A DNA stretch of 64,000 nt, taken from positions 1,302,001 through 1,366,000 of the forward strand of contig NZ_JARNTX010000001.1 in the NCBI RefSeq assembly GCF_029433095.1, in the 5' to 3' direction. The notes under the pieces were generated by a model. The model saw nothing but the letters and a program-made list of their open reading frames with translations. It searched no databases and was not told the DNA's origin. Of this stretch, positions 1-64,000 are shown piece by piece; the stretch's first letter is position 1; every line of letters begins with the position of its first letter. The position numbers and the translations under genes were made by a program. The DNA is from Hymenobacter sp. YC55. Lineage in GTDB: Bacteria > Bacteroidota > Bacteroidia > Cytophagales > Hymenobacteraceae.

Positions 1-364
1 GCAGGCCTAAGTCCTCGAAGCCAATTTTCAGCACTGCTTTTATCATGCCCTGGCACACGCCACGGCCTCTAACCGTAGTATTGCCCACGAGCACGCGGCT
101 GATACGAGCCGAATTATTTTTTTGGCTAATGCCGCCGAGCGAAATGTGTCCCACCGTTTCACCACTTCTTGATTCGATGGCCTTGTATACCAGCGCGTCC
201 GATTCGGGTGGGTTGTTGGTGCCTTCTAGGTACCACGCAAGTTTGTCTTCGGTTAGGGGAAAGCTGAATAGTGAACCCGACCAGTTTTGGAGCAATTCCG
301 GGTCCTGAATCCAGCCAATCAATTGCTTGAAGTCGGCGGGAGTGAAATATTCTAATTGAATCAT
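1..364 (-). CDS. GNAT family N-acetyltransferase (3' end beyond window)
   Basis: Reading the minus strand from the ATG at 364 gives about 121 residues without a stop, beginning MIQLEYFTPADFKQLIDWI and running off the left edge. The order of segments fits the GNAT fold: an N-terminal strand-helix, then a strand with GETVGHISLGGIS, then the acetyl-CoA loop region VLVGNTTVRGRGVCQGM, which resembles the Q/RxxGxG/A motif. The family moves an acetyl group from acetyl-CoA to an amine; small proteins of this RimJ/RimL-like type act on proteins, antibiotics or metabolites, and the substrate cannot be read here. The gene lies downstream of the mscS-type gene on the same strand with about 200 bp between them. 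The C-terminal third is missing. Confidence 0.75.
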   Translation of the reverse strand, partial: MIQLEYFTPADFKQLIGWIQDPELLQNWSGSLFSFPLTEDKLAWYLEGTNNPPESDALVYKAIESRSGETVGHISLGGISQKNNSARISRVLVGNTTVRGRGVCQGMIKAVLKIGFEDLGL

Positions 365-571
365 AAAATCGGCAGTAAGAAGAGGCGTGCTCTAGCAAAA
401 GAGTGACACGCCAGATGAGTGTGAACCTGCCAAGATACGACATCGTCAGCCACTGTTGAGCTTGGCTAACAGATATTAGGCAGCGTAACTAGCTGCGATT
501 ATGCAATGGACAGTCGTATAGAACCCCAAAACAAGGCGGGGAGTGCCCTTTTTTCCAAGAATAGTTGCTGT

Positions 572-1690
572 CTAGCTTGCTTCCGCTACTGCTCCCGAGG
601 GTAGGAAAGGCTGCTCCGGCGCGTCCATGGTAGTGCGGGTCTTGGGTAGACTGTCGGGGTAGTTCGTTTGGATAAAAGCCACTAATTGTTCCCGTATTTC
701 GCAACGCAGATCAAAGGCCCGGCTGGAGTTCGAGGCGCTCATCAGGGCCCGTAGTTCCATGGTGCGCTCTTTGGAGTCGGTGACCTGCAGCACGCACACG
801 CGCTTGTCCCAGAGCGGGTTCTTCTCCACGAGCCGTTTCAGTTCAGCGCGCACTTCGTCTACCGGCAGCGTGTAATCGGTGTAGATGAAAACCGTACCGA
901 TAAGTTGCGACGCGGTGCGGGTCCAGTTCTGGAAAGGCTTCTCGATAAAGTAGTTGATGGGCAACACCAGCCGCCGCTCGTCCCAGATGCGCAGCACCAC
1001 ATACGTAAACGTTATTTCCTCGACCCGGCCCCATTCGCCCTCTACCACCAGTACATCGTCAATGCGGATAGGCTGCGTGAAGGCAATCTGAAAGCCAGCC
1101 AGCAAGTTGGCAATGGAACGCTGCGCCGCAAAGCCCACAATCACGCTGGCAATACCCGCCGAGGTCAGCAGGCCGGTCCCGATCCGACGTACCGTCGCGA
1201 AGCTCATCAGAATGAGCGCCATGGCCACGAATATGATAATGGAGACCACCAACTTGCGCACGAATTGCAACTGCGTGAACAGCTTGCGAACCTGCAAGTT
1301 GTTGTCGCCATCGAGCTGGTAGTGCTGCTTTATTAGGTCCTCGATTACGTCCACGGTTTTCACCAGTCCCCACGCAAACGTGACCACGAAGGCCGTTACC
1401 GCCACGCGCTCTAGGATTCCCAAATGCTTGGGTGAAAGCGGAACCAATGGCAATACAAATAGCAGCGTAAGCACCGGGAAAAAGAAGGTGCTGGCGTGGT
1501 TCAGGTGTTTGGCAACAGAGTGGGAGAGGAGCGTGGTTTCGCGCTTATTGTACGCACGTAGTACCCGGAAGACAACAAATTTGATAAGCAACCCTACGGC
1601 CAAACCACCCGCTACCAAGGCCAGTGTGTGCAAAACAGCTTCCGCCTGATCGGGCAGAAGTTCCGGTAAGTTCAGTTTCATGCGCAACAA
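572..1690 (-). CDS. MscS-type mechanosensitive ion channel family protein
   Basis: A 372-residue inner-membrane protein (369 if the ATG at 1681 is used). Hydrophobic spans occur near residues 15-40, 70-100 and 145-175, followed by the pore-lining helix rich in Gly/Ala (SAGIASVIVGFAAQ) and the MscS beta domain with FTQPIRIDDVLVVEGEWGRVEEI and the later LPINYFIEKPFQNW. This is the standard MscS layout; channels of this family open under membrane tension to release solutes during hypo-osmotic shock. The length suits the small-to-middle YbdG-like members, not the large MscK type. It is a single gene, with a 350-bp region upstream shared divergently with the BLUF gene. Confidence 0.88.
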   Translation of the reverse strand: MLRMKLNLPELLPDQAEAVLHTLALVAGGLAVGLLIKFVVFRVLRAYNKRETTLLSHSVAKHLNHASTFFFPVLTLLFVLPLVPLSPKHLGILERVAVTAFVVTFAWGLVKTVDVIEDLIKQHYQLDGDNNLQVRKLFTQLQFVRKLVVSIIIFVAMALILMSFATVRRIGTGLLTSAGIASVIVGFAAQRSIANLLAGFQIAFTQPIRIDDVLVVEGEWGRVEEITFTYVVLRIWDERRLVLPINYFIEKPFQNWTRTASQLIGTVFIYTDYTLPVDEVRAELKRLVEKNPLWDKRVCVLQVTDSKERTMELRALMSASNSSRAFDLRCEIREQLVAFIQTNYPDSLPKTRTTMDAPEQPFLPSGAVAEAS

Positions 1691-2040
1691 GCAAATTCAT
1701 CTGACAGTACCCGGCTCCAAGTCGAAAGGTTGCTTGCAGCGCATTTTCTGGCTTAGCAGCAACAAGCTCACGAGCAGGTGACAGCACCAGGATTACACGA
1801 GCAGGTGGTAGCCCTACTATTCAATTAGTAGTATGCTTACTGATTGACTTGTAAGTGGTTGTCTAGCTGCCACAATCATTGCTACTTTCCCAAGGTCTTG
1901 CCGCTTAAAAGAGTTGGCGGAACTGCCGCGCCGTTTCGGGAACTTACCCCGGAAAGTCGTAAATATGGACTGTGATTAATATTTATTGAGCTGACGCTAA
2001 ACGGCAACGACAGATAGTTTAAGAAAACGAGTAAGCACCT
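1691..2040. other. Divergent intergenic region, mscS-type / BLUF
   Basis: 350 bp without a convincing gene. It must carry promoters for both flanking genes, but I cannot pick a clear TTTG / TAnnTTTG pair. It contains an exact 12-bp direct repeat, CACGAGCAGGTG, at 1769-1780 and 1796-1807, on the mscS side. Confidence 0.5.
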
Positions 2041-2475
2041 ATGTATCACATTGTGTATCTGAGTTCGGTAGTCGGAAGCTTCGACGAGCAACAATTGAAA
2101 ACCATCTTATTGAAATCGAGAGTTAAAAACACCAGCCGCGGCATTACCGGCATGCTGCTTTGCTGCGACGACAACATCATGCAAGTGCTGGAAGGCGAAC
2201 AGCACGAAGTAGCGGAACTCTACCAAGTAATCGAGCGGGACTTTCGCCACACGCGAATTATGAAGCTGTCAGACGGCCAGATTACGCAACGCACTTTTCC
2301 CGACTGGTCGATGGGATTCACAACAGCTGCTCCCAAGGACTTCGAGCGGCTGCTTGGCTATTTCAACCCCGATGCCGCATCCTTTCCGGCATCCTCCCCG
2401 ATTCCGGCCGAAAACGAGGTGCTCGACCTCCTAAAAGAGTTCTGCCACAAGCAAGAATCCCCATTCCGCCTGTAA
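2041..2475 (+). CDS. BLUF domain blue-light sensor protein
   Basis: A 144-residue protein that is almost only a BLUF domain (residues 2-93) plus a short helical tail of about 50 residues. The flavin-binding residues are in place: Tyr6 in the first strand (YLSS), Asn30, Gln48 in the IMQVLEGE strand, and Trp89-x-Met91 in FPDWSMGF. Tyr and Gln are the photoactive pair that rearranges its hydrogen bonds to FAD after blue light. No output domain (EAL, cyclase) is attached, so it belongs to the short BLUF class that signals through protein partners, as PixD does. It starts at ATG 2041 and ends before a strong hairpin. Neighbours do not reveal the partner. Confidence 0.93.
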   Translation: MYHIVYLSSVVGSFDEQQLKTILLKSRVKNTSRGITGMLLCCDDNIMQVLEGEQHEVAELYQVIERDFRHTRIMKLSDGQITQRTFPDWSMGFTTAAPKDFERLLGYFNPDAASFPASSPIPAENEVLDLLKEFCHKQESPFRL

Positions 2476-2537
2476 CGCTACAGGCTCATTGGCTTGTTGT
2501 AGCCCATTTCGCTACTGCCATTTTTACTTAAGCAAAG

Positions 2538-2584
2538 AGTCCAACCACAGTTAGTTCGGTAAGCTAACTGTGGTTGGACTTTCT
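2538..2584. terminator. Bidirectional hairpin between BLUF gene and pncA
   Basis: A perfect 17-bp inverted repeat, arms 2538-2554 and 2564-2580 (AGTCCAACCACAGTTAG and its complement) with a 9-nt loop, followed by TTCT on plus. It lies between two convergent genes, so it can terminate both. Confidence 0.75.
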
Positions 2585-2604
2585 GCTTGGGCCGGCAAGA
2601 GCTT

Positions 2605-3213
2605 TTACTGAACGTCGGCAGCGGCTAGGAAATGCGCGCCGTGCGCCAGCAGGTCGGCGCGGGCTTGTTGGTAGCCCTCGGCGGAAATAGCGCGCGTAGC
2701 ATCTTCAATGTAAAACACCTCGAAGCCCTGCTCCAGCGCATCTTTTGCCGAGAAGTACACGCAGTAGTCGGCAGCCAGGCCGGCGAGGTAGACTTGCGTT
2801 ACGCCGCGGCCGCGCAGGTAGTCGGTGAGGCCGGTGGCTTTGCGATGCCCGTTGTCGAAGAAGCCGCTGTATGAATCGATATCGGGGTTGGTGCCTTTGC
2901 GGAAGACGGCCTCGATACGGTGCTGGTCGAGGGCGGGATGGAACTCGGCGCCGGGAGTGGCTTGCACGCAGTGGTCGGGCCATAGCGTTTGGGGCAGGCC
3001 GTGTAAGTCGATTTGCTGAAAAGGCTGCTGGCCTGGGTGGCTACTGGCAAAGCTGCCGTGCCCGGCCGGATGCCAGTCCTGCGTAGCCACTACCAAGTCG
3101 AAGCGGGGCTGCAAGTCATTGACTAGTGGAATGATAGCATCGCCATCGGCTACGGCGAGTGCGCCGCCGGGTACAAAGTCATTCTGGATGTCGATCAGCA
3201 AGAGGGCTTTCAT
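2605..3213 (-). CDS. pncA: Bifunctional nicotinamidase/pyrazinamidase
   Basis: A cytoplasmic cysteine hydrolase of about 202 residues that deamidates nicotinamide to nicotinate for NAD salvage. The start is taken at ATG 3213 (MKALLLIDIQNDF), the usual family N-terminus; the frame opens four codons earlier at 3225. The catalytic triad is visible: Asp8 in IDIQNDF, Lys106 in FRKGTNP, and Cys151 in ADYCVYF. The metal site is shown by Asp46-Trp-His48 and His81 in WPDHC. Length matches E. coli PncA. It is divergent from susC, and the LacI-type operator candidate at 3331-3365 lies in the shared upstream region, although a role of pncA in pectin use is not expected. Confidence 0.95.
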   Translation of the reverse strand: MKALLLIDIQNDFVPGGALAVADGDAIIPLVNDLQPRFDLVVATQDWHPAGHGSFASSHPGQQPFQQIDLHGLPQTLWPDHCVQATPGAEFHPALDQHRIEAVFRKGTNPDIDSYSGFFDNGHRKATGLTDYLRGRGVTQVYLAGLAADYCVYFSAKDALEQGFEVFYIEDATRAISAEGYQQARADLLAHGAHFLAAADVQ

Positions 3214-3330
3214 GAAAGAACACAAAAAGTGAAGGCGAAGACCAAGGGGGGCTTCTTTCCGTCCAAGATAAAACCGGTTTTGTTTCGAGCGCTAAAACTA
3301 GCGCAGGAACCAAGAAAAGAATCAAGCAGC

Positions 3331-3365
3331 TGCAATCGATGGCAACGTTGCCGGTAACGATTGCA
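3331..3365. promoter_or_regulatory. Candidate LacI-family operator upstream of susC
   Basis: A nested dyad: outer arms TGCAATCG (3331-3338) and CGATTGCA (3358-3365), and within them the perfect 12-bp palindrome GGCAACGTTGCC (3341-3352). The central CG flanked by AA/TT is the hallmark of LacI/PurR-type operators. Positions 3341-3364 match 13647-13670 upstream of kduD at 21 of 24 bases. It lies about 135 bp before the susC start. That the LacI protein at 12438-13490 binds here is inference. Confidence 0.7.
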
Positions 3366-3499
3366 TAAAAAAACAGCCCTCTTTCTGATTCGCAAAGGTT
3401 TGAGTTATCTAATATCAGACAACGGTAACTTCTGGCTAGGCCACAGTTTAAGCGTACCGTGTCGATTTGCTTCCTTTCTTCACTTCAATTCCCACTAGT

Positions 3500-6469
3500 A
3501 TGAAGCACGGTTTATTACTACCTGCTATTCTGTTGTGCGCAGCCGCTCCGGCTTGGGCTCAGCAGACTCGGCAACTTTCAGGGCAAGTGCTGGACGCAGC
3601 CACCGGCGAAGGATTGGCCGGGGTGACGGTGCTGGTGAAAGGCACCACCAATGGCGCGTCCACCAACATGGACGGGCAGTTCACGCTAAGCGTACCCGCT
3701 ACGACCAGCGAGGTGCAGCTCACGATAAGCTACATCGGCTACGTCACCCAAACCGTAACGGCCAAAGACGAAGCCAACCTGAAAGTCAGATTGGCGTCGG
3801 ATACTAAGGCGCTGGACGAAGTAGTGGTAATTGGCTACGGGCAGGTGAAGAAGAGCGACGTAACGGGCGCTATTGTGTCGGTAAAAGAAGAGGACATTAA
3901 AAAGACCCCGGCGGCCAACGTAATGGAGTCGTTGCAGGGGCGCCTGCCCGGTGTAGACATCACGCGCAGCAGCGGTTCGGCCACATCGGGCGTCAACGTG
4001 ACGGTGCGCGGCAACCGTTCGCTCACGGCCAACAACGGCCCGCTGTTCATTGTGGATGGGGTGCAGTACAACTCTATTCAGGATATCAACCCCAACGATA
4101 TTCAGTCGATGGAGGTGTTGAAAGACGCCGCTTCCACGGCCGTTTACGGTTCGCGCGGCGCCAACGGCGTTATCATCGTTACCACGAAGCGCGGCTCTTC
4201 AGGCAAGCCACGGGTTACCATCAACTCTTACTACGGCCAGACCGACGTTGCGTACTACCCTAAGGTAAACAACGCCGAACAGTACGCGGCGCAAAAGCGG
4301 GAAGCCAACCGCACAACGGGCTTGTGGAACAGCGCGGCGGATGATCCTAAGATCTTCACGCCGTACGAGCTAGAGTCGATTGCCAACGGGGGTTCGACCG
4401 ACTGGATGAATTTGCTGCTCCGTAAAGGCGTGCAGCAGGAGCACCAAATCGGCCTGTCGGGCGGCTCCGACAAAACTAAGTTCTACACCTCGTTCGACTA
4501 TTTCAACGAGCAAGGGCTGTTCAAACTAGACAACCTCAACCGCTACTCCATTCGCTTTAACATCGATCAGGAGATCAACAAGAAAATCACTATTGGCCTG
4601 CAAAGCCAGCTCACATATTACAACCAGAGCACCCGGCGCGACCCCACCAACCAGGCCAATAAGATCAACCCGCTGCTCACGCCCTACGACGCGAACGGCA
4701 ACATTGCCATCTTCCCCAACAGTGGCAACTTTATCAACCCCATCATTGATGAGGTAAACGGCAACTACGAGAACAACGCCCGCACCACGCGCACCTTCAC
4801 GACGGGTTATGTTAGCTACCAGATTCTGCCGAGCCTGAACATTCGCTCCAACCTAGGCCTCACGCTGTCCAATGCCCGCACGGGTATCTACCAGGGTAGT
4901 AACACCTTGGACCGCAACGGCTCGGTGCCGCAATCGTCGTACGGTACCCAGTTTCTTACCAACTGGAGCTGGGAAAACATCATCAACTACAACAAGACGT
5001 TCGGCGACCATTCCCTCACGGCTACTGGCGTTACGTCGTTGCTCACGTTCAACACCGAGAATTCCAACGCCCAAGGCCGCAACCAGTTGCTGGCTTCGCA
5101 GCTTTACTACAACCTGGCCAACGCCAACCAGCAAATTGGTATCAACAGCGGCTACGAAGACAGCAAACTGATTTCGTTTACGGGCCGCGTGCAGTACGGC
5201 TATAAGGGCCGCTATTTGCTCACCCTCACAGGCCGCGGCGACGGTTCCTCGAAGCTAGCGGCGGGCAACAAATGGGCTTTCTTCCCGTCGGCTGCCGTGG
5301 CGTGGCGCGTCATCGATGAAGACTTTATGAAAGGGGTTAGCGCCATTTCCGACTTGAAGCTGCGCGTGAGCTATGGGCGGGCCGGCAACTACGACGTACC
5401 GGTGTATTCGTCGCAGTCGTTGCTGGCGCGTATTCCGTTTGCTTATGGCGAAACCAGTGCTGCGGGCTACACCTTTGCCAACCGCATCGGCAACCCGGAG
5501 CTAGGGTGGGAACTGTCGAACACCAAAAACATCGGTCTGGACTATGCTGTGCTCGACAACCGCATCACGGGCTCGGTTGACGTGTACGACACCGAAACCA
5601 GCGACCTGTTGCTCGACCGGTTCTTGCCGCTAAGCTCGGGCGTATCGGTTATCACGCAGAACATTGGCAAAACCCGCAACAAGGGCATCGAAGTCGGCCT
5701 GAATGGGCGCATCATCGACAACGAGAACTTCAAGTGGAACGCGGGTGCGACGTGGTTTCTCAACCGCGAAGAAATCGTGGACTTGGGCGGAGCCAACAGC
5801 GACATCTCCAATGGCTGGTTTATTGGCTCGCCTACTCGCGTGATCTACGATTACGAGAAAATCGGCATTTGGCAATTAGACGAAGCCGACGAGGCCAAAG
5901 CCTACGGGCAGAAGCCCGGTCAGATCAAGGTGCGCGACCTGAACGGCGACGGTCAGATTACGGCCAGCGCCGACCGCAAAGTGCTGGGCTGGCGCGTGCC
6001 CAAGTGGAACGGCAGCTTTAACAGCGACTTCAGCTACAAAGGCTTCGATTTGTCGTTCCAGTTCTTTGCCCGCATGGGCCAGATGTTCAACTACGAATAC
6101 AACAGCTATTTCGACCCGCAAGGCATCGAGAACAGCTCGCAGCAGAACTACTGGACGCCCGAAAATCCCTCAAACGACTACCCGCGGCCGGATGCGAGCT
6201 TGTCGAAAACCACGCAGCAAAACGCCCTGTATGGCAACACGCTGTACTACCGCGACGGCTCGTACGTGAAGTTGCGCGCCGCTACGCTTGGTTACAATAT
6301 TCCCCAATCGGTGTTGGAGAAGCTGCACATGTCGTCGTTGCGGGTGTATATACAAGGCAAGAACCTCGTGACGTGGAGCGACATCAAGGACTATGACCCG
6401 GAGCGTGGCGGGGCCATTACGGCGCCCATTCCGCGCGTGGTGTTAGCGGGAATCAACCTCGGTTTTTAA
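3500..6469 (+). CDS. SusC/RagA family TonB-linked outer membrane transporter
   Basis: A 989-residue outer membrane receptor that, with its SusD partner, takes up oligosaccharides using TonB energy. The start is ATG 3500, which gives a clean signal peptide (MKHGLLLPAILLCAAAPAWAQ); the frame is open 11 codons further upstream. A carboxypeptidase-D-like regulatory domain follows (about residues 22-105), then the DEVVVIGYG segment, the plug domain with LQGRLPGVDI and VLKDAASTAVYGSRGANGVIIVTTK (about 110-230), and a 22-strand barrel ending in a terminal Phe (GINLGF). It starts the pectin locus, 24 bp before susD. Pectin-derived oligosaccharide as substrate is inferred from the surrounding genes. 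Confidence 0.96.
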   Translation: MKHGLLLPAILLCAAAPAWAQQTRQLSGQVLDAATGEGLAGVTVLVKGTTNGASTNMDGQFTLSVPATTSEVQLTISYIGYVTQTVTAKDEANLKVRLASDTKALDEVVVIGYGQVKKSDVTGAIVSVKEEDIKKTPAANVMESLQGRLPGVDITRSSGSATSGVNVTVRGNRSLTANNGPLFIVDGVQYNSIQDINPNDIQSMEVLKDAASTAVYGSRGANGVIIVTTKRGSSGKPRVTINSYYGQTDVAYYPKVNNAEQYAAQKREANRTTGLWNSAADDPKIFTPYELESIANGGSTDWMNLLLRKGVQQEHQIGLSGGSDKTKFYTSFDYFNEQGLFKLDNLNRYSIRFNIDQEINKKITIGLQSQLTYYNQSTRRDPTNQANKINPLLTPYDANGNIAIFPNSGNFINPIIDEVNGNYENNARTTRTFTTGYVSYQILPSLNIRSNLGLTLSNARTGIYQGSNTLDRNGSVPQSSYGTQFLTNWSWENIINYNKTFGDHSLTATGVTSLLTFNTENSNAQGRNQLLASQLYYNLANANQQIGINSGYEDSKLISFTGRVQYGYKGRYLLTLTGRGDGSSKLAAGNKWAFFPSAAVAWRVIDEDFMKGVSAISDLKLRVSYGRAGNYDVPVYSSQSLLARIPFAYGETSAAGYTFANRIGNPELGWELSNTKNIGLDYAVLDNRITGSVDVYDTETSDLLLDRFLPLSSGVSVITQNIGKTRNKGIEVGLNGRIIDNENFKWNAGATWFLNREEIVDLGGANSDISNGWFIGSPTRVIYDYEKIGIWQLDEADEAKAYGQKPGQIKVRDLNGDGQITASADRKVLGWRVPKWNGSFNSDFSYKGFDLSFQFFARMGQMFNYEYNSYFDPQGIENSSQQNYWTPENPSNDYPRPDASLSKTTQQNALYGNTLYYRDGSYVKLRAATLGYNIPQSVLEKLHMSSLRVYIQGKNLVTWSDIKDYDPERGGAITAPIPRVVLAGINLGF

Positions 6470-6493
6470 AATCATCCTCACGCACGAACAGAC

Positions 6494-8158
6494 ATGAAAT
6501 ACTCGAAATTTAAACTTGTGCTGGCGGCCGGGATGCTCACGCTTACGCTCCCCGCCTGCGAAAAGCAGCTAGAAGAATACAACCCCTCGGGCCTCACGGC
6601 CGAAAACGTATACACCACGCCGGCTGGTTTTGAAACGCTGGTTAACGCCGCCTACTCGTACAACCGCTGGTGGTACGGTAAGGAAGACGGCTACAGCATA
6701 TCCGAAATGGGCACCGACCTGTGGCAGCGCGGGGCCGGTGACGTAAACCCCGACCTGACCGATTATACCACGCTCCAAGGCAGCTCACGGGCGCTTGAAA
6801 GCTTGTGGGGCAAACTGTATGCGGCCGTCAACCTCTGCAACGCGGGCATCAACCGCATCGGGCAATCGGGCATGACGGATGCGCAGATGAAAACACGCGA
6901 AGGCGAACTGCGCTTCCTGCGGGCCTTCTACTACTGGCACATTGTGGAAACCTGGGGCGGCGTGCACTTCACCACCGAAGAAACGACCACCGTGCAAACC
7001 ACGGCCAACCGCACGCCCGTCGACACTTTCTACAACCAGATCTTCGAGGACCTGAACATTGCAGTAGCCAACCTGCCGACTACCACCACCGATTATGGCC
7101 GGGTAACAAAGCCTGCGGCCGAAGCTTTCCTGGCCAAAATGTATCTGACGCGCGGCCAGAACAAGGAGGCCGCCGACTTAGCCGAAAAAGTAATCAGCGG
7201 CTACAGCTTCACGCTGCAGAAAAGCTACGCCGATTTGTGGTCGATGACTAACTTGGAAAATAAGGAAGTTTTGTGGGCGGTCAACTACGCGAAAGAGCTG
7301 AGTTTGAACGACCGGGTAGATATAAACCTGTTCCCGGAGCCTTATGGGCACCCCCGCGGCGGCAACAACGGCCACTTGCTTTGGACGATGAAGTACGACG
7401 ACCAGCCCGGCATGACGCGCGACATAGCTAATGGCCGCCCCTTCAACCGCTACATGCCGTCGCTGTTCCTACTCAGGCTGTTCGACGAGACGAAGGATTC
7501 GCGCTACCTCGCCTCGTTCAAAACCGCCTGGATTGCTAACACGGCCGTGACCGGGGCCAAGCCCCTGGCCAAAGGCGATACTGCTATTCTGGCCACCAAA
7601 AAGGAAATTCCAACCAGCGTTGAAAACGCCAAGAACTACCGCACCTACGATTTAAGCAAGGTGTATAATCCCAACACGGGTGCGGTGGTCGGCGACCGGC
7701 TGCACTACGTGTGCTTACGTAAGTTCGACGACCCAACGCGTCCTACCATCGCTGAAGAGCAAAGCGCCCGCGACGCCTACATTATCCGCTTGGCCGACGT
7801 GTATTTGATGGCCGCTGAAGCTAACTTCAAGCTCGGCAACCTCCCAAAGGCTGTCACCCAAATCAACACGGTGCGGCGGCGGGCGGCCATCCCGGGCAAA
7901 GAGTCGCAGATGGAAATAGCGGCCTCTAATTTGAGCTTGGACTTCATTCTGGACGAGCGGGCGCGGGAACTAGCCGGCGAGCAGCTGCGCTGGTTTGACC
8001 TCAAGCGTACCGGTAAACTGGTATCACGGGTGAAAGCCAACAACCCCGAAGCGGGCGCTAGCATTCAAGATTACCACATGCTACGGCCCATTCCGCAGCG
8101 GCAATTAGATGCCATCCAAAACAGAGCGGAATTCACGCAGAACCAAGGATACAGATAA
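6494..8158 (+). CDS. SusD/RagB family surface lipoprotein
   Basis: A 554-residue surface-exposed glycan-binding lipoprotein, the lid of the SusC channel. The lipobox LPAC places the modified cysteine at residue 22. The N-terminal SusD-like part holds the family segments EGELRFLRAFYYWHIVETWGGV and the TPR-like helices (AEAFLAKMYLTRG), and the C-terminal RagB part ends with LDERARELAGEQLRWFDLKRTGKL and PIPQRQLDAIQNR, as in other members. It follows susC with a 24-bp gap and so is cotranscribed. A Rho-independent hairpin immediately follows (8169-8200). Ligand assignment to pectin fragments comes only from context. Confidence 0.96.
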   Translation: MKYSKFKLVLAAGMLTLTLPACEKQLEEYNPSGLTAENVYTTPAGFETLVNAAYSYNRWWYGKEDGYSISEMGTDLWQRGAGDVNPDLTDYTTLQGSSRALESLWGKLYAAVNLCNAGINRIGQSGMTDAQMKTREGELRFLRAFYYWHIVETWGGVHFTTEETTTVQTTANRTPVDTFYNQIFEDLNIAVANLPTTTTDYGRVTKPAAEAFLAKMYLTRGQNKEAADLAEKVISGYSFTLQKSYADLWSMTNLENKEVLWAVNYAKELSLNDRVDINLFPEPYGHPRGGNNGHLLWTMKYDDQPGMTRDIANGRPFNRYMPSLFLLRLFDETKDSRYLASFKTAWIANTAVTGAKPLAKGDTAILATKKEIPTSVENAKNYRTYDLSKVYNPNTGAVVGDRLHYVCLRKFDDPTRPTIAEEQSARDAYIIRLADVYLMAAEANFKLGNLPKAVTQINTVRRRAAIPGKESQMEIAASNLSLDFILDERARELAGEQLRWFDLKRTGKLVSRVKANNPEAGASIQDYHMLRPIPQRQLDAIQNRAEFTQNQGYR

Positions 8159-8168
8159 CACTTTCCCG

Positions 8169-8200
8169 AAACCCCACTGACTGCTCGTTGGTGGGGTTTT
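8169..8200 (+). terminator. Terminator between susD and GH28 gene
   Basis: A 9-bp stem AAACCCCAC (8169-8177) / GTGGGGTTT (8191-8199) with a T run. It sits 11 bp after the susD stop and just before the next ATG, so it may lower, not abolish, readthrough into the GH28 gene. Confidence 0.7.
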
Positions 8201-8210
8201 ACTTGTACTT

Positions 8211-9890
8211 ATGAAACAACTCACCGTTTGCCTTTTCGCTCTCATTGCCAGCTCTACTCTCGCCTTTCGGCCCGCGGCCGCAAAGCCGGTAGCCAGTGCG
8301 TCTGCCGTGCCCGACCTGCCGAAAGTAGTTGAGCCCTCGTTTAGCAAAGACACCTTCAACATTGTAAAGTATGGCGCGGTTGCCGACGGCCAGACCCTAA
8401 ACACCGAAGCGTTTCGCAAGGCCATTGAGGCATGCAGCCAGAAAGGTGGCGTGGTGTTGGTGCCGCGCGGCTTGTGGCTCACAGGCCCCATCGAGCTGAA
8501 AAACAACGTGAACCTGCACGTGAAGCGCGGCGCACTGGTGCAGTTCAGCAACAAGCTCTCGGATTTCAAGCTGATAAAAACCAACTGGGAAGGCGTGGAC
8601 GCCGTGCGCAACCAGTCGCCGATTTCGGGCTACGATCTGCAAAACATTGCCATCACCGGGGAAGGTACTTTTGATGGGGCTGGCGATGCGTGGCGCATGG
8701 TGAAGAAAGAAAAACTCAGCGAAGGCCAGTGGCAGAAGCTAGTGAAGTCGGGCGGCGTGCTCGATGCGAAAGGCACCACGTGGTACCCCACGGCGCAGTC
8801 GTTGAAGGGCTCCACTACTTCAAAGCCCGGCATCCTGCAGCCCGGCAAGGACGTTGCTGATTTCGCCGATATCAAAGACTTTCTGCGGCCCAATATGCTG
8901 AGTTTGCAGCGCTGCAAGAAGGTACTGCTCGAAGACTTCACCATCCAAAACTCACCCGCCTGGACCATTCACCCGCTGCTTTGCGAAGACATCACGCTCC
9001 GCAACGTAACAGCCCGCAACCCCTGGTACGGCCAGAATACCGATGCTCTTGACCTGGAATCGTGCCGCAACGGCATTGTAGACAACTGCACCTTCGACGT
9101 GGGCGATGATGGAATCTGCATCAAGTCGGGCCGCGACGAGCAGGGTCGCAAGCGCGGCGTACCCACCGAGAACTTCATCATTCGCGACACGAAAGTCTAC
9201 CACGCCCACGGTGGCTTCGTGATTGGCAGTGAAATGTCGGGCGGGGCGCGCAACTTATACGTGAGCAACTGCACGTTTATCGGTACCGACGTGGGCCTGC
9301 GTTTCAAGACCGCGCGGGGCCGCGGTGGTGTGGTCGAGAACATCTTCGTAGATGGCGTTGACATGACCGACATTGCCGGCGAAGCCATCCTGTTCGACAT
9401 GTACTACGCCGCCAAAGACCCGGTGCAAGTGAACGGCGAAGCGTTTTCCATTCCCGAAATCAAAGCCGAGCCACTAGGGGAGGGCACGCCCGTGTTCCGC
9501 AACTTCCGCATCAAAAACGTGACGTGCAAAGGCGCGGCTACGGGCATCTTGGTGCGCGGGCTGCCGGAGATGAATGTGAAGGATATCGAAATTGAAAACG
9601 CGGTGCTGGAAAGCAAAAGAGGGTTGGTGTGCCAGGAAGGTAGTGGCATTAGCTTCAAAAATGTGGCGTTGTTTTCCACCGAAACCAAGCCCGTGCTGGA
9701 AGTGCAGAACAGCCAGAACATCACCCTCGACAACATCCGGTATGCTGCCGGCGCCGACCTGCTGCTGCGCGTCACCGGCGACCGAAGCAAAGCGGTGAAG
9801 CTTGTTAACACCAATACTAAGTCAGCTAAAAAGGACGTGGAAGTCGGCCAGAAAGTAGCCAAGAAGGTGGTCACGATTTCGCAACGGTAG
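8211..9890 (+). CDS. Glycoside hydrolase family 28 (polygalacturonase-like)
   Basis: A secreted, 559-residue right-handed beta-helix enzyme of the pectinase family that hydrolyses galacturonan or rhamnogalacturonan linkages by inversion. A signal peptide covers about residues 1-24. The start of the fold shows FNIVKYGAVADGQTLNTEAF. The GH28 catalytic motifs occur in order: NTD (276-278), DD (299-300), His-Gly-Gly in AHGGFVIGSE (333-335) and RFK in LRFKTARGRGG. Length is above that of fungal enzymes because of an insert at about 155-225. It is the first enzyme after SusCD and followed by its own terminator. Exo- versus endo-action cannot be told from the sequence. Confidence 0.93.
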   Translation: MKQLTVCLFALIASSTLAFRPAAAKPVASASAVPDLPKVVEPSFSKDTFNIVKYGAVADGQTLNTEAFRKAIEACSQKGGVVLVPRGLWLTGPIELKNNVNLHVKRGALVQFSNKLSDFKLIKTNWEGVDAVRNQSPISGYDLQNIAITGEGTFDGAGDAWRMVKKEKLSEGQWQKLVKSGGVLDAKGTTWYPTAQSLKGSTTSKPGILQPGKDVADFADIKDFLRPNMLSLQRCKKVLLEDFTIQNSPAWTIHPLLCEDITLRNVTARNPWYGQNTDALDLESCRNGIVDNCTFDVGDDGICIKSGRDEQGRKRGVPTENFIIRDTKVYHAHGGFVIGSEMSGGARNLYVSNCTFIGTDVGLRFKTARGRGGVVENIFVDGVDMTDIAGEAILFDMYYAAKDPVQVNGEAFSIPEIKAEPLGEGTPVFRNFRIKNVTCKGAATGILVRGLPEMNVKDIEIENAVLESKRGLVCQEGSGISFKNVALFSTETKPVLEVQNSQNITLDNIRYAAGADLLLRVTGDRSKAVKLVNTNTKSAKKDVEVGQKVAKKVVTISQR

Positions 9891-9908
9891 CCGCAGATTG
9901 TTAAGGCA

Positions 9909-9944
9909 AACTTCCTCTTCTCACTTGAGAAGAGGAAGTTGCTC
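9909..9944 (+). terminator. Terminator after first GH28 gene
   Basis: A perfect 14-bp stem AACTTCCTCTTCTC (9909-9922) / its complement (9927-9940) with loop ACTT, 18 bp after the stop codon. The T run is weak. Confidence 0.65.
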
Positions 9945-10054
9945 TTCAGCGCAATCGGGGTTGTTAGTATCGGTGCGAAAGTTGTTTAGTTGAGGCATCC
10001 TGCTTACACTTACACAGCACATGCTGCTCCAACCACTGTGCTACCGTAGTTGAA

Positions 10055-10088
10055 ATGACCGTCATGGCAAGCTTGTCAGCGCATGACG
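10055..10088. repeat. GTCATG-type inverted repeat upstream of GH105 gene
   Basis: Two overlapping dyads: ATGAC-C-GTCAT (10055-10065) and CGTCATG (10060-10066) with CATGACG (10082-10088), around AAGCTTGTC. It resembles the hairpin at 21381-21415 in its CCGTCATG...GCATGACG ends. It could be an operator or a worn dispersed intergenic repeat. The rest of the gap 9945-10185 shows nothing else clear. Confidence 0.4.
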
Positions 10089-10185
10089 TTCGAGGTAAAA
10101 AATAGCATTCAACCACCCCGGCCGCTCCTTCATGGGGCGCGCAACTAGCTTCTAGTCTAGTAAAGTCTCAGTTTAAATTCACTGC

Positions 10186-12132
10186 ATGTCCTTTCGCCGC
10201 TTCCTTTCCGCTGGCCTGCTGCTGGCCTCCCTTACCACCAACGCGCAAACGCCAGCCAAGCCGGCCGCTGGTCCGGCTATGTCGCAACGCATGGCGGATG
10301 CCTTCATTAGCTGGCACCCTGATTCCATTCTGATTGGCACCCGTAAAACCGCCCGTTGGGACTACGAACAAGGCCTGATGATGAAAGCCTTGGAGCGCGT
10401 ATGGGAGCGTACCGGCGACGCCCGCTACTTCACGTACATCCAAAAAGACCTCGACCAGTTTGTGTTGCCCGACGGCACTATTCGCACCTACAAGCTGGAA
10501 GACTACAACCTCGATAACCTCACTACTGGCCACGCACTGTTGCTCTTAAGCCAGCTGTCGTTGGGCAGCCAGGCAACGCAGCAGAAGTACGTGAAAGCCG
10601 CTCAGCTCCTGCGCAAGCAGCTTGACGGCCAGCCGCGCACCCAAGCGGGTGGCTTCTGGCACAAGAAAATCTACCCCAACCAAATGTGGCTCGATGGCCT
10701 CTACATGGCCGAGCCTTTCTACGCCGAGTACAGCAAGCTATTCAATCAGCCCGCTGGTTTCGACGACGTGGCCAAGCAGTTTGCTCTCATCGAGAAAAAC
10801 CTGGTGGACCCCAAAACCGGCCTGCTTTACCACGGCTACGACGAAAGCAAGGAGCAGAAATGGGCCAACAAAACCACTGGCCAGTCGCCCAACTTCTGGG
10901 ACCGGGGCATGGGCTGGTACGCCATGGCCTTAGTAGATGTGCTGGATTATTTCCCCGCCAACCATCCGCAACGGGCGCAGCTTATCAAGGATGTGCAACG
11001 CTTGGCTCCGGTGCTAGCTAAGTACCAAGACCCCAAAACCGGCACTTGGTCGTTGGTAGTAGACCAAGCCACCCGCAAAGGCAACTACGCCGAAGCTTCG
11101 GGCAGCAGCATGTTTGTGTACGCGTTGGCGAAAGGCGTGCGGATGGGCTACCTAGACAACAAGTACGCGGCCGTTGCCAAGAAAGGCTACGACGGGCTGC
11201 TGAAAACCTTCGTGGCTACGGAGGGCAATGCGCTGGCCTTCAATGGGACAGTAAGCGTGGGGGGCCTCGGCGGCAACCCCTACCGCGACGGTAGCTTCGA
11301 GTACTACCTAAGTGAGCCACTCCGCAAAAACGACCTGAAAGGTGTGGGTCCCTTCATCTTAGCCAGCGTGGAAATGGAAGTTGCGGCGGAAAGCGCCTTA
11401 GGCAAAGGCAAGACGGTGGCTGTCGACAACTACTTCAATCACGAAACTCGCAAAAACAACCTCAGCGGGCAAACCGAATCCTGGCACTACACCTGGGAAG
11501 AGCGCACCCACGGCGGCTTCTACTTGTGGGGCAACCAGTTCCGCGAATTAGGCGCCAAAACCGTAACCGTGCCCACTGCTCCCACGGCGGCTTCTCTGAA
11601 AGGCGTGAACGTGTACATCATCGTCGATCCGGACAGCAAGAAAGAGTCGCCGCAGCCTAACTTCGTGAAGCCCGCCGATGTGCAGGCCGTGACGGATTGG
11701 GTGAAAGCCGGTGGCACGCTCGTACTGATGGCCAATGACACGTCGAACTGCGAGATTCCACGCTTCAACACCCTAGCCAAAGCGTTTGGAATCACTTTCA
11801 CCAACACCAGCATGAACATGGTGAAAGGCGACCAATTCGAGCAAGGCTTGGTAAAATTCCCGGCGGGCAATGCCGTTTTCAAAACCGCCAAAACGGCCTA
11901 CGTCAAAGAACTATCGGTGCTGGACGTGAAGAGCCCGGCCACGCCGCTGGTTAGCACCGGTAGCAGCGTTATCATGGCCACTGCCAAATTGGGCAAAGGA
12001 ACCGTGTTTGCCATCGGCGACCCATGGCTCTACAACGAGTACACCGACGGCCGCAAAATCCCGGACACCTTCGACAACTTCGAGGCCGGTAAAGACCTGG
12101 CGACCTGGCTGCTGCAACAGTCTGGGCGTTAA
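10186..12132 (+). CDS. GH88/GH105 unsaturated rhamnogalacturonyl hydrolase with extra C-terminal domain
   Basis: A 648-residue exported enzyme. A signal peptide covers residues 1-20. Residues about 30-390 form the (alpha/alpha)6 barrel of YteR/YesR-like GH105 enzymes, which remove the 4,5-unsaturated uronic acid left by pectate and rhamnogalacturonan lyases. Family motifs seen are RWDYEQG, YNLDNLTTGH with Asp110, QMWLDGLYMAEPF with Asp170 (the pair matching YteR Asp88/Asp143 in spacing) and FWDRGMGWY. Residues about 472-648 add a Rossmann-like domain (VYIIVDPDS, VKAGGTLVLMANDT, GKGTVFAIGDPWLYNEY) of the DUF4350/glutamine-amidotransferase-like kind, role unknown. Its product feeds the KdgF/KduI/KduD branch encoded downstream. 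Confidence 0.93.
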   Translation: MSFRRFLSAGLLLASLTTNAQTPAKPAAGPAMSQRMADAFISWHPDSILIGTRKTARWDYEQGLMMKALERVWERTGDARYFTYIQKDLDQFVLPDGTIRTYKLEDYNLDNLTTGHALLLLSQLSLGSQATQQKYVKAAQLLRKQLDGQPRTQAGGFWHKKIYPNQMWLDGLYMAEPFYAEYSKLFNQPAGFDDVAKQFALIEKNLVDPKTGLLYHGYDESKEQKWANKTTGQSPNFWDRGMGWYAMALVDVLDYFPANHPQRAQLIKDVQRLAPVLAKYQDPKTGTWSLVVDQATRKGNYAEASGSSMFVYALAKGVRMGYLDNKYAAVAKKGYDGLLKTFVATEGNALAFNGTVSVGGLGGNPYRDGSFEYYLSEPLRKNDLKGVGPFILASVEMEVAAESALGKGKTVAVDNYFNHETRKNNLSGQTESWHYTWEERTHGGFYLWGNQFRELGAKTVTVPTAPTAASLKGVNVYIIVDPDSKKESPQPNFVKPADVQAVTDWVKAGGTLVLMANDTSNCEIPRFNTLAKAFGITFTNTSMNMVKGDQFEQGLVKFPAGNAVFKTAKTAYVKELSVLDVKSPATPLVSTGSSVIMATAKLGKGTVFAIGDPWLYNEYTDGRKIPDTFDNFEAGKDLATWLLQQSGR

Positions 12133-12134
12133 GT

Positions 12135-12198
12135 GAAGCGCACCTAGTTTGCTGGAACCTGTGGTGAGAGGCTCTGGCTAGCTACCAAGGTGCGCTTC
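12135..12198 (+). terminator. Hairpin 1 after GH105 gene
   Basis: A perfect 11-bp stem GAAGCGCACCT (12135-12145) / AGGTGCGCTTC (12188-12198) with a 42-nt loop and a pyrimidine-rich 3' flank, immediately after the stop codon. It is the first of three inverted repeats in this gap. Confidence 0.55.
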
Positions 12199-12204
12199 TT
12201 CGTT

Positions 12205-12252
12205 TCTGGCTTGCCTCCACAATTCTTGTAGGCTTTGTAGAGGCAAGCCAGA
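12205..12252. repeat. Hairpin 2 between GH105 gene and lacI-type gene
   Basis: A perfect 13-bp inverted repeat TCTGGCTTGCCTC (12205-12217) / its complement (12240-12252), loop 22 nt. Confidence 0.55.
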
Positions 12253-12306
12253 TAAACGAGACAACACAAGTTTCCGCGTCAACCTTTAAAGCAAGTAGTA
12301 CAGCAA

Positions 12307-12380
12307 CCATAGTAAACGCCTGAGCGGGCCAACAGCAATGCACAATGTTTGCCGTTGGCCCGCTCAGGCGTTTACTATGG
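12307..12380. terminator. Hairpin 3, 27-bp perfect inverted repeat
   Basis: Arms 12307-12333 and 12354-12380 are perfect complements over 27 bp (left arm begins CCATAGTAAACGCC and ends GGGCCAAC), loop 20 nt. It lies between convergent genes and ends about 58 bp from the lacI-type stop. Such length exceeds what a terminator needs. Confidence 0.65.
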
Positions 12381-12437
12381 CGACTGCACAGGATAGGTTG
12401 ACTTCCCTAGGCAGGTGAATAACTCTACAACAGAAAC

Positions 12438-13490
12438 CTACAGGGTGCGGGCGGCGCCAAGAGGTTCGGCGTGTTCAACAAAGTTTGTGGAGTCGCGGAC
12501 GACAAGCTCGGTTGGAATCTTGACGGTGTCGACTGGCTTCGCGCGTTGCTTGTTCTCGATTAAATCGATTAGTCTTTCGGCGGCTACTTGCCCAATTTCT
12601 TGCGCTGGCTGCACCACGGTGCTCAAAGATGGAGACAGCAGATCGGCCACGTTCAAGTTGGTGAAGCCGATAAGGGATACGTCTTCCGGAATGGCAAGCT
12701 GGCGCTGGTGCAATGCTTTGAGGCAGCCAACGGCCAGTCGGTCGGAGGCCGTGAAGAAAGCATCGGGAATGGGGTCGAGGGCCATGAGCTCGTCTACCAT
12801 CGGGCCTACTTCGTCGGGGCCGAAGGTGCCGTAGCGGATCAGGTTTTCGTCGAATTCCAGACCATGCTTTTCGAGGGCGGCGCGGTAGCCCGCCAGGCGC
12901 TCCTGCGTGATGCTCAGCCACGGCTGAATGGTAAGGTGCGCAATCCGGCGCCGGCCCGACAAAATGAGGTGTTCGGTAGCGGCAAAAGCTCCGCCGAAGT
13001 TGTCGGCTACTACTTGCGTCACGTTTAGCTCCGCCGATACCCGGTCGAACAATACCACCGGCACATTCTTGTCGATTACGTCGCGCAGGTGCGCCACATC
13101 CGACGTTTCGCTGGAAAGAGAAATTAGCAGGCCATCCACCTTGCGCGACATAGCCTGGTTGACGTTGGCCATTTCCCGCTCGTACGATTCTTGGCTTTGG
13201 AAGATGATAACGTGGTAGCCACGGTTATACGCAATAGCCTCGATGCCATTGATGGCTTGCGAGAAGAAGTAGTTGGCAATTTGGGGTACAATAACGCCAA
13301 TAGCACGACTAGAACTGCCTTTGAGGCTGAGCGCAATAGGGTTGGGTCGGTAGTTGAGCCGCTCCGCGCATTCCATTACCAGCCGCTTCGTTTCCGGGTT
13401 GATTTCGTAGCTGCCCCGCAACGCGCGGGACACGGTAGAAGTGGAAAGGTTTAGCTCGCGGGCAATGTCTTTTATCGTGAATGTTTCCAA
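12438..13490 (-). CDS. LacI family transcriptional regulator
   Basis: A 350-residue regulator. The N-terminal helix-turn-helix (residues 4-24, TIKDIARELNLSTSTVSRAL) and hinge are followed by the periplasmic-binding-protein-like effector domain (about 62-345), with the expected GVIVPQIANYFFS and DAFFTASDRLAVG segments. Such proteins bind palindromic operators with a central CG and respond to a sugar or its metabolite. It is divergent from kduD; the intervening 307 bp contain an operator candidate (13647-13670), almost repeated before susC. This placement suggests that it controls the pectin genes and perhaps itself, with a uronate or KDG-like effector; both points are inferred. Confidence 0.95.
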   Translation of the reverse strand: METFTIKDIARELNLSTSTVSRALRGSYEINPETKRLVMECAERLNYRPNPIALSLKGSSSRAIGVIVPQIANYFFSQAINGIEAIAYNRGYHVIIFQSQESYEREMANVNQAMSRKVDGLLISLSSETSDVAHLRDVIDKNVPVVLFDRVSAELNVTQVVADNFGGAFAATEHLILSGRRRIAHLTIQPWLSITQERLAGYRAALEKHGLEFDENLIRYGTFGPDEVGPMVDELMALDPIPDAFFTASDRLAVGCLKALHQRQLAIPEDVSLIGFTNLNVADLLSPSLSTVVQPAQEIGQVAAERLIDLIENKQRAKPVDTVKIPTELVVRDSTNFVEHAEPLGAARTL

Positions 13491-13646
13491 CGGTCAAACG
13501 AATTTGGAAGGAGTGGGGTAGGGAGTAGACTTTCTAAAGTGCAATGCCTGCAAAAAGCAGTGGAATGGGGCTTGCGGGGCTGAAAGTATAAATAGCTGGC
13601 CGAATTTCTCTAAACTTAACTATCGCTACCAGTCAAGACGCACATC

Positions 13647-13670
13647 GGCAACGTTCCCGATAACGTTTGC
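13647..13670. promoter_or_regulatory. Candidate LacI-family operator upstream of kduD
   Basis: 24 bp made of GGCAACGTT, CCCGA and TAACGTTTGC, agreeing at 21 of 24 positions with 3341-3364 upstream of susC. It holds two CG-centred half-operators, AACGTT and TAACGTTTGC; the latter matches the right half of PurR/LacI-type sites. It lies between the divergent lacI-type and kduD genes, about 130 bp from the kduD start. Confidence 0.7.
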
Positions 13671-13740
13671 GCGAATAAACATTGTGCTATTCTTCCTTTT
13701 GGGGTTTACAACTTTTAATCTTATCCTAACAGATGTGCTG

Positions 13741-13769
13741 TTTGTCGTACGAAAAGTACATTAATTTCT
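13741..13769 (+). promoter_or_regulatory. Possible Bacteroidota-type promoter of kduD
   Basis: TTTG at 13741-13744 and TAATTTCT at 13762-13769 with a 17-bp spacer resemble the -33 TTTG / -7 TAnnTTTG consensus; the last two bases of the -7 box differ. It is 28 bp before the kduD start and downstream of the operator candidate. Confidence 0.3.
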
Positions 13770-13797
13770 CCCGAAAAGTTTACAAACTCCTATTCGC

Positions 13798-14568
13798 ATG
13801 GCTCTAGCTGCTTCCTTTGATTTGACTGGCAAACGCGCACTGGTAACGGGCTGCACCCGGGGTATCGGCCAGGCGATGGCCATCGGATTGGCCGAAGCCG
13901 GCGCCGATATTATCGGAGTGTCGGCCTCTTTAGCGCTGGAAGGCAGTGAAACCGAACAAGCGGTGCGGGCCCTTGGCCGCGACTTCAAAGCCTATAAAGC
14001 CGACTTCGGCGACCGGGCGCAGGTGGATGCTTTCATAACGCAAGTGCAAGCCGACTTCCCGCATATCGACATCCTGATCAACAACGCCGGCACCATTAAG
14101 CGGGCGCCGGCCGCCGAGCATTCCGATGAGTTGTGGGATGAAGTACTACGCATCAACCTCGACGCGCCGTTCCGTTTGGCGCGCGCCATCGGCGGCCAAA
14201 TGCTGCGGCAGGGCTCCGGCAAAATCGTCTTCACCGCTTCGCTGCTCACCTTCCAGGGCGGTATCAACGTGCCCGGCTATGCCGCCAGCAAAGGCGCCAT
14301 TGGCTCCGTTGTGAAAGCCCTAGCCAACGAGTGGGCCGGCCGCGGGGTCAACGTCAATGCCATTGCGCCCGGCTACATTGCCACCGACAACACCGAGGCC
14401 CTGCGCAACGACCCCGACCGGTCGGCTAGCATCTTGGGCCGTATCCCGGCTGGCCGTTGGGGCACCCCCGACGACTTTAAAGGCCCTACCGTCTTCCTAT
14501 CCTCGTCGGCGGCCGACTATGTGCACGGCACCATCCTCACCGTTGATGGTGGCTGGATGGGCCGCTAA
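13798..14568 (+). CDS. kduD: 2-dehydro-3-deoxy-D-gluconate 5-dehydrogenase (KduD)
   Basis: A 256-residue cytoplasmic short-chain dehydrogenase that reduces 2,5-diketo-3-deoxygluconate to 2-keto-3-deoxygluconate (KDG), the last step for unsaturated uronate from pectin. The NAD(P) loop TGCTRGIG (17-24), NNAG (95-98) and catalytic Ser148, Tyr161, Lys165 (YAASK) are visible, and the C-terminus ILTVDGGWMGR is the one typical of KduD. Length matches the E. coli enzyme. It opens the run kduD-kduI-cupin-CE8/PL10-uxaB on plus and is preceded by a LacI-type operator candidate and a possible promoter. Assignment as KduD over other SDRs rests on the C-terminus and on the kduI neighbour. Confidence 0.93.
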   Translation: MALAASFDLTGKRALVTGCTRGIGQAMAIGLAEAGADIIGVSASLALEGSETEQAVRALGRDFKAYKADFGDRAQVDAFITQVQADFPHIDILINNAGTIKRAPAAEHSDELWDEVLRINLDAPFRLARAIGGQMLRQGSGKIVFTASLLTFQGGINVPGYAASKGAIGSVVKALANEWAGRGVNVNAIAPGYIATDNTEALRNDPDRSASILGRIPAGRWGTPDDFKGPTVFLSSSAADYVHGTILTVDGGWMGR

Positions 14569-14675
14569 CCATAGGAGCACCCACGCCGCCCTGAATTGGT
14601 TACCTAAGCTGCCTTTCGCACCGTTCTAGTACCTTCCTCAACAAACCTTACTACCTCACTCACTTCCTTTCCCTC

Positions 14676-15506
14676 ATGACCCAACGCTATGCCATCGGCC
14701 CGCGCGAAACAGCGGCAATGACCACCGACGAACTACGGGAGAATTTCCTGCTGGAGAACCTGTTTGTGGCGGGCACCATCGAGTTGGTCTATACGCATTA
14801 CGACCGCATGATTGTGGGCGGAGCGGTGCCCACCACTGAGCCGCTGCCGCTGCCCAACCCCGAAAACCTGAAGGCCGAGTTTTTCCTGCAGCGCCGGGAG
14901 TTGGGCATCCTCAATATCGGCGCCGCGGGCACCGTCACCGTCGATGGCACGGTGCACGAGCTTGGCAACCAGGATTGCCTGTACGTAGGCAAAGACGCGC
15001 GCGAGGTAACTTTTGCCTCTGCTGATGCCAACCAGCCCGCGCAGTACTACTTGCTTTCGGCTCCGGCTCACCACGCTTATCCCACGCGGCGCATGACGCA
15101 GGCGGAGGCTACACCGGTGCAGCTCGGCAGTCAGGAAACGGCCAATGCGCGCACTATCTATAAATACATCTACCTCGAAGGCCTCCAGAGCTGCCAGCTG
15201 GTAATGGGTCTGACGCAACTGCAGCCCGGCTCGGTGTGGAACACCATGCCTAGCCACGTGCACGACCGGCGCATGGAGGTCTACGTTTACTTCGACTTGC
15301 CCGAAAACCAGCGGGTGCTGCACATGATGGGCCAGCCGCAGCAGACCCGGCCTTTGTGGGTAAACAACCGCCAAGCGGTGCTTTCGCCCCCGTGGTCGAT
15401 TCATACGGGCTGCGGCACCAGCAACTACACCTTCATCTGGGGCATGGCCGGCGAGAACCTCGAGTACACCGACATGGACCCCGTTACCATCGACCAACTC
15501 CGCTAA
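14676..15506 (+). CDS. kduI: 5-dehydro-4-deoxy-D-glucuronate isomerase (KduI)
   Basis: A 276-residue cupin-type zinc isomerase that turns 5-keto-4-deoxyuronate (DKI) into 2,5-diketo-3-deoxygluconate, the substrate of KduD. The zinc-binding stretch is seen near residues 194-205 (SHVHDRRMEVYVYFDLP, with two His and one Glu), with a later His in WSIHTGCGTSNYTFIWGMAGEN. The N-terminus MTQRYAIGPRETAAMTTDELRENFL is also characteristic of the family, and the length equals that of E. coli KduI. It lies 107 bp after kduD and 6 bp before the KdgF-like cupin gene. Confidence 0.96.
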   Translation: MTQRYAIGPRETAAMTTDELRENFLLENLFVAGTIELVYTHYDRMIVGGAVPTTEPLPLPNPENLKAEFFLQRRELGILNIGAAGTVTVDGTVHELGNQDCLYVGKDAREVTFASADANQPAQYYLLSAPAHHAYPTRRMTQAEATPVQLGSQETANARTIYKYIYLEGLQSCQLVMGLTQLQPGSVWNTMPSHVHDRRMEVYVYFDLPENQRVLHMMGQPQQTRPLWVNNRQAVLSPPWSIHTGCGTSNYTFIWGMAGENLEYTDMDPVTIDQLR

Positions 15507-15512
15507 ACTCTT

Positions 15513-15854
15513 ATGTCAACTACTGAAACCAACTTCCATCTCGGCAACGATAGCCAGCCTTGGGTGCAGGTGGCCGAAGGCATGCGCCGCCAGGTGCTGG
15601 CTTATGATCCGCAGATGATGCTGGTCCGGGTGGCATTCGAGAAGGGAGGCATTGGCGCCTTGCATCACCATGTGCACACCCAAATTACCTACGTGCAAAG
15701 CGGGGTGTTTAAGGCGGTAGTGGGCGAGGAAACGCGCGTGATGCACCCTGGTGACGTGTTTTACGCGCCCTCCAACGTGTGGCACAGCGTGGAATGCCTG
15801 GAAGCCGGAGTGCTCGTGGATACATTCAGCCCCATGCGCGAAGACTTTATCTAG
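15513..15854 (+). CDS. KdgF-like cupin, unsaturated uronate ring-opening protein
   Basis: A 113-residue single-domain cupin. Motif 1 is HHHVHTQITYVQSGVFKAVVG, giving a His/His/Gln metal set, and motif 2 is HPGDVFYAPSNVWHSVECLE with a further His. The spacing and the Q-I-T-Y-V-x-S-G stretch agree with KdgF, which speeds the conversion of 4,5-unsaturated galacturonate to the linear 5-keto-4-deoxyuronate used by KduI. The tail VLVDTFSPMREDF is also shared by KdgF proteins. It sits 6 bp after kduI and 18 bp before the CE8-PL10 gene, so a common transcript is likely. A general sugar-binding cupin is the alternative. Confidence 0.85.
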   Translation: MSTTETNFHLGNDSQPWVQVAEGMRRQVLAYDPQMMLVRVAFEKGGIGALHHHVHTQITYVQSGVFKAVVGEETRVMHPGDVFYAPSNVWHSVECLEAGVLVDTFSPMREDFI

Positions 15855-15872
15855 CTGGTTCATTTCAACCTG

Positions 15873-18011
15873 ATGCGACTTCAGCTAACCATAGTAAGAA
15901 CACTACTGCTCCTGCTGACGGGAATAGGGGGGATGGGGATCTTTTCAGCCCGGGCCCAGCAGGTGATAGTGGCGGCGGATGGTTCGGGAAATTTCCGGAC
16001 CATCCAGGCCGCGCTCAACAGTTTGCCCAACCAAGCCACCAAACCGCGCACAGTGTACATCAAGAATGGCACTTACCGCGAAAAGGTATTCTTGGATGGC
16101 AAGCAGCAGATTGTTCTGAAAGGGCAGAGTGAAAAGGGCGTAATTCTGACGTATGCTCAGGCCCGCGACGAGTGGCGCTGCAACCCGGAAGGCGGCGCCG
16201 ATGATTGGGGCGTAGCTACGCTCAACATGCGCAACTCCCCCGACATTACGCTCGAAAACCTAACGGTGCTCAACACCTATGGCTTCGACGCCAAAGGCGA
16301 AGTAACCATCGACTGCCCTACCGACCCAACCAAAAAGAAAACCATCAGCAAAACCGGCCACCAGATGGCGTTGCGTACCATGCCCGGTACCACCCGCCTG
16401 ATCGTGAAGCACTGCACCTTCCGCGCCTTAGGCGGTGACACCGTCAGCCCCTGGGACGTAGATGCGGGCCTGTACTACTTCCAAGACTGCACCATGGAAG
16501 GCGGCGTAGATTTCTATTGCCCCCGCGGGTGGGCCTATGCTGAAAATTGCCGCTTCATTTGCCACAATCCCAATGCCGCCATCTGGCACGACGGCTCCGG
16601 CAACAAGGACTCGAAGACGGTGCTGAAAAACTGCGTTTTCGAGGGCGACGACAACTTCAAGCTAGGCCGCTTCCACCGCGAGGCGCAGTTCTATTTGCTG
16701 GATTGCAAATTTGCCAAGAACATGGCCGACGCCGATATCTACTGGGCTACGTCGGGGCCAGGAGCCAAGCAGTGGGGGCGGCGCGTGTACTACGCCAACT
16801 GCCACCGCGAAGGCGGCGACTATGCGTGGCACCAAGACAACCTACGCACGGCCGAAGGCGCCCCCAAAGCCTCAAGCATTACGGCCGATTGGACCTATGG
16901 TGGGCGTTGGTACCCCGTATCGGGCAAGAAGGCAACCGTAGCACTGGCGCCATCCAACCCCGCCAATACCAATTCAGTTATGCCCACGGCTGCCAATCTG
17001 CGCGCCGACCAGGCCGACAGCGTGGCCGAAAAGATGCTGGTGTACCAGCGTAGCGTGGGTGGCTGGCCCAAGGCCGTGAAAATTGCGTCGGTAGAAGAGA
17101 AGGTGGATTACACCAAACCCCTGTCGGCGGCCAAGCGGGCCAGTACCCTAGCCGATGCCGGCCGCAACGACGCCACCATTGATAACAACGCCACTACCCG
17201 CGAAATCACCTACTTGCTGCAAGCCTTCAAGCGCACCAACAACCCCGCCTACCGGCAGGGTGCCGAGCGGGGCATTCAGTACCTGCTGAAGATGCAGTAC
17301 CCCAACGGCGGCTTTCCGCAGTACTACCCCGATGCCAGCAGCTACCGCCACCTCATCACCTACAACGACAACGCCATGATTCGGGTGTTGGACTTGCTGC
17401 GGAGCGTGGCCAAGCAGCAAGGCGAGTTTGCCCTCGTTAATCCGGATTTGGTGGGACCAGCCAAGCAAGCCGTGGACCGAGGCGTGGATTGCATTGTGAA
17501 AACGCAGTACCTGCAAAAAGGCAAACGCACGGCTTGGTGCGCGCAGTACGACGAGAAAACGCTGTTGCCGGCCAAAGCCCGGGCGTTCGAGTTGGCTTCA
17601 CTGAGCGGCTTCGAGTCGGCACGGATTGTAGAGTTTTTGATGGAAATCGAGGACCCTTCGCTGGAAGTGAAGCAAGCTATTGTCAGCGCCGTGGCGTGGT
17701 TCGAGCAAGTGAAAATGCCGAACATGGCCATGAAAGAAATCAAAGACCCAGCCCAACCCACTGGCCGCGACCGGGTACTTGTGTCCGAGCCAGGAGCCAC
17801 GCTGTGGGCTCGGTTTTATGAACTTGACACCAACCGTCCCATCTATGTGGGGCGCGACAGCAAAGTGCATTACGCCTTGGCTGAAATAGAAAATGAGCGG
17901 CGGGCGGGCTACCTCTACGCGGGTACTTGGCCAGCAAAACTGCTCACGAAAACCTACCCGCAGTGGCAGCAGAAATATGCGGCCACTACCACCCCGCAGG
18001 CAAGTAAATAA
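15873..18011 (+). CDS. Pectin methylesterase (CE8) - pectate lyase (PL10) fusion
   Basis: A 712-residue exported two-enzyme protein. A signal peptide covers about residues 1-29. Residues 30-350 are a CE8 pectinesterase beta-helix: Gln164 (GHQMALR), Asp189 (GGDTVSP), Asp213 (VDFYCPRG) and Arg266 (LGRFHRE) match the catalytic positions, but the usual QDTLY is changed to GDTVS and LGRPW to LGRFH. Residues about 377-705 are an (alpha/alpha)3 PL10 pectate lyase, with NDATIDNNATTREI, GGFPQYYP and the KARAFELASLSGFES stretch. One enzyme removes methyl esters, the other cleaves the exposed polygalacturonate to unsaturated products fed to GH105/KdgF/KduI. It lies between the kdgF-like gene and uxaB, 12-18 bp spacings. 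Confidence 0.92.
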   Translation: MRLQLTIVRTLLLLLTGIGGMGIFSARAQQVIVAADGSGNFRTIQAALNSLPNQATKPRTVYIKNGTYREKVFLDGKQQIVLKGQSEKGVILTYAQARDEWRCNPEGGADDWGVATLNMRNSPDITLENLTVLNTYGFDAKGEVTIDCPTDPTKKKTISKTGHQMALRTMPGTTRLIVKHCTFRALGGDTVSPWDVDAGLYYFQDCTMEGGVDFYCPRGWAYAENCRFICHNPNAAIWHDGSGNKDSKTVLKNCVFEGDDNFKLGRFHREAQFYLLDCKFAKNMADADIYWATSGPGAKQWGRRVYYANCHREGGDYAWHQDNLRTAEGAPKASSITADWTYGGRWYPVSGKKATVALAPSNPANTNSVMPTAANLRADQADSVAEKMLVYQRSVGGWPKAVKIASVEEKVDYTKPLSAAKRASTLADAGRNDATIDNNATTREITYLLQAFKRTNNPAYRQGAERGIQYLLKMQYPNGGFPQYYPDASSYRHLITYNDNAMIRVLDLLRSVAKQQGEFALVNPDLVGPAKQAVDRGVDCIVKTQYLQKGKRTAWCAQYDEKTLLPAKARAFELASLSGFESARIVEFLMEIEDPSLEVKQAIVSAVAWFEQVKMPNMAMKEIKDPAQPTGRDRVLVSEPGATLWARFYELDTNRPIYVGRDSKVHYALAEIENERRAGYLYAGTWPAKLLTKTYPQWQQKYAATTTPQASK

Positions 18012-18023
18012 CTAGTTTCCGCT

Positions 18024-19559
18024 ATGCCCCACCTTTCGAAATCCCTCATTCTTTCTGCCCCTTCCACAGTGGCATCCCTCCCCACCGCCGCGCATTTCGA
18101 GCTGCCCGAAAAGGTGCTTCAATTCGGTACCGGCGTGCTGTTGCGCGGTCTGCCGGACTACTTCATCGAGAAAGCCAACCGCCAAGGCATCTTCAACGGC
18201 CGCATTGTGGTGGTGAAGAGCACCGACGGCGGCGACATTACGGCCTTTGAGCGCCAGGATGGCCTGTACACGCTGGTGGTCCGCGGCATCGAAGACGGCC
18301 AAACGGTGGAAGAGAACATGGTTTGTTCGGCCATCAGCCGGGTGCTCTCGGCCAAAAGCCAATGGGACGAAATACTTGCCTGCGCCGCTAACCCCGAACT
18401 GACGGTTGTTATTTCCAACACCACCGAAGTAGGTATTCAACTGGTGGCTGATGATGTGACGCAGACGCCACCCGTGTCGTTTCCGGGCAAGCTGCTGGCT
18501 TTCCTGTATGCCCGCTACCAAGCCTTCAACGGCGACAAAACCAAGGGCCTCGTGATTGTGCCTACGGAACTTGTGGTCGATAACGGCACCAAACTCGAAG
18601 GCATCCTGCTCGAGCAAGCGCACCGCAACAACCTGCCCGCCGAGTTTATCGATTGGCTGGAAACGGCCAACTCCGTTTGCAACTCGCTGGTGGACCGCAT
18701 CGTGCCCGGCCGGCCCGACGTGACCATGCAGGACAGCTTGGCCGAGCAGCTTGGCTACGACGACGAGCTGCTGACCATGTCGGAGGTGTACACGCTGTGG
18801 GCCATTGAAGGCGACGAGCACGTGAAAGAGGTACTGTCTTTCTCTCAGGTAGACAAAGGTGTGGTCATCCAGCCCGACATCAACCAGTTCCGGGAGTTGA
18901 AGCTGCGTCTGCTCAATGGCACGCACACGCTCAGCTGCGCGCTGGCTATCCTCTGCGGCTACACAACGGTGCGCGAGGCCATGGAAGACCAGCAGTTCGC
19001 CAGTTTCGTCCAGAACCTGATGCTCACTGATTTGCTGCCCGGCATTCCTTACGCTATTGATGAGCAAGTAGGCCAGCGTTTCGGCATGCAGGTCCTCGAC
19101 CGGTTCCGAAACCCGTACATCGAGCACCGCTGGTTGAGCATCAGCCTCAACTACACCACCAAGCAGCAAATGCGCAACGTGCCCACGTTGCTGCACTACT
19201 CGCGCCAAGTTGGCGGCGTGCCGCACTATGTGGCATTGGGTTTTGCGGCTTACTTGCTGTTCATGCGCGGCACCCGCCAGGAAGCAAGCGGCTGGCACGG
19301 TGAAATACACGGCACGGAGTACCTGATTCAGGACGACAAAGCCGGCTATTTCGCCGACCTCTGGAACCGGCTTGGTCCAACTGAACTAACGCGCATGGTG
19401 CTGCACAACAGCGCGTTGTGGGGCCACGATTTGCTGACCGTGCCCGGCTTTGCCGACGAGGTGAGCAACTACTTGGAACAGCTTATCGAGCAAGGTGGAA
19501 AAGCCACGCTACATAAGCTGCTGAACCAGACGGTAGACCAGCAAGCCGCCGTGAAATGA
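18024..19559 (+). CDS. uxaB: Tagaturonate reductase (altronate oxidoreductase, UxaB)
   Basis: A 511-residue NAD-dependent polyol dehydrogenase of the mannitol dehydrogenase family. It reduces D-tagaturonate to D-altronate in the galacturonate pathway. The N-terminal Rossmann domain starts at VLQFGTGVLLRGLPDYFIEKAN, and the stretches GRIVVVKST and VVISNTTEVGI are usual in UxaB; the C-terminal helical domain has LKLRLLNGTHTLSCALAILCGY with the Lys/Asn/His motif of the family. It lies 12 bp after the CE8-PL10 gene and ends 143 bp before uxaA, consistent with the pathway order. Confidence 0.95.
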   Translation: MPHLSKSLILSAPSTVASLPTAAHFELPEKVLQFGTGVLLRGLPDYFIEKANRQGIFNGRIVVVKSTDGGDITAFERQDGLYTLVVRGIEDGQTVEENMVCSAISRVLSAKSQWDEILACAANPELTVVISNTTEVGIQLVADDVTQTPPVSFPGKLLAFLYARYQAFNGDKTKGLVIVPTELVVDNGTKLEGILLEQAHRNNLPAEFIDWLETANSVCNSLVDRIVPGRPDVTMQDSLAEQLGYDDELLTMSEVYTLWAIEGDEHVKEVLSFSQVDKGVVIQPDINQFRELKLRLLNGTHTLSCALAILCGYTTVREAMEDQQFASFVQNLMLTDLLPGIPYAIDEQVGQRFGMQVLDRFRNPYIEHRWLSISLNYTTKQQMRNVPTLLHYSRQVGGVPHYVALGFAAYLLFMRGTRQEASGWHGEIHGTEYLIQDDKAGYFADLWNRLGPTELTRMVLHNSALWGHDLLTVPGFADEVSNYLEQLIEQGGKATLHKLLNQTVDQQAAVK

Positions 19560-19669
19560 AATTGAACTGTTGTTTGTTTTAGCTCCGCACAAATCAAGCC
19601 CTCTGCTTAATTTAGGTAGCAATACAAAGCACAGTTAGCAGTAAGAGATGGTACTTTAAAGCCTCTCCT

Positions 19670-19684
19670 CGGTCTGAAAGACCG
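19670..19684. promoter_or_regulatory. Small dyad just upstream of uxaA
   Basis: CGGTCT (19670-19675) and AGACCG (19679-19684), spacer GAA, centred 25 bp before the uxaA ATG. It may be an operator or an RNA hairpin near the ribosome site; only the symmetry is seen. Confidence 0.3.
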
Positions 19685-19702
19685 TAAAACAAGACCCAAG
19701 CA

Positions 19703-21355
19703 ATGAAGCATTTAGTAGCTAAAATCCACCCGGACGATAACGTGCTGGTCGCTCTGCAGGACTTACCTGTTGGCACGCCCGTCACGTACGATGGCGTTAC
19801 TGTCACGACCACCGAACGGATACCAGCCAAGCACAAATTGGCTATGCAATTTTTGGCCCCCGGCGACCCGGTGCACATGTACGGGGTGCTGGTTGGCAAG
19901 GCGGCGCAAGCCATTGGTGTTGGAGGCCTTCTTACCACCGGCAACATCCGCCACGCCACCGACAGCTACGGCGAAAGCCAGGAGCGCCGGTCGGCCTGGG
20001 TTGCCCCCGACGTATCGAAGTGGGAGGACCGTACTTTCATGGGCTTCCACCGCGCCGATGGCAGCGTGGGCACCGCCAACTACTGGCTGGTGATTCCGCT
20101 GGTATTCTGCGAAAACCGCAACATTCAGGTACTCGAAGAAGCCCTGGTAAATGACTTGGGCTATGCCCGCCGCAAATCGTATCAGCCCCAAACGCAGGAG
20201 CTGATTTCATTGATGCAAGCCGGCAAATCGGTAGAAGAAATCCTGGCCACCGACTTGCACAGCGCTGAAGGCAAGCATCAGAAGCCCAAGCTGTTCCCGA
20301 ACATTGACGGTATTCGGTTCCTGAGCCACGAAGGCGGCTGCGGTGGTATTCGGCAGGATGCGCAGAGCCTGTGCGGCTTGCTGGCAGGCTATATCACTCA
20401 CCCCAACGTGGCGGGTGCTACGGTGCTGAGCCTTGGCTGCCAGAACGCTCAGGTAAGCATGCTGCAAGACGAAATCAACAAGCGTAGCCCCAACTTCAGC
20501 AAGCCGCTATTCATCCTGGAGCAGCAGAAGCTTGGTACCGAGGAAACGCTGATCAGCACGGCGTTGCGCCAAACCTTTGCGGGCTTGATGCAAGCCAACC
20601 AAGTGCAGCGCCAGCCCGCACCGCTCAGCAAGCTGTGCATCGGTCTGGAGTGCGGTGGCTCCGACGGCTTCTCTGGCATTTCCGCCAACCCCGCCGTAGG
20701 ACACGTGTCGGATTTGATGGTGGCTTTGGGCGGCTCGGTTATTCTGGCCGAATTCCCCGAGCTGTGCGGCGTAGAGCAAGAGTTAGTTGACCGCAGCGTA
20801 GACCACGCTACGGCTGAGCGGTTCAGCTCCCTGATGAAAGCCTACGGCGACAGCGCCGTGGCAGTAGGCTCCGGGTTCGACATGAACCCTTCCCCCGGCA
20901 ACATCCGCGACGGGTTGATTACCGACGCCATGAAGTCGGCGGGTGCGGCGCGCAAAGGCGGTAGCTCCCCGGTGGTAGCCGTGCTCGATTACCCAGAACT
21001 CGTGACCAAGCCTGGCTTGAACCTGCTCTGCACTCCCGGCAACGACGTGGAATCGACCACGGCTGAAGTAGGGTCGGGGGCCAACGTGGTACTCTTCACC
21101 ACCGGCCTCGGAACGCCCACCGGCAACCCCATTGCGCCCGTTGTCAAGATTTCCAGCAACACGGCCCTGGCGAAGCGGATGCCCGACATCATCGACGTAA
21201 ACACCGGCACCGTTATCGATGGCGAGGAAACCATCGAGCAAGCCGGGGAGCGGATTCTGGATTATGTGATTCGAGTAGCCAGCGGCGAAGAAGTAGCCGC
21301 CGTGCGCCACGGTCAAACTGACTTTATTCCCTGGAAACGCGGCGTCTCGCTGTAA
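19703..21355 (+). CDS. uxaA: Altronate dehydratase (UxaA)
   Basis: A 550-residue cytoplasmic dehydratase that turns D-altronate into KDG. The N-terminal SAF-like domain (about residues 1-95) begins MKHLVAKIHPDDNVLVALQDL; the catalytic domain follows from GFHRADGSVGTANYWLVIP, with SHEGGCGGIRQDAQSLCGLLAGYI, LGLECGGSDGFSGISANPAVG and LLCTPGNDVESTTAEVGSGANVVLFTTGLGTPTGNPIAPVVKI. The conserved cysteines of the metal site are in place. Both domains are in one chain, as in E. coli UxaA. A hairpin terminator candidate follows at 21381. Confidence 0.97.
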   Translation: MKHLVAKIHPDDNVLVALQDLPVGTPVTYDGVTVTTTERIPAKHKLAMQFLAPGDPVHMYGVLVGKAAQAIGVGGLLTTGNIRHATDSYGESQERRSAWVAPDVSKWEDRTFMGFHRADGSVGTANYWLVIPLVFCENRNIQVLEEALVNDLGYARRKSYQPQTQELISLMQAGKSVEEILATDLHSAEGKHQKPKLFPNIDGIRFLSHEGGCGGIRQDAQSLCGLLAGYITHPNVAGATVLSLGCQNAQVSMLQDEINKRSPNFSKPLFILEQQKLGTEETLISTALRQTFAGLMQANQVQRQPAPLSKLCIGLECGGSDGFSGISANPAVGHVSDLMVALGGSVILAEFPELCGVEQELVDRSVDHATAERFSSLMKAYGDSAVAVGSGFDMNPSPGNIRDGLITDAMKSAGAARKGGSSPVVAVLDYPELVTKPGLNLLCTPGNDVESTTAEVGSGANVVLFTTGLGTPTGNPIAPVVKISSNTALAKRMPDIIDVNTGTVIDGEETIEQAGERILDYVIRVASGEEVAAVRHGQTDFIPWKRGVSL

Positions 21356-21380
21356 TTCTCCTGACTCGATGCTAGAACAA

Positions 21381-21415
21381 GGCCGTCATGCTTTGGCTAA
21401 CGCAGCATGACGGCC
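21381..21415 (+). terminator. Hairpin after uxaA
   Basis: A perfect 12-bp stem GGCCGTCATGCT (21381-21392) / AGCATGACGGCC (21404-21415), loop 11 nt, 25 bp after the stop. No T run follows. Its ends resemble the repeat at 10055-10088. Confidence 0.55.
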
Positions 21416-21551
21416 AGCATCAAATAATTTCTTGCCTGAAAATCCAGCAGTAGTAGGAGACTACAGGGAAGCACACAAACATCAGCGCATTATCTTTCTG
21501 AACTGGCGTGAACCACACTTTCTCGCTTCCGGTATCTAGCTCAATCAAAGT

Positions 21552-23000
21552 ATGAAAAAGCCCTTTCTAAACGAGGATTTCCTACTGCAAACCGAAACTG
21601 CGCAGCAACTCTACCACGAGTATGCCAAGCAGATGCCCATCATCGACTACCATTCGCATCAGATTCCTGATCAGATTGCGCAGGACCGGCAGTTCGAGAC
21701 TATCACCCAAATTTGGCTCTACGGCGACCATTACAAGTGGCGCGCCATGCGCACCAACGGGGTGCCGGAGCGCTTCATCACGGGGGATGCGTCGGATTGG
21801 GAAAAGTTTGAAAAGTGGGCCGAAACCGTACCGCAAACCGTGCGCAATCCACTCTACCACTGGACGCACCTGGAATTGCAGCGTTATTTCGGCATCACCG
21901 AATTGCTGAACAAAGAAAGCGCCCGCCGTATTTTTGATGAGTGCAACGCCAAGCTTCAGACGTCGGAATACAGCGTTCAGAACCTGTTGCGCCGCATGAA
22001 TGTGGAAGTGGTATGCACCACCGACGACCCGGCCGACTCGCTGGAACACCACCGCGCCATAGCCGCCAGTGGCTTCGAGGTGCGCGTGCTGCCCACCTTC
22101 CGCGCCGATAAAGCCATGTCGCCGGAAGATCCTGCTGCTTACAACCAGTATCTCGATAAGCTAGGCGAAGCCGCCGCCGTTGACATTCGCTCGTTCTTCG
22201 ACCTGCAAACCGCGCTGCGCCTGCGCCACGATTACTTTGCTGCCCTCGGCTGCCGCTTATCGGACCACGGCTTGGAGCAGATTTATGCTGCCGAGTATAC
22301 GGAATCGGAAATCAACGACATCTTCGCCAAGGTAAGGGGCGGGGAGGAGCTAGCCGCCAACGAAATATTGCAGTTTAAGTCGGCTATGCTGGTGCTGCTG
22401 GCCGAAATGGATTGGGAAAAGGGCTGGACGCAGCAGTATCACTTGGGTGCTCTGCGCAACAACAATTCCCGCATGCTGCGTCAGCTCGGCCCCGATACGG
22501 GTTGGGATTCTATCGGTGACTTCCCGCAAGGCCGCGCCCTGTCGCAGTTCCTAAACCGCCTCGACGGGCAGGACAAACTAGCCAAAACCATCCTCTACAA
22601 CCTAAATCCTGCCGACAACGAGCTGATTGCCACTATGGTTGGCAACTTCAATGATGGCTCGGTAGCGGGCAAGGTGCAGTTTGGTTCGGGCTGGTGGTTC
22701 CTCGACCAGAAAGATGGCATGGAAAAGCAAATCAATGCCTTGTCGAACATGGGCCTGCTTAGCCGTTTTGTGGGCATGCTCACCGATTCGCGCAGCTTCC
22801 TGTCTTATCCTCGTCACGAGTACTTCCGCCGTATTCTCTGCAACCTCATCGGTACGGATGTAGAAAACGGCGAACTGCCCGACGATATGGACTTGCTCGG
22901 TACCATCGTTAAGAATATCTGCTACGGCAACGCCAAAGAATACTTCGGTTTCGACGCGGTAGCAGAACCAGCCTTGGAAGCCGCCGCAACTCGCTCCTAG
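21552..23000 (+). CDS. uxaC: Glucuronate/galacturonate isomerase (UxaC)
   Basis: A 482-residue cytoplasmic isomerase of the amidohydrolase-like TIM-barrel class, turning D-galacturonate into D-tagaturonate (and D-glucuronate into D-fructuronate). The first metal motif is IDYHSHQIPDQIA (His-x-His near residue 34), followed by family stretches VVCTTDDPADSLEHH, RVLPTFRADKAM, QYHLGALRNNNSRM, PDTGWDSIGDF and MLTDSRSFLSYPRHEYFRRILC. Length and C-terminus fit. It starts the galacturonate route; uxaB and uxaA lie just upstream, kdgK just downstream. Confidence 0.97.
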   Translation: MKKPFLNEDFLLQTETAQQLYHEYAKQMPIIDYHSHQIPDQIAQDRQFETITQIWLYGDHYKWRAMRTNGVPERFITGDASDWEKFEKWAETVPQTVRNPLYHWTHLELQRYFGITELLNKESARRIFDECNAKLQTSEYSVQNLLRRMNVEVVCTTDDPADSLEHHRAIAASGFEVRVLPTFRADKAMSPEDPAAYNQYLDKLGEAAAVDIRSFFDLQTALRLRHDYFAALGCRLSDHGLEQIYAAEYTESEINDIFAKVRGGEELAANEILQFKSAMLVLLAEMDWEKGWTQQYHLGALRNNNSRMLRQLGPDTGWDSIGDFPQGRALSQFLNRLDGQDKLAKTILYNLNPADNELIATMVGNFNDGSVAGKVQFGSGWWFLDQKDGMEKQINALSNMGLLSRFVGMLTDSRSFLSYPRHEYFRRILCNLIGTDVENGELPDDMDLLGTIVKNICYGNAKEYFGFDAVAEPALEAAATRS

Positions 23001-23081
23001 AGCATACACTGCCAATCAGTTGGCGGCCCTTAGTAAGTGCGAAGCTCGACTTCGCGCTAAATTCAAACTTCAGCAACGATA

Positions 23082-23097
23082 CGAAGCACTGCTTCGT
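23082..23097. repeat. Palindrome before kdgK
   Basis: ACGAAGCA-C-TGCTTCGT spans 23081-23097, with a second small dyad GCGAAG/CTTCGC about 50 bp upstream. The core CGAAGC-CTGCTTC recurs at 31259-31272. It ends 16 bp before the kdgK start and could hide the ribosome site or be a dispersed repeat. Confidence 0.4.
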
Positions 23098-23113
23098 GGT
23101 ATATAGCAACAGA

Positions 23114-24121
23114 ATGAAACAGGTTGTCACCTTCGGGGAAATCATGATGCGCCTCTCGACGCCCCTGAACTACCGGCTCACGCAGTCGGCTAGCCTGGAA
23201 GTGAACTACGGCGGCGGCGACGCCAACGTGGCCGCTGCCGTGGCCGGCATGGGCGTACCCGCCGCACACGTAACCTGCTTCCCCCCAAACGAGCTAGGCC
23301 AAGCCGCCGCGCAAAGCTTCCAACGGCTCGGCGTGGATATGCAGCATACCGTGTACAGCGGCCAACGACTCGGGCTCTACTTCCTGGAAGTAGGCGCCTC
23401 GCTGCGGCCGAGCAAAGTGGTATACGACCGGGCCAATTCTTCTTTCGCCAACCTCGACCCGGCTGCTTTCAATTGGGACGAGATTCTGAAGAACGCGCAG
23501 TGGCTACACTGGACCGGCATTACGCCCGCCATTTCTGCCGCTACGGCCCAAGCCACCGCCGATGCTATTGCTGCCGCACGTCGGTTGGGTATCACGGTTT
23601 CGGCCGATGTCAACTACCGCCGCAACCTGTGGCAGTACGGCCAGACCGCGCAGCAAGTGATGACGGAATTGGTAGCCGGTTGCGACGTGGTAGTGTGTTC
23701 GGAAAACGACGCCGACGACCTGTTCGGGATTCAGCCGGCGCCCGGCGCCGACAACAAATTCGCTTCCATGGGGGAGCAGCTGATTGCGCGCTTTCCCCAA
23801 ATCAAGCAGGTGATTTCAACTCGCCGCAAAACCCAAAGCGCCTCGCACGAGCGCATCAAAGGCATGCTCTACGATGGCTCTTACACGGAAACCCCGTACC
23901 TTGATATCACGCCCGTTGTCGACCGTATAGGCGGAGGCGACGCCTTCATGGGCGGTTATATCTATGGCTCATTGCATTACGCTACGCCAGCCGAAGCTTT
24001 AAGCTTCGCTTTGGCCGCTTCTGCCCTCAAGCACACCATCCACGGCGACGTGAATCTGGTGACGGCAGCCGAAGTAGAGCACGTTATGCAAGGCAACACC
24101 ACCGGTCGTTTGGTCCGGTAA
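23114..24121 (+). CDS. kdgK: 2-keto-3-deoxygluconate kinase (KdgK), PfkB family
   Basis: A 335-residue PfkB-family sugar kinase. The start is ATG 23114 (MKQVVTFGEIMMRLSTP), the usual KdgK beginning; the frame is open six codons earlier. The substrate segment NYGGGDANVAAAVAGMG and the catalytic GGGDAFMGGYIYG motif (Asp as base) are clear. It phosphorylates KDG to KDPG, joining the KduD and UxaA branches. The gene is 10 bp from the KDPG aldolase gene, and the pair forms the terminal step of the pathway. Other PfkB sugars are possible, but context strongly supports KDG. Confidence 0.93.
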   Translation: MKQVVTFGEIMMRLSTPLNYRLTQSASLEVNYGGGDANVAAAVAGMGVPAAHVTCFPPNELGQAAAQSFQRLGVDMQHTVYSGQRLGLYFLEVGASLRPSKVVYDRANSSFANLDPAAFNWDEILKNAQWLHWTGITPAISAATAQATADAIAAARRLGITVSADVNYRRNLWQYGQTAQQVMTELVAGCDVVVCSENDADDLFGIQPAPGADNKFASMGEQLIARFPQIKQVISTRRKTQSASHERIKGMLYDGSYTETPYLDITPVVDRIGGGDAFMGGYIYGSLHYATPAEALSFALAASALKHTIHGDVNLVTAAEVEHVMQGNTTGRLVR

Positions 24122-24131
24122 AAAACAGCAA

Positions 24132-24803
24132 ATGGAAACCAAGAATAAGTCCCGATTCTCAGCCGCCGAAGCCTTCGAAACAGTACTGCAATACCCAGTA
24201 GTACCCGTTTTCTATCATGCCGACATCACGTATGCCAAGCGTATTGTGCAGGCTTGCTACGCGGGTGGGTTGCGCGTGTTTGAGTTCACCAATCGAGGTG
24301 AAAAAGCCTTTGAAGTGTTCAGTGAACTGGTGGACTTTGTGCATACAAACTGCCCGGATATGCTACTTGGCATCGGCACCATTTACGAAGCCGAAGATGC
24401 CGAGCGATTTATTGCCGTTGGTGCCGACTTTGTCGTGCAGCCCTGCCTCACGGCAGAGGTAGCCGCCGTTTGCCGGGCCCACGACGTGCCGTGGCTGCCC
24501 GGCACCATGACGGTTGCGGAAGTGTACCAAGCTACTAAGCTTGGCGCGGCCATCGTCAAGATATTCCCCGGCAACGTGGTGGGCCCGGGATTCATTAAGA
24601 GCCTGCGCGGTCCGATGCCGAAAGTGCCCATCATGGTGACAGGCGGCGTGGAGCCCACCGAGGAAAGCCTCAAGGAGTGGTTTGAAGCCGGCGTAAATGT
24701 AGTAGGCATGGGCTCCCAACTCTTCAAAAATGCCGACGATACCGAAGCACTCAGCCAGAAAATTGCTGGTTTGCTGAAGTTTGTCGATACCGTGAAAAAG
24801 TAA
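24132..24803 (+). CDS. eda: KDPG / 4-hydroxy-2-oxoglutarate aldolase
   Basis: A 223-residue class I aldolase that splits 2-keto-3-deoxy-6-phosphogluconate into pyruvate and glyceraldehyde-3-phosphate. Glu51 (VFEFTNRG), Arg55 and the Schiff-base Lys143 in IVKIFPG are visible, with LGIGTI and VQPCLTAEV in between, as in Eda/KdgA. The usual E-x-T-x-R-T stretch is E-F-T-N-R-G here, a variant common in Bacteroidota. It begins 10 bp after kdgK and precedes the transporter gene by 75 bp. Confidence 0.95.
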   Translation: METKNKSRFSAAEAFETVLQYPVVPVFYHADITYAKRIVQACYAGGLRVFEFTNRGEKAFEVFSELVDFVHTNCPDMLLGIGTIYEAEDAERFIAVGADFVVQPCLTAEVAAVCRAHDVPWLPGTMTVAEVYQATKLGAAIVKIFPGNVVGPGFIKSLRGPMPKVPIMVTGGVEPTEESLKEWFEAGVNVVGMGSQLFKNADDTEALSQKIAGLLKFVDTVKK

Positions 24804-24878
24804 CGCTGCGCCAGGTGGCGCGTTGCTTGCGCCGTCGGTTTCCCCAACGAGTAGTTCTGATTTTAATTCCCGAACTCG

Positions 24879-26237
24879 ATGATACCATCCCCGACCCAAT
24901 CCCCGCCCGCGCCACCAGTCGATACCTCCACCATGGGCAAATACCGGTGGACCATCTGCGCGCTGGTGTTTTTCGCCACTACGGTTAACTACCTCGACCG
25001 GGCCGTTATCTCGCTGCTCAAGCCTTACTTAGAGACGGAGTTCAAGTGGAATTCTGCCGACTACGCCAACATCGAAATAGCTTTCAAGATGGCGTATTCG
25101 TTTGGCATGTTGGGAGTGGGCCGGGTTATCGACAAGCTGGGCACGAAGATGGGCTATGCTATATCCACTTTCTTGTGGAGTTTGGCGGCCATCGGGCACG
25201 CTTTTGTGAGCAGCACCTTTGGGTTTAGTGTAGCGCGTGCTTTCCTAGGCGTAACGGAAGCCGGCAACTTCCCGGCGGCCATCAAAACTACAGCCGAGTG
25301 GTTTCCGCAACGGGAGCGGGCATTGGCTACTGGTATCTTCAATTCGGGTTCCAACGTGGGCGCCATCATTGCCCCACTCACCGTGCCACTCATTGCCGAA
25401 ACGATAGGGTGGAAGTGGGCCTTCGTTATCACCGGCGCGCTGGGTTTTGTCTGGCTGGTTTTGTGGTTTATTTACTACGAAGTGCCAGCTCGACACGCAC
25501 GCCTTTCTAAAGCGGAGTTCGATTACATCCATAGTGATGTAGACGATCTGGCCGCCGTAGCCGTCGAGACCAAGCCGAAAGTCTCCTGGTTTAAGCTTCT
25601 GACCTTCCGGCAGACGTGGGCCTTCGTGCTGGGTAAATTCCTCACCGACCCTATCTGGTGGTTCTACCTGTTCTGGTTGCCCGACTTCCTCAACAAGCAG
25701 TATGGTCTTAAAGGCACTGACGTAGCCTTTCCGGTAGCGCTGGTGTACGTGCTGTCCAGCATTGGCAGCGTAGGCGGCGGCTGGATACCATTGAACTTCA
25801 TGAAGAGCGGTATGGTACCGTTCAAAGCTCGTAAAATGGCCATGCTGCTCATTGCGCTCTGCGTATTCCCGATTGTGTTTGCGCAGCGCTTAGGACAAGT
25901 GAATATGTGGCTGGCCGTTATTGTAATTGGCATTGCCGCTGCTGCTCACCAAGCCTGGAGTGCCAACATCTTCACAACCGTGTCTGATATGTTCCCGAAG
26001 CGGGCCGTAGCCTCAGTGACGGGCATTGGCGGCATGGCTGGGGGCTTGGGCGGCATCCTGCTAACTGCTTTGGTGCAGAAACGCATGTTTGTGTACTATG
26101 AAAGCATCAACCAGCTGGATAAGGCCTACTTCATCATGTTCCTGATTTGCGGTGGCGCCTACCTCACTGCCTGGCTTCTGATGCAGATACTGGTGCCTAA
26201 GATGAAGCTCATAAACTTAGATAATCCGGAGCAGTAG
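24879..26237 (+). CDS. MFS hexuronate transporter (ExuT-like, ACS family)
   Basis: A 452-residue inner-membrane carrier with 12 predicted spans. The MGKYRWTICALVFFATTVNYLDRAVISLLKP stretch at the N-terminus, RAFLGVTEAGNFPAAIKTTAEWFPQRERALATGIFNSGSNVGAI in spans 4-5 and IWWFYLFWLPDFL in span 7 are the fingerprints of anion:cation symporter family members such as ExuT. It imports galacturonate or glucuronate with protons. Met19 (24933) is another possible start. It closes the catabolic gene group, after eda, and is followed by a GC hairpin. Confidence 0.93.
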   Translation: MIPSPTQSPPAPPVDTSTMGKYRWTICALVFFATTVNYLDRAVISLLKPYLETEFKWNSADYANIEIAFKMAYSFGMLGVGRVIDKLGTKMGYAISTFLWSLAAIGHAFVSSTFGFSVARAFLGVTEAGNFPAAIKTTAEWFPQRERALATGIFNSGSNVGAIIAPLTVPLIAETIGWKWAFVITGALGFVWLVLWFIYYEVPARHARLSKAEFDYIHSDVDDLAAVAVETKPKVSWFKLLTFRQTWAFVLGKFLTDPIWWFYLFWLPDFLNKQYGLKGTDVAFPVALVYVLSSIGSVGGGWIPLNFMKSGMVPFKARKMAMLLIALCVFPIVFAQRLGQVNMWLAVIVIGIAAAAHQAWSANIFTTVSDMFPKRAVASVTGIGGMAGGLGGILLTALVQKRMFVYYESINQLDKAYFIMFLICGGAYLTAWLLMQILVPKMKLINLDNPEQ

Positions 26238-26315
26238 AGTACAGGATGAAGCCAAGAAGTAACTGGCTTTTCTTTACATAGAAGCTTCCATTTAGACTTC
26301 GAATTTCTTCTAATT

Positions 26316-26335
26316 CGCCCGGCTTTTGCCGGGCG
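26316..26335 (+). terminator. GC-rich hairpin after exuT-like gene
   Basis: CGCCCGGC (26316-26323), loop TTTT, GCCGGGCG (26328-26335). It lies 79 bp after one stop and 16 bp before the next ATG, without a T run; either a terminator or a leader structure. Confidence 0.5.
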
Positions 26336-26351
26336 CTACTTCCTTACTGCC

Positions 26352-26825
26352 ATGAAAAAACTGTCGTTTCTTCTGACGCTACTACTTTTTGTACTACCCG
26401 CCATGAGCTTCGCCCAAAACGCCAAGGATGCGGCAGCGGCCAAAGAAGTGGAAGCGCTAGAACGTCAGCGCTTCGAGGCGCAGGTGAAAAAAGACTACGC
26501 CGTGCTGGAAAAGGTATTCGGCGCAGACCTGGTCTATACGCACTCCAACGGCAAGCAGAACAACAAGACTGAGTATATCCAGTCGATTCGGGAAGGCAAA
26601 AGCGTGTATGATAAGATAGACGTGGAAGCGTTGAACGTGCGCGCCTACAACGACGGCAAGACGGCCGTGGTCAATGGTACCATCACCATCTACCAACCCA
26701 ACAAGCCCGACGGCACGCCCAACGTTGCACACCTCAAGTACGTGGTAGTGCAGGTAAAGGACCCGAAGAAAGGCTGGCAAGTAGTGCTCTGGCAGTCCCA
26801 GAAGCAGCCTGAAGTAAAGAGCTAG
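26352..26825 (+). CDS. Exported SnoaL/NTF2-like (DUF4440) protein
   Basis: A 157-residue protein with a signal peptide (residues 1-21, ending SFAQ). The mature part is a single NTF2-like cone fold of the DUF4440 type: the N-terminal helix with EVEALERQRFEAQVKKDYAVLEKVFGADLVYTHSNGK, then IQSIREGKSVYDKIDVEALNVR, a strand pair with TAVVNGTITIYQ and the final WQVVLWQSQ. Family members bind small molecules; many are non-catalytic. Its place between the uronate transporter and fbp does not fix a function, and a role in carbohydrate use is only a guess. Confidence 0.8.
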   Translation: MKKLSFLLTLLLFVLPAMSFAQNAKDAAAAKEVEALERQRFEAQVKKDYAVLEKVFGADLVYTHSNGKQNNKTEYIQSIREGKSVYDKIDVEALNVRAYNDGKTAVVNGTITIYQPNKPDGTPNVAHLKYVVVQVKDPKKGWQVVLWQSQKQPEVKS

Positions 26826-26880
26826 TGCTCTTTGCTAGCCTCACGCGCATATAGTTGTCTTTGCGCGTTGAGTGCTTCAT

Positions 26881-26946
26881 CTAGAGCGTTTTAGCTCTAG
26901 TTTCCCCATGTACTAAGCCCCTAATGTCTCCCCTCTTGCGGAGGGG
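26881..26946 (+). terminator. Two short hairpins before fbp
   Basis: CTAGAGC-GTTTTA-GCTCTAG (26881-26900) followed by TTT looks like a terminator for the DUF4440 gene. Next to it CCCCTC-TTGCG-GAGGGG (26930-26946) is a second small stem, 48 bp before the fbp ATG. Confidence 0.5.
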
Positions 26947-26993
26947 CTGGGGTAGCTCTGTCCAAATTTTTACCTATTAGCATCTCCTGTTCC

Positions 26994-28034
26994 ATGAGTA
27001 TCAATCAGGAAAATACCCTGGCTCAGCCGGTTGGCATCACGCTGGAGCGCTACATCATGCGCGCACAGGCAGAATTCCCGTTTGCCACGGGCGAGTTGTC
27101 GCAGCTGTTGCGTGATTTGGCGCTGGCGGGCAAAATTGTGCACCGAGATGTTAACCGAGCTGGGTTGGCAGATATTACTGGCGGCCTAGGAACGCAAAAC
27201 GTACAAGGCGAGCAGCAAAAGCGGCTGGATATGGAAGCGCATATTCGGTTTGTGCGAGCCCTGAAAAATGGCCGCGAAGCGTGCGCCATTCTATCGGAAG
27301 AAGAAGCGGAAATCATTCACATCGACAACGATTCCGGCAACTACGTGGTAGCTATGGACCCGCTAGACGGCTCCTCCAACATCGACGTGAACGTGAGCAT
27401 AGGCACGCTGTTCAGCATCTACCGCCGCGTGACGCCAGTCGGGACGAAAGCTACGGCAGCAGATTTCCTACAAGGCGGGCGGCGGCAGGTGGCGGCAGGT
27501 TATATCCTGTATGGCTCCAGCACCATGTTCGTGTACACCACCGGGCACGGCGTGATGGGCTTCACCTACGAACAGTCGTTGGGTGAGTTCTTCCTCTCGC
27601 ACCCCGATATTCGCATTCCGCAAGACGGCCGCATCTTCTCCTGCAACGAAGGCTACTGGTTTGATTACCCGGAATCCATCCGGACTTTCCTGATGGACTG
27701 CAAACGCAAGGAGTACTCGGGGCGCTACATCGGGTCGTTGGTAGCCGACTACCACCGCAACTTATTCAATGGCGGCATCTACCTCTATCCGCCCACCAGC
27801 AAAAATCCGCGCGGTAAGCTGCGCTTGCTTTACGAGTGCTACCCCTTGGCCATGCTCATCGAGCAGGCCGGCGGCCAGGCCGTGGTGTCGGCCAATGAGC
27901 CCATCCTTGATGTAGCGCCTACCGAATTGCACCAGCGCACGCCCATCTTCATTGGTTCCACCGAAATGGTGCGCACGCTATTCTCCGCCGAATCAGTGTT
28001 GGCATCAGCTAGCGAGTTAGAGGCTACTTCTTGA
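26994..28034 (+). CDS. fbp: Class 1 fructose-1,6-bisphosphatase
   Basis: A 346-residue cytoplasmic enzyme that hydrolyses fructose-1,6-bisphosphate to fructose-6-phosphate, the committed step of gluconeogenesis. The metal/phosphate motif VAMDPLDGSSNIDVNVSIGTLFSIYRR and the later GKLRLLYECYPLAMLIEQAGG are the class 1 signatures; length fits. Growth on uronic acids yields pyruvate and triose phosphate only, so cells must make hexose phosphates by this enzyme; its place after the pectin genes agrees with that. A 168-bp gap suggests its own promoter. Confidence 0.96.
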   Translation: MSINQENTLAQPVGITLERYIMRAQAEFPFATGELSQLLRDLALAGKIVHRDVNRAGLADITGGLGTQNVQGEQQKRLDMEAHIRFVRALKNGREACAILSEEEAEIIHIDNDSGNYVVAMDPLDGSSNIDVNVSIGTLFSIYRRVTPVGTKATAADFLQGGRRQVAAGYILYGSSTMFVYTTGHGVMGFTYEQSLGEFFLSHPDIRIPQDGRIFSCNEGYWFDYPESIRTFLMDCKRKEYSGRYIGSLVADYHRNLFNGGIYLYPPTSKNPRGKLRLLYECYPLAMLIEQAGGQAVVSANEPILDVAPTELHQRTPIFIGSTEMVRTLFSAESVLASASELEATS

Positions 28035-28073
28035 ATCGAAACAGCAATTACAGGGCTCTTTACTTGACTCAAA

Positions 28074-28099
28074 ACAGCTTTCAGCTACCAGAAAGCTGT
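28074..28099 (+). terminator. Hairpin after fbp
   Basis: ACAGCTTTC (28074-28082) / GAAAGCTGT (28091-28099), 9 bp perfect, loop 8 nt, 39 bp after the stop. No T run. Confidence 0.4.
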
Positions 28100-28169
28100 C
28101 CTCTATGCCTGAAAAATACCCAAGCGGGTACGCAGGCTTCCGACCTATCCACTTCCAAATTCCCCTTCC

Positions 28170-29525
28170 ATGAACTCAACTCAACACGACACTTCTCGAC
28201 GGGATTTTCTACAAAAGTCGATGCTTGCTACGGCCGGCCTCATGACGCCGCTGCCCTTGTCGGTATTTGGTGCCGCCGGGCCAGCCAAGCGGCGCGTTGC
28301 TATGGTGGGTACCGGCCACCGCGGTAGCGGCATGTGGGGCACTCAACTACTCGAAGAGCACCGCGACGTTATCGAGTTTGTGGGCCTCTGCGATAAAAAC
28401 AAAGGCCGGGCCGAAACGGCCAAGAAAATGATGGGCGTCTCGTGCCCTACCTACACGGACTTCGAGACGATGATGCGCAAAGCCAAGCCCGAAATTCTGA
28501 TTGTGACCACCGTGGATGCCACCCACGACCAGTTCATTATCAAGGGTATGGAAATGGGCGCCAACATTGTGTCGGAAAAGCCCATGACCACCGACGAAAC
28601 CAAGTGCCAAGCCATTCTGGATGCCGAAAAGCGGACGGGCAAGAAAGTGACGGTCACATTCAACTACCGTTATTCGCCCCACCGCCAGAAGATCTACGAC
28701 TTGCTCCGCAAAGACACCATCGGTAAGATTACATCGGTTGATTTTCACTGGTACCTCGACAACCGCCACGGCGCCGACTATTTCCGGCGCTGGCACCGCC
28801 TGACCGAGAACAGTGGCTCGCTGTGGGTGCACAAAGCCAGTCACCATTTTGACCTACTGAACTGGTGGCTGGAGTCGGAGCCCGAGACGGTGTATGCTAA
28901 GGCAGCACTAGAGAACTACGGCAAAAACGGCCCGTTCCGCTTCAGCAATTGCCGGCCGTGCCCGCACAAAGACAAGTGCGCCTACTACTGGGATATGACC
29001 AAAGATGCTCGTTTGATGGCGCTGTACGCCCAAAACGAGCAGTACGACGGCTACTTGCGCGATGGCTGCGTGTACAAGGAAGACGTAAACATCTACGACA
29101 AGATGGCGGCTACCATTGGCTACGCCAACGGAGCGCAAGTCAGCTACTCGCTCACGGCGTATTCTCCATATGAGGGCTACCGCATTGCCTTCAATGGCAC
29201 CAAAGGTCGCATTGACGCCTGGATCAAGGAATCGGGCGAGATGAAAATGGAGCCCTACGACGAAATTATGGTGTCGCATAATTTCGGTAAGGTGGAGTAC
29301 ATCCAGGTGCCCCAAGCCGAAGGCCACGGCGGCGGCGACAAGCTCTTGCGGGCGCAGTTGTTCCGGCACCCCGAAGCAGCAGACACCTACCGCCAAGCTG
29401 CTGGTAGCCGCGACGGGGCCATGGCCATTCTGGTAGGTATTGCGGCCCGCAAAAGCGTAGCCAGTGGTCAGCCGGTGCGTATTGCCGATCTAACTGATCT
29501 TAAGCCAGTCGCCGTTAAGGCCTAA
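28170..29525 (+). CDS. Tat-exported Gfo/Idh/MocA family oxidoreductase
   Basis: A 451-residue NAD(P)-dependent sugar-type oxidoreductase. The N-terminus has a twin-arginine signal (TSRRDFLQKSMLATAGLM). The Rossmann domain begins at RVAMVGTGHRGSGMWG (about residue 41), with EKPMTTDETKCQAIL holding the catalytic-type Lys of the EKP motif; the C-terminal domain has WHRLTENSGSLWVHKASHHFDLLNWWL. A cysteine set CRPCPHKDKC in the middle (about residues 263-272, C-x2-C-x5-C) could bind a metal. The substrate is unknown; exported members act on sugars or glycosides outside the cytoplasm, with tightly bound cofactor. It has its own terminator. Confidence 0.9.
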   Translation: MNSTQHDTSRRDFLQKSMLATAGLMTPLPLSVFGAAGPAKRRVAMVGTGHRGSGMWGTQLLEEHRDVIEFVGLCDKNKGRAETAKKMMGVSCPTYTDFETMMRKAKPEILIVTTVDATHDQFIIKGMEMGANIVSEKPMTTDETKCQAILDAEKRTGKKVTVTFNYRYSPHRQKIYDLLRKDTIGKITSVDFHWYLDNRHGADYFRRWHRLTENSGSLWVHKASHHFDLLNWWLESEPETVYAKAALENYGKNGPFRFSNCRPCPHKDKCAYYWDMTKDARLMALYAQNEQYDGYLRDGCVYKEDVNIYDKMAATIGYANGAQVSYSLTAYSPYEGYRIAFNGTKGRIDAWIKESGEMKMEPYDEIMVSHNFGKVEYIQVPQAEGHGGGDKLLRAQLFRHPEAADTYRQAAGSRDGAMAILVGIAARKSVASGQPVRIADLTDLKPVAVKA

Positions 29526-29543
29526 AGGTTTTTGCAACTTGGG

Positions 29544-29583
29544 TGGCCCTACGAACCGTATTGCGGGGTTTGTAGGGCCATTT
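29544..29583 (+). terminator. Terminator after Gfo/Idh gene
   Basis: TGGCCCTAC (29544-29552) / GTAGGGCCA (29572-29580), followed by TTTCGTGTT, 18 bp after the stop. Confidence 0.7.
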
Positions 29584-29689
29584 CGTGTTAATTTCTGTTT
29601 GCTTTAAGTGCGAGTATTGCCGAATCAATTTATTTCACCCTTTGAGAGCAGCGTTGTGTTCAACTTTCCAGCCTGTTCCTTTCTTCCTC

Positions 29690-31228
29690 ATGTCTAAGAT
29701 CATTTCGCCCCAAGTGGAGTTCGGCGGTTTGCTGAACCAGATGAAAGCTGTTACACCAGAGGCTTTTTCGCCGGATGGTAAGATTCTAAACCTCATGGAA
29801 GGGCGGTGGCAAGAAACGGGTAAGCCCCGCGAATTCACCTCACCTATTGATGGTACGTCGCTGGGCTGGATGCCTATGCTGAACCGCGAAACGGCGCTTC
29901 GGGCCGTAGAATTTGCCAAAGCCGAAGCCACTGCTTGGGCTGCCACCGACCTCGACGAGCGCAAAAGCCGCGTGCAGGACTGCCTCAACCAGCTCCGCGA
30001 GCAAGTAGAGCTGACTGGTAAGCTCATCATGTGGGAAATCGGCAAAACCTACAAGCTTGGCTTCACCGACATCGACCGTGCTATTGAAGGCGTGCAGTGG
30101 TACGTCGACAATATCGAAGACATGTTGGGCCAGCGCAAGCCGCTCGGGCTAGTGAGCAATATTGCCTCCTGGAACTACCCGATGTCGGTGCTGCTGCACG
30201 CCGTGCTGGTGCAGGCCCTGGCTGGCAACTCGGTCATTGCCAAAACGCCTACCGACGGCGGGTTCATTTCGTTGAGCTTAACCTTTGCTATTGCCCGTCG
30301 TTGCGGCTTGCCCGTGACGCTGGTAAGTGGTTCGGGGGGCGAGCTAAGCGACGTGCTCGTGAAGCACGATGCCATCGACTGCCTCAGCTTCGTGGGGGGC
30401 CGCTACAACGGCCGCAACATTGCCGACGCCCTGAGTTCGGTGCACAAGCGCTACATGCTGGAAATGGAAGGCGTGAACACCTATGGTATCTGGAACTACT
30501 CGGACTGGGCTGGCTTAGCCGATCAACTCAAGAAGGGCTACGACTACGGTAAGCAGCGCTGCACAGCCTACGTGCGCTTCGTGGTGGAGCGTCGTTTGTT
30601 CCCGCAATTCTTGGAAACCTATTGGGAGGCAATTCGCAGCTTGAAAGTAGGCAACCCCACCCTGGTCGATAACCCCGGCGACGCGCTGCCCGACTTGGCA
30701 TTTGGCCCCGTTATCAACGCCACGCAAGCGCAGGAGTTAGACCGGCTCTATGCCAACGCGCTGCAAACCGGTGCTACCCCCATCTACGAAGGCAAACTCG
30801 ATGATAACCTGTTTTTGCCCGGCCAAGACCGTTCGGCCTACCGCGCCCCTCGGGCGCTTGTGAACCTGCCTCGTCAGAGCGAGCTATACTTCAAAGAACC
30901 TTTCGGTCCTATCGACAGCATTGTGCTCGTTGACCGAGTGGAAGAGCTGGTAGGGGAGATGAACATCAGCAACGGCGCCCTTGTGGCCGCCGTAGCTTCC
31001 GACGACCAAAAATGGGCCGCACGCACCGCTAAGGAAGTGCGCGCCTTTAAAGTAGGCCTCAACAAACTCCGCTCGCGTGGCGACCGGGACGAGGTTTTCG
31101 GTGGCCTGGGCGAATCCTGGAAAGGAGCTTTCGTAGGCGGAGCGCTCTTAGTAGAAGCCGTGACGGAAGGCAACAAGCCGGTGCTCGGAAACTACCCAGA
31201 GGCGCTGCTGTTGCCCGAGAAAATCTAG
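29690..31228 (+). CDS. Aldehyde dehydrogenase family protein
   Basis: A 512-residue NAD(P)-dependent aldehyde dehydrogenase. The start is ATG 29690 (MSKIISPQVEFGG); the open frame extends 35 codons further upstream but that stretch has no domain and overlaps the promoter region. Catalytic Cys lies in KQRCTAYVRFVVE and the general-base Glu in MLEMEGVN; the nucleotide segment is SNIASWNYPMSVLLHAVLVQALAGNSVIAKTP. The ELGGK and FTGS motifs of common ALDHs are altered (EMEGV, FVGGRYNG), so this is a distinct subfamily and the substrate cannot be given. It stands alone, between two hairpins. Confidence 0.88.
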   Translation: MSKIISPQVEFGGLLNQMKAVTPEAFSPDGKILNLMEGRWQETGKPREFTSPIDGTSLGWMPMLNRETALRAVEFAKAEATAWAATDLDERKSRVQDCLNQLREQVELTGKLIMWEIGKTYKLGFTDIDRAIEGVQWYVDNIEDMLGQRKPLGLVSNIASWNYPMSVLLHAVLVQALAGNSVIAKTPTDGGFISLSLTFAIARRCGLPVTLVSGSGGELSDVLVKHDAIDCLSFVGGRYNGRNIADALSSVHKRYMLEMEGVNTYGIWNYSDWAGLADQLKKGYDYGKQRCTAYVRFVVERRLFPQFLETYWEAIRSLKVGNPTLVDNPGDALPDLAFGPVINATQAQELDRLYANALQTGATPIYEGKLDDNLFLPGQDRSAYRAPRALVNLPRQSELYFKEPFGPIDSIVLVDRVEELVGEMNISNGALVAAVASDDQKWAARTAKEVRAFKVGLNKLRSRGDRDEVFGGLGESWKGAFVGGALLVEAVTEGNKPVLGNYPEALLLPEKI

Positions 31229-31260
31229 CCGAAGCCTAATTGAATTGAATGATAAACGCG

Positions 31261-31332
31261 AAGCGCTGCTTCACAACTTGCGAAACGACGACGCGCCAGC
31301 GGAATCGTTTCGCAAGTTGTGAAGCAGCGCTT
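31261..31332. terminator. 28-bp perfect inverted repeat between convergent genes
   Basis: Arms 31261-31288 and 31305-31332 are perfectly complementary over 28 bp (left arm starts AAGCGCTGCTTCACAACTTG), loop 16 nt. It lies 32 bp after the ALDH stop and just before the stop of the opposite gene. Its outer part, CGAAGCGCTGCTTC (31259-31272), is itself a palindrome also seen near kdgK. Confidence 0.7.
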
Positions 31333-31336
31333 TATG

Positions 31337-31882
31337 TTATGCATGCTCGGCAGTGGCCTTAAACTCAAAAGTGCGTAGTAGTTCCCACGGTCCATTCCGG
31401 TAAGCCCACAGATGCAAGGCCGTGCCGGTAGCCTCGAAAGGCTGAAAGCTAGCTGCTAGCTCCTGGTGCAAAGCACGCGCTACTGCCGGATCTACCTTGT
31501 TTTGGACTGTTACATGCGGGTTAAGTTTTTGCTGGTCTTGGGGCGTAAGGTGGGCCTGCCAAGCAGTCTGGAGCGCCCGGTGCAACACTTGCAGGGGCGG
31601 GCATTCCAGCGTGTAGGCCACACCGCGCCCTAAGAATCGCACCCCCGATACTGCCAGCGTTAAGGGCGCTTGCACGGCTGCTAGTTCTGCTAAGTGTTCT
31701 GTAATAGCAGCGTATTCAGCCCCCGGTAAGTGGTGAAACAGCGTAAGGTGGGCCGCCAGAAAATTGCGTTCCGAGGGGAAATGTTGCTTGCGCAGCTCAT
31801 CGAAAAACTGTTGCGCCTCAGTATCGAGGGCCAGTGTCAGAATGAGGGCAGTGTGGGCAGTGACAAGGGGAGAAGTAGGCAT
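31337..31882 (-). CDS. 2H phosphoesterase / 2'-5' RNA ligase family protein
   Basis: About 181 residues from ATG 31882 (MPTSPLVTAHTALILTLALD); the frame is open to 31963 without family-like sequence. Two H-x-T-x motifs define the 2H superfamily: HLTLFHHL in the N-terminal half and HVTVQNKV in the C-terminal half, about 90 residues apart. Members act on 2',3'-cyclic or 2'-5' phosphodiester bonds in RNA or nucleotides. The cellular substrate is not known, and the single gene gives no hint. The stop lies 5 bp from the 28-bp inverted repeat. Confidence 0.85.
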   Translation of the reverse strand: MPTSPLVTAHTALILTLALDTEAQQFFDELRKQHFPSERNFLAAHLTLFHHLPGAEYAAITEHLAELAAVQAPLTLAVSGVRFLGRGVAYTLECPPLQVLHRALQTAWQAHLTPQDQQKLNPHVTVQNKVDPAVARALHQELAASFQPFEATGTALHLWAYRNGPWELLRTFEFKATAEHA

Positions 31883-31985
31883 CCAAGAGAATACCCTATT
31901 TGCTGCTGTGGAGTTGCCGCTCTTTTCGGGTGCGTGAGATGCAGAAGCATTTAACAGGCACAAATAGGCTCTTTCTACCAGTAGC

Positions 31986-32981
31986 TTATTTCAGAGCTTC
32001 GATTTCGGAAACTAGTTCCTCTTCGGTTATGGCCCGCAGCGTAGGCCTGAACTGCTGGTTAGCTGCTATAGTTGCGGTTTGCTTGCCGAAGTATAGCTGG
32101 TTGCCATCGTGGTGCAGCACCACTGCTGTTATCGAGTAACCTACCGGGACACCGTATTCGTGGAAAACGTCACCGGATACATAATTTAAGTTGGGCATCA
32201 GCACCGAATTGAGTGTGTTAAACACCAGAAACGTTCGGGTATTTGAGTTGTTGACAGCCGGCTTATCAATAGTAACTCGAACCACTGTAGTAGGGGTAGC
32301 CGTTACAAATCGGTCACAGTTAATCCAGTTCAACCCTTGCAGATTGTAGTTATAAACGCCGAAACTTAACCGAACCCAAGAACCACTTGCAGGTGTACCT
32401 GGAGTAGTCGTTTGCGTGAAAATACGAGTGGTTGTATCCTGCGCTTGAACGGGGAGAGAAGTCCAAGAGCCAACTTGCTGCGAATTAACACTATCGGGTT
32501 GGGCCATAAATAGGCGCATTCCCTCAGATGTACTTAAGTTGCGTGGGGCTGTTGTAAGCACAATCAGGCTAGAGTTGCTAGATAATTGCAGCGGCTGATT
32601 ATCCTGCTTGAATGTGATGTTGAACATGCCACCCGACTCCAGCAATCGTCTACCGGATGCAGTAGGGGTATGAGTGAAAATCATCTCACCCCGATTTGTT
32701 ATTTCGCGTACCTGCACCTGTACCGGACTAGTAGAAAGACGACCACCATCAATACGTACTAGGTCAGCTGGCACGTAAATTTGATAGCCTGCCGCCGTTT
32801 TAATGTTAGAGGATGTGCCTGGTAATATCGAGAACTGCTGTACCGGAACTTCATGCTTGGCAATAAGAGTGGCAAGCGCGCTGACGGATGGTTCGATGCA
32901 ATCAATTACATCCGCCTCTTTTTTACAGCTGCCTAATAGGAGCAGGGCAGCGGCCAGCAAGGAAAGGGCATACGATTTCAT
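31986..32981 (-). CDS. Hypothetical lipoprotein
   Basis: A 331-residue protein with a lipobox LLGSC (Cys19), so anchored in the periplasm or at the outer surface. The mature part is beta-rich and has a stretch AGYQIYVPADLVRIDGG, then VQVQVREITNRGEMIFTHTPTASGRRLLESGGMFNITF, a pattern I associate with large Bacteroidota surface proteins of unknown role (a ...SGGM... segment after a repeated strand). No catalytic motif is seen. It is downstream of the sigma factor/beta-barrel pair on the same strand, with a 69-bp gap, and may be in the same transcript. Confidence 0.75.
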   Translation of the reverse strand: MKSYALSLLAAALLLLGSCKKEADVIDCIEPSVSALATLIAKHEVPVQQFSILPGTSSNIKTAAGYQIYVPADLVRIDGGRLSTSPVQVQVREITNRGEMIFTHTPTASGRRLLESGGMFNITFKQDNQPLQLSSNSSLIVLTTAPRNLSTSEGMRLFMAQPDSVNSQQVGSWTSLPVQAQDTTTRIFTQTTTPGTPASGSWVRLSFGVYNYNLQGLNWINCDRFVTATPTTVVRVTIDKPAVNNSNTRTFLVFNTLNSVLMPNLNYVSGDVFHEYGVPVGYSITAVVLHHDGNQLYFGKQTATIAANQQFRPTLRAITEEELVSEIEALK

Positions 32982-33050
32982 AATAAGTAGCAGAGAAAGG
33001 CGAAAAAATTAAACCTGCGGGTAGCCAGCCGGTGGCCAGTCGGGGTGGCA

Positions 33051-34607
33051 TTAGCGCAGATTGTAAGAGAAACCAGTGAGCAGCCCCCCCACGAAAGGGT
33101 AGCGGGAAGGCCCGGTTTCAGGCTTTGAAATATTTTGAATACCGTACTGAAAATAAGGCTGAGCTAGGACGGACCAGCCTGGTGCTAATAGGTAGCGAAC
33201 CTCAAAGCCACCTTTGATGGCTAGACTAACCGGTTGGAAAGGGCTGTTAGCACTTGTCCAGCGTTGCTGCTCACAGGCACACGCCGTACCCACGCTGGTG
33301 CGCCCACCCACATACAGTCCCAAACTACCGCCGCCTAGCACGCTATATTGGAAGCGCCCTTGTTGGCCTAACATATAGCGCACTTGCACAGGTACCGTGA
33401 GGTAGCGGTACGTATCGTAGCGCTCCAACTCTTCGGTGTTTAATAGAGAGTCGTTAGCGCCTCGCCTGCGCAACACGTAGTTGAGCTGGGTGGCATATTG
33501 TGTGTAGCCGAGGCCTACCGATACTGCTAGGCGTGGAGTGAAAGCATAGCGAAGTTGGGCCTGTGCTGCGTAAGTCAGAGCAGCGCGTTCCAGTTGCCGC
33601 AGCTGGTTGCCTGGGGTACTATCATGAGTAGCACCGAGGCGCCGGTAAGAAACTGCCGGTCCCGCTAGTACCTCCACGCTCCAGCGTTGAAAACGCGGTG
33701 CCTTGGCAACTGAGTCAACAGCCACCGGCTGCACCACAGGCTCACCAAATGGCAGCCGATGCAAGTAGATAGGCTTGAAGGCTACTTGCGCTTCAGCACC
33801 AAGTCCAGAAGTAGCGGACTGTGTAGCCAGAGAAAGAATACGCGCAGTGGAAGCTTCTACTACTGACTTTTGAACGGCGTTGACGGGCAGCCTTGTTGAT
33901 TTCGCTGCCGATGCAGCTAGGCTTACCTTGTTCACCGACCTGCTGACGCTGCCCTGTTTGGCTGACGAAGAGGCAACAAGCTTTCCAGTCTGCTGCCGAA
34001 GCGGTTGGTTACGAGTAGGGCGCAGTGTTTCGGAGGGTGTAACTCTGCGCTTCGTAGTTGTAGACGCTGGCTCATTAATTAATTGAGCGGAACTGTCCGT
34101 AACTGCCTGTGCTAGTGATAAACGATGTGGCAGTTTGGGAGCTGCAAGTGTAACGTCACTAGCTGTCTGCTTTCTTCGAGACACTTGACTACCGGAAGGG
34201 GCATTTTCACTAGCCGTCTGCGCTGTTGGGCTGCTTAATGCTATATACGTAGCAGACGTTGCAGTTGTGCTTTCTTGCGCAGAAATAGGCTTAGTAGCTG
34301 GCGTGGCTGGATGAGCGGAATCGGCAAGGTGCGTTGTAGACGAGGACGTTATACCAGTGGCATATTCTGAACGAGAAGAGGCCGCATGCTTGCCTGTTTC
34401 TTGGCGCCAAGTACGGGTGTTGATAGCCAAATAAGCTACAATGCCCGTTAGTAGAAGCACCACCAGCCCCCCGCGCCACCACCGACGCCGTTTAACCGGA
34501 ACCTGCTGCCGGATACCAGCCCACACCGATTCGGGCGGCGGGCTGCCGTAATCCTCCAGCTTGCGCCGCAGTTCGTCGTAAAATTCTTTGGATTCGCGTT
34601 CAGTCAT
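33051..34607 (-). CDS. One-span membrane protein with C-terminal outer-membrane-type beta-barrel domain
   Basis: 518 residues from ATG 34607 (MTERESKEFYDELRRKLEDYG). The ATG overlaps the stop of the sigma factor gene by 8 bases (ATGACTGA), so translation is coupled. Layout: a charged cytoplasmic segment (1-42), one membrane span (about 43-62, GGLVVLLLTGIVAYLAI), a Ser/Thr/Ala-rich linker of about 230 residues, and a beta-rich domain (about 315-518) with alternating strands like SVEVLAGPAVSYRR, LAVSVGLGYTQYATQL and a C-terminal SYNLR, like PorT/OMP_b-brl_2 domains. The N-terminal segment could be the anti-sigma part. How a span and a barrel domain coexist is unclear. Confidence 0.75.
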   Translation of the reverse strand: MTERESKEFYDELRRKLEDYGSPPPESVWAGIRQQVPVKRRRWWRGGLVVLLLTGIVAYLAINTRTWRQETGKHAASSRSEYATGITSSSTTHLADSAHPATPATKPISAQESTTATSATYIALSSPTAQTASENAPSGSQVSRRKQTASDVTLAAPKLPHRLSLAQAVTDSSAQLINEPASTTTKRRVTPSETLRPTRNQPLRQQTGKLVASSSAKQGSVSRSVNKVSLAASAAKSTRLPVNAVQKSVVEASTARILSLATQSATSGLGAEAQVAFKPIYLHRLPFGEPVVQPVAVDSVAKAPRFQRWSVEVLAGPAVSYRRLGATHDSTPGNQLRQLERAALTYAAQAQLRYAFTPRLAVSVGLGYTQYATQLNYVLRRRGANDSLLNTEELERYDTYRYLTVPVQVRYMLGQQGRFQYSVLGGGSLGLYVGGRTSVGTACACEQQRWTSANSPFQPVSLAIKGGFEVRYLLAPGWSVLAQPYFQYGIQNISKPETGPSRYPFVGGLLTGFSYNLR

Positions 34608-35154
34608 GACTAGGAAAGATGTGGGCCTGCGCGTGCATCCGATCCTCAAGGAGGCGGCGCGCCCGCGAGAGTTGCGACTTGCTGGTGCCTTCTGAAATGC
34701 CAAGCAACTCGCCTATTTCAGCGTGCGAATAGCCTTCGATGGCGTAGAGGTTGAGTACTGTGCGGTAGCCCGGCGGCAGCGTGTTAATCAGGTTGATCAG
34801 TTCGTCGGCGGAAAGCTGGTCGAGCGGTGTGCCACCGGGCTGTTGTATTTCGGTGGCTTCCTCGGCTTCCACTTGGGGGCCGCGCAGTTTGTGCTGCTGC
34901 CAGAGATTGAGCGACGTAGTAACTGCAATGCGCCGAGCCCACGCTTCAAATGGTCCTTGGCCCCGAAACTGGTCGAGGCGAGTAAATATTTTTACGAACG
35001 TGAGTTGCAGCGCATCCTCGGCTTCAACCCGCGACGGACAGTAACGCAAACACACACCCATAAGCCGGTAAGCTAGCTGATCGTAGAGGGCGCGTTGGGC
35101 GGACGGTCGCCCCCGACGGCAGCCATCTAGTATCGCGTCAAGAGTATCAGCCAT
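34600..35154 (-). CDS. ECF RNA polymerase sigma factor
   Basis: A 184-residue sigma-70 family protein with only regions 2 and 4. Region 2 is seen in RVEAEDALQLTFVKIFTRLDQFRGQGPFEAWARRIAVTTSLN (about residues 42-83) and region 4 in LPPGYRTVLNLYAIEGYSHAEIGELLGISEGTSKSQLSRARRLL (about 125-168), with the helix-turn-helix. It directs RNA polymerase to a special promoter set, often for cell envelope responses. It overlaps the next gene by 8 bases; that gene product probably restrains it. The upstream 233 bp to the divergent phzF-like gene hold an imperfect hairpin (35269-35314). Confidence 0.92.
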   Translation of the reverse strand: MADTLDAILDGCRRGRPSAQRALYDQLAYRLMGVCLRYCPSRVEAEDALQLTFVKIFTRLDQFRGQGPFEAWARRIAVTTSLNLWQQHKLRGPQVEAEEATEIQQPGGTPLDQLSADELINLINTLPPGYRTVLNLYAIEGYSHAEIGELLGISEGTSKSQLSRARRLLEDRMHAQAHIFPSHD

Positions 35155-35387
35155 TAGCAGCTATGATAGAGAAATAGAAATGTCGTACGCTAGCGTTCTG
35201 CACCCATGACCAGCACCGACGAGTTGGCGTTGCGTGGGCTACTAAATATTTTCAATAACTATAGAGGGAGGCATAGCCAGAGCTTTTCTACCTGGTGAGT
35301 ACATCTGGTTATGCCTAGAATTAGCCGACAATATCTAGTTTCGTCTTCTTATAAGCAGCATGCTGCTGTCCAACCCTGCGCTTCGCT

Positions 35388-36182
35388 ATGAACCTGCCTA
35401 TCTACCAAATCGACGCTTTTTCCGATCGGCCTTTTGCTGGTAATCCTGCGGCCGTGTGCCCGCTGGAAAGCTGGCTGCCCACTGAAACCATGCAGGCCAT
35501 AGCGGCCGAAAACAACCTGGCTGAAACGGCCTTCTTCGTGCCCAAGAGCGGCAGCGAGTATGAAATACGCTGGTTTACACCCGCTGTAGAAGTGGAACTG
35601 TGCGGCCATGCCACCTTGGCTTCGGCACATGTGCTGTATCAGTACATAGGGTTTGAAGGCACTGAAATCACCTTTCATTCTCGTAGTGGCCCCTTGCTCG
35701 TTCTGCGCGAAGCCGATGGCCGCTTGACGCTGGACTTTCCTAGCCGTCCGCCTCAGCCGCTGGCTAGTCACCCCGATGGGTTGCTGGATGGCCTCGGTGC
35801 TACTCCCTTGCACGTGTTAGCCGGTCCCGACTTGGTAGCCCTTTTCGCCAGTGAAGCGGAGGTACGCGCCATCCGCCCCGATTTCGCCCAACTGGCCCGC
35901 GTGGAGTATCGTGCAGTTATCGTTACCGCTCCAGGTACCGATGGCGTTGATTTCGTGTCGCGGTTTTTTGGGCCGCGGGTGGGAGTGCCCGAGGACCCGG
36001 TTACCGGCTCAGCGCACACCACGCTCATTCCTTATTGGGCTGAAAAGCTGGGGAAAACCACCCTCAAGGCCCGTCAGGTATCGCCCCGTGGCGGAGACTT
36101 GTGGTGCGAGTTGCGCGGCGACCGGGTACGCATCAGCGGCTATGCCGTGACGTATCTGCGTGGCGAAATTGAGGTGGCATAA
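35388..36182 (+). CDS. PhzF family isomerase
   Basis: A 264-residue cytoplasmic protein with the two-lobed diaminopimelate-epimerase-like fold. The N-terminal hallmark IYQIDAFSDRPFAGNPAAVCPL is followed by the catalytic Glu in NNLAETAFFV, the ELCGHATLASAHVL stretch and, in the second lobe, GPRVGVPEDPVTGSAHTTL. PhzF acts in phenazine synthesis, but stand-alone homologues are common in non-producers with no known substrate; no phz genes are here. It ends at a strong convergent hairpin. Confidence 0.93.
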   Translation: MNLPIYQIDAFSDRPFAGNPAAVCPLESWLPTETMQAIAAENNLAETAFFVPKSGSEYEIRWFTPAVEVELCGHATLASAHVLYQYIGFEGTEITFHSRSGPLLVLREADGRLTLDFPSRPPQPLASHPDGLLDGLGATPLHVLAGPDLVALFASEAEVRAIRPDFAQLARVEYRAVIVTAPGTDGVDFVSRFFGPRVGVPEDPVTGSAHTTLIPYWAEKLGKTTLKARQVSPRGGDLWCELRGDRVRISGYAVTYLRGEIEVA

Positions 36183-36256
36183 GGCCGCATTTAGCACCTG
36201 TTCAGGAAGTAGCCCTACTTCTTGATTGGTATTTGTAAGCTGACTATAAAGCAAAA

Positions 36257-36294
36257 CGCGCCCCCGTCTACTTTTTGTAGATGGGGGCGCGCTT
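36257..36294. terminator. Bidirectional terminator after phzF-like gene
   Basis: CGCGCCCCCGTCTAC (36257-36271) / GTAGATGGGGGCGCG (36277-36291), 15-bp stem with one G-U, loop TTTTT. It separates two convergent genes. Confidence 0.75.
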
Positions 36295-36305
36295 TCAAAC
36301 TCGAC

Positions 36306-37007
36306 TTAGCGTAGCGCTACTCCGACCTTGAAGCCAGCTGGAAAATAGAACCCTTCATGGCCATAATCGGAAGTACCGGTGCGATACCGACTCTCAACTT
36401 TCTCTGATTCGCGGCGACTCGTGCTTGTACGCCAACCTGCGCCAGCGTATACGTCTAGAAAAAAGCGACCAGGGTGCAAAGGTGCTTGGTAGCCCACTTG
36501 GGCGGTAGCGCCGTAGCGGTTGATTTTCTCGGAGAGAGGCCCGTTGCTGTACTCATACTGCGGGAGGCCGGTGGGTCCATGCACTTCTATCCAGCCTATC
36601 TCTCGGCCCGATACAGCAAAATGTTGGTAATTAGGCCCATAGCTGACGTAAAGGCCAGCCGGATAATTAGCCTGCGTGGCGCTTAGGTAGAGTCGGTGTT
36701 GTAGTTGTACGCCGGCACCACGCACGGTTTCCTTGGGGTCGGTTATGGCAGGAGCAGTAGGAGCATTGGGCTGACCAAGGCGACCAGCATATACTTGGGG
36801 GGTGAGGGTGAAGCTCTGACGCGGGTGCTGATTCCAGCTTTTTTCTACCTCCAGCCAATAACCACTCACTACTACGTACTGAGGAATCAGCTTCACAAGT
36901 AATGTCCGATTAGGGGACACATCTTGTCCCTGCGCGCGCACGAACATGGGCAGCACGAGCAGGGAGAGCAGCCACCCGCTACGCTCCAGCAAACGAGTTG
37001 TACACAT
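36306..37007 (-). CDS. Hypothetical outer membrane protein
   Basis: A 233-residue exported protein. Signal peptide about residues 1-26 (LLSLLVLPMFVRAQ). The rest alternates aromatic and polar residues in strands, e.g. RTLLVKLIPQYVVVSGYWLEVEKSW, QLQHRLYLSATQANYPAGLYVSYGPNYQHF, ATVGYQAPLHPGRFFLDVYAGAGW and the final GFYFPAGFKVGVALR, as expected of a small barrel. No family name can be given. It starts 2 bp after the stop of the LVIVD lipoprotein gene, so they form a two-gene operon. Confidence 0.75.
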   Translation of the reverse strand: MCTTRLLERSGWLLSLLVLPMFVRAQGQDVSPNRTLLVKLIPQYVVVSGYWLEVEKSWNQHPRQSFTLTPQVYAGRLGQPNAPTAPAITDPKETVRGAGVQLQHRLYLSATQANYPAGLYVSYGPNYQHFAVSGREIGWIEVHGPTGLPQYEYSNGPLSEKINRYGATAQVGYQAPLHPGRFFLDVYAGAGWRTSTSRRESEKVESRYRTGTSDYGHEGFYFPAGFKVGVALR

Positions 37008-37009
37008 AC

Positions 37010-38275
37010 TTAAAGCGGCTTGATGGGTAACAAGCTTAGTTGCTTGAGCGCAGCGCCCGTGTAGCTGTACTGGTAGAGGCCGTCGGCGCCAATAGCCATG
37101 AGCGTGCCCGCATCGGGAATCACGTCAACTACCTTAATAGGGAACGATTGGGTTTGCGTGAGCAACGGGGCTTGGCTGGTATCGAATACTTTCAAGCCGT
37201 CGAGGTCGCAGACAAACAATTGCGTGCCATCAACGCCGAGCCCCTGCGGGCCTGTCATAGAGTAGGTGCGGGCTAGGCGCGGTTGGCTGAGCGTAGTCAG
37301 GTCGATGACTTGCAGCTGGTTGGGGCCACCACCGCAGCTGCGGCCGTTGCGCAATGTTACGTAGGCGTACCGGTCGTCCACTACCACCGGGTCGCAGCTC
37401 ACTACGTGCTGGTAGTAGGCCACCTGCCGGGGCGATTGGGGCGTAGCCGCATCGAAAATGTACATGCCGCGCTGAGTGCCCAGGAATAAGTAGTGGTCTT
37501 TGGGATATATGGTTTCCACGCCGAATTGCAGCGGTATCTTCTGGCCCGGTGTGGGTGCGGCAGGGTTGGCAAGATCGAACAGGCGCAGGCTTTGCTCGTC
37601 TACGGTGTAAAGGCTTTGCCCCAGGATAGCGAAGCGTGCCAACGAGCCGCCTTTGCCTGCTGCGCTCGGAGCCGAAGCAGCTGCGCTGGTACCAGCACTA
37701 GAGAAAAAGAGGGGTCCGTTGTTCCGCCAAGAAGGGTTGTAGGTATACGGTATTTTGGTTTTCTGCCAACCAACCACAACGGTGTTGGCCGGACGGCTTT
37801 CGGGCCCACACTCTGGTGCTACCATCCACATTTCGGGCGGCGGCAACTCGCGGAAGGCATCACGCACGCGGCCTTTTACTTGTACGGCGGCGGGGTTGGT
37901 TATATCAATGGTCACCAAGTCAGGCCCGTTGTCGGCGTAGAGCAGGTTGCCTTTCACGGCCATGTCGATATTGCCAGGAATGCGCAGAAAACTGATGATG
38001 CGGGGTGCTGCCGGGTTTTGGTTGTCGACTACGTGAATGCCTTCGTACTTCTCGTTGATAAACAGATAATGGCCGCGCACGTAGATTTTGCCGGTATTAT
38101 GCATGGGCCGCGCCGACAAGGCTTCCACCGACTTTTCCAGCACTGCGCGCTCCATCAGCTGGGGGCAATATCCGTCGTAGTAGCCCGTGACGGGCTGGGG
38201 TTCCTCAGTGGAAGAACAGGCTGCCAGTATCAGCAGCATGATCCAGCCAAACAGATAAGTAGATATTCTAGTCAT
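37010..38275 (-). CDS. LVIVD-repeat lipoprotein
   Basis: About 421 residues from ATG 38275 (MTRISTYLFGWIMLLILAAC), which gives a lipobox LAAC with Cys20; the frame opens 13 codons earlier. The mature part consists of beta-propeller-like LVIVD repeats, e.g. GIHVVDNQNPAAPRIISFLRIPG, LVTIDITNPAAVQVKGRV, LRLFDLANPAAPTPGQ, MYIFDAATPQSPRQVAYY and LQVIDLTTLSQPRLARTY. Such proteins sit at the cell surface; their role is not established, binding of a ligand or partner is assumed. It is cotranscribed with the small OMP gene. Confidence 0.9.
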   Translation of the reverse strand: MTRISTYLFGWIMLLILAACSSTEEPQPVTGYYDGYCPQLMERAVLEKSVEALSARPMHNTGKIYVRGHYLFINEKYEGIHVVDNQNPAAPRIISFLRIPGNIDMAVKGNLLYADNGPDLVTIDITNPAAVQVKGRVRDAFRELPPPEMWMVAPECGPESRPANTVVVGWQKTKIPYTYNPSWRNNGPLFFSSAGTSAAASAPSAAGKGGSLARFAILGQSLYTVDEQSLRLFDLANPAAPTPGQKIPLQFGVETIYPKDHYLFLGTQRGMYIFDAATPQSPRQVAYYQHVVSCDPVVVDDRYAYVTLRNGRSCGGGPNQLQVIDLTTLSQPRLARTYSMTGPQGLGVDGTQLFVCDLDGLKVFDTSQAPLLTQTQSFPIKVVDVIPDAGTLMAIGADGLYQYSYTGAALKQLSLLPIKPL

Positions 38276-38443
38276 ATAGCAACTGCGGGAAAGGGTGAGG
38301 AAGGAAAAGCACATACGCCGCTGACAAGGCGACCTTTATACTCTTCAGAGCCTACACCCAAACTGAAAGTTGCAAGCCAATAGAAAATATCTTCTATAAA
38401 AGATAAAGCCTATCCTTTTCCGCTTCCGAACGACTAGCACAGG

Positions 38444-38662
38444 CTACCCCCGCACTTGCTCCCGCTCGTAGCCGCCGCGTTCCACCACCTGCTCCACAAA
38501 CAGAGCCTTGCCCGCCACGGCTAGCAGCGCTTGGTACATGGTTTCCGGTACCCCAATATAGCGCACAAGGCTGCCGTTGCGGTACTCGATTTCCAGCGTA
38601 AGAGTAGCGGCGTCGTAGCCAACTGCTTTGAGGGAAGTAGAACGGATAGGGCGGCGTTGCAT
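38444..38662 (-). CDS. KTSC domain protein
   Basis: A 72-residue protein from ATG 38662 (MQRRPIRSTSLKAVGYDAATLTLEIEY); the frame is open 27 codons upstream. It shows the KTSC layout: Ser-Thr-Ser-Leu near the start, a Gly-Tyr-Asp turn, strands LTLEIEYRNGSLVRYIGVP, then YQALLAVAGKALFVEQVV. KTSC domains occur alone or joined to lysyl-tRNA synthetase and nucleases; no activity is known. The final Cys of the KTSC motif is not seen. Confidence 0.75.
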   Translation of the reverse strand: MQRRPIRSTSLKAVGYDAATLTLEIEYRNGSLVRYIGVPETMYQALLAVAGKALFVEQVVERGGYEREQVRG

Positions 38663-38849
38663 AAGGAATGGTATAAGATGGAAGTAGGCGGTAGTGGTTA
38701 AACGAGACGGAGAGTAAGTTACGGCGTTAGAAAACACACGCACAACTACCGCAAGCAGGGCCTAATTGCTATATTTCTAATAGTCTTTACAATCAGGAAG
38801 TTGAGCTATAAAACGATTTTCGGGAGTAGATTTTAACACGCACTCTTCC

Positions 38850-39515
38850 ATGAAAAACGCCGGTAATTGTTCCAACCGCAGACAGTTCATCAAAACAGCT
38901 ACCACCGTTTCGGCGGGGTTTGCTGGCTTTTCCTTGCTTCCAGAGCTTGGCTCCTGTGCCAATAAAGCAGAAGAAGGCATCAACATCATTGGCCCCAAAG
39001 AAGCCTATTCGCCGCAAATCGGGACGTTGGTTTCCATGCTGGACTGGATGCGCATGGTGGTGCTAAGTTCGGTGCGCGACATGACCGTAGCGCAACTCGA
39101 CTACTTGCATGATCCGAAGTCCAACACCATAGGGTCTATGCTCCTGCACCTGGCCGCAACGGAGCGCTACTATCAGCTGCACTCCTTTGAAAAGAAGAAA
39201 TGGGGTACCTGGGACGACGCGACCAAGAAACAGTGGGATATCCCGATGGGACTAGGAGAAAAAGCTCGGAAATCAATCAAAGGCAACAACCTCGACTACT
39301 ACCTAAGCACTCTGAAAGAAGTGCGCGAGAATACGCTCCGGGAATTAAAGAACCGAGACGATAAATGGCTGATGGCTGTGGACGAAGAATGGCCCTGGGG
39401 TCCCACCAACACCTATTGCAAATGGTTTCACGTGTGTGAGCACGAATCCAACCACAATGGCCAAATCAAGTGGATCAAAAGCCGACTACCCGGCGCGAAG
39501 GCAGGCAATGACTAG
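38850..39515 (+). CDS. DinB-like four-helix protein with export signal
   Basis: A 221-residue protein. The N-terminus has a Tat-like signal (NRRQFIKTATTVSAGFAGFSLLP) and a Cys in GSCANK that might be lipidated. The mature part fits DinB/DUF664 metal-binding bundles: a helix with MLDWMRMVVLSSVRDM, TIGSMLLHLAATERYYQ with one His, and the closing HVCEHESNHNGQIKWIKSRLPG with two more His in the usual positions. Exported DinB proteins are found in Bacteroidota; function unknown, the metal site suggests thiol transfer or hydrolysis. It ends 8 bp from the ruvC stop. Confidence 0.8.
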   Translation: MKNAGNCSNRRQFIKTATTVSAGFAGFSLLPELGSCANKAEEGINIIGPKEAYSPQIGTLVSMLDWMRMVVLSSVRDMTVAQLDYLHDPKSNTIGSMLLHLAATERYYQLHSFEKKKWGTWDDATKKQWDIPMGLGEKARKSIKGNNLDYYLSTLKEVRENTLRELKNRDDKWLMAVDEEWPWGPTNTYCKWFHVCEHESNHNGQIKWIKSRLPGAKAGND

Positions 39516-39523
39516 AGCCACCA

Positions 39524-40147
39524 TTATTTCGCAACGGGCTTCTTTTTCTTGCCGGCCACGGGTGCGGCTACTTTGTCGGGGTTGTCGGCCAGGAACTTGC
39601 CCCAGCTTTTGCCACCAGCTTTTTGGTTGTTGCCTTTCTGATAGTGGTGGCAGAGAGCCACAGCCAGTGCATCAGTAGCATCGAGAAACTTCGACGCTTC
39701 GGCTACCGGCGGCAGCGTGAGCGTCTGGCGCAGCATGTGGGCCACGTGCTCCTTGGTAGCATTGCCGGTGCCCGTAACCGACTGCTTAACTTTGGTAGGG
39801 GCATATTCCACGTACGGAATCTGGCGGGAGAGGCAGGCGGCAATGGCTACGCCCTGTGCCCGACCCAGCTTGAGCATACTCTGCACGTTTACGCCGTAGA
39901 AGGGCGCTTCAATTGCCAGTTCATCGGGCAGAAACTCGTCGATAAGCTCCAGCATCCGCTCGAATATTCGCTTCAGCTTCAGCGCGTGGTTTGTGCCCAG
40001 CTTCTGCATATCAATCACGTCGTAGCGCAGCACGCGTACGCGCTGACCCTGCACCTCAATCAAAGCATAGCCCATGATGTTGGTGCCGGGGTCGACGCCC
40101 ATGATGACTTTGGGTAATAAATCGGTTGAAGCTATGGGCAGAATCAT
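39524..40147 (-). CDS. ruvC: Crossover junction endodeoxyribonuclease RuvC
   Basis: The Holliday junction resolvase, about 207 residues from ATG 40147 (MILPIASTDLLPKVIMGVDPGTNIMGYALIEV). The acidic catalytic residues are visible: Asp in GVDPGT, Glu in LAIEAPFYGVN, and two Asp in FLDATDALAVALCHH. It resolves junctions made by RuvAB-driven branch migration in recombination repair. The C-terminal tail is basic and lysine-rich (GKKKKPVAK), longer than in E. coli. A frame extension to 40222 overlaps the opposite gene and is unlikely. Confidence 0.96.
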   Translation of the reverse strand: MILPIASTDLLPKVIMGVDPGTNIMGYALIEVQGQRVRVLRYDVIDMQKLGTNHALKLKRIFERMLELIDEFLPDELAIEAPFYGVNVQSMLKLGRAQGVAIAACLSRQIPYVEYAPTKVKQSVTGTGNATKEHVAHMLRQTLTLPPVAEASKFLDATDALAVALCHHYQKGNNQKAGGKSWGKFLADNPDKVAAPVAGKKKKPVAK

Positions 40148-40209
40148 TTTTCCAGGATAGAGTACTAAGTAACAAGTAATAAAGCTGCTGTTGCGTTTCC
40201 GTCGGTAAC

Positions 40210-41310
40210 TTGCCGAAGTCAACCGCAGTCCTCGCCGCTTTCTTGATTACCAGTAAACTACAAAACTACGCCCAAAAGCCGGAACGCACCACGCATTGGG
40301 GCTGGCTGGCAGTGGCCGGCAAGTTGCTCGTAACAGCACTGACGCTCGGTTTGCTCTGGCACTCGGTAGTTGCCGATGCGGCTACGGCGGCTGCTTGGCG
40401 TGGCCTGCTAGCTTCCACGCTCACCGGCCAAGGCCGCACCCCGGTATTGTTGGCCCTGGCACTAGTGCCCGTCAACTGGGGCGTGGAAGCGTGGAAGTGG
40501 TGGCGGCTGGCCCGGCATCTGGAACCGGTTTCGTTTCAACGCAGCTTTCGGGCAGTATTGGTAGGTCTTACGCTAGGTTTCGTAACGCCCAACCGAGTAG
40601 GCGACTACGCAGGGCGCATTATAGAACTGAAAAGCCGGCGGCTCGACGCGCTAGGCGCCGTGTTTCTAGGGCGTTTCGGGCAGTTGGTAGTCACGGTACT
40701 GGCCGGCACAACGGGGTTAGTGTATTTTTTGCTCACGTTTTATTTGCAAGATTATCCGGCTACAGGTTTAGGTGTGGTAGTAGCGGCCGTGCTCGTAAAT
40801 GCTGCGGTGCTGCTGCCGCTTTACCGTTCGCGCATGTTGCTGGCCGTGCTCATGGCTGTGCCGCCGCTGCGCCGGTTTCGCCGGTTTCTGGCGGTTATGC
40901 CCACCTATCCGACGCGGGCTATTCATACGGTGCTGGCGCTGTCGGGGCTGCGGTACGGCGTGTTCTGCTTGCAGTTTGGCTTGTTGCTGCAGGCCTACGG
41001 AGCGCACGCGCCGCTTGGGCCGGGCGCGGCGGCCATAGCGGGCACATTTCTGCTTAAGTCGTTGGTGCCGTCTCTCAATGCCCTGGCCGACGTGGGCGTG
41101 CGTGAACTTTCGGCTACACATCTGTTTGGGCTGCTCGGCGAGCCTGTTCTGCCGGTGCTTAGTGCCAGCCTGAGCTTGTGGGTGCTCAATATTGCGTTGC
41201 CAAGCGCAACTGGGCTGGTGTTTGTGTTGCGGCTCAAGCTTTTCCGTAAGAAAAAGACGGCACTTGCTAAGCACCAGGCACCAGTTGAAACGCCCGCTGC
41301 TAATTTATGA
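40210..41310 (+). CDS. Flippase-like / lysylphosphatidylglycerol synthase TM domain protein
   Basis: A membrane protein of up to 366 residues with about eight spans, of the UPF0104/AglD/MprF-N type: VALILVPVNWGVEAWKWWRLA-like NWGVEAWKWWRL, then GLTLGFVTPNRVGDYAGRI, a hallmark pattern, and FLLKSLVPSLNALADVGVRELSA near the end. Family members are thought to move lipids or lipid-linked sugars. No ATG lies in a fitting place; TTG at 40210 or 40243 could serve. It overlaps the next gene by four bases (ATGA), a GT2, so the two proteins probably work on one glycolipid. Confidence 0.85.
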   Translation: MPKSTAVLAAFLITSKLQNYAQKPERTTHWGWLAVAGKLLVTALTLGLLWHSVVADAATAAAWRGLLASTLTGQGRTPVLLALALVPVNWGVEAWKWWRLARHLEPVSFQRSFRAVLVGLTLGFVTPNRVGDYAGRIIELKSRRLDALGAVFLGRFGQLVVTVLAGTTGLVYFLLTFYLQDYPATGLGVVVAAVLVNAAVLLPLYRSRMLLAVLMAVPPLRRFRRFLAVMPTYPTRAIHTVLALSGLRYGVFCLQFGLLLQAYGAHAPLGPGAAAIAGTFLLKSLVPSLNALADVGVRELSATHLFGLLGEPVLPVLSASLSLWVLNIALPSATGLVFVLRLKLFRKKKTALAKHQAPVETPAANL

Positions 41311-42509
41311 ACACGCTGCTGGGCTTGTTGCTGCTGCTTGCTCCGGCCACCTACGCCGTTCGGATGCTGCAATTCCGCCGCGCCTGGATTTCCGCTCCAC
41401 ACTTATACCAAGCTACGGCAGTACCGTTTGCCACCGTTCCGGCTGAGCATCAAACAAATCACGCTGACTTGCAGCCGGAAGAGCCTGTTCAACTGTCTGT
41501 TTTGGTTGCTGCTCGCAACGAAGCCAATAATCTTCCCTTACTGTTAGCTGATTTGCAGCGGCAGCGTCTGGCAGCATTCAAATTCGAAGTCATTGTGGTC
41601 GATGACCACTCTACCGACAACACGGCAGCTATAGTCCATGAAGCAGCACACCATAGTGCGTTTGCACTGCGACTGTTGCGGCTACAGGATCTGCCTGGCC
41701 CCACTCGCACGGGCAAGAAAGCTGCTTTGCAAGAGGCCATAGCCGCCGCCCGCGCACCCTGGGTGGTTTGCACCGATGCCGACTGCCGGGTATCGCCGGA
41801 CTGGCTGCTTGCTCACTGCGCCGCGCACGATGCTGATGCCTGCTTTGTAAGTGGCCCGGTGCTGCTTACTGGCTGGGGGCTATTCGCTGAATTACAGGGC
41901 CTAGAGTTAGCAGGCTTGGTAGCAAGTGGGGCTGCTGGTATTTTGTTAGGCGCCCCAACCATGTGCAACGGCGCCAACCTAAGCTACCGGCGTGCCAGCT
42001 TCGAGGCGGTAAATGGTTTCAGCGGTAACACCCACGTAGCCAGCGGCGACGACGAGTTTCTGCTCCACAAGCTGCACGCCGCTTACCCCGCAGGTATTCG
42101 ATTTCTAAAGCACGAACAGGCCACAGTCAGCACTGCGGCTCAATCTACTGTGCGGCAGCTACTGCGGCAGCGGGTGCGTTGGGCCAGCAAGTGGCAGCAT
42201 TACCGCACGGCGGCCCCGCGCAGGTTGGCTGTGCTAGTGCTGGCGGCTAATGTGGCCCTGGCGGCCGGCGTTCTGGCGCTACCATGGCAACCAGGTTTGG
42301 GAATTTGGACTGCCGCCGCTTGGGTAGTGAAACTAGGAGCCGACATGTTGTTCTTGACGCCCGTACTGCGGTTTTTCGACCGCCTGCGCTGGCTGCTGTG
42401 GGTGCCCGTGCTACAACTGGCCTATGCGCCCTATGCGTTGCTGGTCGGGGTGGCTGGTTTGCGTGGCGGCTACGAGTGGAAGGGCCGGCAAGTGAAAGGC
42501 AGTAAGTAG
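41307..42509 (+). CDS. Glycosyltransferase family 2, membrane-bound
   Basis: A 400-residue GT-A enzyme. One span at the N-terminus, then LSVLVAARNEANNLPLLLADL and FEVIVVDDHSTDNTA (sugar-nucleotide site), CTDADCRV (the metal DxD), SGDDEFLLHKL, and RQLLRQRVRWASKWQHYR (the Q-x-x-R-W region of processive types), then three or four spans at the end. It transfers a sugar from a nucleotide sugar at the inner membrane face. It is translationally coupled to the flippase-like gene by ATGA. Acceptor unknown. Confidence 0.92.
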   Translation: MNTLLGLLLLLAPATYAVRMLQFRRAWISAPHLYQATAVPFATVPAEHQTNHADLQPEEPVQLSVLVAARNEANNLPLLLADLQRQRLAAFKFEVIVVDDHSTDNTAAIVHEAAHHSAFALRLLRLQDLPGPTRTGKKAALQEAIAAARAPWVVCTDADCRVSPDWLLAHCAAHDADACFVSGPVLLTGWGLFAELQGLELAGLVASGAAGILLGAPTMCNGANLSYRRASFEAVNGFSGNTHVASGDDEFLLHKLHAAYPAGIRFLKHEQATVSTAAQSTVRQLLRQRVRWASKWQHYRTAAPRRLAVLVLAANVALAAGVLALPWQPGLGIWTAAAWVVKLGADMLFLTPVLRFFDRLRWLLWVPVLQLAYAPYALLVGVAGLRGGYEWKGRQVKGSK

Positions 42510-42703
42510 CTGGCTAACACCTTAATGTGAAGAGGTTTTAGACTTGGCAAAGAGGGTAGGGGAGGCCGCCCCGCCGGAGCAGCTCTGCAGCATAACTGTT
42601 TAGATTAACAGTGTTGAAATAAACTCAAGCAAATGGTTGGGTAACCATCATTTGCGGGCTACTTTTCAGCGTAATCGAACAGTTTCATTTTAACCGCTGC
42701 ACT

Positions 42704-43237
42704 ATGTCTCATTTCAGCTTAAAAATGATGTTTCCCCTGTTGGTTGTGCTGTTGGTGTTCTTAACGGGCAGCGTATTTTTCGCTGCCACCGGTCTTATTA
42801 CTCCTTTTGCTGATGCGGCCCAGGCTACTGCTCCCAAGGCAACTGCCGATACCGTAGCCAATGCTCCTCTCGCTCCCGACTCGAATGCTGTGGCCCACCT
42901 GGCCTCACCGGAAGAGCTTCAGGCCGCCGCAGCCGGCGAAACGCTGTTTAAAAGCAATTGTGCCCAGTGCCATGCCGTGAATAATGTGGTAGTGGGCCCA
43001 GCATTGGCTGGTTTGCACGAGCGGCGCCCTGTCTCGTGGCTGATTCCATGGATTAAAAACTCCAGCAAAGTAGTTGCCAGCGGCGACGAGTATGCGGTAA
43101 AGCTCTTCGATCAATACCAGAAGCAGCAAATGCCTAGCTTCCAGCTGTCAGATCAGGAAATCACAGCTATTCTTACCTACCTCAAAGTGCAGGGCAACGC
43201 CGCTGGTGTTTCCGGGTCGGCAGTGGCACTCAACTAA
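42704..43237 (+). CDS. Membrane-anchored c-type cytochrome
   Basis: A 177-residue protein with one N-terminal span (about residues 6-28, uncleaved or signal) and a c-type domain. The haem motif is CAQCH at about residues 86-90 in GETLFKSNCAQCHAVNN; the distal ligand Met is in QQQMPSFQLSDQEITAILTYLKV. It transfers electrons in the periplasm. The WLIPWIKNSSKVVASGDEYAVKLFDQY part is typical of Bacteroidota cytochromes linked to the alternative complex III and oxidase genes, which are not in this window. Confidence 0.93.
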   Translation: MSHFSLKMMFPLLVVLLVFLTGSVFFAATGLITPFADAAQATAPKATADTVANAPLAPDSNAVAHLASPEELQAAAAGETLFKSNCAQCHAVNNVVVGPALAGLHERRPVSWLIPWIKNSSKVVASGDEYAVKLFDQYQKQQMPSFQLSDQEITAILTYLKVQGNAAGVSGSAVALN

Positions 43238-43368
43238 GTTGGACCTGCACAGTTACAATAGATAAGTGTATGTTAGAGTAAGCGTAATCAGGTTACTCAG
43301 TCCACGGTTGGGTTCTGAATTCAACTTGGTCACGCTACCTTTGTCTCTACTTCCGTTCATATTTGCCT

Positions 43369-43626
43369 GTGACTGACTCTGAATTCGACATTCTCGACGA
43401 GCTGTATTTCGTTACTTCCTTCCGCGACCTGCTTCAGAAAACGGGTTTGCCTGCTCCTCGCTTAAAAGAAGGATTGCGAGGCCTGTTGGAGCAAGGGCTT
43501 GCCCGGAGTTTTTGGCCCGACCCGGATACCGAACTGGCGTACGAGGAAAGCTCGTTTGGCGCCATCAGCCAGGACTGCTACTATCTGGCTTCCAAGGAAG
43601 GCTTGCTTAAGCACAACACTCGTTAG
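43369..43626 (+). CDS. Small hypothetical protein coupled to ABC permease gene
   Basis: About 85 residues from GTG 43369 (frame also open to TTG 43363). The sequence DILDELYFVTSFRDLLQKTGLPAPRLKEGLRGLLEQGLAR is helical and looks like a small winged-helix fold, followed by an acidic middle and CYYLASKEGLLKHN. No known family recognised. The stop is 2 bp before the GTG of the permease gene, so they share translation. A regulatory or structural role for the transporter is a guess. Confidence 0.6.
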   Translation: MTDSEFDILDELYFVTSFRDLLQKTGLPAPRLKEGLRGLLEQGLARSFWPDPDTELAYEESSFGAISQDCYYLASKEGLLKHNTR

Positions 43627-43628
43627 TC

Positions 43629-44816
43629 GTGGCTGGGGCCGCAATTTTCGGGCAGCCGAGCGCCGCGGCCGTTGCCCGGCCGCCAAGCTACTACGTCCGC
43701 CAACGCCTGCTCCAAAACCGGCCGGCTATGGCTGGGCTGGGCTTCATCCTGCTCTGCACGTTGGTAGCGTTGCTAGGCTATTGGGTCCTACCCGACAACT
43801 CCCCGAATGCCAACAACAGCCTCGTGCAGCTCCAGAAAGAGCCACCGGGCTTACACGCTACCATTCTGCGCTTGCCAGTTGCCGGAGCCGCTGCCGCGCC
43901 AACTGCCGATAACTTATTTGCCACTTGGCTCCGGGGCCGCACGCCGCGTTACCAGGAAGTTCCCATCGAGAGCTACCGTTTCGAAGGCGATTCGCTTTTC
44001 ACGCAGCCTTACCGCAACCATTCGGCCCTAGCCGACCAGCCCCGGCGCTACGCGCTAACGCAACTGGTCGGCCGGCAGGGCACTCCCGCTGAGTTGCGCC
44101 AAGCCGTAGAGCAAGAGCAGCTCGTCCGGCGTACCTATTGGCTAGGTACCGACAAAGCGGGGCGCGACGAGCTGAGCCGTTTGCTGCTGGGCACGCGCAT
44201 CTCACTCGGTATCGGGCTGGTGGCCGTCCTGATTTCGCTGGTACTCGGTATGGCTATCGGAGCGGTGGCAGGCTACGTTGGCGGCTGGGTCGATAGTTTG
44301 CTGCTAGGGCTGATGACGGTGGTGTGGAGCATTCCGGGCATCATGCTCGTCATTGCTATTTCGCTGGCCCTCGACTCGAAAGGCGTCTGGACTTCTTTTG
44401 TTGCTGTCGGCCTAACCATGTGGGTGGATGTCGCCCGCGTGGTGCGGGGCCAGATGCTGAGTTTGCGTGAGAAAACCTTCGTGGAAGCGGGTCGGGTGTT
44501 GGGCTTACCACAGAGCCGCCTGATTGCCCGGCATTTGCTGCCCAACATGACGGGGCCGCTTATTGTCATTGCAACTAGTAATTTTGCAGCGGCCATACTG
44601 TTGGAAGCGGGGCTGAGCTTTTTAGGGTTGGGCGTGCAGCCACCGGCTCCATCATGGGGGCTCATGGTAAATGAAGGATTCCAGTTGCTAGGCACCGAAG
44701 CCGGTTTGTGGCTCACGCTGCTGCCAGGACTAGCCATTAGCTTGCTGGTCTTGAGCTTCAACCTTCTCGGCAACGGCCTCCGCGACGCGTATGACCCCAA
44801 AACACCATTGAGTTGA
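43629..44816 (+). CDS. ABC transporter permease, DppC/OppC type
   Basis: A 395-residue inner-membrane permease for peptides or nickel-like substrates. Starts at GTG 43629. One span at about 33-52, then a long periplasmic part (about 55-170), then YWLGTDKAGRDELSRLLLGTRISLGIGL (typical OppC N-terminal motif) and five spans; the EAA loop that contacts the ATPase is REKTFVEAGRVLGLPQSRLIARHLLPN. No partner permease, ATPase or binding protein is near, as is often so in Bacteroidota. The enlarged periplasmic part is beyond the usual OppC length. Confidence 0.92.
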   Translation: MAGAAIFGQPSAAAVARPPSYYVRQRLLQNRPAMAGLGFILLCTLVALLGYWVLPDNSPNANNSLVQLQKEPPGLHATILRLPVAGAAAAPTADNLFATWLRGRTPRYQEVPIESYRFEGDSLFTQPYRNHSALADQPRRYALTQLVGRQGTPAELRQAVEQEQLVRRTYWLGTDKAGRDELSRLLLGTRISLGIGLVAVLISLVLGMAIGAVAGYVGGWVDSLLLGLMTVVWSIPGIMLVIAISLALDSKGVWTSFVAVGLTMWVDVARVVRGQMLSLREKTFVEAGRVLGLPQSRLIARHLLPNMTGPLIVIATSNFAAAILLEAGLSFLGLGVQPPAPSWGLMVNEGFQLLGTEAGLWLTLLPGLAISLLVLSFNLLGNGLRDAYDPKTPLS

Positions 44817-44936
44817 TTGTGAATTGTTGCTAGGTAAGTGGTGATGGTTGGATAGTCGGCTGCTCGTTATGTACAGCAGACTATTCAGCAAGCACCAACT
44901 ACCTAGTAACTAGCACCAATCAGCAATTCAACAATC
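44815..44936. repeat. Large imperfect palindrome filling the intergenic gap
   Basis: The whole 122 bp folds on itself: GATTGT (44815-44820) with ACAATC (44931-44936), GAATTG (44821-44826) with CAATTC (44924-44929), CTAGGTAAGTGGTG (44830-44843) with CACCAACTACCTAG (44893-44906; 12 of 14), then ATAGTC...GCTGCT with AGCAGACTAT at the centre. A 14-nt insert makes the right arm longer. It overlaps the permease stop and ends 6 bp before the next ATG. Confidence 0.6.
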
Positions 44937-44942
44937 GAAATC

Positions 44943-46181
44943 ATGCCTAACGCTATTCCTATAACCGCTGAAAAACGGCTCTTTCTAAAAGACCGGGAGT
45001 TGGGGGCGCTGCTGGAAATCACGCAGGCCATCAACCAGGATCTTGGCGAACCTGCCCTTTACAAGATATTTCAGTTCACGCTATTGGGTCAGCTCAATAT
45101 TCGGCGGCTGGTACTCTATGTGAAAGACGAAGGAGTGTGGCACTGCGTGGTGTCGTTTGGGGCGCAATTGCCCGACTACTGCCGGATTCCGCTGCCCGAT
45201 GTGATAATTCAGAATTGCACCACTGCGCCCGCGCCCGTCGCCAGTTTACCACTCGATGCAAATTGGCGGCTGCTGGAAACCGTTATTCCGGTGGTGCGCA
45301 ACGAGGAGGTAGTAGCCTACGTGTTCATTGGCAACATGCACGAGGACTATGCCAGTGGTGAGGCCACCAAGTTCCTAGAAACGCTAAGTAATATCCTGCT
45401 TGGGGCCATTGAAAATCGGCGACTTGGTCGGCAGCGTATAGCGGCGGCCGCCATGCGCAAGGAAATCGAAATTGCGCAGGAAGTGCAGACCATGCTGTTC
45501 CCGCGCGTGCTACCCAACGACTCCCATGTGGCTGTGGCGGCCTCCTATGTGCCCCACACCGCCGTCGGAGGCGACTACTACGATGTCGTGACGCTCGACG
45601 AAAACCGGTTTCTGTTTTGCATTGCCGACGTGTCGGGCAAGGGCGTAGCGGCTTCGTTGTTGATGTCGAATTTCCAGGCGGGCTTGCGCACGTTGCTCCG
45701 CCAACAAGCCGACCTAGCAACGGTAGCCAACGAACTCAACAACCTAATTTTCCGCAACGCCGGTGGCGACAAGTTCATTACCGTCTTTTTCGGCCTTTAC
45801 GACCGAACCACACGCCGCCTACAATACGTGAATGCCGGCCACAACGACCCGTTGTTGTTATCCGACCAGGATACCGTGATTCTGCTCAAAGAAGGCACCA
45901 TTATGCTCGGCGTTATGGATGAACTGCCCATGCTGAAGGTAGGAGAGGTGGAAGTGCCCCCCCGTACGCTGTTACTGTCCTACACCGATGGGCTGACGGA
46001 AGTATTCAACGCCGAAAACGACGAGTTTGGTGAGGAAGGCGTATTGCGTGTGCTGCGGCAGAACCGCTTTTTGCCGCTGCCTCGTTTGCACGAGGAGCTG
46101 CTAAGAGAAATACAAGCTTTCAACGTAAACGACAGTCATTTTGCCGATGACATTACCATTCTGAGCTGCCGGTTCAAGTAA
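44943..46181 (+). CDS. GAF domain - PP2C (SpoIIE/RsbU type) protein phosphatase
   Basis: A 412-residue cytoplasmic Ser/Thr phosphatase. The N-terminal half (about 10-165) is GAF-like (LGALLEITQAINQD, PALYKIFQFTLLGQL), a linker helix AAAMRKEIEIAQEVQTMLFPRVLP leads to the PP2C domain (about 195-410) with AVGGDYYDVVTLDENRFLFCIADVSGKGVAASLLMSNFQ, NAGHNDPLLL and LLSYTDGLTEVFN, DDITILSCRF: the metal-binding Asp residues are in place. Such RsbU-like proteins dephosphorylate anti-sigma antagonists in partner-switching. No such partner is near. It ends at a strong hairpin. Confidence 0.93.
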   Translation: MPNAIPITAEKRLFLKDRELGALLEITQAINQDLGEPALYKIFQFTLLGQLNIRRLVLYVKDEGVWHCVVSFGAQLPDYCRIPLPDVIIQNCTTAPAPVASLPLDANWRLLETVIPVVRNEEVVAYVFIGNMHEDYASGEATKFLETLSNILLGAIENRRLGRQRIAAAAMRKEIEIAQEVQTMLFPRVLPNDSHVAVAASYVPHTAVGGDYYDVVTLDENRFLFCIADVSGKGVAASLLMSNFQAGLRTLLRQQADLATVANELNNLIFRNAGGDKFITVFFGLYDRTTRRLQYVNAGHNDPLLLSDQDTVILLKEGTIMLGVMDELPMLKVGEVEVPPRTLLLSYTDGLTEVFNAENDEFGEEGVLRVLRQNRFLPLPRLHEELLREIQAFNVNDSHFADDITILSCRFK

Positions 46182-46188
46182 ACAGGGG

Positions 46189-46244
46189 CCAGCCTAAACA
46201 GAAGAAGCCCCCTCGCACGAGGGGGCTTCTTCTGTTTAGGCTGG
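46189..46244. terminator. 27-bp perfect hairpin between convergent genes
   Basis: Arms 46189-46215 and 46218-46244, perfect over 27 bp, only two bases between them (left part AGAAGAAGCCCCCTCG). The stem carries T-rich and GC-rich halves and can end transcription both ways. Confidence 0.8.
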
Positions 46245-46273
46245 TCACCTGTAAGCTTAAGTTAAATTACCAA

Positions 46274-47110
46274 CTAAGCCGGATTCGTGACTGGCGTAGG
46301 CGTTTTCCCAACCACAAAGTTGAGCCCGAAAAACAAGTTTTCTTTCAGCAGTGAGTTGGTACGCCACAACTTCCCTTCCCGAGCCATCAACTCCTTTGAA
46401 TTGCCATTCTTGAACATAAACGGCGGAAACAGCCGGATGTACTGCACGTCGGCCGGGTAGATGTACAGGCCCTGCTTGGCTAGCTCGCGGCGCCAAGTGG
46501 CCAGATTGCGGATGTTTTCGTTGCCGAGCAGGATATTTTTCTGGAGCTGCTCGTCATAAATGGTAATAATACGCTTGTTGCCGCGGCGTAGGTAGAGCTT
46601 CAGGTTCTGCACGACGTTGCCGCCGTTTTCTTCCACAATAATCAGGTTGCCAGCCGGACGCAGTGCTTGATGAAAGATGCGCAACGCGTCTTGCAACGGC
46701 TCGAGGTGATGCAGCGTGTCCTGAATGATAATATGATCGTAGGAAGCCGGAGCCGGGGGCGAGTCAAAGAGGTTTTCGTAGCTGTACGTGAAGCCTGAAA
46801 CATCGCCAAACTGCGACCAGTAGCGGAGGCGCTCCGGAATATGCTTGAAGTAGAACTCCAGCGTGGTGCCGTGTACCTTATAGCCATTTAGGGCCAAGAA
46901 TATAGCCGTGGTGCCGTAGCCGCAGCCGCAGTCCAGAATAGCGGCGTCCCGATTAGGAAGATGGTCTTGGATGTAGTGTAAGCGCTGTATAACGTACGAT
47001 TTGCGAAACTCGAAGCTCGCCGGACTTTCTAAAAACTTATAGTAGCTGGTTAGTTGCTGATTGCTTTTTAACTCTTCTAGCAACAAATCAAAGAATTCAT
47101 TAACCGTCAT
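46274..47110 (-). CDS. Class I SAM-dependent methyltransferase
   Basis: About 278 residues from ATG 47110 (MTVNEFFDLLLEELKSNQQL); the frame is open 26 codons earlier. The AdoMet motif I is AAILDCGCGYGTTAIFLALNG, followed by GTTLE (acidic residue at strand 2 end), and motif IV/post in YDHIIIQDTLHHLEPLQDALRIFHQALRPAGNLIIVEENGG. The usual Gly-x-Gly-x-Gly becomes Gly-Cys-Gly-Tyr-Gly. Substrate unknown. It is at the end of the minus arm of the polysaccharide cluster (wzz-like, O-ligase, this gene), so a surface sugar or lipid substrate is possible. Confidence 0.9.
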   Translation of the reverse strand: MTVNEFFDLLLEELKSNQQLTSYYKFLESPASFEFRKSYVIQRLHYIQDHLPNRDAAILDCGCGYGTTAIFLALNGYKVHGTTLEFYFKHIPERLRYWSQFGDVSGFTYSYENLFDSPPAPASYDHIIIQDTLHHLEPLQDALRIFHQALRPAGNLIIVEENGGNVVQNLKLYLRRGNKRIITIYDEQLQKNILLGNENIRNLATWRRELAKQGLYIYPADVQYIRLFPPFMFKNGNSKELMAREGKLWRTNSLLKENLFFGLNFVVGKTPTPVTNPA

Positions 47111-47270
47111 GGTAGGCGTAAAAGGAGAATGGTAATAAGGGGTAAAGCAACTTCGTTCGGCGAAGGTACAGTCTAAACCGAAACTCAAGTAAGCTGCGCC
47201 CTAAGTTCTAGGCAGCCAAATCAAGACAAACTTGTAGGTAGTAGCTATACCTACGCGGCGGGTTCTATGG

Positions 47271-48749
47271 CTACTGCTGCTCGGCAGCAGGTAGTTGAGC
47301 GGCTTCATCTGCCTCATCTTCCTGCCAGAACTGTATGCGCATAAGCACGGCCAGGGAAATGTAGTAGAAGGAACCAATCTTATCGACTTCTAGCAACTCA
47401 TTGAGTAACAAGTGGAAAACGATAACCACAAACGAAAGGCCTGCTGCCATAACTAGGTTCTGCTGCTGCGTACTGCGGGCACGATGATAGAGCCGCTCGA
47501 TAAGCACGAGAGTAGCAAATATCAAGGCCGTGAACAATACAAAGCCAGGAATGCCCTGCTCGGCCAGCTGCAGCAAAAAGTAATTGTGCGTGGTTGATTT
47601 CTCGGGGTTGTCGCTCACATAAGTCTGGAAGCTCCTGACTGTGTAGCGTTTGTATTCGGGGTAGAAGGTAGATGGGCCACTGCCTATGATAGGTTTCTCG
47701 GTAATCATGTGAGCTGCCGCCACCCAGCGGTACACCCGCTCCATACCCGAAACGTCCTCTAAGTTGTAGGTAGCTTCGAGGTGTTTCTGAAAGTTGTTGC
47801 CATAGAAGATAGTCTTCTCGTAGTCGGGCGCATACTCCATGTAATTGTTACCGGTAATGAAGTAGTTCACACCGAGTATGGTTGCCACAGTAGCACCTAT
47901 CAAGGTTATCTTGGTAAGGCGCAGGCGGATCACCCAATAATAGAGCACCGCCACAATAAGCGACAGTACCGAGGCGCGGGTGTAGGAAAGCGACACGCCT
48001 GCCACAGCCAGAAACAGGGCTAGGTACCACAACCGACGGCTGTTTTTGGTGGCTGCGGAGCGGGCAGCGTAGTAGGCGTAAGGCGCTAGCAGGGCCGCCG
48101 CCGCCGCATAAATTACGTGGTTGCGGTAGAAGGGCTGGATAGCCACGTTGATGGTATCGAAGCCAAAACCCATACCCGCGTGGCGCACCATGGTATAGGC
48201 CACTGTTATACTGACTCCGACGCCATAAAAGGCAACCAAACGCCATACATCACGCGGCGTGCGTACCAGGGCCATGGTCACAAACACAAAGGGCACAATG
48301 TACCACGTTTTGGCTAGCAGGTATTTGATGGACTTCAGCATGTCCACGGAAGAAACTGTTGAGGCAACCGACCACAGCAAGGCAGCGCCGATAAGCAGCA
48401 CCAGCGGATGGCGCCAAAGCCGGCCGGGCACTTCACTGCGCCCTAGCAGCACATTGACAGTAAAGCAAGCCAACAAGACAAGCATTAGTGGCTCCGACGG
48501 CACATCCATGCTCAAGCCCGCGGGCAGTTGTACTTCGCGCGAAAAAGCCAGTGTGCCAAGCAACAGATAATAAACCCAGCGCCAGTCGATAAGCAAAACT
48601 GCAACGCCTAGCACTACCACTGGCAGGGCCAACCACGCAATGGAATCAGAAGCAAGCGTAGCCACTCCGGCCACAAGTACTACCACCACAAACGCCATAA
48701 ACAGGCGTTGGTCGGAGTTTTGAGGACGTAACGAGGCGAGAAAATTCAT
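47271..48749 (-). CDS. O-antigen ligase family protein
   Basis: A 492-residue polytopic inner-membrane protein from ATG 48749 (MNFLASLRPQNSDQRLFM), with about eleven spans. The Wzy_C/WaaL region includes the large periplasmic loop DVSGMERVYRWVAAAHMITEKPIIGSGPSTFYPEYK and STTHNYFLLQLAEQGIPGF, in which the Arg/His pattern of O-antigen ligases and polymerases is present. It joins or polymerises surface polysaccharide at the periplasmic face. Ligase and polymerase cannot be told apart by this sequence. It lies 87 bp after the wzz-like gene. Confidence 0.88.
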   Translation of the reverse strand: MNFLASLRPQNSDQRLFMAFVVVVLVAGVATLASDSIAWLALPVVVLGVAVLLIDWRWVYYLLLGTLAFSREVQLPAGLSMDVPSEPLMLVLLACFTVNVLLGRSEVPGRLWRHPLVLLIGAALLWSVASTVSSVDMLKSIKYLLAKTWYIVPFVFVTMALVRTPRDVWRLVAFYGVGVSITVAYTMVRHAGMGFGFDTINVAIQPFYRNHVIYAAAAALLAPYAYYAARSAATKNSRRLWYLALFLAVAGVSLSYTRASVLSLIVAVLYYWVIRLRLTKITLIGATVATILGVNYFITGNNYMEYAPDYEKTIFYGNNFQKHLEATYNLEDVSGMERVYRWVAAAHMITEKPIIGSGPSTFYPEYKRYTVRSFQTYVSDNPEKSTTHNYFLLQLAEQGIPGFVLFTALIFATLVLIERLYHRARSTQQQNLVMAAGLSFVVIVFHLLLNELLEVDKIGSFYYISLAVLMRIQFWQEDEADEAAQLPAAEQQ

Positions 48750-48836
48750 AGTGTTAAAAGCGCGGATGCAAAAACAAGCAAAGCCGCTAAGCAAATTGGG
48801 AGTGCTTGCCCCTAGTTCTCTCTTATATCAAGCGAG

Positions 48837-49910
48837 TTACCGCGTTCTACCCATACTCAGATTGCCCCGATACAGCTCTAGCAGCGTAATGAAGGCCACC
48901 GACAAAGCAAATGTGATAAGCACCGACGAAACAACAATTAGCCAGCGAACCGGCTTGGACTTCTTGGTGGCAGGATAAGCTTCTTGTACCACATAGATGC
49001 TGGAAATTCGGCCACTAATACCTACTCGCGCCGTTTCGTAAGCGCTACGGGCATTAATTAGACGGGTCTGCAGATCGTTGAAGCGAGCATAAAGCGTGTT
49101 CATCTGGTCGATGCCAGCGCTATAGCTTTCTAGGTTGAAAATGTTGCCACCATCTGTTTTGGTGAGACCCCGCAGCGCACGCCGCAGGCCTGCTGCCTTG
49201 CTGCTGTTGCCTTCCCCTTCGGCACGGCGCAATTCTTCTTCTGTGTCAATGATTTCCTTGGCCAGATAGCGCGACTCCATTGTCAAACCGTAAATGCCGT
49301 AGCGACGGCGCCCCACTACTAGGCTATCATAAGTAGACTTGTACTCACGCTCCAGGAAATCACGTCGCTGCGCGTATAGTTCCAGTACTTTGCGCCGGTT
49401 GGCAAGTGTTAGCTGCTGGTTGACCGAGTCGATATTCTCCACGAGGGCGTTGGCAATGCTTGCCGCCAGCACTTTGTCTTTGTCTTCGAAGGTTAATTCA
49501 ATAGCATCCCGGTCGTTGTGCACGATCCGCAAGTTGCTGGCAAACTCATCTAGTGCTGCTTGATCGGCGCCATCATCGCCAATGGGGCCAGACTTATAGT
49601 GCTCGTGTAGCTTGAAGCGCTTGATGAGGCGCTCAGCTACTGGCTGCGATTCACCAATGGTGATTACCCGGTCTAAGTCTTCGGTACGACCCCCTAATTC
49701 CAACTTGCCGCCTTCCGTTACAATGCGGTCAGGGTCAGTAGTTTGAGGGTTAGTTGGGTAGAAGACCGTGGTTGATTTATAAACATTAGGCAGCATCAAG
49801 GCTACCACTGTACTTACTATCAGGGCGAGTAGTAAGGCCCCTAACACCAACGATTTCCAACGATTGATAACAGGCCATAGGCCCAAAAGCGAATAGGTGG
49901 GGGATGACAT
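48837..49910 (-). CDS. Wzz-type chain length determinant protein
   Basis: A 357-residue protein from ATG 49910 (MSSPTYSLLGLWPVINRWKSLVLGALLLAL). One span near residues 23-43 and another near 322-345 (WLIVVSSVLITFALSVAFITLLELY) enclose a periplasmic coiled domain, the usual Wzz/polysaccharide co-polymerase layout; VYKSTTVFYPTNPQT after the first span is typical. It sets the length of surface polysaccharide. No kinase domain is attached. It is divergent from the flippase gene with about 250 bp between. Confidence 0.88.
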   Translation of the reverse strand: MSSPTYSLLGLWPVINRWKSLVLGALLLALIVSTVVALMLPNVYKSTTVFYPTNPQTTDPDRIVTEGGKLELGGRTEDLDRVITIGESQPVAERLIKRFKLHEHYKSGPIGDDGADQAALDEFASNLRIVHNDRDAIELTFEDKDKVLAASIANALVENIDSVNQQLTLANRRKVLELYAQRRDFLEREYKSTYDSLVVGRRRYGIYGLTMESRYLAKEIIDTEEELRRAEGEGNSSKAAGLRRALRGLTKTDGGNIFNLESYSAGIDQMNTLYARFNDLQTRLINARSAYETARVGISGRISSIYVVQEAYPATKKSKPVRWLIVVSSVLITFALSVAFITLLELYRGNLSMGRTR

Positions 49911-50176
49911 ATAAGCAAAAAAAGACAACTATAAAGCAGCGCCAGACTTCTGGCCCTACCACAACGAGGCAAATCTAGCTGGAAAAAGTGTTAATTGAGT
50001 AGCGTCAGAATTGGGTCCGACTAGTTAGGAAAGGTAAGCGCATGAATGACAAGCTGCAATCTGGCGGGTATTAATGCTTTGTTTATGCTTGTGCAAGCGC
50101 TTCAAACCCTACTTTTGCGCTCCCTTCCTTCACATCTGCGCCTATCAAACGCTTTTTCGGAAATATTAGTCTCGTT
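49911..50176. other. Divergent region between the two polysaccharide arms
   Basis: About 265 bp that must hold promoters for both arms. GCTTGTGCAAGC (50090-50101) is a perfect 12-bp dyad near the flippase side. I see no reliable promoter pair. Confidence 0.4.
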
Positions 50177-51565
50177 GTGCTACTCAACCTGCTGGTGAAG
50201 CCCGGATGGGTGGTGGTTGAGAACTTAGTGCAAGACCGATTGGGGCATCATGCCTTCGGAACATTCACGGCGTTGTTCACGCTGGCTAGCGTTATGGCCG
50301 CCGTATCAGACTTAGGTACCACGCAACTTACTACCAAGCGCGTCGCCGCTAACCCTGCGTTTCTTACCGAGTACTTTCCTACGCTAGTGCCCTTGAAGGG
50401 CGGCTTGTCGGTGCTTTTTCTTGGCGTTGTGGTGGCAATGGGGTGGGTGCTGGGCTACCGAGGTCATACACTCACCTTACTGGCCTTAATTGAGATAGGA
50501 ATGCTACTGGCGCAGTACACACTGTTTTTGCGAGGAGTACTGCAAGCGCATCAACGCTTCAATACCGATGCATTGCTGTCAGTGCTAGAGAAGTTTCTGT
50601 TGCTTGGTCTCGTGCTTGGGCTTATTCCTATAGGTATTACGCTCAACAACTACGTGGCAGCTCGCTCAGTGGCTATTGGGTTCACGTTTGTTGTGCTCTA
50701 CGGACTAATGAGGCGCCTTTACGGCCAAGTGAAGCTGAAGCTGCGGTGGGAGCATGCTCGCACGGTGCTCCAAGCTAGCTTGCCATTGGCTCTGATTACA
50801 CTGGTTTATGGCCTCAACGAGCGGATTGACATGCTGATGCTCGAACGAATGGTATCGGCGCGCGAGGCTAGCTACTATGCTGCTGCCTACCGCTGGGGCG
50901 ACACCGTTATGATGTACCTCTGGACCATTTTGCCACTGTTTTTCGCCAAATTTGCCTACGTCTTCGACAAGCCTGATGAGCAGCGCGACGTATTATGGTT
51001 TGGGCAGCGCGTAGTAACGGTGCCTATGCTGTTGGTTTGCGCCTTTGTGTTGTTTCGGGGAGAAGTATTGTTTTGGCAGTTCACCCATAGCACCGCTTCA
51101 GAAGTAGCGCGGATGGTACTTTGCTTGAAGATATTGTTTGCGAGTGTGTTGATTCACGCCTTCTTTGCCATCTACAGCACTCTTCTTACGAGCACCAACC
51201 ACGAGCGGGCCGTGAGTTGGCTGGTAGTTGCCAGCACAGTACTAAATGTGGTGCTGAACGTACTGCTGATGCCGACGCTCGGCGCCGTTGCCGGGGCTAT
51301 CAATACCTTGGTATGCGCCGTGTTTGTGTCGGTGGGCTACCTGTGGCTGGTGCAAAAACGCACGGGTGTGCCCGTGCCCTGGGGGTGGATAACCCGGTTA
51401 GGCTTAGCGTTTGGGCTGCTCTGTGCGGTTTGGTATGGACTACAAACCGGCTTGGCGTTGCATTGGCTGCTAGAATCGGTGGTAGCTAGTGTGGCATTCG
51501 TTGGTATCCTGTTTCTGACCAGCGTGGTGCGTATTTCTGAACTCCGTAAGCTGCTGCAAAAATGA
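50177..51565 (+). CDS. Oligosaccharide flippase family protein (Wzx-like)
   Basis: A 462-residue membrane protein with about 12-14 spans, of the MOP superfamily that flips lipid-linked sugars across the inner membrane. LVKPGWVVVENLVQDRLGHHAFGTF at the N-terminus, NERIDMLMLERMVSAREASYYAAAYRWGDTV in the middle and NVVLNVLLMPTLGAVAGAI at the end fit this family. The start GTG 50177 looks late: the same frame continues upstream with IKRFFGNISLV, the common beginning, but no ATG is found, so a non-standard start is possible. It leads the plus arm; stop is 76 bp before the GT4 start. Confidence 0.88.
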   Translation: MLLNLLVKPGWVVVENLVQDRLGHHAFGTFTALFTLASVMAAVSDLGTTQLTTKRVAANPAFLTEYFPTLVPLKGGLSVLFLGVVVAMGWVLGYRGHTLTLLALIEIGMLLAQYTLFLRGVLQAHQRFNTDALLSVLEKFLLLGLVLGLIPIGITLNNYVAARSVAIGFTFVVLYGLMRRLYGQVKLKLRWEHARTVLQASLPLALITLVYGLNERIDMLMLERMVSAREASYYAAAYRWGDTVMMYLWTILPLFFAKFAYVFDKPDEQRDVLWFGQRVVTVPMLLVCAFVLFRGEVLFWQFTHSTASEVARMVLCLKILFASVLIHAFFAIYSTLLTSTNHERAVSWLVVASTVLNVVLNVLLMPTLGAVAGAINTLVCAVFVSVGYLWLVQKRTGVPVPWGWITRLGLAFGLLCAVWYGLQTGLALHWLLESVVASVAFVGILFLTSVVRISELRKLLQK

Positions 51566-51641
51566 GGTGCTGAAGAGAGACACCAGCAGATCTAGTTCAC
51601 ACTTCACTTCTTTCCATTTCACTAGTTCACTACCTCATCAC

Positions 51642-52796
51642 TTGGATATAGCCGTCAATACCCGCTTTCTGCTTCCTGGCGACCATTTAGAGGGTATTGG
51701 ACGTTTCACGTACGAGACGCTGAAGCGGATGGTGGCAGCGCATCCCGAGCATACGTTCCACTTCCTGTTCGATAGGGCGTTTGATCGGCGCTATCTGTTT
51801 GGGCCGAATGTGGTGCCGCATGTATTGTTTCCACCAGCGCGGCACCCGTTTTTGTGGGTGGCTTGGTTTGAAGGGGCAGTGGCTTGGTGGCTGCACCGGC
51901 ACCGCCCGGCCGTATTCTTTAGCCCTGATGGTTACACGACGTTGGGCACCCGAGTGCCCCGTGTTACGGTGATGCACGACTTAGCTTTCGAGCATTTTCC
52001 AGAGCACATGAGCGTGCTCGAGCACAAGTATTACCAGTATTTTGCGCCGCGCTTTGCCCGGGCTTCTGAGCAGCTGATTGCCGTGTCGGCCGCCACCAAG
52101 CAAGATGTAGTGCAGTCATATGGCGTACCGGCTGCCAATATTCAGGTTGTTTACAATGCCGCCGGTGCACATTTCCGGCCGTTACCAGCCGAGGTTCAAC
52201 AGACTACACGGGAGCGTTTTGCTGACGGTAAGCCGTATTTTTTGTTTGTGGGAGCCTTACATCCACGCAAAAACCTAGTAAACCTGCTTAAGGCTTTCGA
52301 CGAGTTCAAGCAACAAACTGGGGCCGAAGCCAAACTGTTGGTTGTGGGCCGGACGGCCTGGAAAGCCGGGCCTATGTTCGACGCCTACCAACAGATGCAG
52401 CACCGCTCCGATGTGCACCTGACCGGCCGCGTTTCCGAGGAGGAACTGGTGCAACTTTATGGGGCAGCTTTAGCTACGGTGTACGTTCCTTATTTCGAGG
52501 GCTTTGGCATTCCTATCATTGAGGCACAGTCTTGTGCTTCCCCTGTTGTTACCTCCGACCGTAGCTCCATGCCCGAGGTAGCAGGCGGGGCGGCCTTGCT
52601 AGTCGACCCATTTAGTCCCACGGCTATTGCCGCTGCGTTAGCGCGCCTCTGGCAGGAGCCGGGCTTACGTCAGGAACTAGTGGCAAGAGGGTTGCAGAAC
52701 ATACAGCGGTTTTCCTGGGACAAAAGCGCTGAAGCTTTGTGGGAGGCTATTCTTTCAATTGGAAGCCTGAAAAATAAGCCCAGTGTTAGCAAGTGA
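51642..52796 (+). CDS. Glycosyltransferase family 4
   Basis: About 384 residues of GT-B fold. The frame is open to GTG 51567, but the natural N-terminus DIAVNTRFLLPGDHLEGIGRFTYETL suggests the TTG at 51642. The C-terminal donor domain has PYFLFVGALHPRKNLVNLLKAF and the E-x7-E region YFEGFGIPIIEAQSCASPVVTSDRSSMPEVAGGAALLVDP, the nucleotide-sugar signature of GT4. It adds a sugar in surface polysaccharide assembly. It follows the flippase gene and precedes the deacetylase. Confidence 0.92.
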   Translation: MDIAVNTRFLLPGDHLEGIGRFTYETLKRMVAAHPEHTFHFLFDRAFDRRYLFGPNVVPHVLFPPARHPFLWVAWFEGAVAWWLHRHRPAVFFSPDGYTTLGTRVPRVTVMHDLAFEHFPEHMSVLEHKYYQYFAPRFARASEQLIAVSAATKQDVVQSYGVPAANIQVVYNAAGAHFRPLPAEVQQTTRERFADGKPYFLFVGALHPRKNLVNLLKAFDEFKQQTGAEAKLLVVGRTAWKAGPMFDAYQQMQHRSDVHLTGRVSEEELVQLYGAALATVYVPYFEGFGIPIIEAQSCASPVVTSDRSSMPEVAGGAALLVDPFSPTAIAAALARLWQEPGLRQELVARGLQNIQRFSWDKSAEALWEAILSIGSLKNKPSVSK

Positions 52797-52864
52797 GTTG
52801 ATATATCCATTCTAAGTCACCAGAACAGCGTCTCTACCACCTATTCTTTATTCCGTATAGACTT

Positions 52865-53497
52865 ATGCGTTTGCACCGGCTTCCTAAACTCTTGCAACGC
52901 TTACTGCCTCATACAGAGTGGCGTGGTCCGGTGCTGGAAGGCAAAAAACCGCTTTACCTTACCTTCGACGACGGCCCGATTCCCGAGGAAACCCCTTTTG
53001 TGCTAGAACAGTTAGCGCGTTACGATGCGCATGCGACGTTCTTTTGTGTGGGCCAGAACCTGGAGCGTCATCCGGATGTAGCTCGGCAAGCGTTGGCCGC
53101 TGGGCACCGGCTCGCCAACCACACGCACCACCACGTGAGTGGTTGGCAACTACCGTTGCCGGCTTACTTGGCAGAAGTGCAACAGTGCCAGCAGGTGCTA
53201 AGTGCCTTCGGGGAAACGCTCCGCCCGTTGTTGCGCCCGCCCTATGGGCGTATTACGCGGGCCCAAGCAGCGGCGCTGCATCCCAACTACCGTCTGATTA
53301 TGTGGGACGTGCTTACCTACGACTACGACGTTACGTATCCGGCCGAAATATGCCTGCGTGCGGCGCTAGCCCACACCCGGCCTGGTTCTATTGTCGTCTT
53401 CCACGACAGCCAAAAAGCGCACCGCAACTTGCGTGCGGTGCTGCCTCACTACCTGGATGCCTGCGCCGCACAGGGGTATTCGTTTGAAACCCTGTAA
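52865..53497 (+). CDS. Polysaccharide deacetylase family protein (CE4)
   Basis: A 210-residue NodB-homology enzyme that removes N-acetyl groups from sugars. Motif 1 is LTFDDGP (about residue 36, catalytic Asp), motif 2 NHTHHH (His pair for the metal), motif 3 LRPPYGR, and a later FHDS with the catalytic-type His. No signal peptide or span is evident, so it may act in the cytoplasm on lipid-linked intermediates, or be exported otherwise. It is in the plus arm of the polysaccharide cluster between GT4 and GT2. Confidence 0.92.
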   Translation: MRLHRLPKLLQRLLPHTEWRGPVLEGKKPLYLTFDDGPIPEETPFVLEQLARYDAHATFFCVGQNLERHPDVARQALAAGHRLANHTHHHVSGWQLPLPAYLAEVQQCQQVLSAFGETLRPLLRPPYGRITRAQAAALHPNYRLIMWDVLTYDYDVTYPAEICLRAALAHTRPGSIVVFHDSQKAHRNLRAVLPHYLDACAAQGYSFETL

Positions 53498-53565
53498 ACC
53501 CATAGCGAAAGGTTGGTGTTAGAGTCTGATGTAGCTTTGTTGTCAAGGGCATTCCACTCTCGAAC

Positions 53566-54669
53566 TTGTTGCTTTTCCTTTCCATCTTTTTGGTTGGCTG
53601 GTTTCTGATTCTGGCAACGTCCACACTGCTTTTTGCGGCGCGGCCGGGCAGCCAGCCGGGGCCGTTGCCGGTCCCGCTGCCGCGCGTTAGTATCCTGATT
53701 GCCGCCCGCAACGAGGAAGCTGCTATTGCCCGTTGCCTGACTGCTATTCGTCAACTCGATTACCCGGCGCATCTGCTCGAAGTACTGCTCGGCGATGATG
53801 CCTCCACCGATGCCACCAGCGCCGTAGCTACGCAAACTATGCGCGGTTTTGCGGGCAGTTTCCGCATTTTGCCCATCCAAGAAACGTTAGGGTTGGCCCG
53901 CGGCAAAGCCAACGTGCTGGCCCACCTCACCCGCGCAGCTACCACAGATTTTTTCTTTATCACCGACGCCGACATTGCCGTGCCGCGCACATGGGTACAA
54001 GGGTTACTAGCCCACACAGCTCCCGGCGTGGGTACCGTTACGGGCCTCACGCTGGTAGACGGGCCGCGCCTCTTCGATAAACTACAGGGCCTCGACTGGC
54101 TAATGTCGTTGGGGCTGGTGCAAGTGGTGTCGGATCAGGGGCGGCCCGTCACGGCTATGGGCAACAACATGCTTGTCACGCGGGCCGCTTATGAAGCCAC
54201 GGGCGGCTACGAGAACCTGCCTTTTTCGGTCACCGAAGACTATGAGTTGTTTCGTGCTACCATACGATTGGGGTTCGGCTACCGCATCTTGTTCCGGCCG
54301 GAAGTGTTAGCTACTTCCTTGCCCATGCGTACCCTCGCAAACTTGTTGCATCAGCGCCGCCGCTGGATGCGCGGGGCCGAAAGCTTGCCACGGTGGCTAC
54401 GCATCGGGTTGCTTTACCACGCGGGATTCTACCCGGCTTTGTTGCTGCTGGCGTGGGTGGCCGGGCCAACAGTGGCCGGATGGGTGTTGGTAGTTAAAAT
54501 GCTACTACAAGGCATGTTGGCCTACTTTAGCTTCAAACGTGCCGGTCGCCGGGCCCCTTTGTGGCTAATGCCCTTATTCGAACTTTATTCTTTCACGCTC
54601 ACCTTTACCCTCACCGCCTTTCGCCTTCTGCCAATTGCGTTCAATTGGAAAGGTCGGCGCTACACCTGA
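53566..54669 (+). CDS. Glycosyltransferase family 2, membrane-bound
   Basis: A 367-residue GT2. It seems to begin at TTG 53566 (or 53563), since an in-frame stop lies about 35 bp upstream and no ATG is present before the first span LLFLSIFLVGWFLILATSTLLF. Then come RVSILIAARNEEAAIARCL, VLLGDDASTDAT, FFITDADIAVPRTW (DxD), TEDYELFRATIRLGFGY and HQRRRWMRGAESLP (Q-x-x-R-W), with spans at the end. It resembles the GT2 at 41307-42509 in layout. A role in building the polysaccharide backbone is likely by context. Confidence 0.9.
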   Translation: MLLFLSIFLVGWFLILATSTLLFAARPGSQPGPLPVPLPRVSILIAARNEEAAIARCLTAIRQLDYPAHLLEVLLGDDASTDATSAVATQTMRGFAGSFRILPIQETLGLARGKANVLAHLTRAATTDFFFITDADIAVPRTWVQGLLAHTAPGVGTVTGLTLVDGPRLFDKLQGLDWLMSLGLVQVVSDQGRPVTAMGNNMLVTRAAYEATGGYENLPFSVTEDYELFRATIRLGFGYRILFRPEVLATSLPMRTLANLLHQRRRWMRGAESLPRWLRIGLLYHAGFYPALLLLAWVAGPTVAGWVLVVKMLLQGMLAYFSFKRAGRRAPLWLMPLFELYSFTLTFTLTAFRLLPIAFNWKGRRYT

Positions 54670-54749
54670 TGGCGCTACTTGTTGCGTGGGAGTTGCTGAG
54701 TCGACTCTCAACACCAAACCGCAAGTAGTCCCAACGACCAACTAATCTC

Positions 54750-55523
54750 ATGATACTAGCCGATTCGCACGCCCACGTCTATTCCGAGCAGTTCAAGCCA
54801 GACCGGGATGCCATGCTCAACCGCGCCTACGAGGCCGGCGTCCACACCATCTACATGCCCAACATCGACCACACCAGCATCGACGTGATGCTGGAGACCG
54901 AAGCACGCTTTCCGCAGCAGTGCCACCCCATGATGGGCTTGCACCCCTGTTCGGTGGGAAAGCACTTCGAAAAGCAACTCTACGAAGTGGAGGAGTGGCT
55001 AGGCAAGCGCCCATTTGTGGCAGTAGGGGAGTGCGGCATCGACTTGTATTGGGATAAAACCCTCCTGGCCGAGCAGCAAGAAGCCCTCCGCATTCAAATG
55101 AACATGGCCAAGCAACACAAGCTGCCCCTCGTGCTCCACACCCGCGAAGCCTTCCGCGAAACCGCTGACCTCGTCGAAGCGGCACAGGATGGCACATTGC
55201 GCGGTGTGTTTCACTGCTTCTCAGGCACCAAAGAAGAAGCCGAAGAAGTTATCCGACTAGGCTTCAAGCTTGGTATAGGCGGCGTAGCAACCTTCAAGAA
55301 TGGCGGCCTCGACAAAACCCTCCCCGGCATTGCCTTGGAACATCTGCTCCTCGAAACCGACTGCCCCTACCTGGCCCCCATGCCGCACCGCGGCAAACGC
55401 AACGAGCCAGCCTACCTACCCCTAATAGCCCGCCGCGTCGCCGACATCTTAGGCAAAGACGAGGAAGAAGTAGTGGAAGCTACTACTCGCAACACGAAGG
55501 AGTTATTCAGCGCAGCCTCCTAA
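54750..55523 (+). CDS. TatD family metal-dependent hydrolase
   Basis: A 257-residue cytoplasmic TIM-barrel metal hydrolase. The motifs are DSHAHVYSEQF (His-x-His), AVGECGIDLYWD (Glu), LVLHTREAF (His), VFHCFSGTKEEAE (His) and LLLETDCPYLAPMPHRGKRNEPAY (Asp). Members have 3'-5' exonuclease or D-aminoacyl-tRNA deacylase activity. The order of metal residues is complete. It follows the GT2 by 80 bp but is probably an unrelated housekeeping gene. Confidence 0.95.
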   Translation: MILADSHAHVYSEQFKPDRDAMLNRAYEAGVHTIYMPNIDHTSIDVMLETEARFPQQCHPMMGLHPCSVGKHFEKQLYEVEEWLGKRPFVAVGECGIDLYWDKTLLAEQQEALRIQMNMAKQHKLPLVLHTREAFRETADLVEAAQDGTLRGVFHCFSGTKEEAEEVIRLGFKLGIGGVATFKNGGLDKTLPGIALEHLLLETDCPYLAPMPHRGKRNEPAYLPLIARRVADILGKDEEEVVEATTRNTKELFSAAS

Positions 55524-55561
55524 TTATTGCCTTCTAAATCTTAAGTAAATCTGGTTGAAAA

Positions 55562-55711
55562 AACCCTAATAGATTGTACCCGACCCTTGTCATCCTGAGC
55601 TTGCGAAGGACCTCATGACCAAAGAACAACAGACGTACCAACGACTCGTTCTCCTGGCAGAAGATCCTTCGCAAGCTCAGGATGACAAGGGTAGGGCACA
55701 ACCTTAGGGTT
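55562..55711. repeat. Long inverted repeat with 28-bp perfect arms
   Basis: Arms 55583-55610 and 55665-55692 are perfect complements over 28 bp (left arm contains TGTCATCCTGAGCTTGCGAA), loop 54 nt; outside them AACCCTAA (55562-55569) pairs with TTAGGGTT (55704-55711), which includes the stop of the GH28 gene. The core looks like a dispersed intergenic element that I recall from Hymenobacter genomes, unverified. Confidence 0.7.
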
Positions 55712-57275
55712 GAGCTAATGCTGGTTCAACAGTTTGCTGCAATTTCCCCTTCACCATCTGCTTTACCTTTTTGTCTGCTAGAACTTCGCTGTCCTTAATA
55801 CTGAGGTTAGACACAGCTTGCAGAGTGAAGGCAGGTACGGAGGTAAGGTGCTGCGCTTTGATGTTGCGCAGGTTGATGTCTTTCACATCGACTAGCACGA
55901 AGGGCGGACGCTGGTCATCTTTCTGGTAGCGAATGTCGATGTTGCGCATTTCTATACCTTTCACGTGCCGCATGAAGAAGCCGTAGGAAGGCATGTCGCC
56001 CATGTGGCCGGGGTCGGGGTAGTCTTTCTCGCCTTCAGCCGGGTTGATGGTGGCTTGCTCTTTGGTGCCGCCGCCCTGGAACTCGATGCGAATATTGTCG
56101 AGGGTCACGTCCTCAATGTCGTGGCCGGGGATGCCGCTGATAATGGAGCCGTACTTCACGTCAGCATTGTACACCACCACATTGCTGATTTTGACGCGGC
56201 GCAACACGCCCACCGGCGTACCTTCCGGCCCACGCATCCGGGCACCGAGGCGCAGGAAAAACGGCGAATTCACAATGTCGCGCATGGTGATGTTGGTGAT
56301 GGTCACGTCTTCCAGAATGCCGCCGTCCACGGTTTCCAGCGCTAAGCCCCGGCAGAACTCGAACACGCAGTTGGAAATTGTGATGTTCTTAAAGCCTCCG
56401 TTCGACTCGGTGCCGAACTTGATGCGGCCTGTCACGTCCATTTTATCGGGTACCAAAGCGGCTTCCTTGCGCTGGTAGGTGCCATCGAAGAAGGTGCCCC
56501 GGTCGAAGCCGCTTACTTCGCAGTTGGTGATGGTTACGTTTTCGGTGGCGCGGGCAAAGCCGAGAGCGTAGGAGCTTTTCAAGCAAATAGCATCATCGAA
56601 GGGTGAGTTGATGGTGCAGTTCGAGATGCGCACGTGGCGGCAGCAGTCCACGTCGATACCGTCGCGGTTGGTATCCATTTTTACATTGTCGACGGTGAAA
56701 TTGTCGATGCCGGTGGCCAGGATGCCGAAGTGCCCGCCGTACAGTACCGTAATGTCGCGAATCAGCACGTTGCGGCACAGCTTCAGCGCAATGGCTTTGT
56801 TGGCCATACCCGGAGTGCGCGTGCCTTCCCGCGTCAGGCCCTTTTTGCCATCAATAAGGCCGGTGCCGAGGATGGAGACATTTACGAGGTTTTCGCCCCA
56901 AATCAGGCTGTTGTGCCAGTGGCTGTGCCCGAAATCCTGAAACTTGGTCGACTCGTTGGGCTCAGCTGCATCATAGCCTCCCGTGCCATTGGCCGGTGGC
57001 TCGGCCGCCAACACGGTAGCGCCCTGGTCGATGAACAGGGCAATGTTGCTTTTCAGATGGATAGAAAAGCTGGCGTATGTGCCCGCCGGGAAATACACGG
57101 TGCCACCCCCGGCCGCGGCTGCCGCGTCAATGGCCTTGTTGATGGCCGGTGTGTCCAAGGTTTTTCCATCGCCGGTGGCCCCATAGGCGCGCACGTTATA
57201 GAAACCGGGGCGCTGTTGAGCCAGCAGAGCGAAACCAACGAGTAGCTGCGCAACAACGAGCAGAAAATACCGCAT
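55704..57275 (-). CDS. Glycoside hydrolase family 28 with altered active-site motif
   Basis: A 523-residue exported beta-helix protein (signal peptide about 1-20). The fold start FYNVRAYGATGDGKTLDTPAINKAID and the motifs NRD (203-205), FDDAICLKS (Asp227-Asp228) and RIK (284-286) agree with GH28. However, the His-containing Gly-His-Gly motif expected between DD and RIK is replaced by SGFDRGTFFDGTYQ. It may therefore work on a different substrate or with different chemistry. It is followed by the long inverted repeat and preceded, by 94 bp, by another GH28 gene on the same strand; no SusCD pair is near. Confidence 0.88.
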   Translation of the reverse strand: MRYFLLVVAQLLVGFALLAQQRPGFYNVRAYGATGDGKTLDTPAINKAIDAAAAAGGGTVYFPAGTYASFSIHLKSNIALFIDQGATVLAAEPPANGTGGYDAAEPNESTKFQDFGHSHWHNSLIWGENLVNVSILGTGLIDGKKGLTREGTRTPGMANKAIALKLCRNVLIRDITVLYGGHFGILATGIDNFTVDNVKMDTNRDGIDVDCCRHVRISNCTINSPFDDAICLKSSYALGFARATENVTITNCEVSGFDRGTFFDGTYQRKEAALVPDKMDVTGRIKFGTESNGGFKNITISNCVFEFCRGLALETVDGGILEDVTITNITMRDIVNSPFFLRLGARMRGPEGTPVGVLRRVKISNVVVYNADVKYGSIISGIPGHDIEDVTLDNIRIEFQGGGTKEQATINPAEGEKDYPDPGHMGDMPSYGFFMRHVKGIEMRNIDIRYQKDDQRPPFVLVDVKDINLRNIKAQHLTSVPAFTLQAVSNLSIKDSEVLADKKVKQMVKGKLQQTVEPALAQP

Positions 57276-57369
57276 AGGGGAGGGGTGAAGTACTAGCGTA
57301 GGAAAAAGAATAGCATGCCTGATCTGGCGCCCGCTTGGCGACGCCTGACTGTATCAGTAAGGATACTTG

Positions 57370-58650
57370 CTACTGCGCATCGCGCCGCACAATGGCTTCG
57401 CCTTCTGCTACGGTCAGTTTCAGGCCGCTGGTATCAAGGCCGCGCACATTTTCCAGCACCAAGCCCTTTTGGGCTGTTACCACGCAGTTTTTGAAACTGA
57501 CGTTTTCAATGGGGCTGTCCTTGAGGCCGTGCATGCGCCCGCCCGACGCAACCGTGCCGGTGATGTTGATGAGCTTCACGTTGCGCACGAGGGGCAGCAC
57601 CTTGGCGGGTGGGGCAATAGGCGGGACCATGCGCCATTCCATGTTGAACTCGAAGGCTTGGCGCGTGTTGCGCAGCACCATATCCCGGTAGGTAATGTCC
57701 TCGACCACGCCCCCGCGGCTCGGCTGCGACTTGAACCGGATGGGCGCCCAATTGTCGGCTTCGGCCACGCAGTTGCGCACTTCCACCCGCCGAATACCGC
57801 CCGATGTTTCGCTGCCCATGGCCACGCCGCCGTGGCCGTAACCGAACCGGGTTTTCTCGATGAGAATATTCTCGCTCGGCCGGTTCACGCGCAAGCCGTC
57901 GGCATCCTTGCCCGACTTAATGGAAATGCAGTCATCGTTGACATCAATGTCGCAGCCACTGATGCGCACGTCGCGGCTGGAATCAATGTCGATGCCGTCG
58001 GAACTCGGGATATTGTGCGCGGCCCGGATGGTTAGGTTTTCGGCCACTAGGCCCGTGCAGTACAAGATGTGCAAGCACCATACCGCCTGGTTGCGTAGCT
58101 GTAAGTTAGCGATGCGTGCTTTACGGCAGTTCTGGAAGCAAATCAGTCGGGGGCGGCCTAGGCGTGGGGCTGTTGGGTCGGGGGGTTGTTGGAGGCGTGC
58201 TTGGCGGGCAGCTTCCCCCCATTCCTCGCCTGAGCCATCAATCGTGCCTTCGCCTTCCACCGTCACGCCGGTTAAGTCGGTGGCATTTACTAGGGCTGCG
58301 GTGAAGTTTTGCTCGGTGCCTTCCCAACGAGTGGCCACCTGCGGGTAGTCTTCTTGTCGCGTCGAGCCTTTCAACACGCCTTCTTTCTCAATCAGCAGGT
58401 TTACGCCTTTTTTCAGGAAAATAGCGCCGGTTCTGAAAGTGCCTTTGGGTACCACTACCGTGCCGCCTCCCGCCGCCGAACACTTGTCAATGGTCGCCTG
58501 AATGGCCTGCGTGTTTAAGGTTTGGCCATCACCAATGGCGCCGTTGGCCGCAATGTTGTAGCGCTTGGGCGGCTGCCAAGCGGTAAACGACGCCAGCAAT
58601 ACCAGCAAGAGGCACTGCGCCGCAAGGACTGTCCAGTTTCGTTGTGTCAT
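57370..58650 (-). CDS. Glycoside hydrolase family 28
   Basis: A 426-residue exported pectinase from ATG 58650 (MTQRNWTVLAAQCLLLVLLASFTAW); 31 more codons are open upstream without family sequence. The polygalacturonase motifs are SSDGIDID (Asp218), NDDCISIKSG (Asp239-Asp240), GYGHGGVAMGSE (Gly-His-Gly 272-274) and RFKSQPSRGGVVEDI. The complete set suggests an active enzyme hydrolysing galacturonan or rhamnogalacturonan. With the following GH28 it forms a second, smaller pectin gene pair about 30 kb from the main locus. Confidence 0.93.
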   Translation of the reverse strand: MTQRNWTVLAAQCLLLVLLASFTAWQPPKRYNIAANGAIGDGQTLNTQAIQATIDKCSAAGGGTVVVPKGTFRTGAIFLKKGVNLLIEKEGVLKGSTRQEDYPQVATRWEGTEQNFTAALVNATDLTGVTVEGEGTIDGSGEEWGEAARQARLQQPPDPTAPRLGRPRLICFQNCRKARIANLQLRNQAVWCLHILYCTGLVAENLTIRAAHNIPSSDGIDIDSSRDVRISGCDIDVNDDCISIKSGKDADGLRVNRPSENILIEKTRFGYGHGGVAMGSETSGGIRRVEVRNCVAEADNWAPIRFKSQPSRGGVVEDITYRDMVLRNTRQAFEFNMEWRMVPPIAPPAKVLPLVRNVKLINITGTVASGGRMHGLKDSPIENVSFKNCVVTAQKGLVLENVRGLDTSGLKLTVAEGEAIVRRDAQ

Positions 58651-58819
58651 CGGGTGGATGTAGGTAAGACCGAGTAAGGAGTAGGAGGGAAGTTGGGCAT
58701 TCCGTTTGGCGGAGCCGTTCTGCACTTTCCTGCTGCAACCCAAAATTCCGTAAGCCGGCCCCAGCGCCCAGGTTCGCAGACGTCGTTAACTTGGCGCTTC
58801 CATTCCAACCTCGTCTGCT

Positions 58820-59869
58820 TTGCCTTCCCCCGATAATCGCCCCGAAACTTCTGTCCTCGTTGTCTACACCGGAGGCACCGCTGGCATGGCCTACAATAAG
58901 AAGGGTGAACTGGTCCCCATGAATTTCGATCAGATTCGCAAGAAGATGCCCGAGCTGCGCCAACTCAACATGCGCGTAGAAGTGGTCAGCTTCAGCGAGC
59001 CCATCGATTCCAGCAACGTCACGGTAGCCAACTGGTACAAGATGGTGGCGCTCATCCAGGAAAACTACGACCTCTACGACGGCTTCGTGGTTCTGCACGG
59101 CACCGATACCATGGCGTATTCGGCGGCGGCGCTCAGTTTTCTGCTTGAAAACCTAGGCAAACCGGTGATCTTCACGGGGGCTCAGGTGCCCGTAGGCCGC
59201 ATCCGCACTGATGCTCGCCGCAACTTAATTACTGCTTTGGAAATAGCCGCAGCCCGCCATGGGGTGGCAGGCACCGTGCGGGTACCCGAAGTGTGCATCT
59301 TCTTCAACGACTTGCTGATTCGGGGTAACCGCGCCAAAAAAGTGGAAAGCCAGCAGTACAATGCTTTCCGCTCGGAAAACTACCCGCCCCTGGCCCGCGC
59401 CGGAATTGAAGTGGAGTTCAACGACAAGCAGATTCGCCTGCTACCCGCCACCCACTTGCACGCCCATACCTACCTCGACGAGCAGGTGACGCTCCTGCCT
59501 CTCTTCCCCGGCCTCACCGAGCGCATGATCCGGGCCCAACTAGAGGTAGAAGGCCTGCGCGGCTGCGTCCTGGAAACGTATGGCTCCGGCAATGCGCCCA
59601 CTGCGGCCTGGTTCCTGAACTGCTTGCGCGATGCGCGGGAGCGGGGCGTCCAGTTCCTCAACGTGAGTCAGTGCGAAGAAGGCCGCGTAATTCAGGGCCG
59701 CTACGAAACCAGCGCCCACCTCACCGAAATCGGTATCATCGGCGGCGACGATATTACGCGGGAAGCCGCCATCACCAAACTTATGTTTGTGCTTGGGCTG
59801 AAGCTCTCTGCCACTGAAACCAGTCGCCTGCTCGCCTACGATTTGCGAGGAGAAATAACGGGTAGCTGA
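58820..59869 (+). CDS. ansA: Type I L-asparaginase
   Basis: A 349-residue cytoplasmic amidohydrolase that turns asparagine into aspartate and ammonia. The two Thr motifs are VVYTGGTAGMAYN and VVLHGTDTMAYSAAALSFLL; the latter holds the Thr-Asp of the second triad, and VIFTGAQVPVGRIRTDARRN with Arg/Lys residues follows. The absence of a signal peptide indicates the cytosolic type I. The start is TTG 58820; no ATG fits before the first strand. It is divergent from the GH28 gene. Confidence 0.95.
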   Translation: MPSPDNRPETSVLVVYTGGTAGMAYNKKGELVPMNFDQIRKKMPELRQLNMRVEVVSFSEPIDSSNVTVANWYKMVALIQENYDLYDGFVVLHGTDTMAYSAAALSFLLENLGKPVIFTGAQVPVGRIRTDARRNLITALEIAAARHGVAGTVRVPEVCIFFNDLLIRGNRAKKVESQQYNAFRSENYPPLARAGIEVEFNDKQIRLLPATHLHAHTYLDEQVTLLPLFPGLTERMIRAQLEVEGLRGCVLETYGSGNAPTAAWFLNCLRDARERGVQFLNVSQCEEGRVIQGRYETSAHLTEIGIIGGDDITREAAITKLMFVLGLKLSATETSRLLAYDLRGEITGS

Positions 59870-59938
59870 GAGGTTGTTGGGGGAGTGATTTGCGTATCCG
59901 GAAAATCGGGTGCTATTTTGTGCCCGCATCCCGCACCT

Positions 59939-60026
59939 AGAGAGGTGTCCGAGTGGTTGAAGGAGCACGCCTGGAAAGTGTGTATGGGTCTAAAGCTCAT
60001 CGAGGGTTCGAATCCCTTCCTCTCTA
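59939..60026 (+). tRNA. tRNA-Ser (anticodon GGA)
   Basis: An 88-nt cloverleaf with a long variable arm. Acceptor AGAGAGG (59939-59945) pairs with CCTCTCT (60019-60025); D stem starts TCCGAG; anticodon loop CTGGAAA gives GGA, read as serine UCC/UCU; variable arm ATGGGTCTAAAGCTCAT; T stem-loop GAGGG-TTCGAAT-CCCTT. The CCA end is not encoded. The discriminator base is A by this alignment, unlike the usual G. Confidence 0.97.
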
Positions 60027-60030
60027 CAAC

Positions 60031-60063
60031 AAACCCCGTTTCTGAATCAGAAGCGGGGTTTTT
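60031..60063 (+). terminator. Rho-independent terminator of tRNA-Ser
   Basis: A 14-bp stem (60031-60044 / 60048-60061; AAACCCCG...CGGGGTTT) with one T-G pair, loop AAT, then TTTTT. It starts 5 bp after the tRNA. Confidence 0.9.
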
Positions 60064-60071
60064 GCTTTCCG

Positions 60072-60090
60072 GGGGTACGTGTAGGGGTAC
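60072..60090. repeat. GGGGTAC direct repeat near tRNA (possible att region)
   Basis: GGGGTAC at 60072-60078 and again at 60084-60090, 12 bp apart, right after the tRNA terminator. Such sites may flank integrated elements; here only the repeat is seen. Confidence 0.3.
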
Positions 60091-60144
60091 AATAAGTAGA
60101 AGCCTCTGTCATTACGCTGCTACTCTTAAATAAAGTAGACCCAC

Positions 60145-60393
60145 TTAATCCAAGGCTAAATCATCGAGCTTGATATAGCTGGTATAGGCTTCTAGGCAGT
60201 TGATACTGGTGAAGGTTCGCAACTCCGTTTGCAGCACGTTGGCGACGTGGTCGTAGTACAGTTCACGAAGAATCGACCCGTCATGTAGTAGAAGCCAATG
60301 GTGTCTTCCTCCTCATAGCGGGTGGCGAGATATTGGCCTTCGTCCCAGACCCAGTTTACTTGTTGCTTAAAAGACAATACGTGGAAAGCTATT
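60145..60393 (-). pseudogene. Frameshifted remnant of a small hypothetical gene
   Basis: The minus-strand frame from about 60377 gives FKQQVNWVWDEGQYLAT and later GFYYMTGRF, then turns into Thr/Ser-rich noise (VNCTTTTSPTCC). Moving one base near 60280 restores sensible sequence: LRELYYDHVANVLQTELR and INCLEAYTSYIKLDDLALD to a stop at 60145. Together they would make a protein of about 75-80 residues. An upstream in-frame stop at 60393 and the lack of an ATG show the start is lost as well. I know similar short hypothetical proteins from Hymenobacter by memory only. Confidence 0.5.
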
Positions 60394-60396
60394 TAG

Positions 60397-60843
60397 TTAA
60401 TTTTTGGCTGGTGTTTTTAAAGCCTCTTCAACTAAAGAGGATGCTGTAAAACCATAATTGAATGCAGCAAAGAAGCCTAAAGCACCTAATTCCTGTAGTT
60501 TTTTCCTAACCTCGTCGTTCTGAAGGAAGCCAGCAAAACCTACAGCAGAAGCTATAGATGCTATAAATAAGGCTAGTAAACCGAATCGAATCCATCTCGC
60601 GCCAATTTTTAAGAACGGCAGGACTATCAGTTTAACAAGTTTTTCAATCCATTTTATTAATAGAGATCGCCCACGCCTTCCTCCTGCACCAATCATACCC
60701 CCTGGAACACCGGAAGTTGATAGGGATGCCTGGTATCTAGCAATTTCAACACGCCATACGTGTATAGCAACAGGCCAAAACAGAGCAGCAAGTGACCCAA
60801 GCACGGATGCTATAAACATTTTAGTGTTCCAATCTATATTCAT
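60397..60843 (-). CDS. Hypothetical membrane protein of the AT-rich island
   Basis: A 148-residue protein from ATG 60843. It has a hydrophobic segment at about 9-28 (MFIASVLGSLAALFWPVAIHVW), a glycine/arginine-rich loop (VPGGMIGAGGRRGRS), an amphipathic part, and a second segment at about 85-108 (FGLLALFIASIASAVGFAGF); the end AALGFFAAFNYGFTASSLVEEALKTP may be a third. No family recognised. The base composition is AT-rich compared with the flanks. It is next to the M48 peptidase gene (57 bp apart, same strand), suggesting joint transfer and perhaps joint function. Confidence 0.65.
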   Translation of the reverse strand: MNIDWNTKMFIASVLGSLAALFWPVAIHVWRVEIARYQASLSTSGVPGGMIGAGGRRGRSLLIKWIEKLVKLIVLPFLKIGARWIRFGLLALFIASIASAVGFAGFLQNDEVRKKLQELGALGFFAAFNYGFTASSLVEEALKTPAKN

Positions 60844-60900
60844 GAGTTAACACATTATGATGAGTGGGAGGCAAAATCCTTATGTGAACGAAGTTTTAAA

Positions 60901-62547
60901 TCAAAATATAGCCCTTAAACAAGCTATTATTAACAGCAAAACCGCGATTTTTCTGAGGAGAAAACCTGATTGAAAGAATTCTATTTTTTTATTTTCATTG
61001 TAGTTATTAACAAAAGAAAGCTGAAAAACTGGGTTAGGATCGCGTCTGTACCATCCCTTTATAGATATTCTGCATAGATTTAAACTTTCTAGTTGTTCGC
61101 GTTTGCCGAAATTTAATTTGGGTATTTTTATTTCTATCATGTTCTCATCTTCTTGAATAAATATTCTTGACCAATCATTCCCTGGATTTTCAAATTTTAA
61201 TACCCCTGATAATGAGGTAGGAATGCTTCTTGTTAGAGAGGCCTCAACATTGGAAAGTAAGTCAGTTATTGAAAATGATGTGAACTTATTAGAGTAACTA
61301 AGTCCAATTTCTAATAGTATTATTGTAATTAATAATAGAAAAATAATCAGGCCAAAGAAGGAGTATTGTAATTCCATATCAAATGTAAGTAGAGAGCTAT
61401 AAGCAATGTAATACGCAATTATTGAAGAGAATTTAACAATGAATTCAAGTGCAAAAGGGCCAAACTTTCCTTTTTTAGAAGATATTATGAAAGAAGGAGA
61501 AATGCCAAAACTTTTAGCCTGCCCTAATAGATGCTGGATTCTTTTTGCACTTAATGGATGTGTAGACCGTATCTCATACCATTTTGCCCAGACATTAGAT
61601 AACTCCCAAGACATAGCTAGTAAAGCAGAGCTTTTTGTTTCTGCTCCTATACTATCACTAGCTATTCCTAGTAGCGCTGCTGATTGTAACTGTGCTAATC
61701 GGCGTCGAACTTGACGTGCTTCACCTCTTTCGAGGCTGTTCAATGTTGCTTGGCCATGTCTCTTAAAAACTGATGATTTTGAAGTGATTTTTAATAAGGC
61801 TGTTGCAAGAGTATTAGGGTTGCCAATTAAAAAACCTGCAAATTGATCAGCTTTATATTCTCGATCACGTGATATTTTAGCTATTAATAATTTAGAGCAT
61901 AGATAAAATAGGCCTAATACAAATGCTAATGGCAGAAGAATGGCTGATATTTTATCGCTTCTAGAAAATTTGACACATTGCCAAGTAGTATAGCCTAATA
62001 TCATTGGGACTATTGCCGCCATCATCATAAAGATAAAATCACGGTGATAAACATGCCCAAGCTCATGTGCAATTACCGCATTTGCTTCTTGGGGCGTTAA
62101 TATTTCTAATAATCCTGATGTTAATACAATAATTGGTCGATTTTTATTACCATAAGTAAAAGCGTTTGGGTCGTTTGTTTCAATAATGCCAATAACTGGA
62201 ATATTTAACTTTAATGTATTGCATGAATTATTTATAAAAATTTGGCAGTCAACCGGTAAGTCGTTTATTTTGACCCATTTTACTTTTAAAAACTTATTTA
62301 TAATCCATATTGAAAAGTTATAGTGCAGCACAAATATTATTGCCATAATAAACAAAAATATTGCAAAAATTATACACGCTGATAAAGGATCTTGTGTAGT
62401 AATTGGCAAGATACTGGCAGTTACAGGAAGAAAAACGAGCCCGTACATTAGGGCTAGTGGAATTGCAGCCTGTATTGTTGTTCCTTTCGAAATAGCTTTT
62501 AGATAAGCCTCTTGTTTTAATGTAAAATTAGTGGTCATATACCTCAA
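60901..62547 (-). CDS. Membrane-bound M48 family metallopeptidase
   Basis: A 548-residue zinc peptidase, HtpX-like in its first half. Two spans (about 30-50, 55-80) precede the catalytic motif HELGH (His161, Glu162, His165), further spans at 172-190 and 203-224, then the third zinc ligand Glu230 in SRDREYKADQFAG. The second half (about 330-548) has two more spans and a beta-rich tail not found in HtpX. HtpX degrades misfolded membrane proteins; the target here is unknown. The gene is strikingly AT-rich, unlike its neighbours, and lies between tRNA-Ser and umuDC, so transfer is likely. Start ATG 62547 or 62538. Confidence 0.88.
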   Translation of the reverse strand: MRYMTTNFTLKQEAYLKAISKGTTIQAAIPLALMYGLVFLPVTASILPITTQDPLSACIIFAIFLFIMAIIFVLHYNFSIWIINKFLKVKWVKINDLPVDCQIFINNSCNTLKLNIPVIGIIETNDPNAFTYGNKNRPIIVLTSGLLEILTPQEANAVIAHELGHVYHRDFIFMMMAAIVPMILGYTTWQCVKFSRSDKISAILLPLAFVLGLFYLCSKLLIAKISRDREYKADQFAGFLIGNPNTLATALLKITSKSSVFKRHGQATLNSLERGEARQVRRRLAQLQSAALLGIASDSIGAETKSSALLAMSWELSNVWAKWYEIRSTHPLSAKRIQHLLGQAKSFGISPSFIISSKKGKFGPFALEFIVKFSSIIAYYIAYSSLLTFDMELQYSFFGLIIFLLLITIILLEIGLSYSNKFTSFSITDLLSNVEASLTRSIPTSLSGVLKFENPGNDWSRIFIQEDENMIEIKIPKLNFGKREQLESLNLCRISIKGWYRRDPNPVFQLSFVNNYNENKKIEFFQSGFLLRKIAVLLLIIACLRAIF

Positions 62548-62931
62548 CAGTTAAAGTTGAATCATTTTAGCGCTTTCTTAATCATAGATTTTTTGCAGAT
62601 TAGAGCCAACTAATTAATTGTAGATGCTTTGTATATAAATCCTAAATTTGATAATTAAAATTATCCACAAGGATTGAAGTATGTAGAAGAGCAAAAATCA
62701 ACTTACTCTTACTTACAGCACATCAGTGCTAGCACTGAATAATTGCTTAATGCTTATTGACTTTAGTATGATGGTGTTTCTTGTCAGGTTGAGTAGAACG
62801 GTACCAGCGTATGCACAAGCCCGAGCATAAATAGAATAAACGCTATAATAGAATTACTATTTTATTTAGCAGAGTATAACTAACTTATTTAGTCTTCCCG
62901 TATACTTGTGGTCTACCTCCTCCAGTGGCCC
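62548..62931. other. AT-rich gap upstream of M48 gene and umuD
   Basis: 384 bp without a gene that I can support, shared by divergent genes. It holds the 16-bp perfect palindrome at 62723-62738 and no clear promoter; TATACTTG at 62901-62908 weakly resembles a -7 box for umuD. Confidence 0.4.
62723..62738. promoter_or_regulatory. 16-bp perfect palindrome upstream of umuDC
   Basis: TCAGTGCTAGCACTGA, perfectly symmetric, about 195 bp before umuD and 185 bp before the M48 gene. It may be an operator for either; the spacing and the binding protein are unknown. Confidence 0.4.
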
Positions 62932-63399
62932 ATGAGTGACATTGAATTAATCCCGGTTTCGGTTACTGACTTTCCCTCCTTTCTGCCGCTCTTCAGTTGC
63001 GAAGTGCCGGCTGGCTTTCCGTCACCAGCCAGTGACCATATTGAGGATTTATTTGATCTGAACCGGTTGCTGCTGCGCCATCCCGACGCGACGTACCTAG
63101 TGCGCGTAGCTGGGGAAAGCATGGCGGGGGCCGAAATTCATACGGGGGACCTACTAGCGGTCGATAAGCAGATGGAAGCCGACCACGGCCATATTGTGGT
63201 CGCCGTGGTGGAGGGGGAATGCACAGTGAAACGGCTCGTGTGCAAGGGCAATACGTGGTGGCTTGAACCGGCCAACCCCAAGTTCAAGGCCTATGAGATA
63301 AAGAATACAGACGAGGTAAGCATTTGGGGCGTGGTTACCCACGTGGTGCATGAACTGGTACCTAGTAAGCGATCGGCGCTACTCAACACCCGCGACTAA
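62932..63399 (+). CDS. umuD: UmuD-type LexA-like autoproteolytic protein
   Basis: A 155-residue S24 peptidase-like protein from ATG 62932 (MSDIELIPVSV). The self-cleavage site Ala27-Gly28 is in CEVPAGFPSPASD, Ser63 is in GESMAGA, and the Lys base is Lys100 in CTVKRL. No DNA-binding domain is present, so it is a UmuD subunit and not LexA. After cleavage triggered by RecA, UmuD' joins UmuC to form DNA polymerase V for translesion synthesis. The frame is open 8 codons further upstream. The stop is 11 bp before umuC. Confidence 0.95.
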   Translation: MSDIELIPVSVTDFPSFLPLFSCEVPAGFPSPASDHIEDLFDLNRLLLRHPDATYLVRVAGESMAGAEIHTGDLLAVDKQMEADHGHIVVAVVEGECTVKRLVCKGNTWWLEPANPKFKAYEIKNTDEVSIWGVVTHVVHELVPSKRSALLNTRD

Positions 63400-63410
63400 C
63401 CTAGCTGCCT

Positions 63411-64000
63411 ATGTTCGCCCTGGTTGATTGCAACAACTTCTACGCTTCCTGCGAGCGAGTCTTTCAACCCCGGCTGGAAGGCAAACCGATCGTGGTGCTC
63501 TCCAACAACGACGGCTGCGTGATTGCCCGCTCCAACGAGGCCAAGGCATTGGGCTTTAAGATGGGCGACCCGTATTTTCAAGTCAAACACGACTTACAGA
63601 TCAACAACGTACAGGTCTTCTCGTCGAACTACGCCCTGTATGGCGATATGAGCCGACGGGTGATGTGGTATTTAGCGCAACAGGTGCCCGAGGTCGAGAT
63701 CTATTCCATTGACGAAGCGTTTTTGGATCTGCACGGCATGGAAAAATACGTGGCCAACGACCTCGATGCGTTTGCCCGCACCTTGCGTACCAACATCAAG
63801 AAGCGCACGGGTATTCCGACCTGCGTCGGCATTGCCCCCACCAAGACGCTGGCCAAGTTAGCGAACCGGCTAGCTAAGAAGCGCCCCGAACTCGGCGGGG
63901 TGCTGCATCTGCGCTCGGAGGCGCGGCGCTTATGGGCTCTGAAGCAAGTAGCCGTCGAAGACGTGTGGGGCATCGGCCGCCAGTACGCGGCCAAGCTCAT
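63411..64000 (+). CDS. umuC: UmuC-type Y-family DNA polymerase (3' end beyond window)
   Basis: The frame from ATG 63411 gives 196 residues without a stop to the right edge. It starts [20 protein letters not shown] with catalytic Asp6, continues with [21 protein letters not shown], and has the second catalytic pair Asp101-Glu102 in [44 protein letters not shown] is the palm/thumb part of UmuC. It copies past DNA damage as the catalytic subunit of polymerase V with UmuD'. Base composition is GC-rich again, in contrast to the M48 gene. Confidence 0.96.

Follow-up and report, generated by a model that had tools for sequence, protein, structure and literature searches.

The 24-mer that stands before both susC and kduD in Hymenobacter sp. 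YC55 is well supported as the predicted shared operator of one LacI-type regulator. We think it fairly probable that it is the operator of P0001, a putative pectin regulator encoded beside kduD, and that P0001 co-regulates pectin uptake and catabolism, most likely as an activator. By computation we defined a site that is conserved, is linked to the regulator gene, precedes a coherent set of targets and is polar, with a near-fixed spacing to a promoter-like element. The window, that is, the whole stretch of 64,000 nucleotides analysed (C1:1302001-1366000), belongs to a genome of 7.59 Mb in 18 contigs, which was searched throughout, and contains the following operators and genes.

3341..3364, + strand: predicted susC-promoter operator, 24 bp, GGCAACGTTGCCGGTAACGATTGC, dyad-centre CpG 3352/3353 (genome pattern search)
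3500..6469, + strand: susC, TonB-dependent outer-membrane receptor (Plug, CarbopepD_reg_2)
6494..8158, + strand: susD (SusD_RagB)
8211..9890, + strand: GH28, polygalacturonase-type (Glyco_hydro_28)
10186..12132, + strand: unsaturated glucuronyl/rhamnogalacturonyl hydrolase (Pfam Glyco_hydro_88; GH105-type is our reading)
12438..13490, - strand: LacI-family regulator P0001, 350 aa, TTG start as listed (Pfam LacI, PF00356, 3.9e-13; Peripla_BP_3, PF13377, 1.7e-36)
13647..13670, + strand: predicted kduD-promoter operator, 24 bp, GGCAACGTTCCCGATAACGTTTGC, dyad-centre CpG 13658/13659 (genome pattern search)
13798..14568, + strand: kduD (TIGR01832, 339.1 bits, cut-off 338.85)
14676..15506, + strand: kduI (NF002091, 441 bits, cut-off 250)
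15873..18011, + strand: pectinesterase-pectate lyase fusion (PF01095 and PF09492)
18024..19559, + strand: uxaB, tagaturonate reductase (NF002969, above cut-off)
19703..21355, + strand: uxaA-like altronate/galactarate dehydratase, name inferred (TIGR03248, 267 bits, cut-off of 731 not reached)
21552..23000, + strand: uxaC, uronate isomerase (NF002794, above cut-off)
23096..24803, + strand: kdgK-like kinase and kdgA-like aldolase, names inferred (best NCBIfam matches below cut-offs)
24879..26237, + strand: MFS hexuronate-type transporter, exuT name inferred (TIGR00893, below cut-off)

P0001 combines an N-terminal LacI helix-turn-helix with a periplasmic-binding-type sensor domain, the arrangement that defines the LacI/GalR family; CcpA and PurR are among its PDB matches, and Pfam detected these LacI-type domains and no IclR domains. 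By LacI protein, the closest named relative is Hymenobacter telluris (93% identity).

An earlier note on this DNA had claimed that the two 24-mers agree at 21 of 24 positions and that both are intergenic. Recounting gave 3/24 differing positions, and both places proved to lie outside the annotated genes. The note had further described two CG-centred half-operators in each copy, of which the CG centring stands while the two half-sites do not, as each 24-mer is one imperfect 24-bp dyad on a CpG, with further CpGs 6 bp on either side of the central one. Such a pair of 24-mers would be expected by chance about 0.01 times, a rough estimate that takes uniform bases and 7 kb of intergenic DNA. The bare CGN10CG spacing was discarded as uninformative evidence, as the window contains 476 matches where 388 would be expected.

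The genome-wide pattern search that the earlier note had proposed was carried out with GGCAACGTTSCCGRTAACGWTTGC at up to 3 mismatches and returned five places (six rows, one palindrome matching on both strands), against none for the reversed pattern. Four of the five sites precede pectin genes and one precedes a SusC/SusD pair with unknown substrate. The window sites are found before susC-susD-GH28-glucuronyl hydrolase and at lacI/kduD; the perfect palindrome at C14:273675 separates the genes of a GDSL esterase and two pectinesterases from a GH43 gene; the site at C11:513483 stands before the gene of a pectate-lyase-like secreted protein with weak Pfam support, whose likely start is downstream of the site; and that at C11:649355 is in front of the SusC/SusD pair. 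For pectate-lyase-like genes, the Pfam match at L003 (E 2.9e-4) is below the gathering score, and the gene at L198 has no Pfam match. Occurrence at random places unrelated to sugar genes, named in the note as speaking against a common operator, is thus not seen for the strong sites. Weak core matches (AACGTTNCCGNYAACG, 1 mismatch) were rejected as sites, the reversed control giving 5 + 11 against 9 + 8. Among eight of them inspected besides C11:513483, six fall in or beside genes without an evident link and the other two have a LacI paralogue or a SusC gene next to them; C1:1591816 and C1:2814195 are outside the inspected set. A relaxed palindromic pattern with 2 mismatches was likewise abandoned (controls 22/22, against 19/19); its 0-mismatch class comprises the five sites and one different palindrome at C1:750652.

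Orthologous upstream regions, whose comparison had also been advised, single out the same sequence. In alignments of 18 lacI-kduD intergenic regions, all with kduD as the divergent neighbour, the best 24-column window is exactly the 24-mer at 13647-13670, and conservation amounts to 95.4% within it versus 52.3% elsewhere. On the lacI side, a second block at 13535-13546 of the window (TTGCACTTTA, read toward lacI, upstream of its start) is conserved in most of the 18 relatives and is possibly part of the lacI promoter.

The site also follows the regulator from genome to genome. In 100 family genomes, a sample from a larger family, relatives of the LacI protein (E <= 1e-90) occur in 35, of which 31 reach at least 70% identity and four, at 52-53%, were scored as lacking the orthologue. 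Sites with at most 2 mismatches were present in 37 of the 100 genomes, compared with one match in total for the reversed control. At least two sites were found in 31 of the 32 genomes with the LacI orthologue (>=70% identity) and in none of the 68 without it (Fisher p ~5e-25), 6 of which hold a single site each; one genome, G090, has the orthologue and no site at <=2 mismatches. In G016 the orthologue is spread over several frames (C1:5083259-5084192; main pieces 81-86% identical), reflecting frameshifts or assembly errors, and six operator sites are kept; if this genome is scored as lacking the orthologue, the counts become 30/31 versus 1/69. The search for weaker or broken orthologues covered four genomes (G016, G041, G034 and G003), so that others among the 100 may hide one.

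Immediately upstream of lacI, a site with at most 3 mismatches is seen in 25 of 30 family loci (absent from L076-L079 and L082). With a matrix built from Hymenobacteraceae sites, the 320 bp in front of lacI proved to contain a site in 74 of the 80 named records (80 of 90 relatives kept), which span Hymenobacter, Spirosoma, Dyadobacter, Runella, Emticicia, Flectobacillus, Olivibacter, Saprospiraceae MAGs and others; the six loci without it are L158, L177, L178, L188, L189 and L192, and 100 column-permuted matrices found no site upstream of lacI in these records. The site stays with lacI while the divergent neighbour varies (kduD, uxaB or a susC-like gene), and within the 10 kb fetched, lineages keep uxa genes, kdu genes or both sets beside lacI. 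The proposal that one LacI-type regulator would serve both pectin uptake and catabolism is therefore supported by the footprint, by the co-occurrence and by the named records.

The genes next to the sites were surveyed at 91 distinct sites, comprising one locus per genome, the YC55 sites other than lacI/kduD and, from nine genomes, 68 of 75 sites (six of the seven omitted adjoin lacI). They have 142 flanking ORFs of at least 160 aa, of which 140 were scanned (the other two are alternative starts of genes already included), and families were tallied as the best 25 of 46 for 54 ORFs and the best 25 of 70 for 86. Among these 25 commonest families are SusC-type receptors, LacI, pectate lyases, pectinesterases, GDSL esterases, GH28, KduD-type dehydrogenases, CBM77 and secretion-tail proteins, together with DUF1275, pseudouridine synthase and catalase, which have no evident pectin link.

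The sites are polar, which was unexpected and, like the near-constant distance to a promoter-like element, had not been remarked on in the earlier note. Those in the window are accompanied by the following elements.

3365..3373, + strand: A-rich polar flank, susC side, ATAAAAAAA (consensus match 6/9, opposite side 2/9)
3410..3417, + strand: predicted -7 element, susC, TAATATCA (+46 from operator end)
13671..13679, + strand: A-rich polar flank, kduD side, GCGAATAAA (consensus match 8/9, opposite side 1/9)
13716..13723, + strand: predicted -7 element, kduD, TAATCTTA (+46 from operator end; cf. TAnnTTTG)

Across 216 distinct sites (matrix score >=26, identical 224-bp contexts merged), the A-rich flank, called at >=6/9 matches to [GA]C[AG]AATAAA with a chance of about 1% per side, is present on one side only of 178, on both sides of one and on neither side of 37, including the own-genome C14 site and the 4 Olivibacter sites; 179 sites could be oriented. 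Among the 91 surveyed sites, 25 without a clear flank were set aside, and the 66 flanked ones comprise 42 that face the sole panel pectin gene, 4 that face away from it, 4 with panel genes on both sides and 16 with none. Three of the four away-facing sites belong to paired operators, with a secreted-looking protein outside the panel on the other side. The named records contain 60 distinct sites preceding lacI; in 57 of them the flank is directed away from this gene, 3 have no flank, and none has one directed toward lacI.

An exact promoter search with TANNTTTG was given up after just 2 matches, and a -7-like element was therefore sought in columns anchored on the operator. Counting positions from the end of the operator, 27 sites have a TAANNTTA-like element at +46 and 14 have it at +47. 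Of the 83 non-redundant sites, 47 have it within +44..+48 and 2 on the opposite side, compared with maxima of 10 in shuffles and 13 in rotations; of all 179 oriented sites, 102 have it. No 5-of-6 match is present there in 36/83 and 77/179, respectively. As non-redundancy was judged by ungapped identity, some of these promoters may share descent, and the flank as well as the element was first noticed at loci of Hymenobacteraceae and defined after part of the same data had been viewed. In the YC55 genome, TAA stands at exactly +46 in all four flanked sites and, on the GH43 side, in the unflanked C14 site. Beyond Hymenobacteraceae, 35 of 55 flanked sites have TAA at +46/+47, versus 2 of 55 on the opposite side. 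All 18 Dyadobacter sites carry TTTG at +22 and TAA at +46, with none of them, and neither of 2 Emticicia sites, reaching the 5-of-6 threshold for the full element; in Runella, TTTG is at +22 in 4 of 6 sites and TAAACTTG at +47. TTG at +23 occurs in only 18% of sites, and the distance to the first start codon past the site is wide (sd 79 bp, n = 65). The +22 and +46/+47 elements fit the primary promoter of Bacteroides, given in PMC7366714 as -33 TTTG and -7 TAnnTTTG. The one-sided flank and the fixed -7-like element would hence place the operator upstream of the predicted promoter, with no overlap and its centre at about -69.

The central CG is invariant in the 83 non-redundant sites and the motif is near-symmetric, matching the even palindromes of the LacI/GalR family; a dyad on a central CpG is described for most LacI-family motifs (PMC4052901). 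The length of 16-22 bp that this source gives for LacI/GalR operators is exceeded, since 24 bp are conserved here in addition to the one-sided 9-bp flank.

Taken with the A-rich tract that extends toward the -33 region, the position near -69 and the near-fixed spacing would most simply make the P0001 dimer an activator, and the fixed place just upstream of predicted promoters suggests a regulator that switches genes on, not off. P0001 would bind the 24-mer before susC-susD-GH28-glucuronyl hydrolase for uptake, and that before the genes from kduD to the hexuronate transporter, same-strand genes assumed to form one operon, for catabolism. Bound in the presence of a uronate intermediate, the dimer would act in a class I-like manner, perhaps with the C-terminal domain of the RNA polymerase alpha subunit on the A-tract, a contact proposed by comparison with CRP. 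The effector may be 2-keto-3-deoxygluconate, because retention of uxa and kdu genes beside lacI varies and this intermediate is common to both branches. Binding, the sign of regulation, the effector, the alpha contact and the start sites are what we infer from the arrangement of the sites. More tentatively, we surmise a dedicated, ligand-dependent class I-type LacI-family activator of pectin use in the Cytophagales, working through a polar module of ~77 bp (24-bp operator, A-rich contact site of the alpha-CTD type, spacer, and -33/-7 elements of the Bacteroidota primary sigma factor), possibly with feed-forward to rhamnose use.

The main rival of the activator model is conventional repression through the same regulator and operator, with release by a uronate and either promoters elsewhere or repression exerted from upstream. 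We hold this to be unlikely, albeit worth serious consideration. Most LacI-family proteins repress, 72% of the LacI-family regulators studied in PMC4052901 are autoregulated, and the operator also lies ~156 bp in front of lacI; however, the polarity and the near-constant -7-like element at +46/+47 put the operator upstream of the predicted promoter and not over it. A repressor site would be expected over or downstream of the promoter, and in about half of the non-redundant sites the predicted promoter elements lie downstream of the operator at near-fixed spacing. Activation from upstream of -35 by LacI-type proteins is described for CcpA and predicted for Bifidobacterium AraQ and MalR1 in PMC6882875, with sites 14 bp and 15-35 bp upstream of -35, respectively, compared with ~21-22 bp here; AraQ and MalR1 have no single fixed distance and act on central carbon genes, whereas the present sites show near-fixed spacing, an A-rich tract and a pectin regulon. 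The same source reports that predicted activated genes did not change significantly in an AraQ mutant, which counts against the activator reading.

Improbable, in our estimate, is that the operator belongs to another regulator travelling with pectin clusters, a LacI paralogue or a member of another family, with lacI being merely a target. The genome does contain 14 LacI-type matches, and a related palindrome (C1:2248066) accompanies one paralogue. Against this, that paralogue is the only one of 13 paralogue matches with a near-matrix upstream site (22.7; next best 8.3; 450 bp examined), and the site follows the P0001-type lacI in 74/80 records despite the changing divergent neighbour. Chance similarity or a functionless repeat has next to no probability, as common as the bare CGN10CG spacing is in the window, given zero reversed-pattern matches, coherent targets, the footprint in 18 loci, the 31/32 versus 0/68 co-occurrence and the 74/80 records.

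With activation by P0001 as the preferred reading, some known systems may be compared. Dickeya KdgR is an IclR-family repressor with a uronate-responsive pectin regulon; P0001 would likewise be a uronate-responsive pectin regulator, but is of the LacI family. Bacteroides KdgR (BT0487), UxaR (BT0824) and UxuR (BT1434) are also LacI-family regulators of uronate catabolism, predicted by comparative genomics for galacturonate/glucuronate use (PMC3878776, PMC4052901); the motif here is 24 bp long and polar. According to PMC3878776, rhamnogalacturonan/pectin loci of Bacteroides are under HTCS control, whereas here the operator is also found before susC and secreted pectinases. The same paper describes ManR and AraR of Bacteroides as single regulators over both SusC/SusD uptake and cytoplasmic catabolism, similar to the present case, although they are of the GntR and NrtR families and serve mannose and arabinose. 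Speaking against our reading, though from a different system, the flavobacterial pectin PUL of PMC5306329 is reported with susC-susD not significantly induced by pectin. PMC4052901 covers the Bacteroidetes by one Bacteroides group, and in titles and abstracts, with subscription journals and RegPrecise outside the scope, we found no description of a pectin regulon of this LacI type.

In the literature found, little is described about polysaccharide-use regulators beyond the gut genus Bacteroides. For the pectin regulon of Hymenobacter, Spirosoma, Dyadobacter, Runella and related bacteria, the present analysis offers a precise and portable predicted operator/regulator pair, and the operator pattern enables pectin genes outside clusters to be found. 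It also makes it possible to test directly, in Bacteroidota, the assumption that a LacI-type protein is a repressor, and the constant module might be used in designing inducible promoters for these bacteria.

The regulon may extend to rhamnose. In five genomes, G016 (L224), G062 (L106), G076 (L216), G080 (L090) and G092 (L092), the operator precedes a GntR-type gene; the GntR domain was seen in 3 flanking ORFs of one Pfam tally and in the G076 copy, and the L216 protein, the one copy tested, has a LacI-type sensor domain. In the two neighbourhoods tested, G016 and G076, the GntR gene is accompanied by a bifunctional rhamnulose-phosphate aldolase (above cut-off) and by L-rhamnose isomerase (partial ORFs, below cut-off). 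The arrangement suggests that the amount of a rhamnose regulator is in turn adjusted by the pectin regulator; such feed-forward, if true, would give one switch for both rhamnogalacturonan sugars.

Elsewhere in the window, a Gfo/Idh/MocA-type oxidoreductase gene lies at 28170-29525; similar genes bear the operator in G011, G078 and G034, and the window copy showed no operator core upstream at up to 3 mismatches.

Three further palindromes were noted in the YC55 genome. At L286 (C1:2248066-2248089), GAAACCGTTTCCGGTAACGGTTTC lies between a uxuA-like gene, accompanied in our reading by a GH67-like gene and a dehydrogenase, and a LacI paralogue, and probably marks a sister glucuronate regulon with a related operator. 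At L283 (C1:750652-750675), the perfect 24-bp palindrome GGTATCGTTTTCGAAAACGATACC lies between a sodium-solute-symporter-like gene and a secreted-looking ORF. Neither of these two has the A-rich flank or a good +46 element. At L284 (C1:1522079-1522102), the related palindrome GCAAACGTTTTCGATGTCGTTTGC precedes a SusC-like gene; the flank is absent and TACCTTTT stands at +46 on the SusC side, perhaps pointing to a sister regulator with the same geometry.

Paired operators 114-147 bp apart, at spacings close by eye to whole helical turns, occur between divergent genes at L091, L194, L089, L110, L234 and L237, and at L091 and L194 both operators carry a flank of their own that faces outward; DNA looping is a conceivable reading. 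In G076 (C1:865874-865909), G088 (C25:153108-153143) and G072 (C24:194707-194742), operators overlap at a 12-bp offset, forming three tandem 12-bp units.
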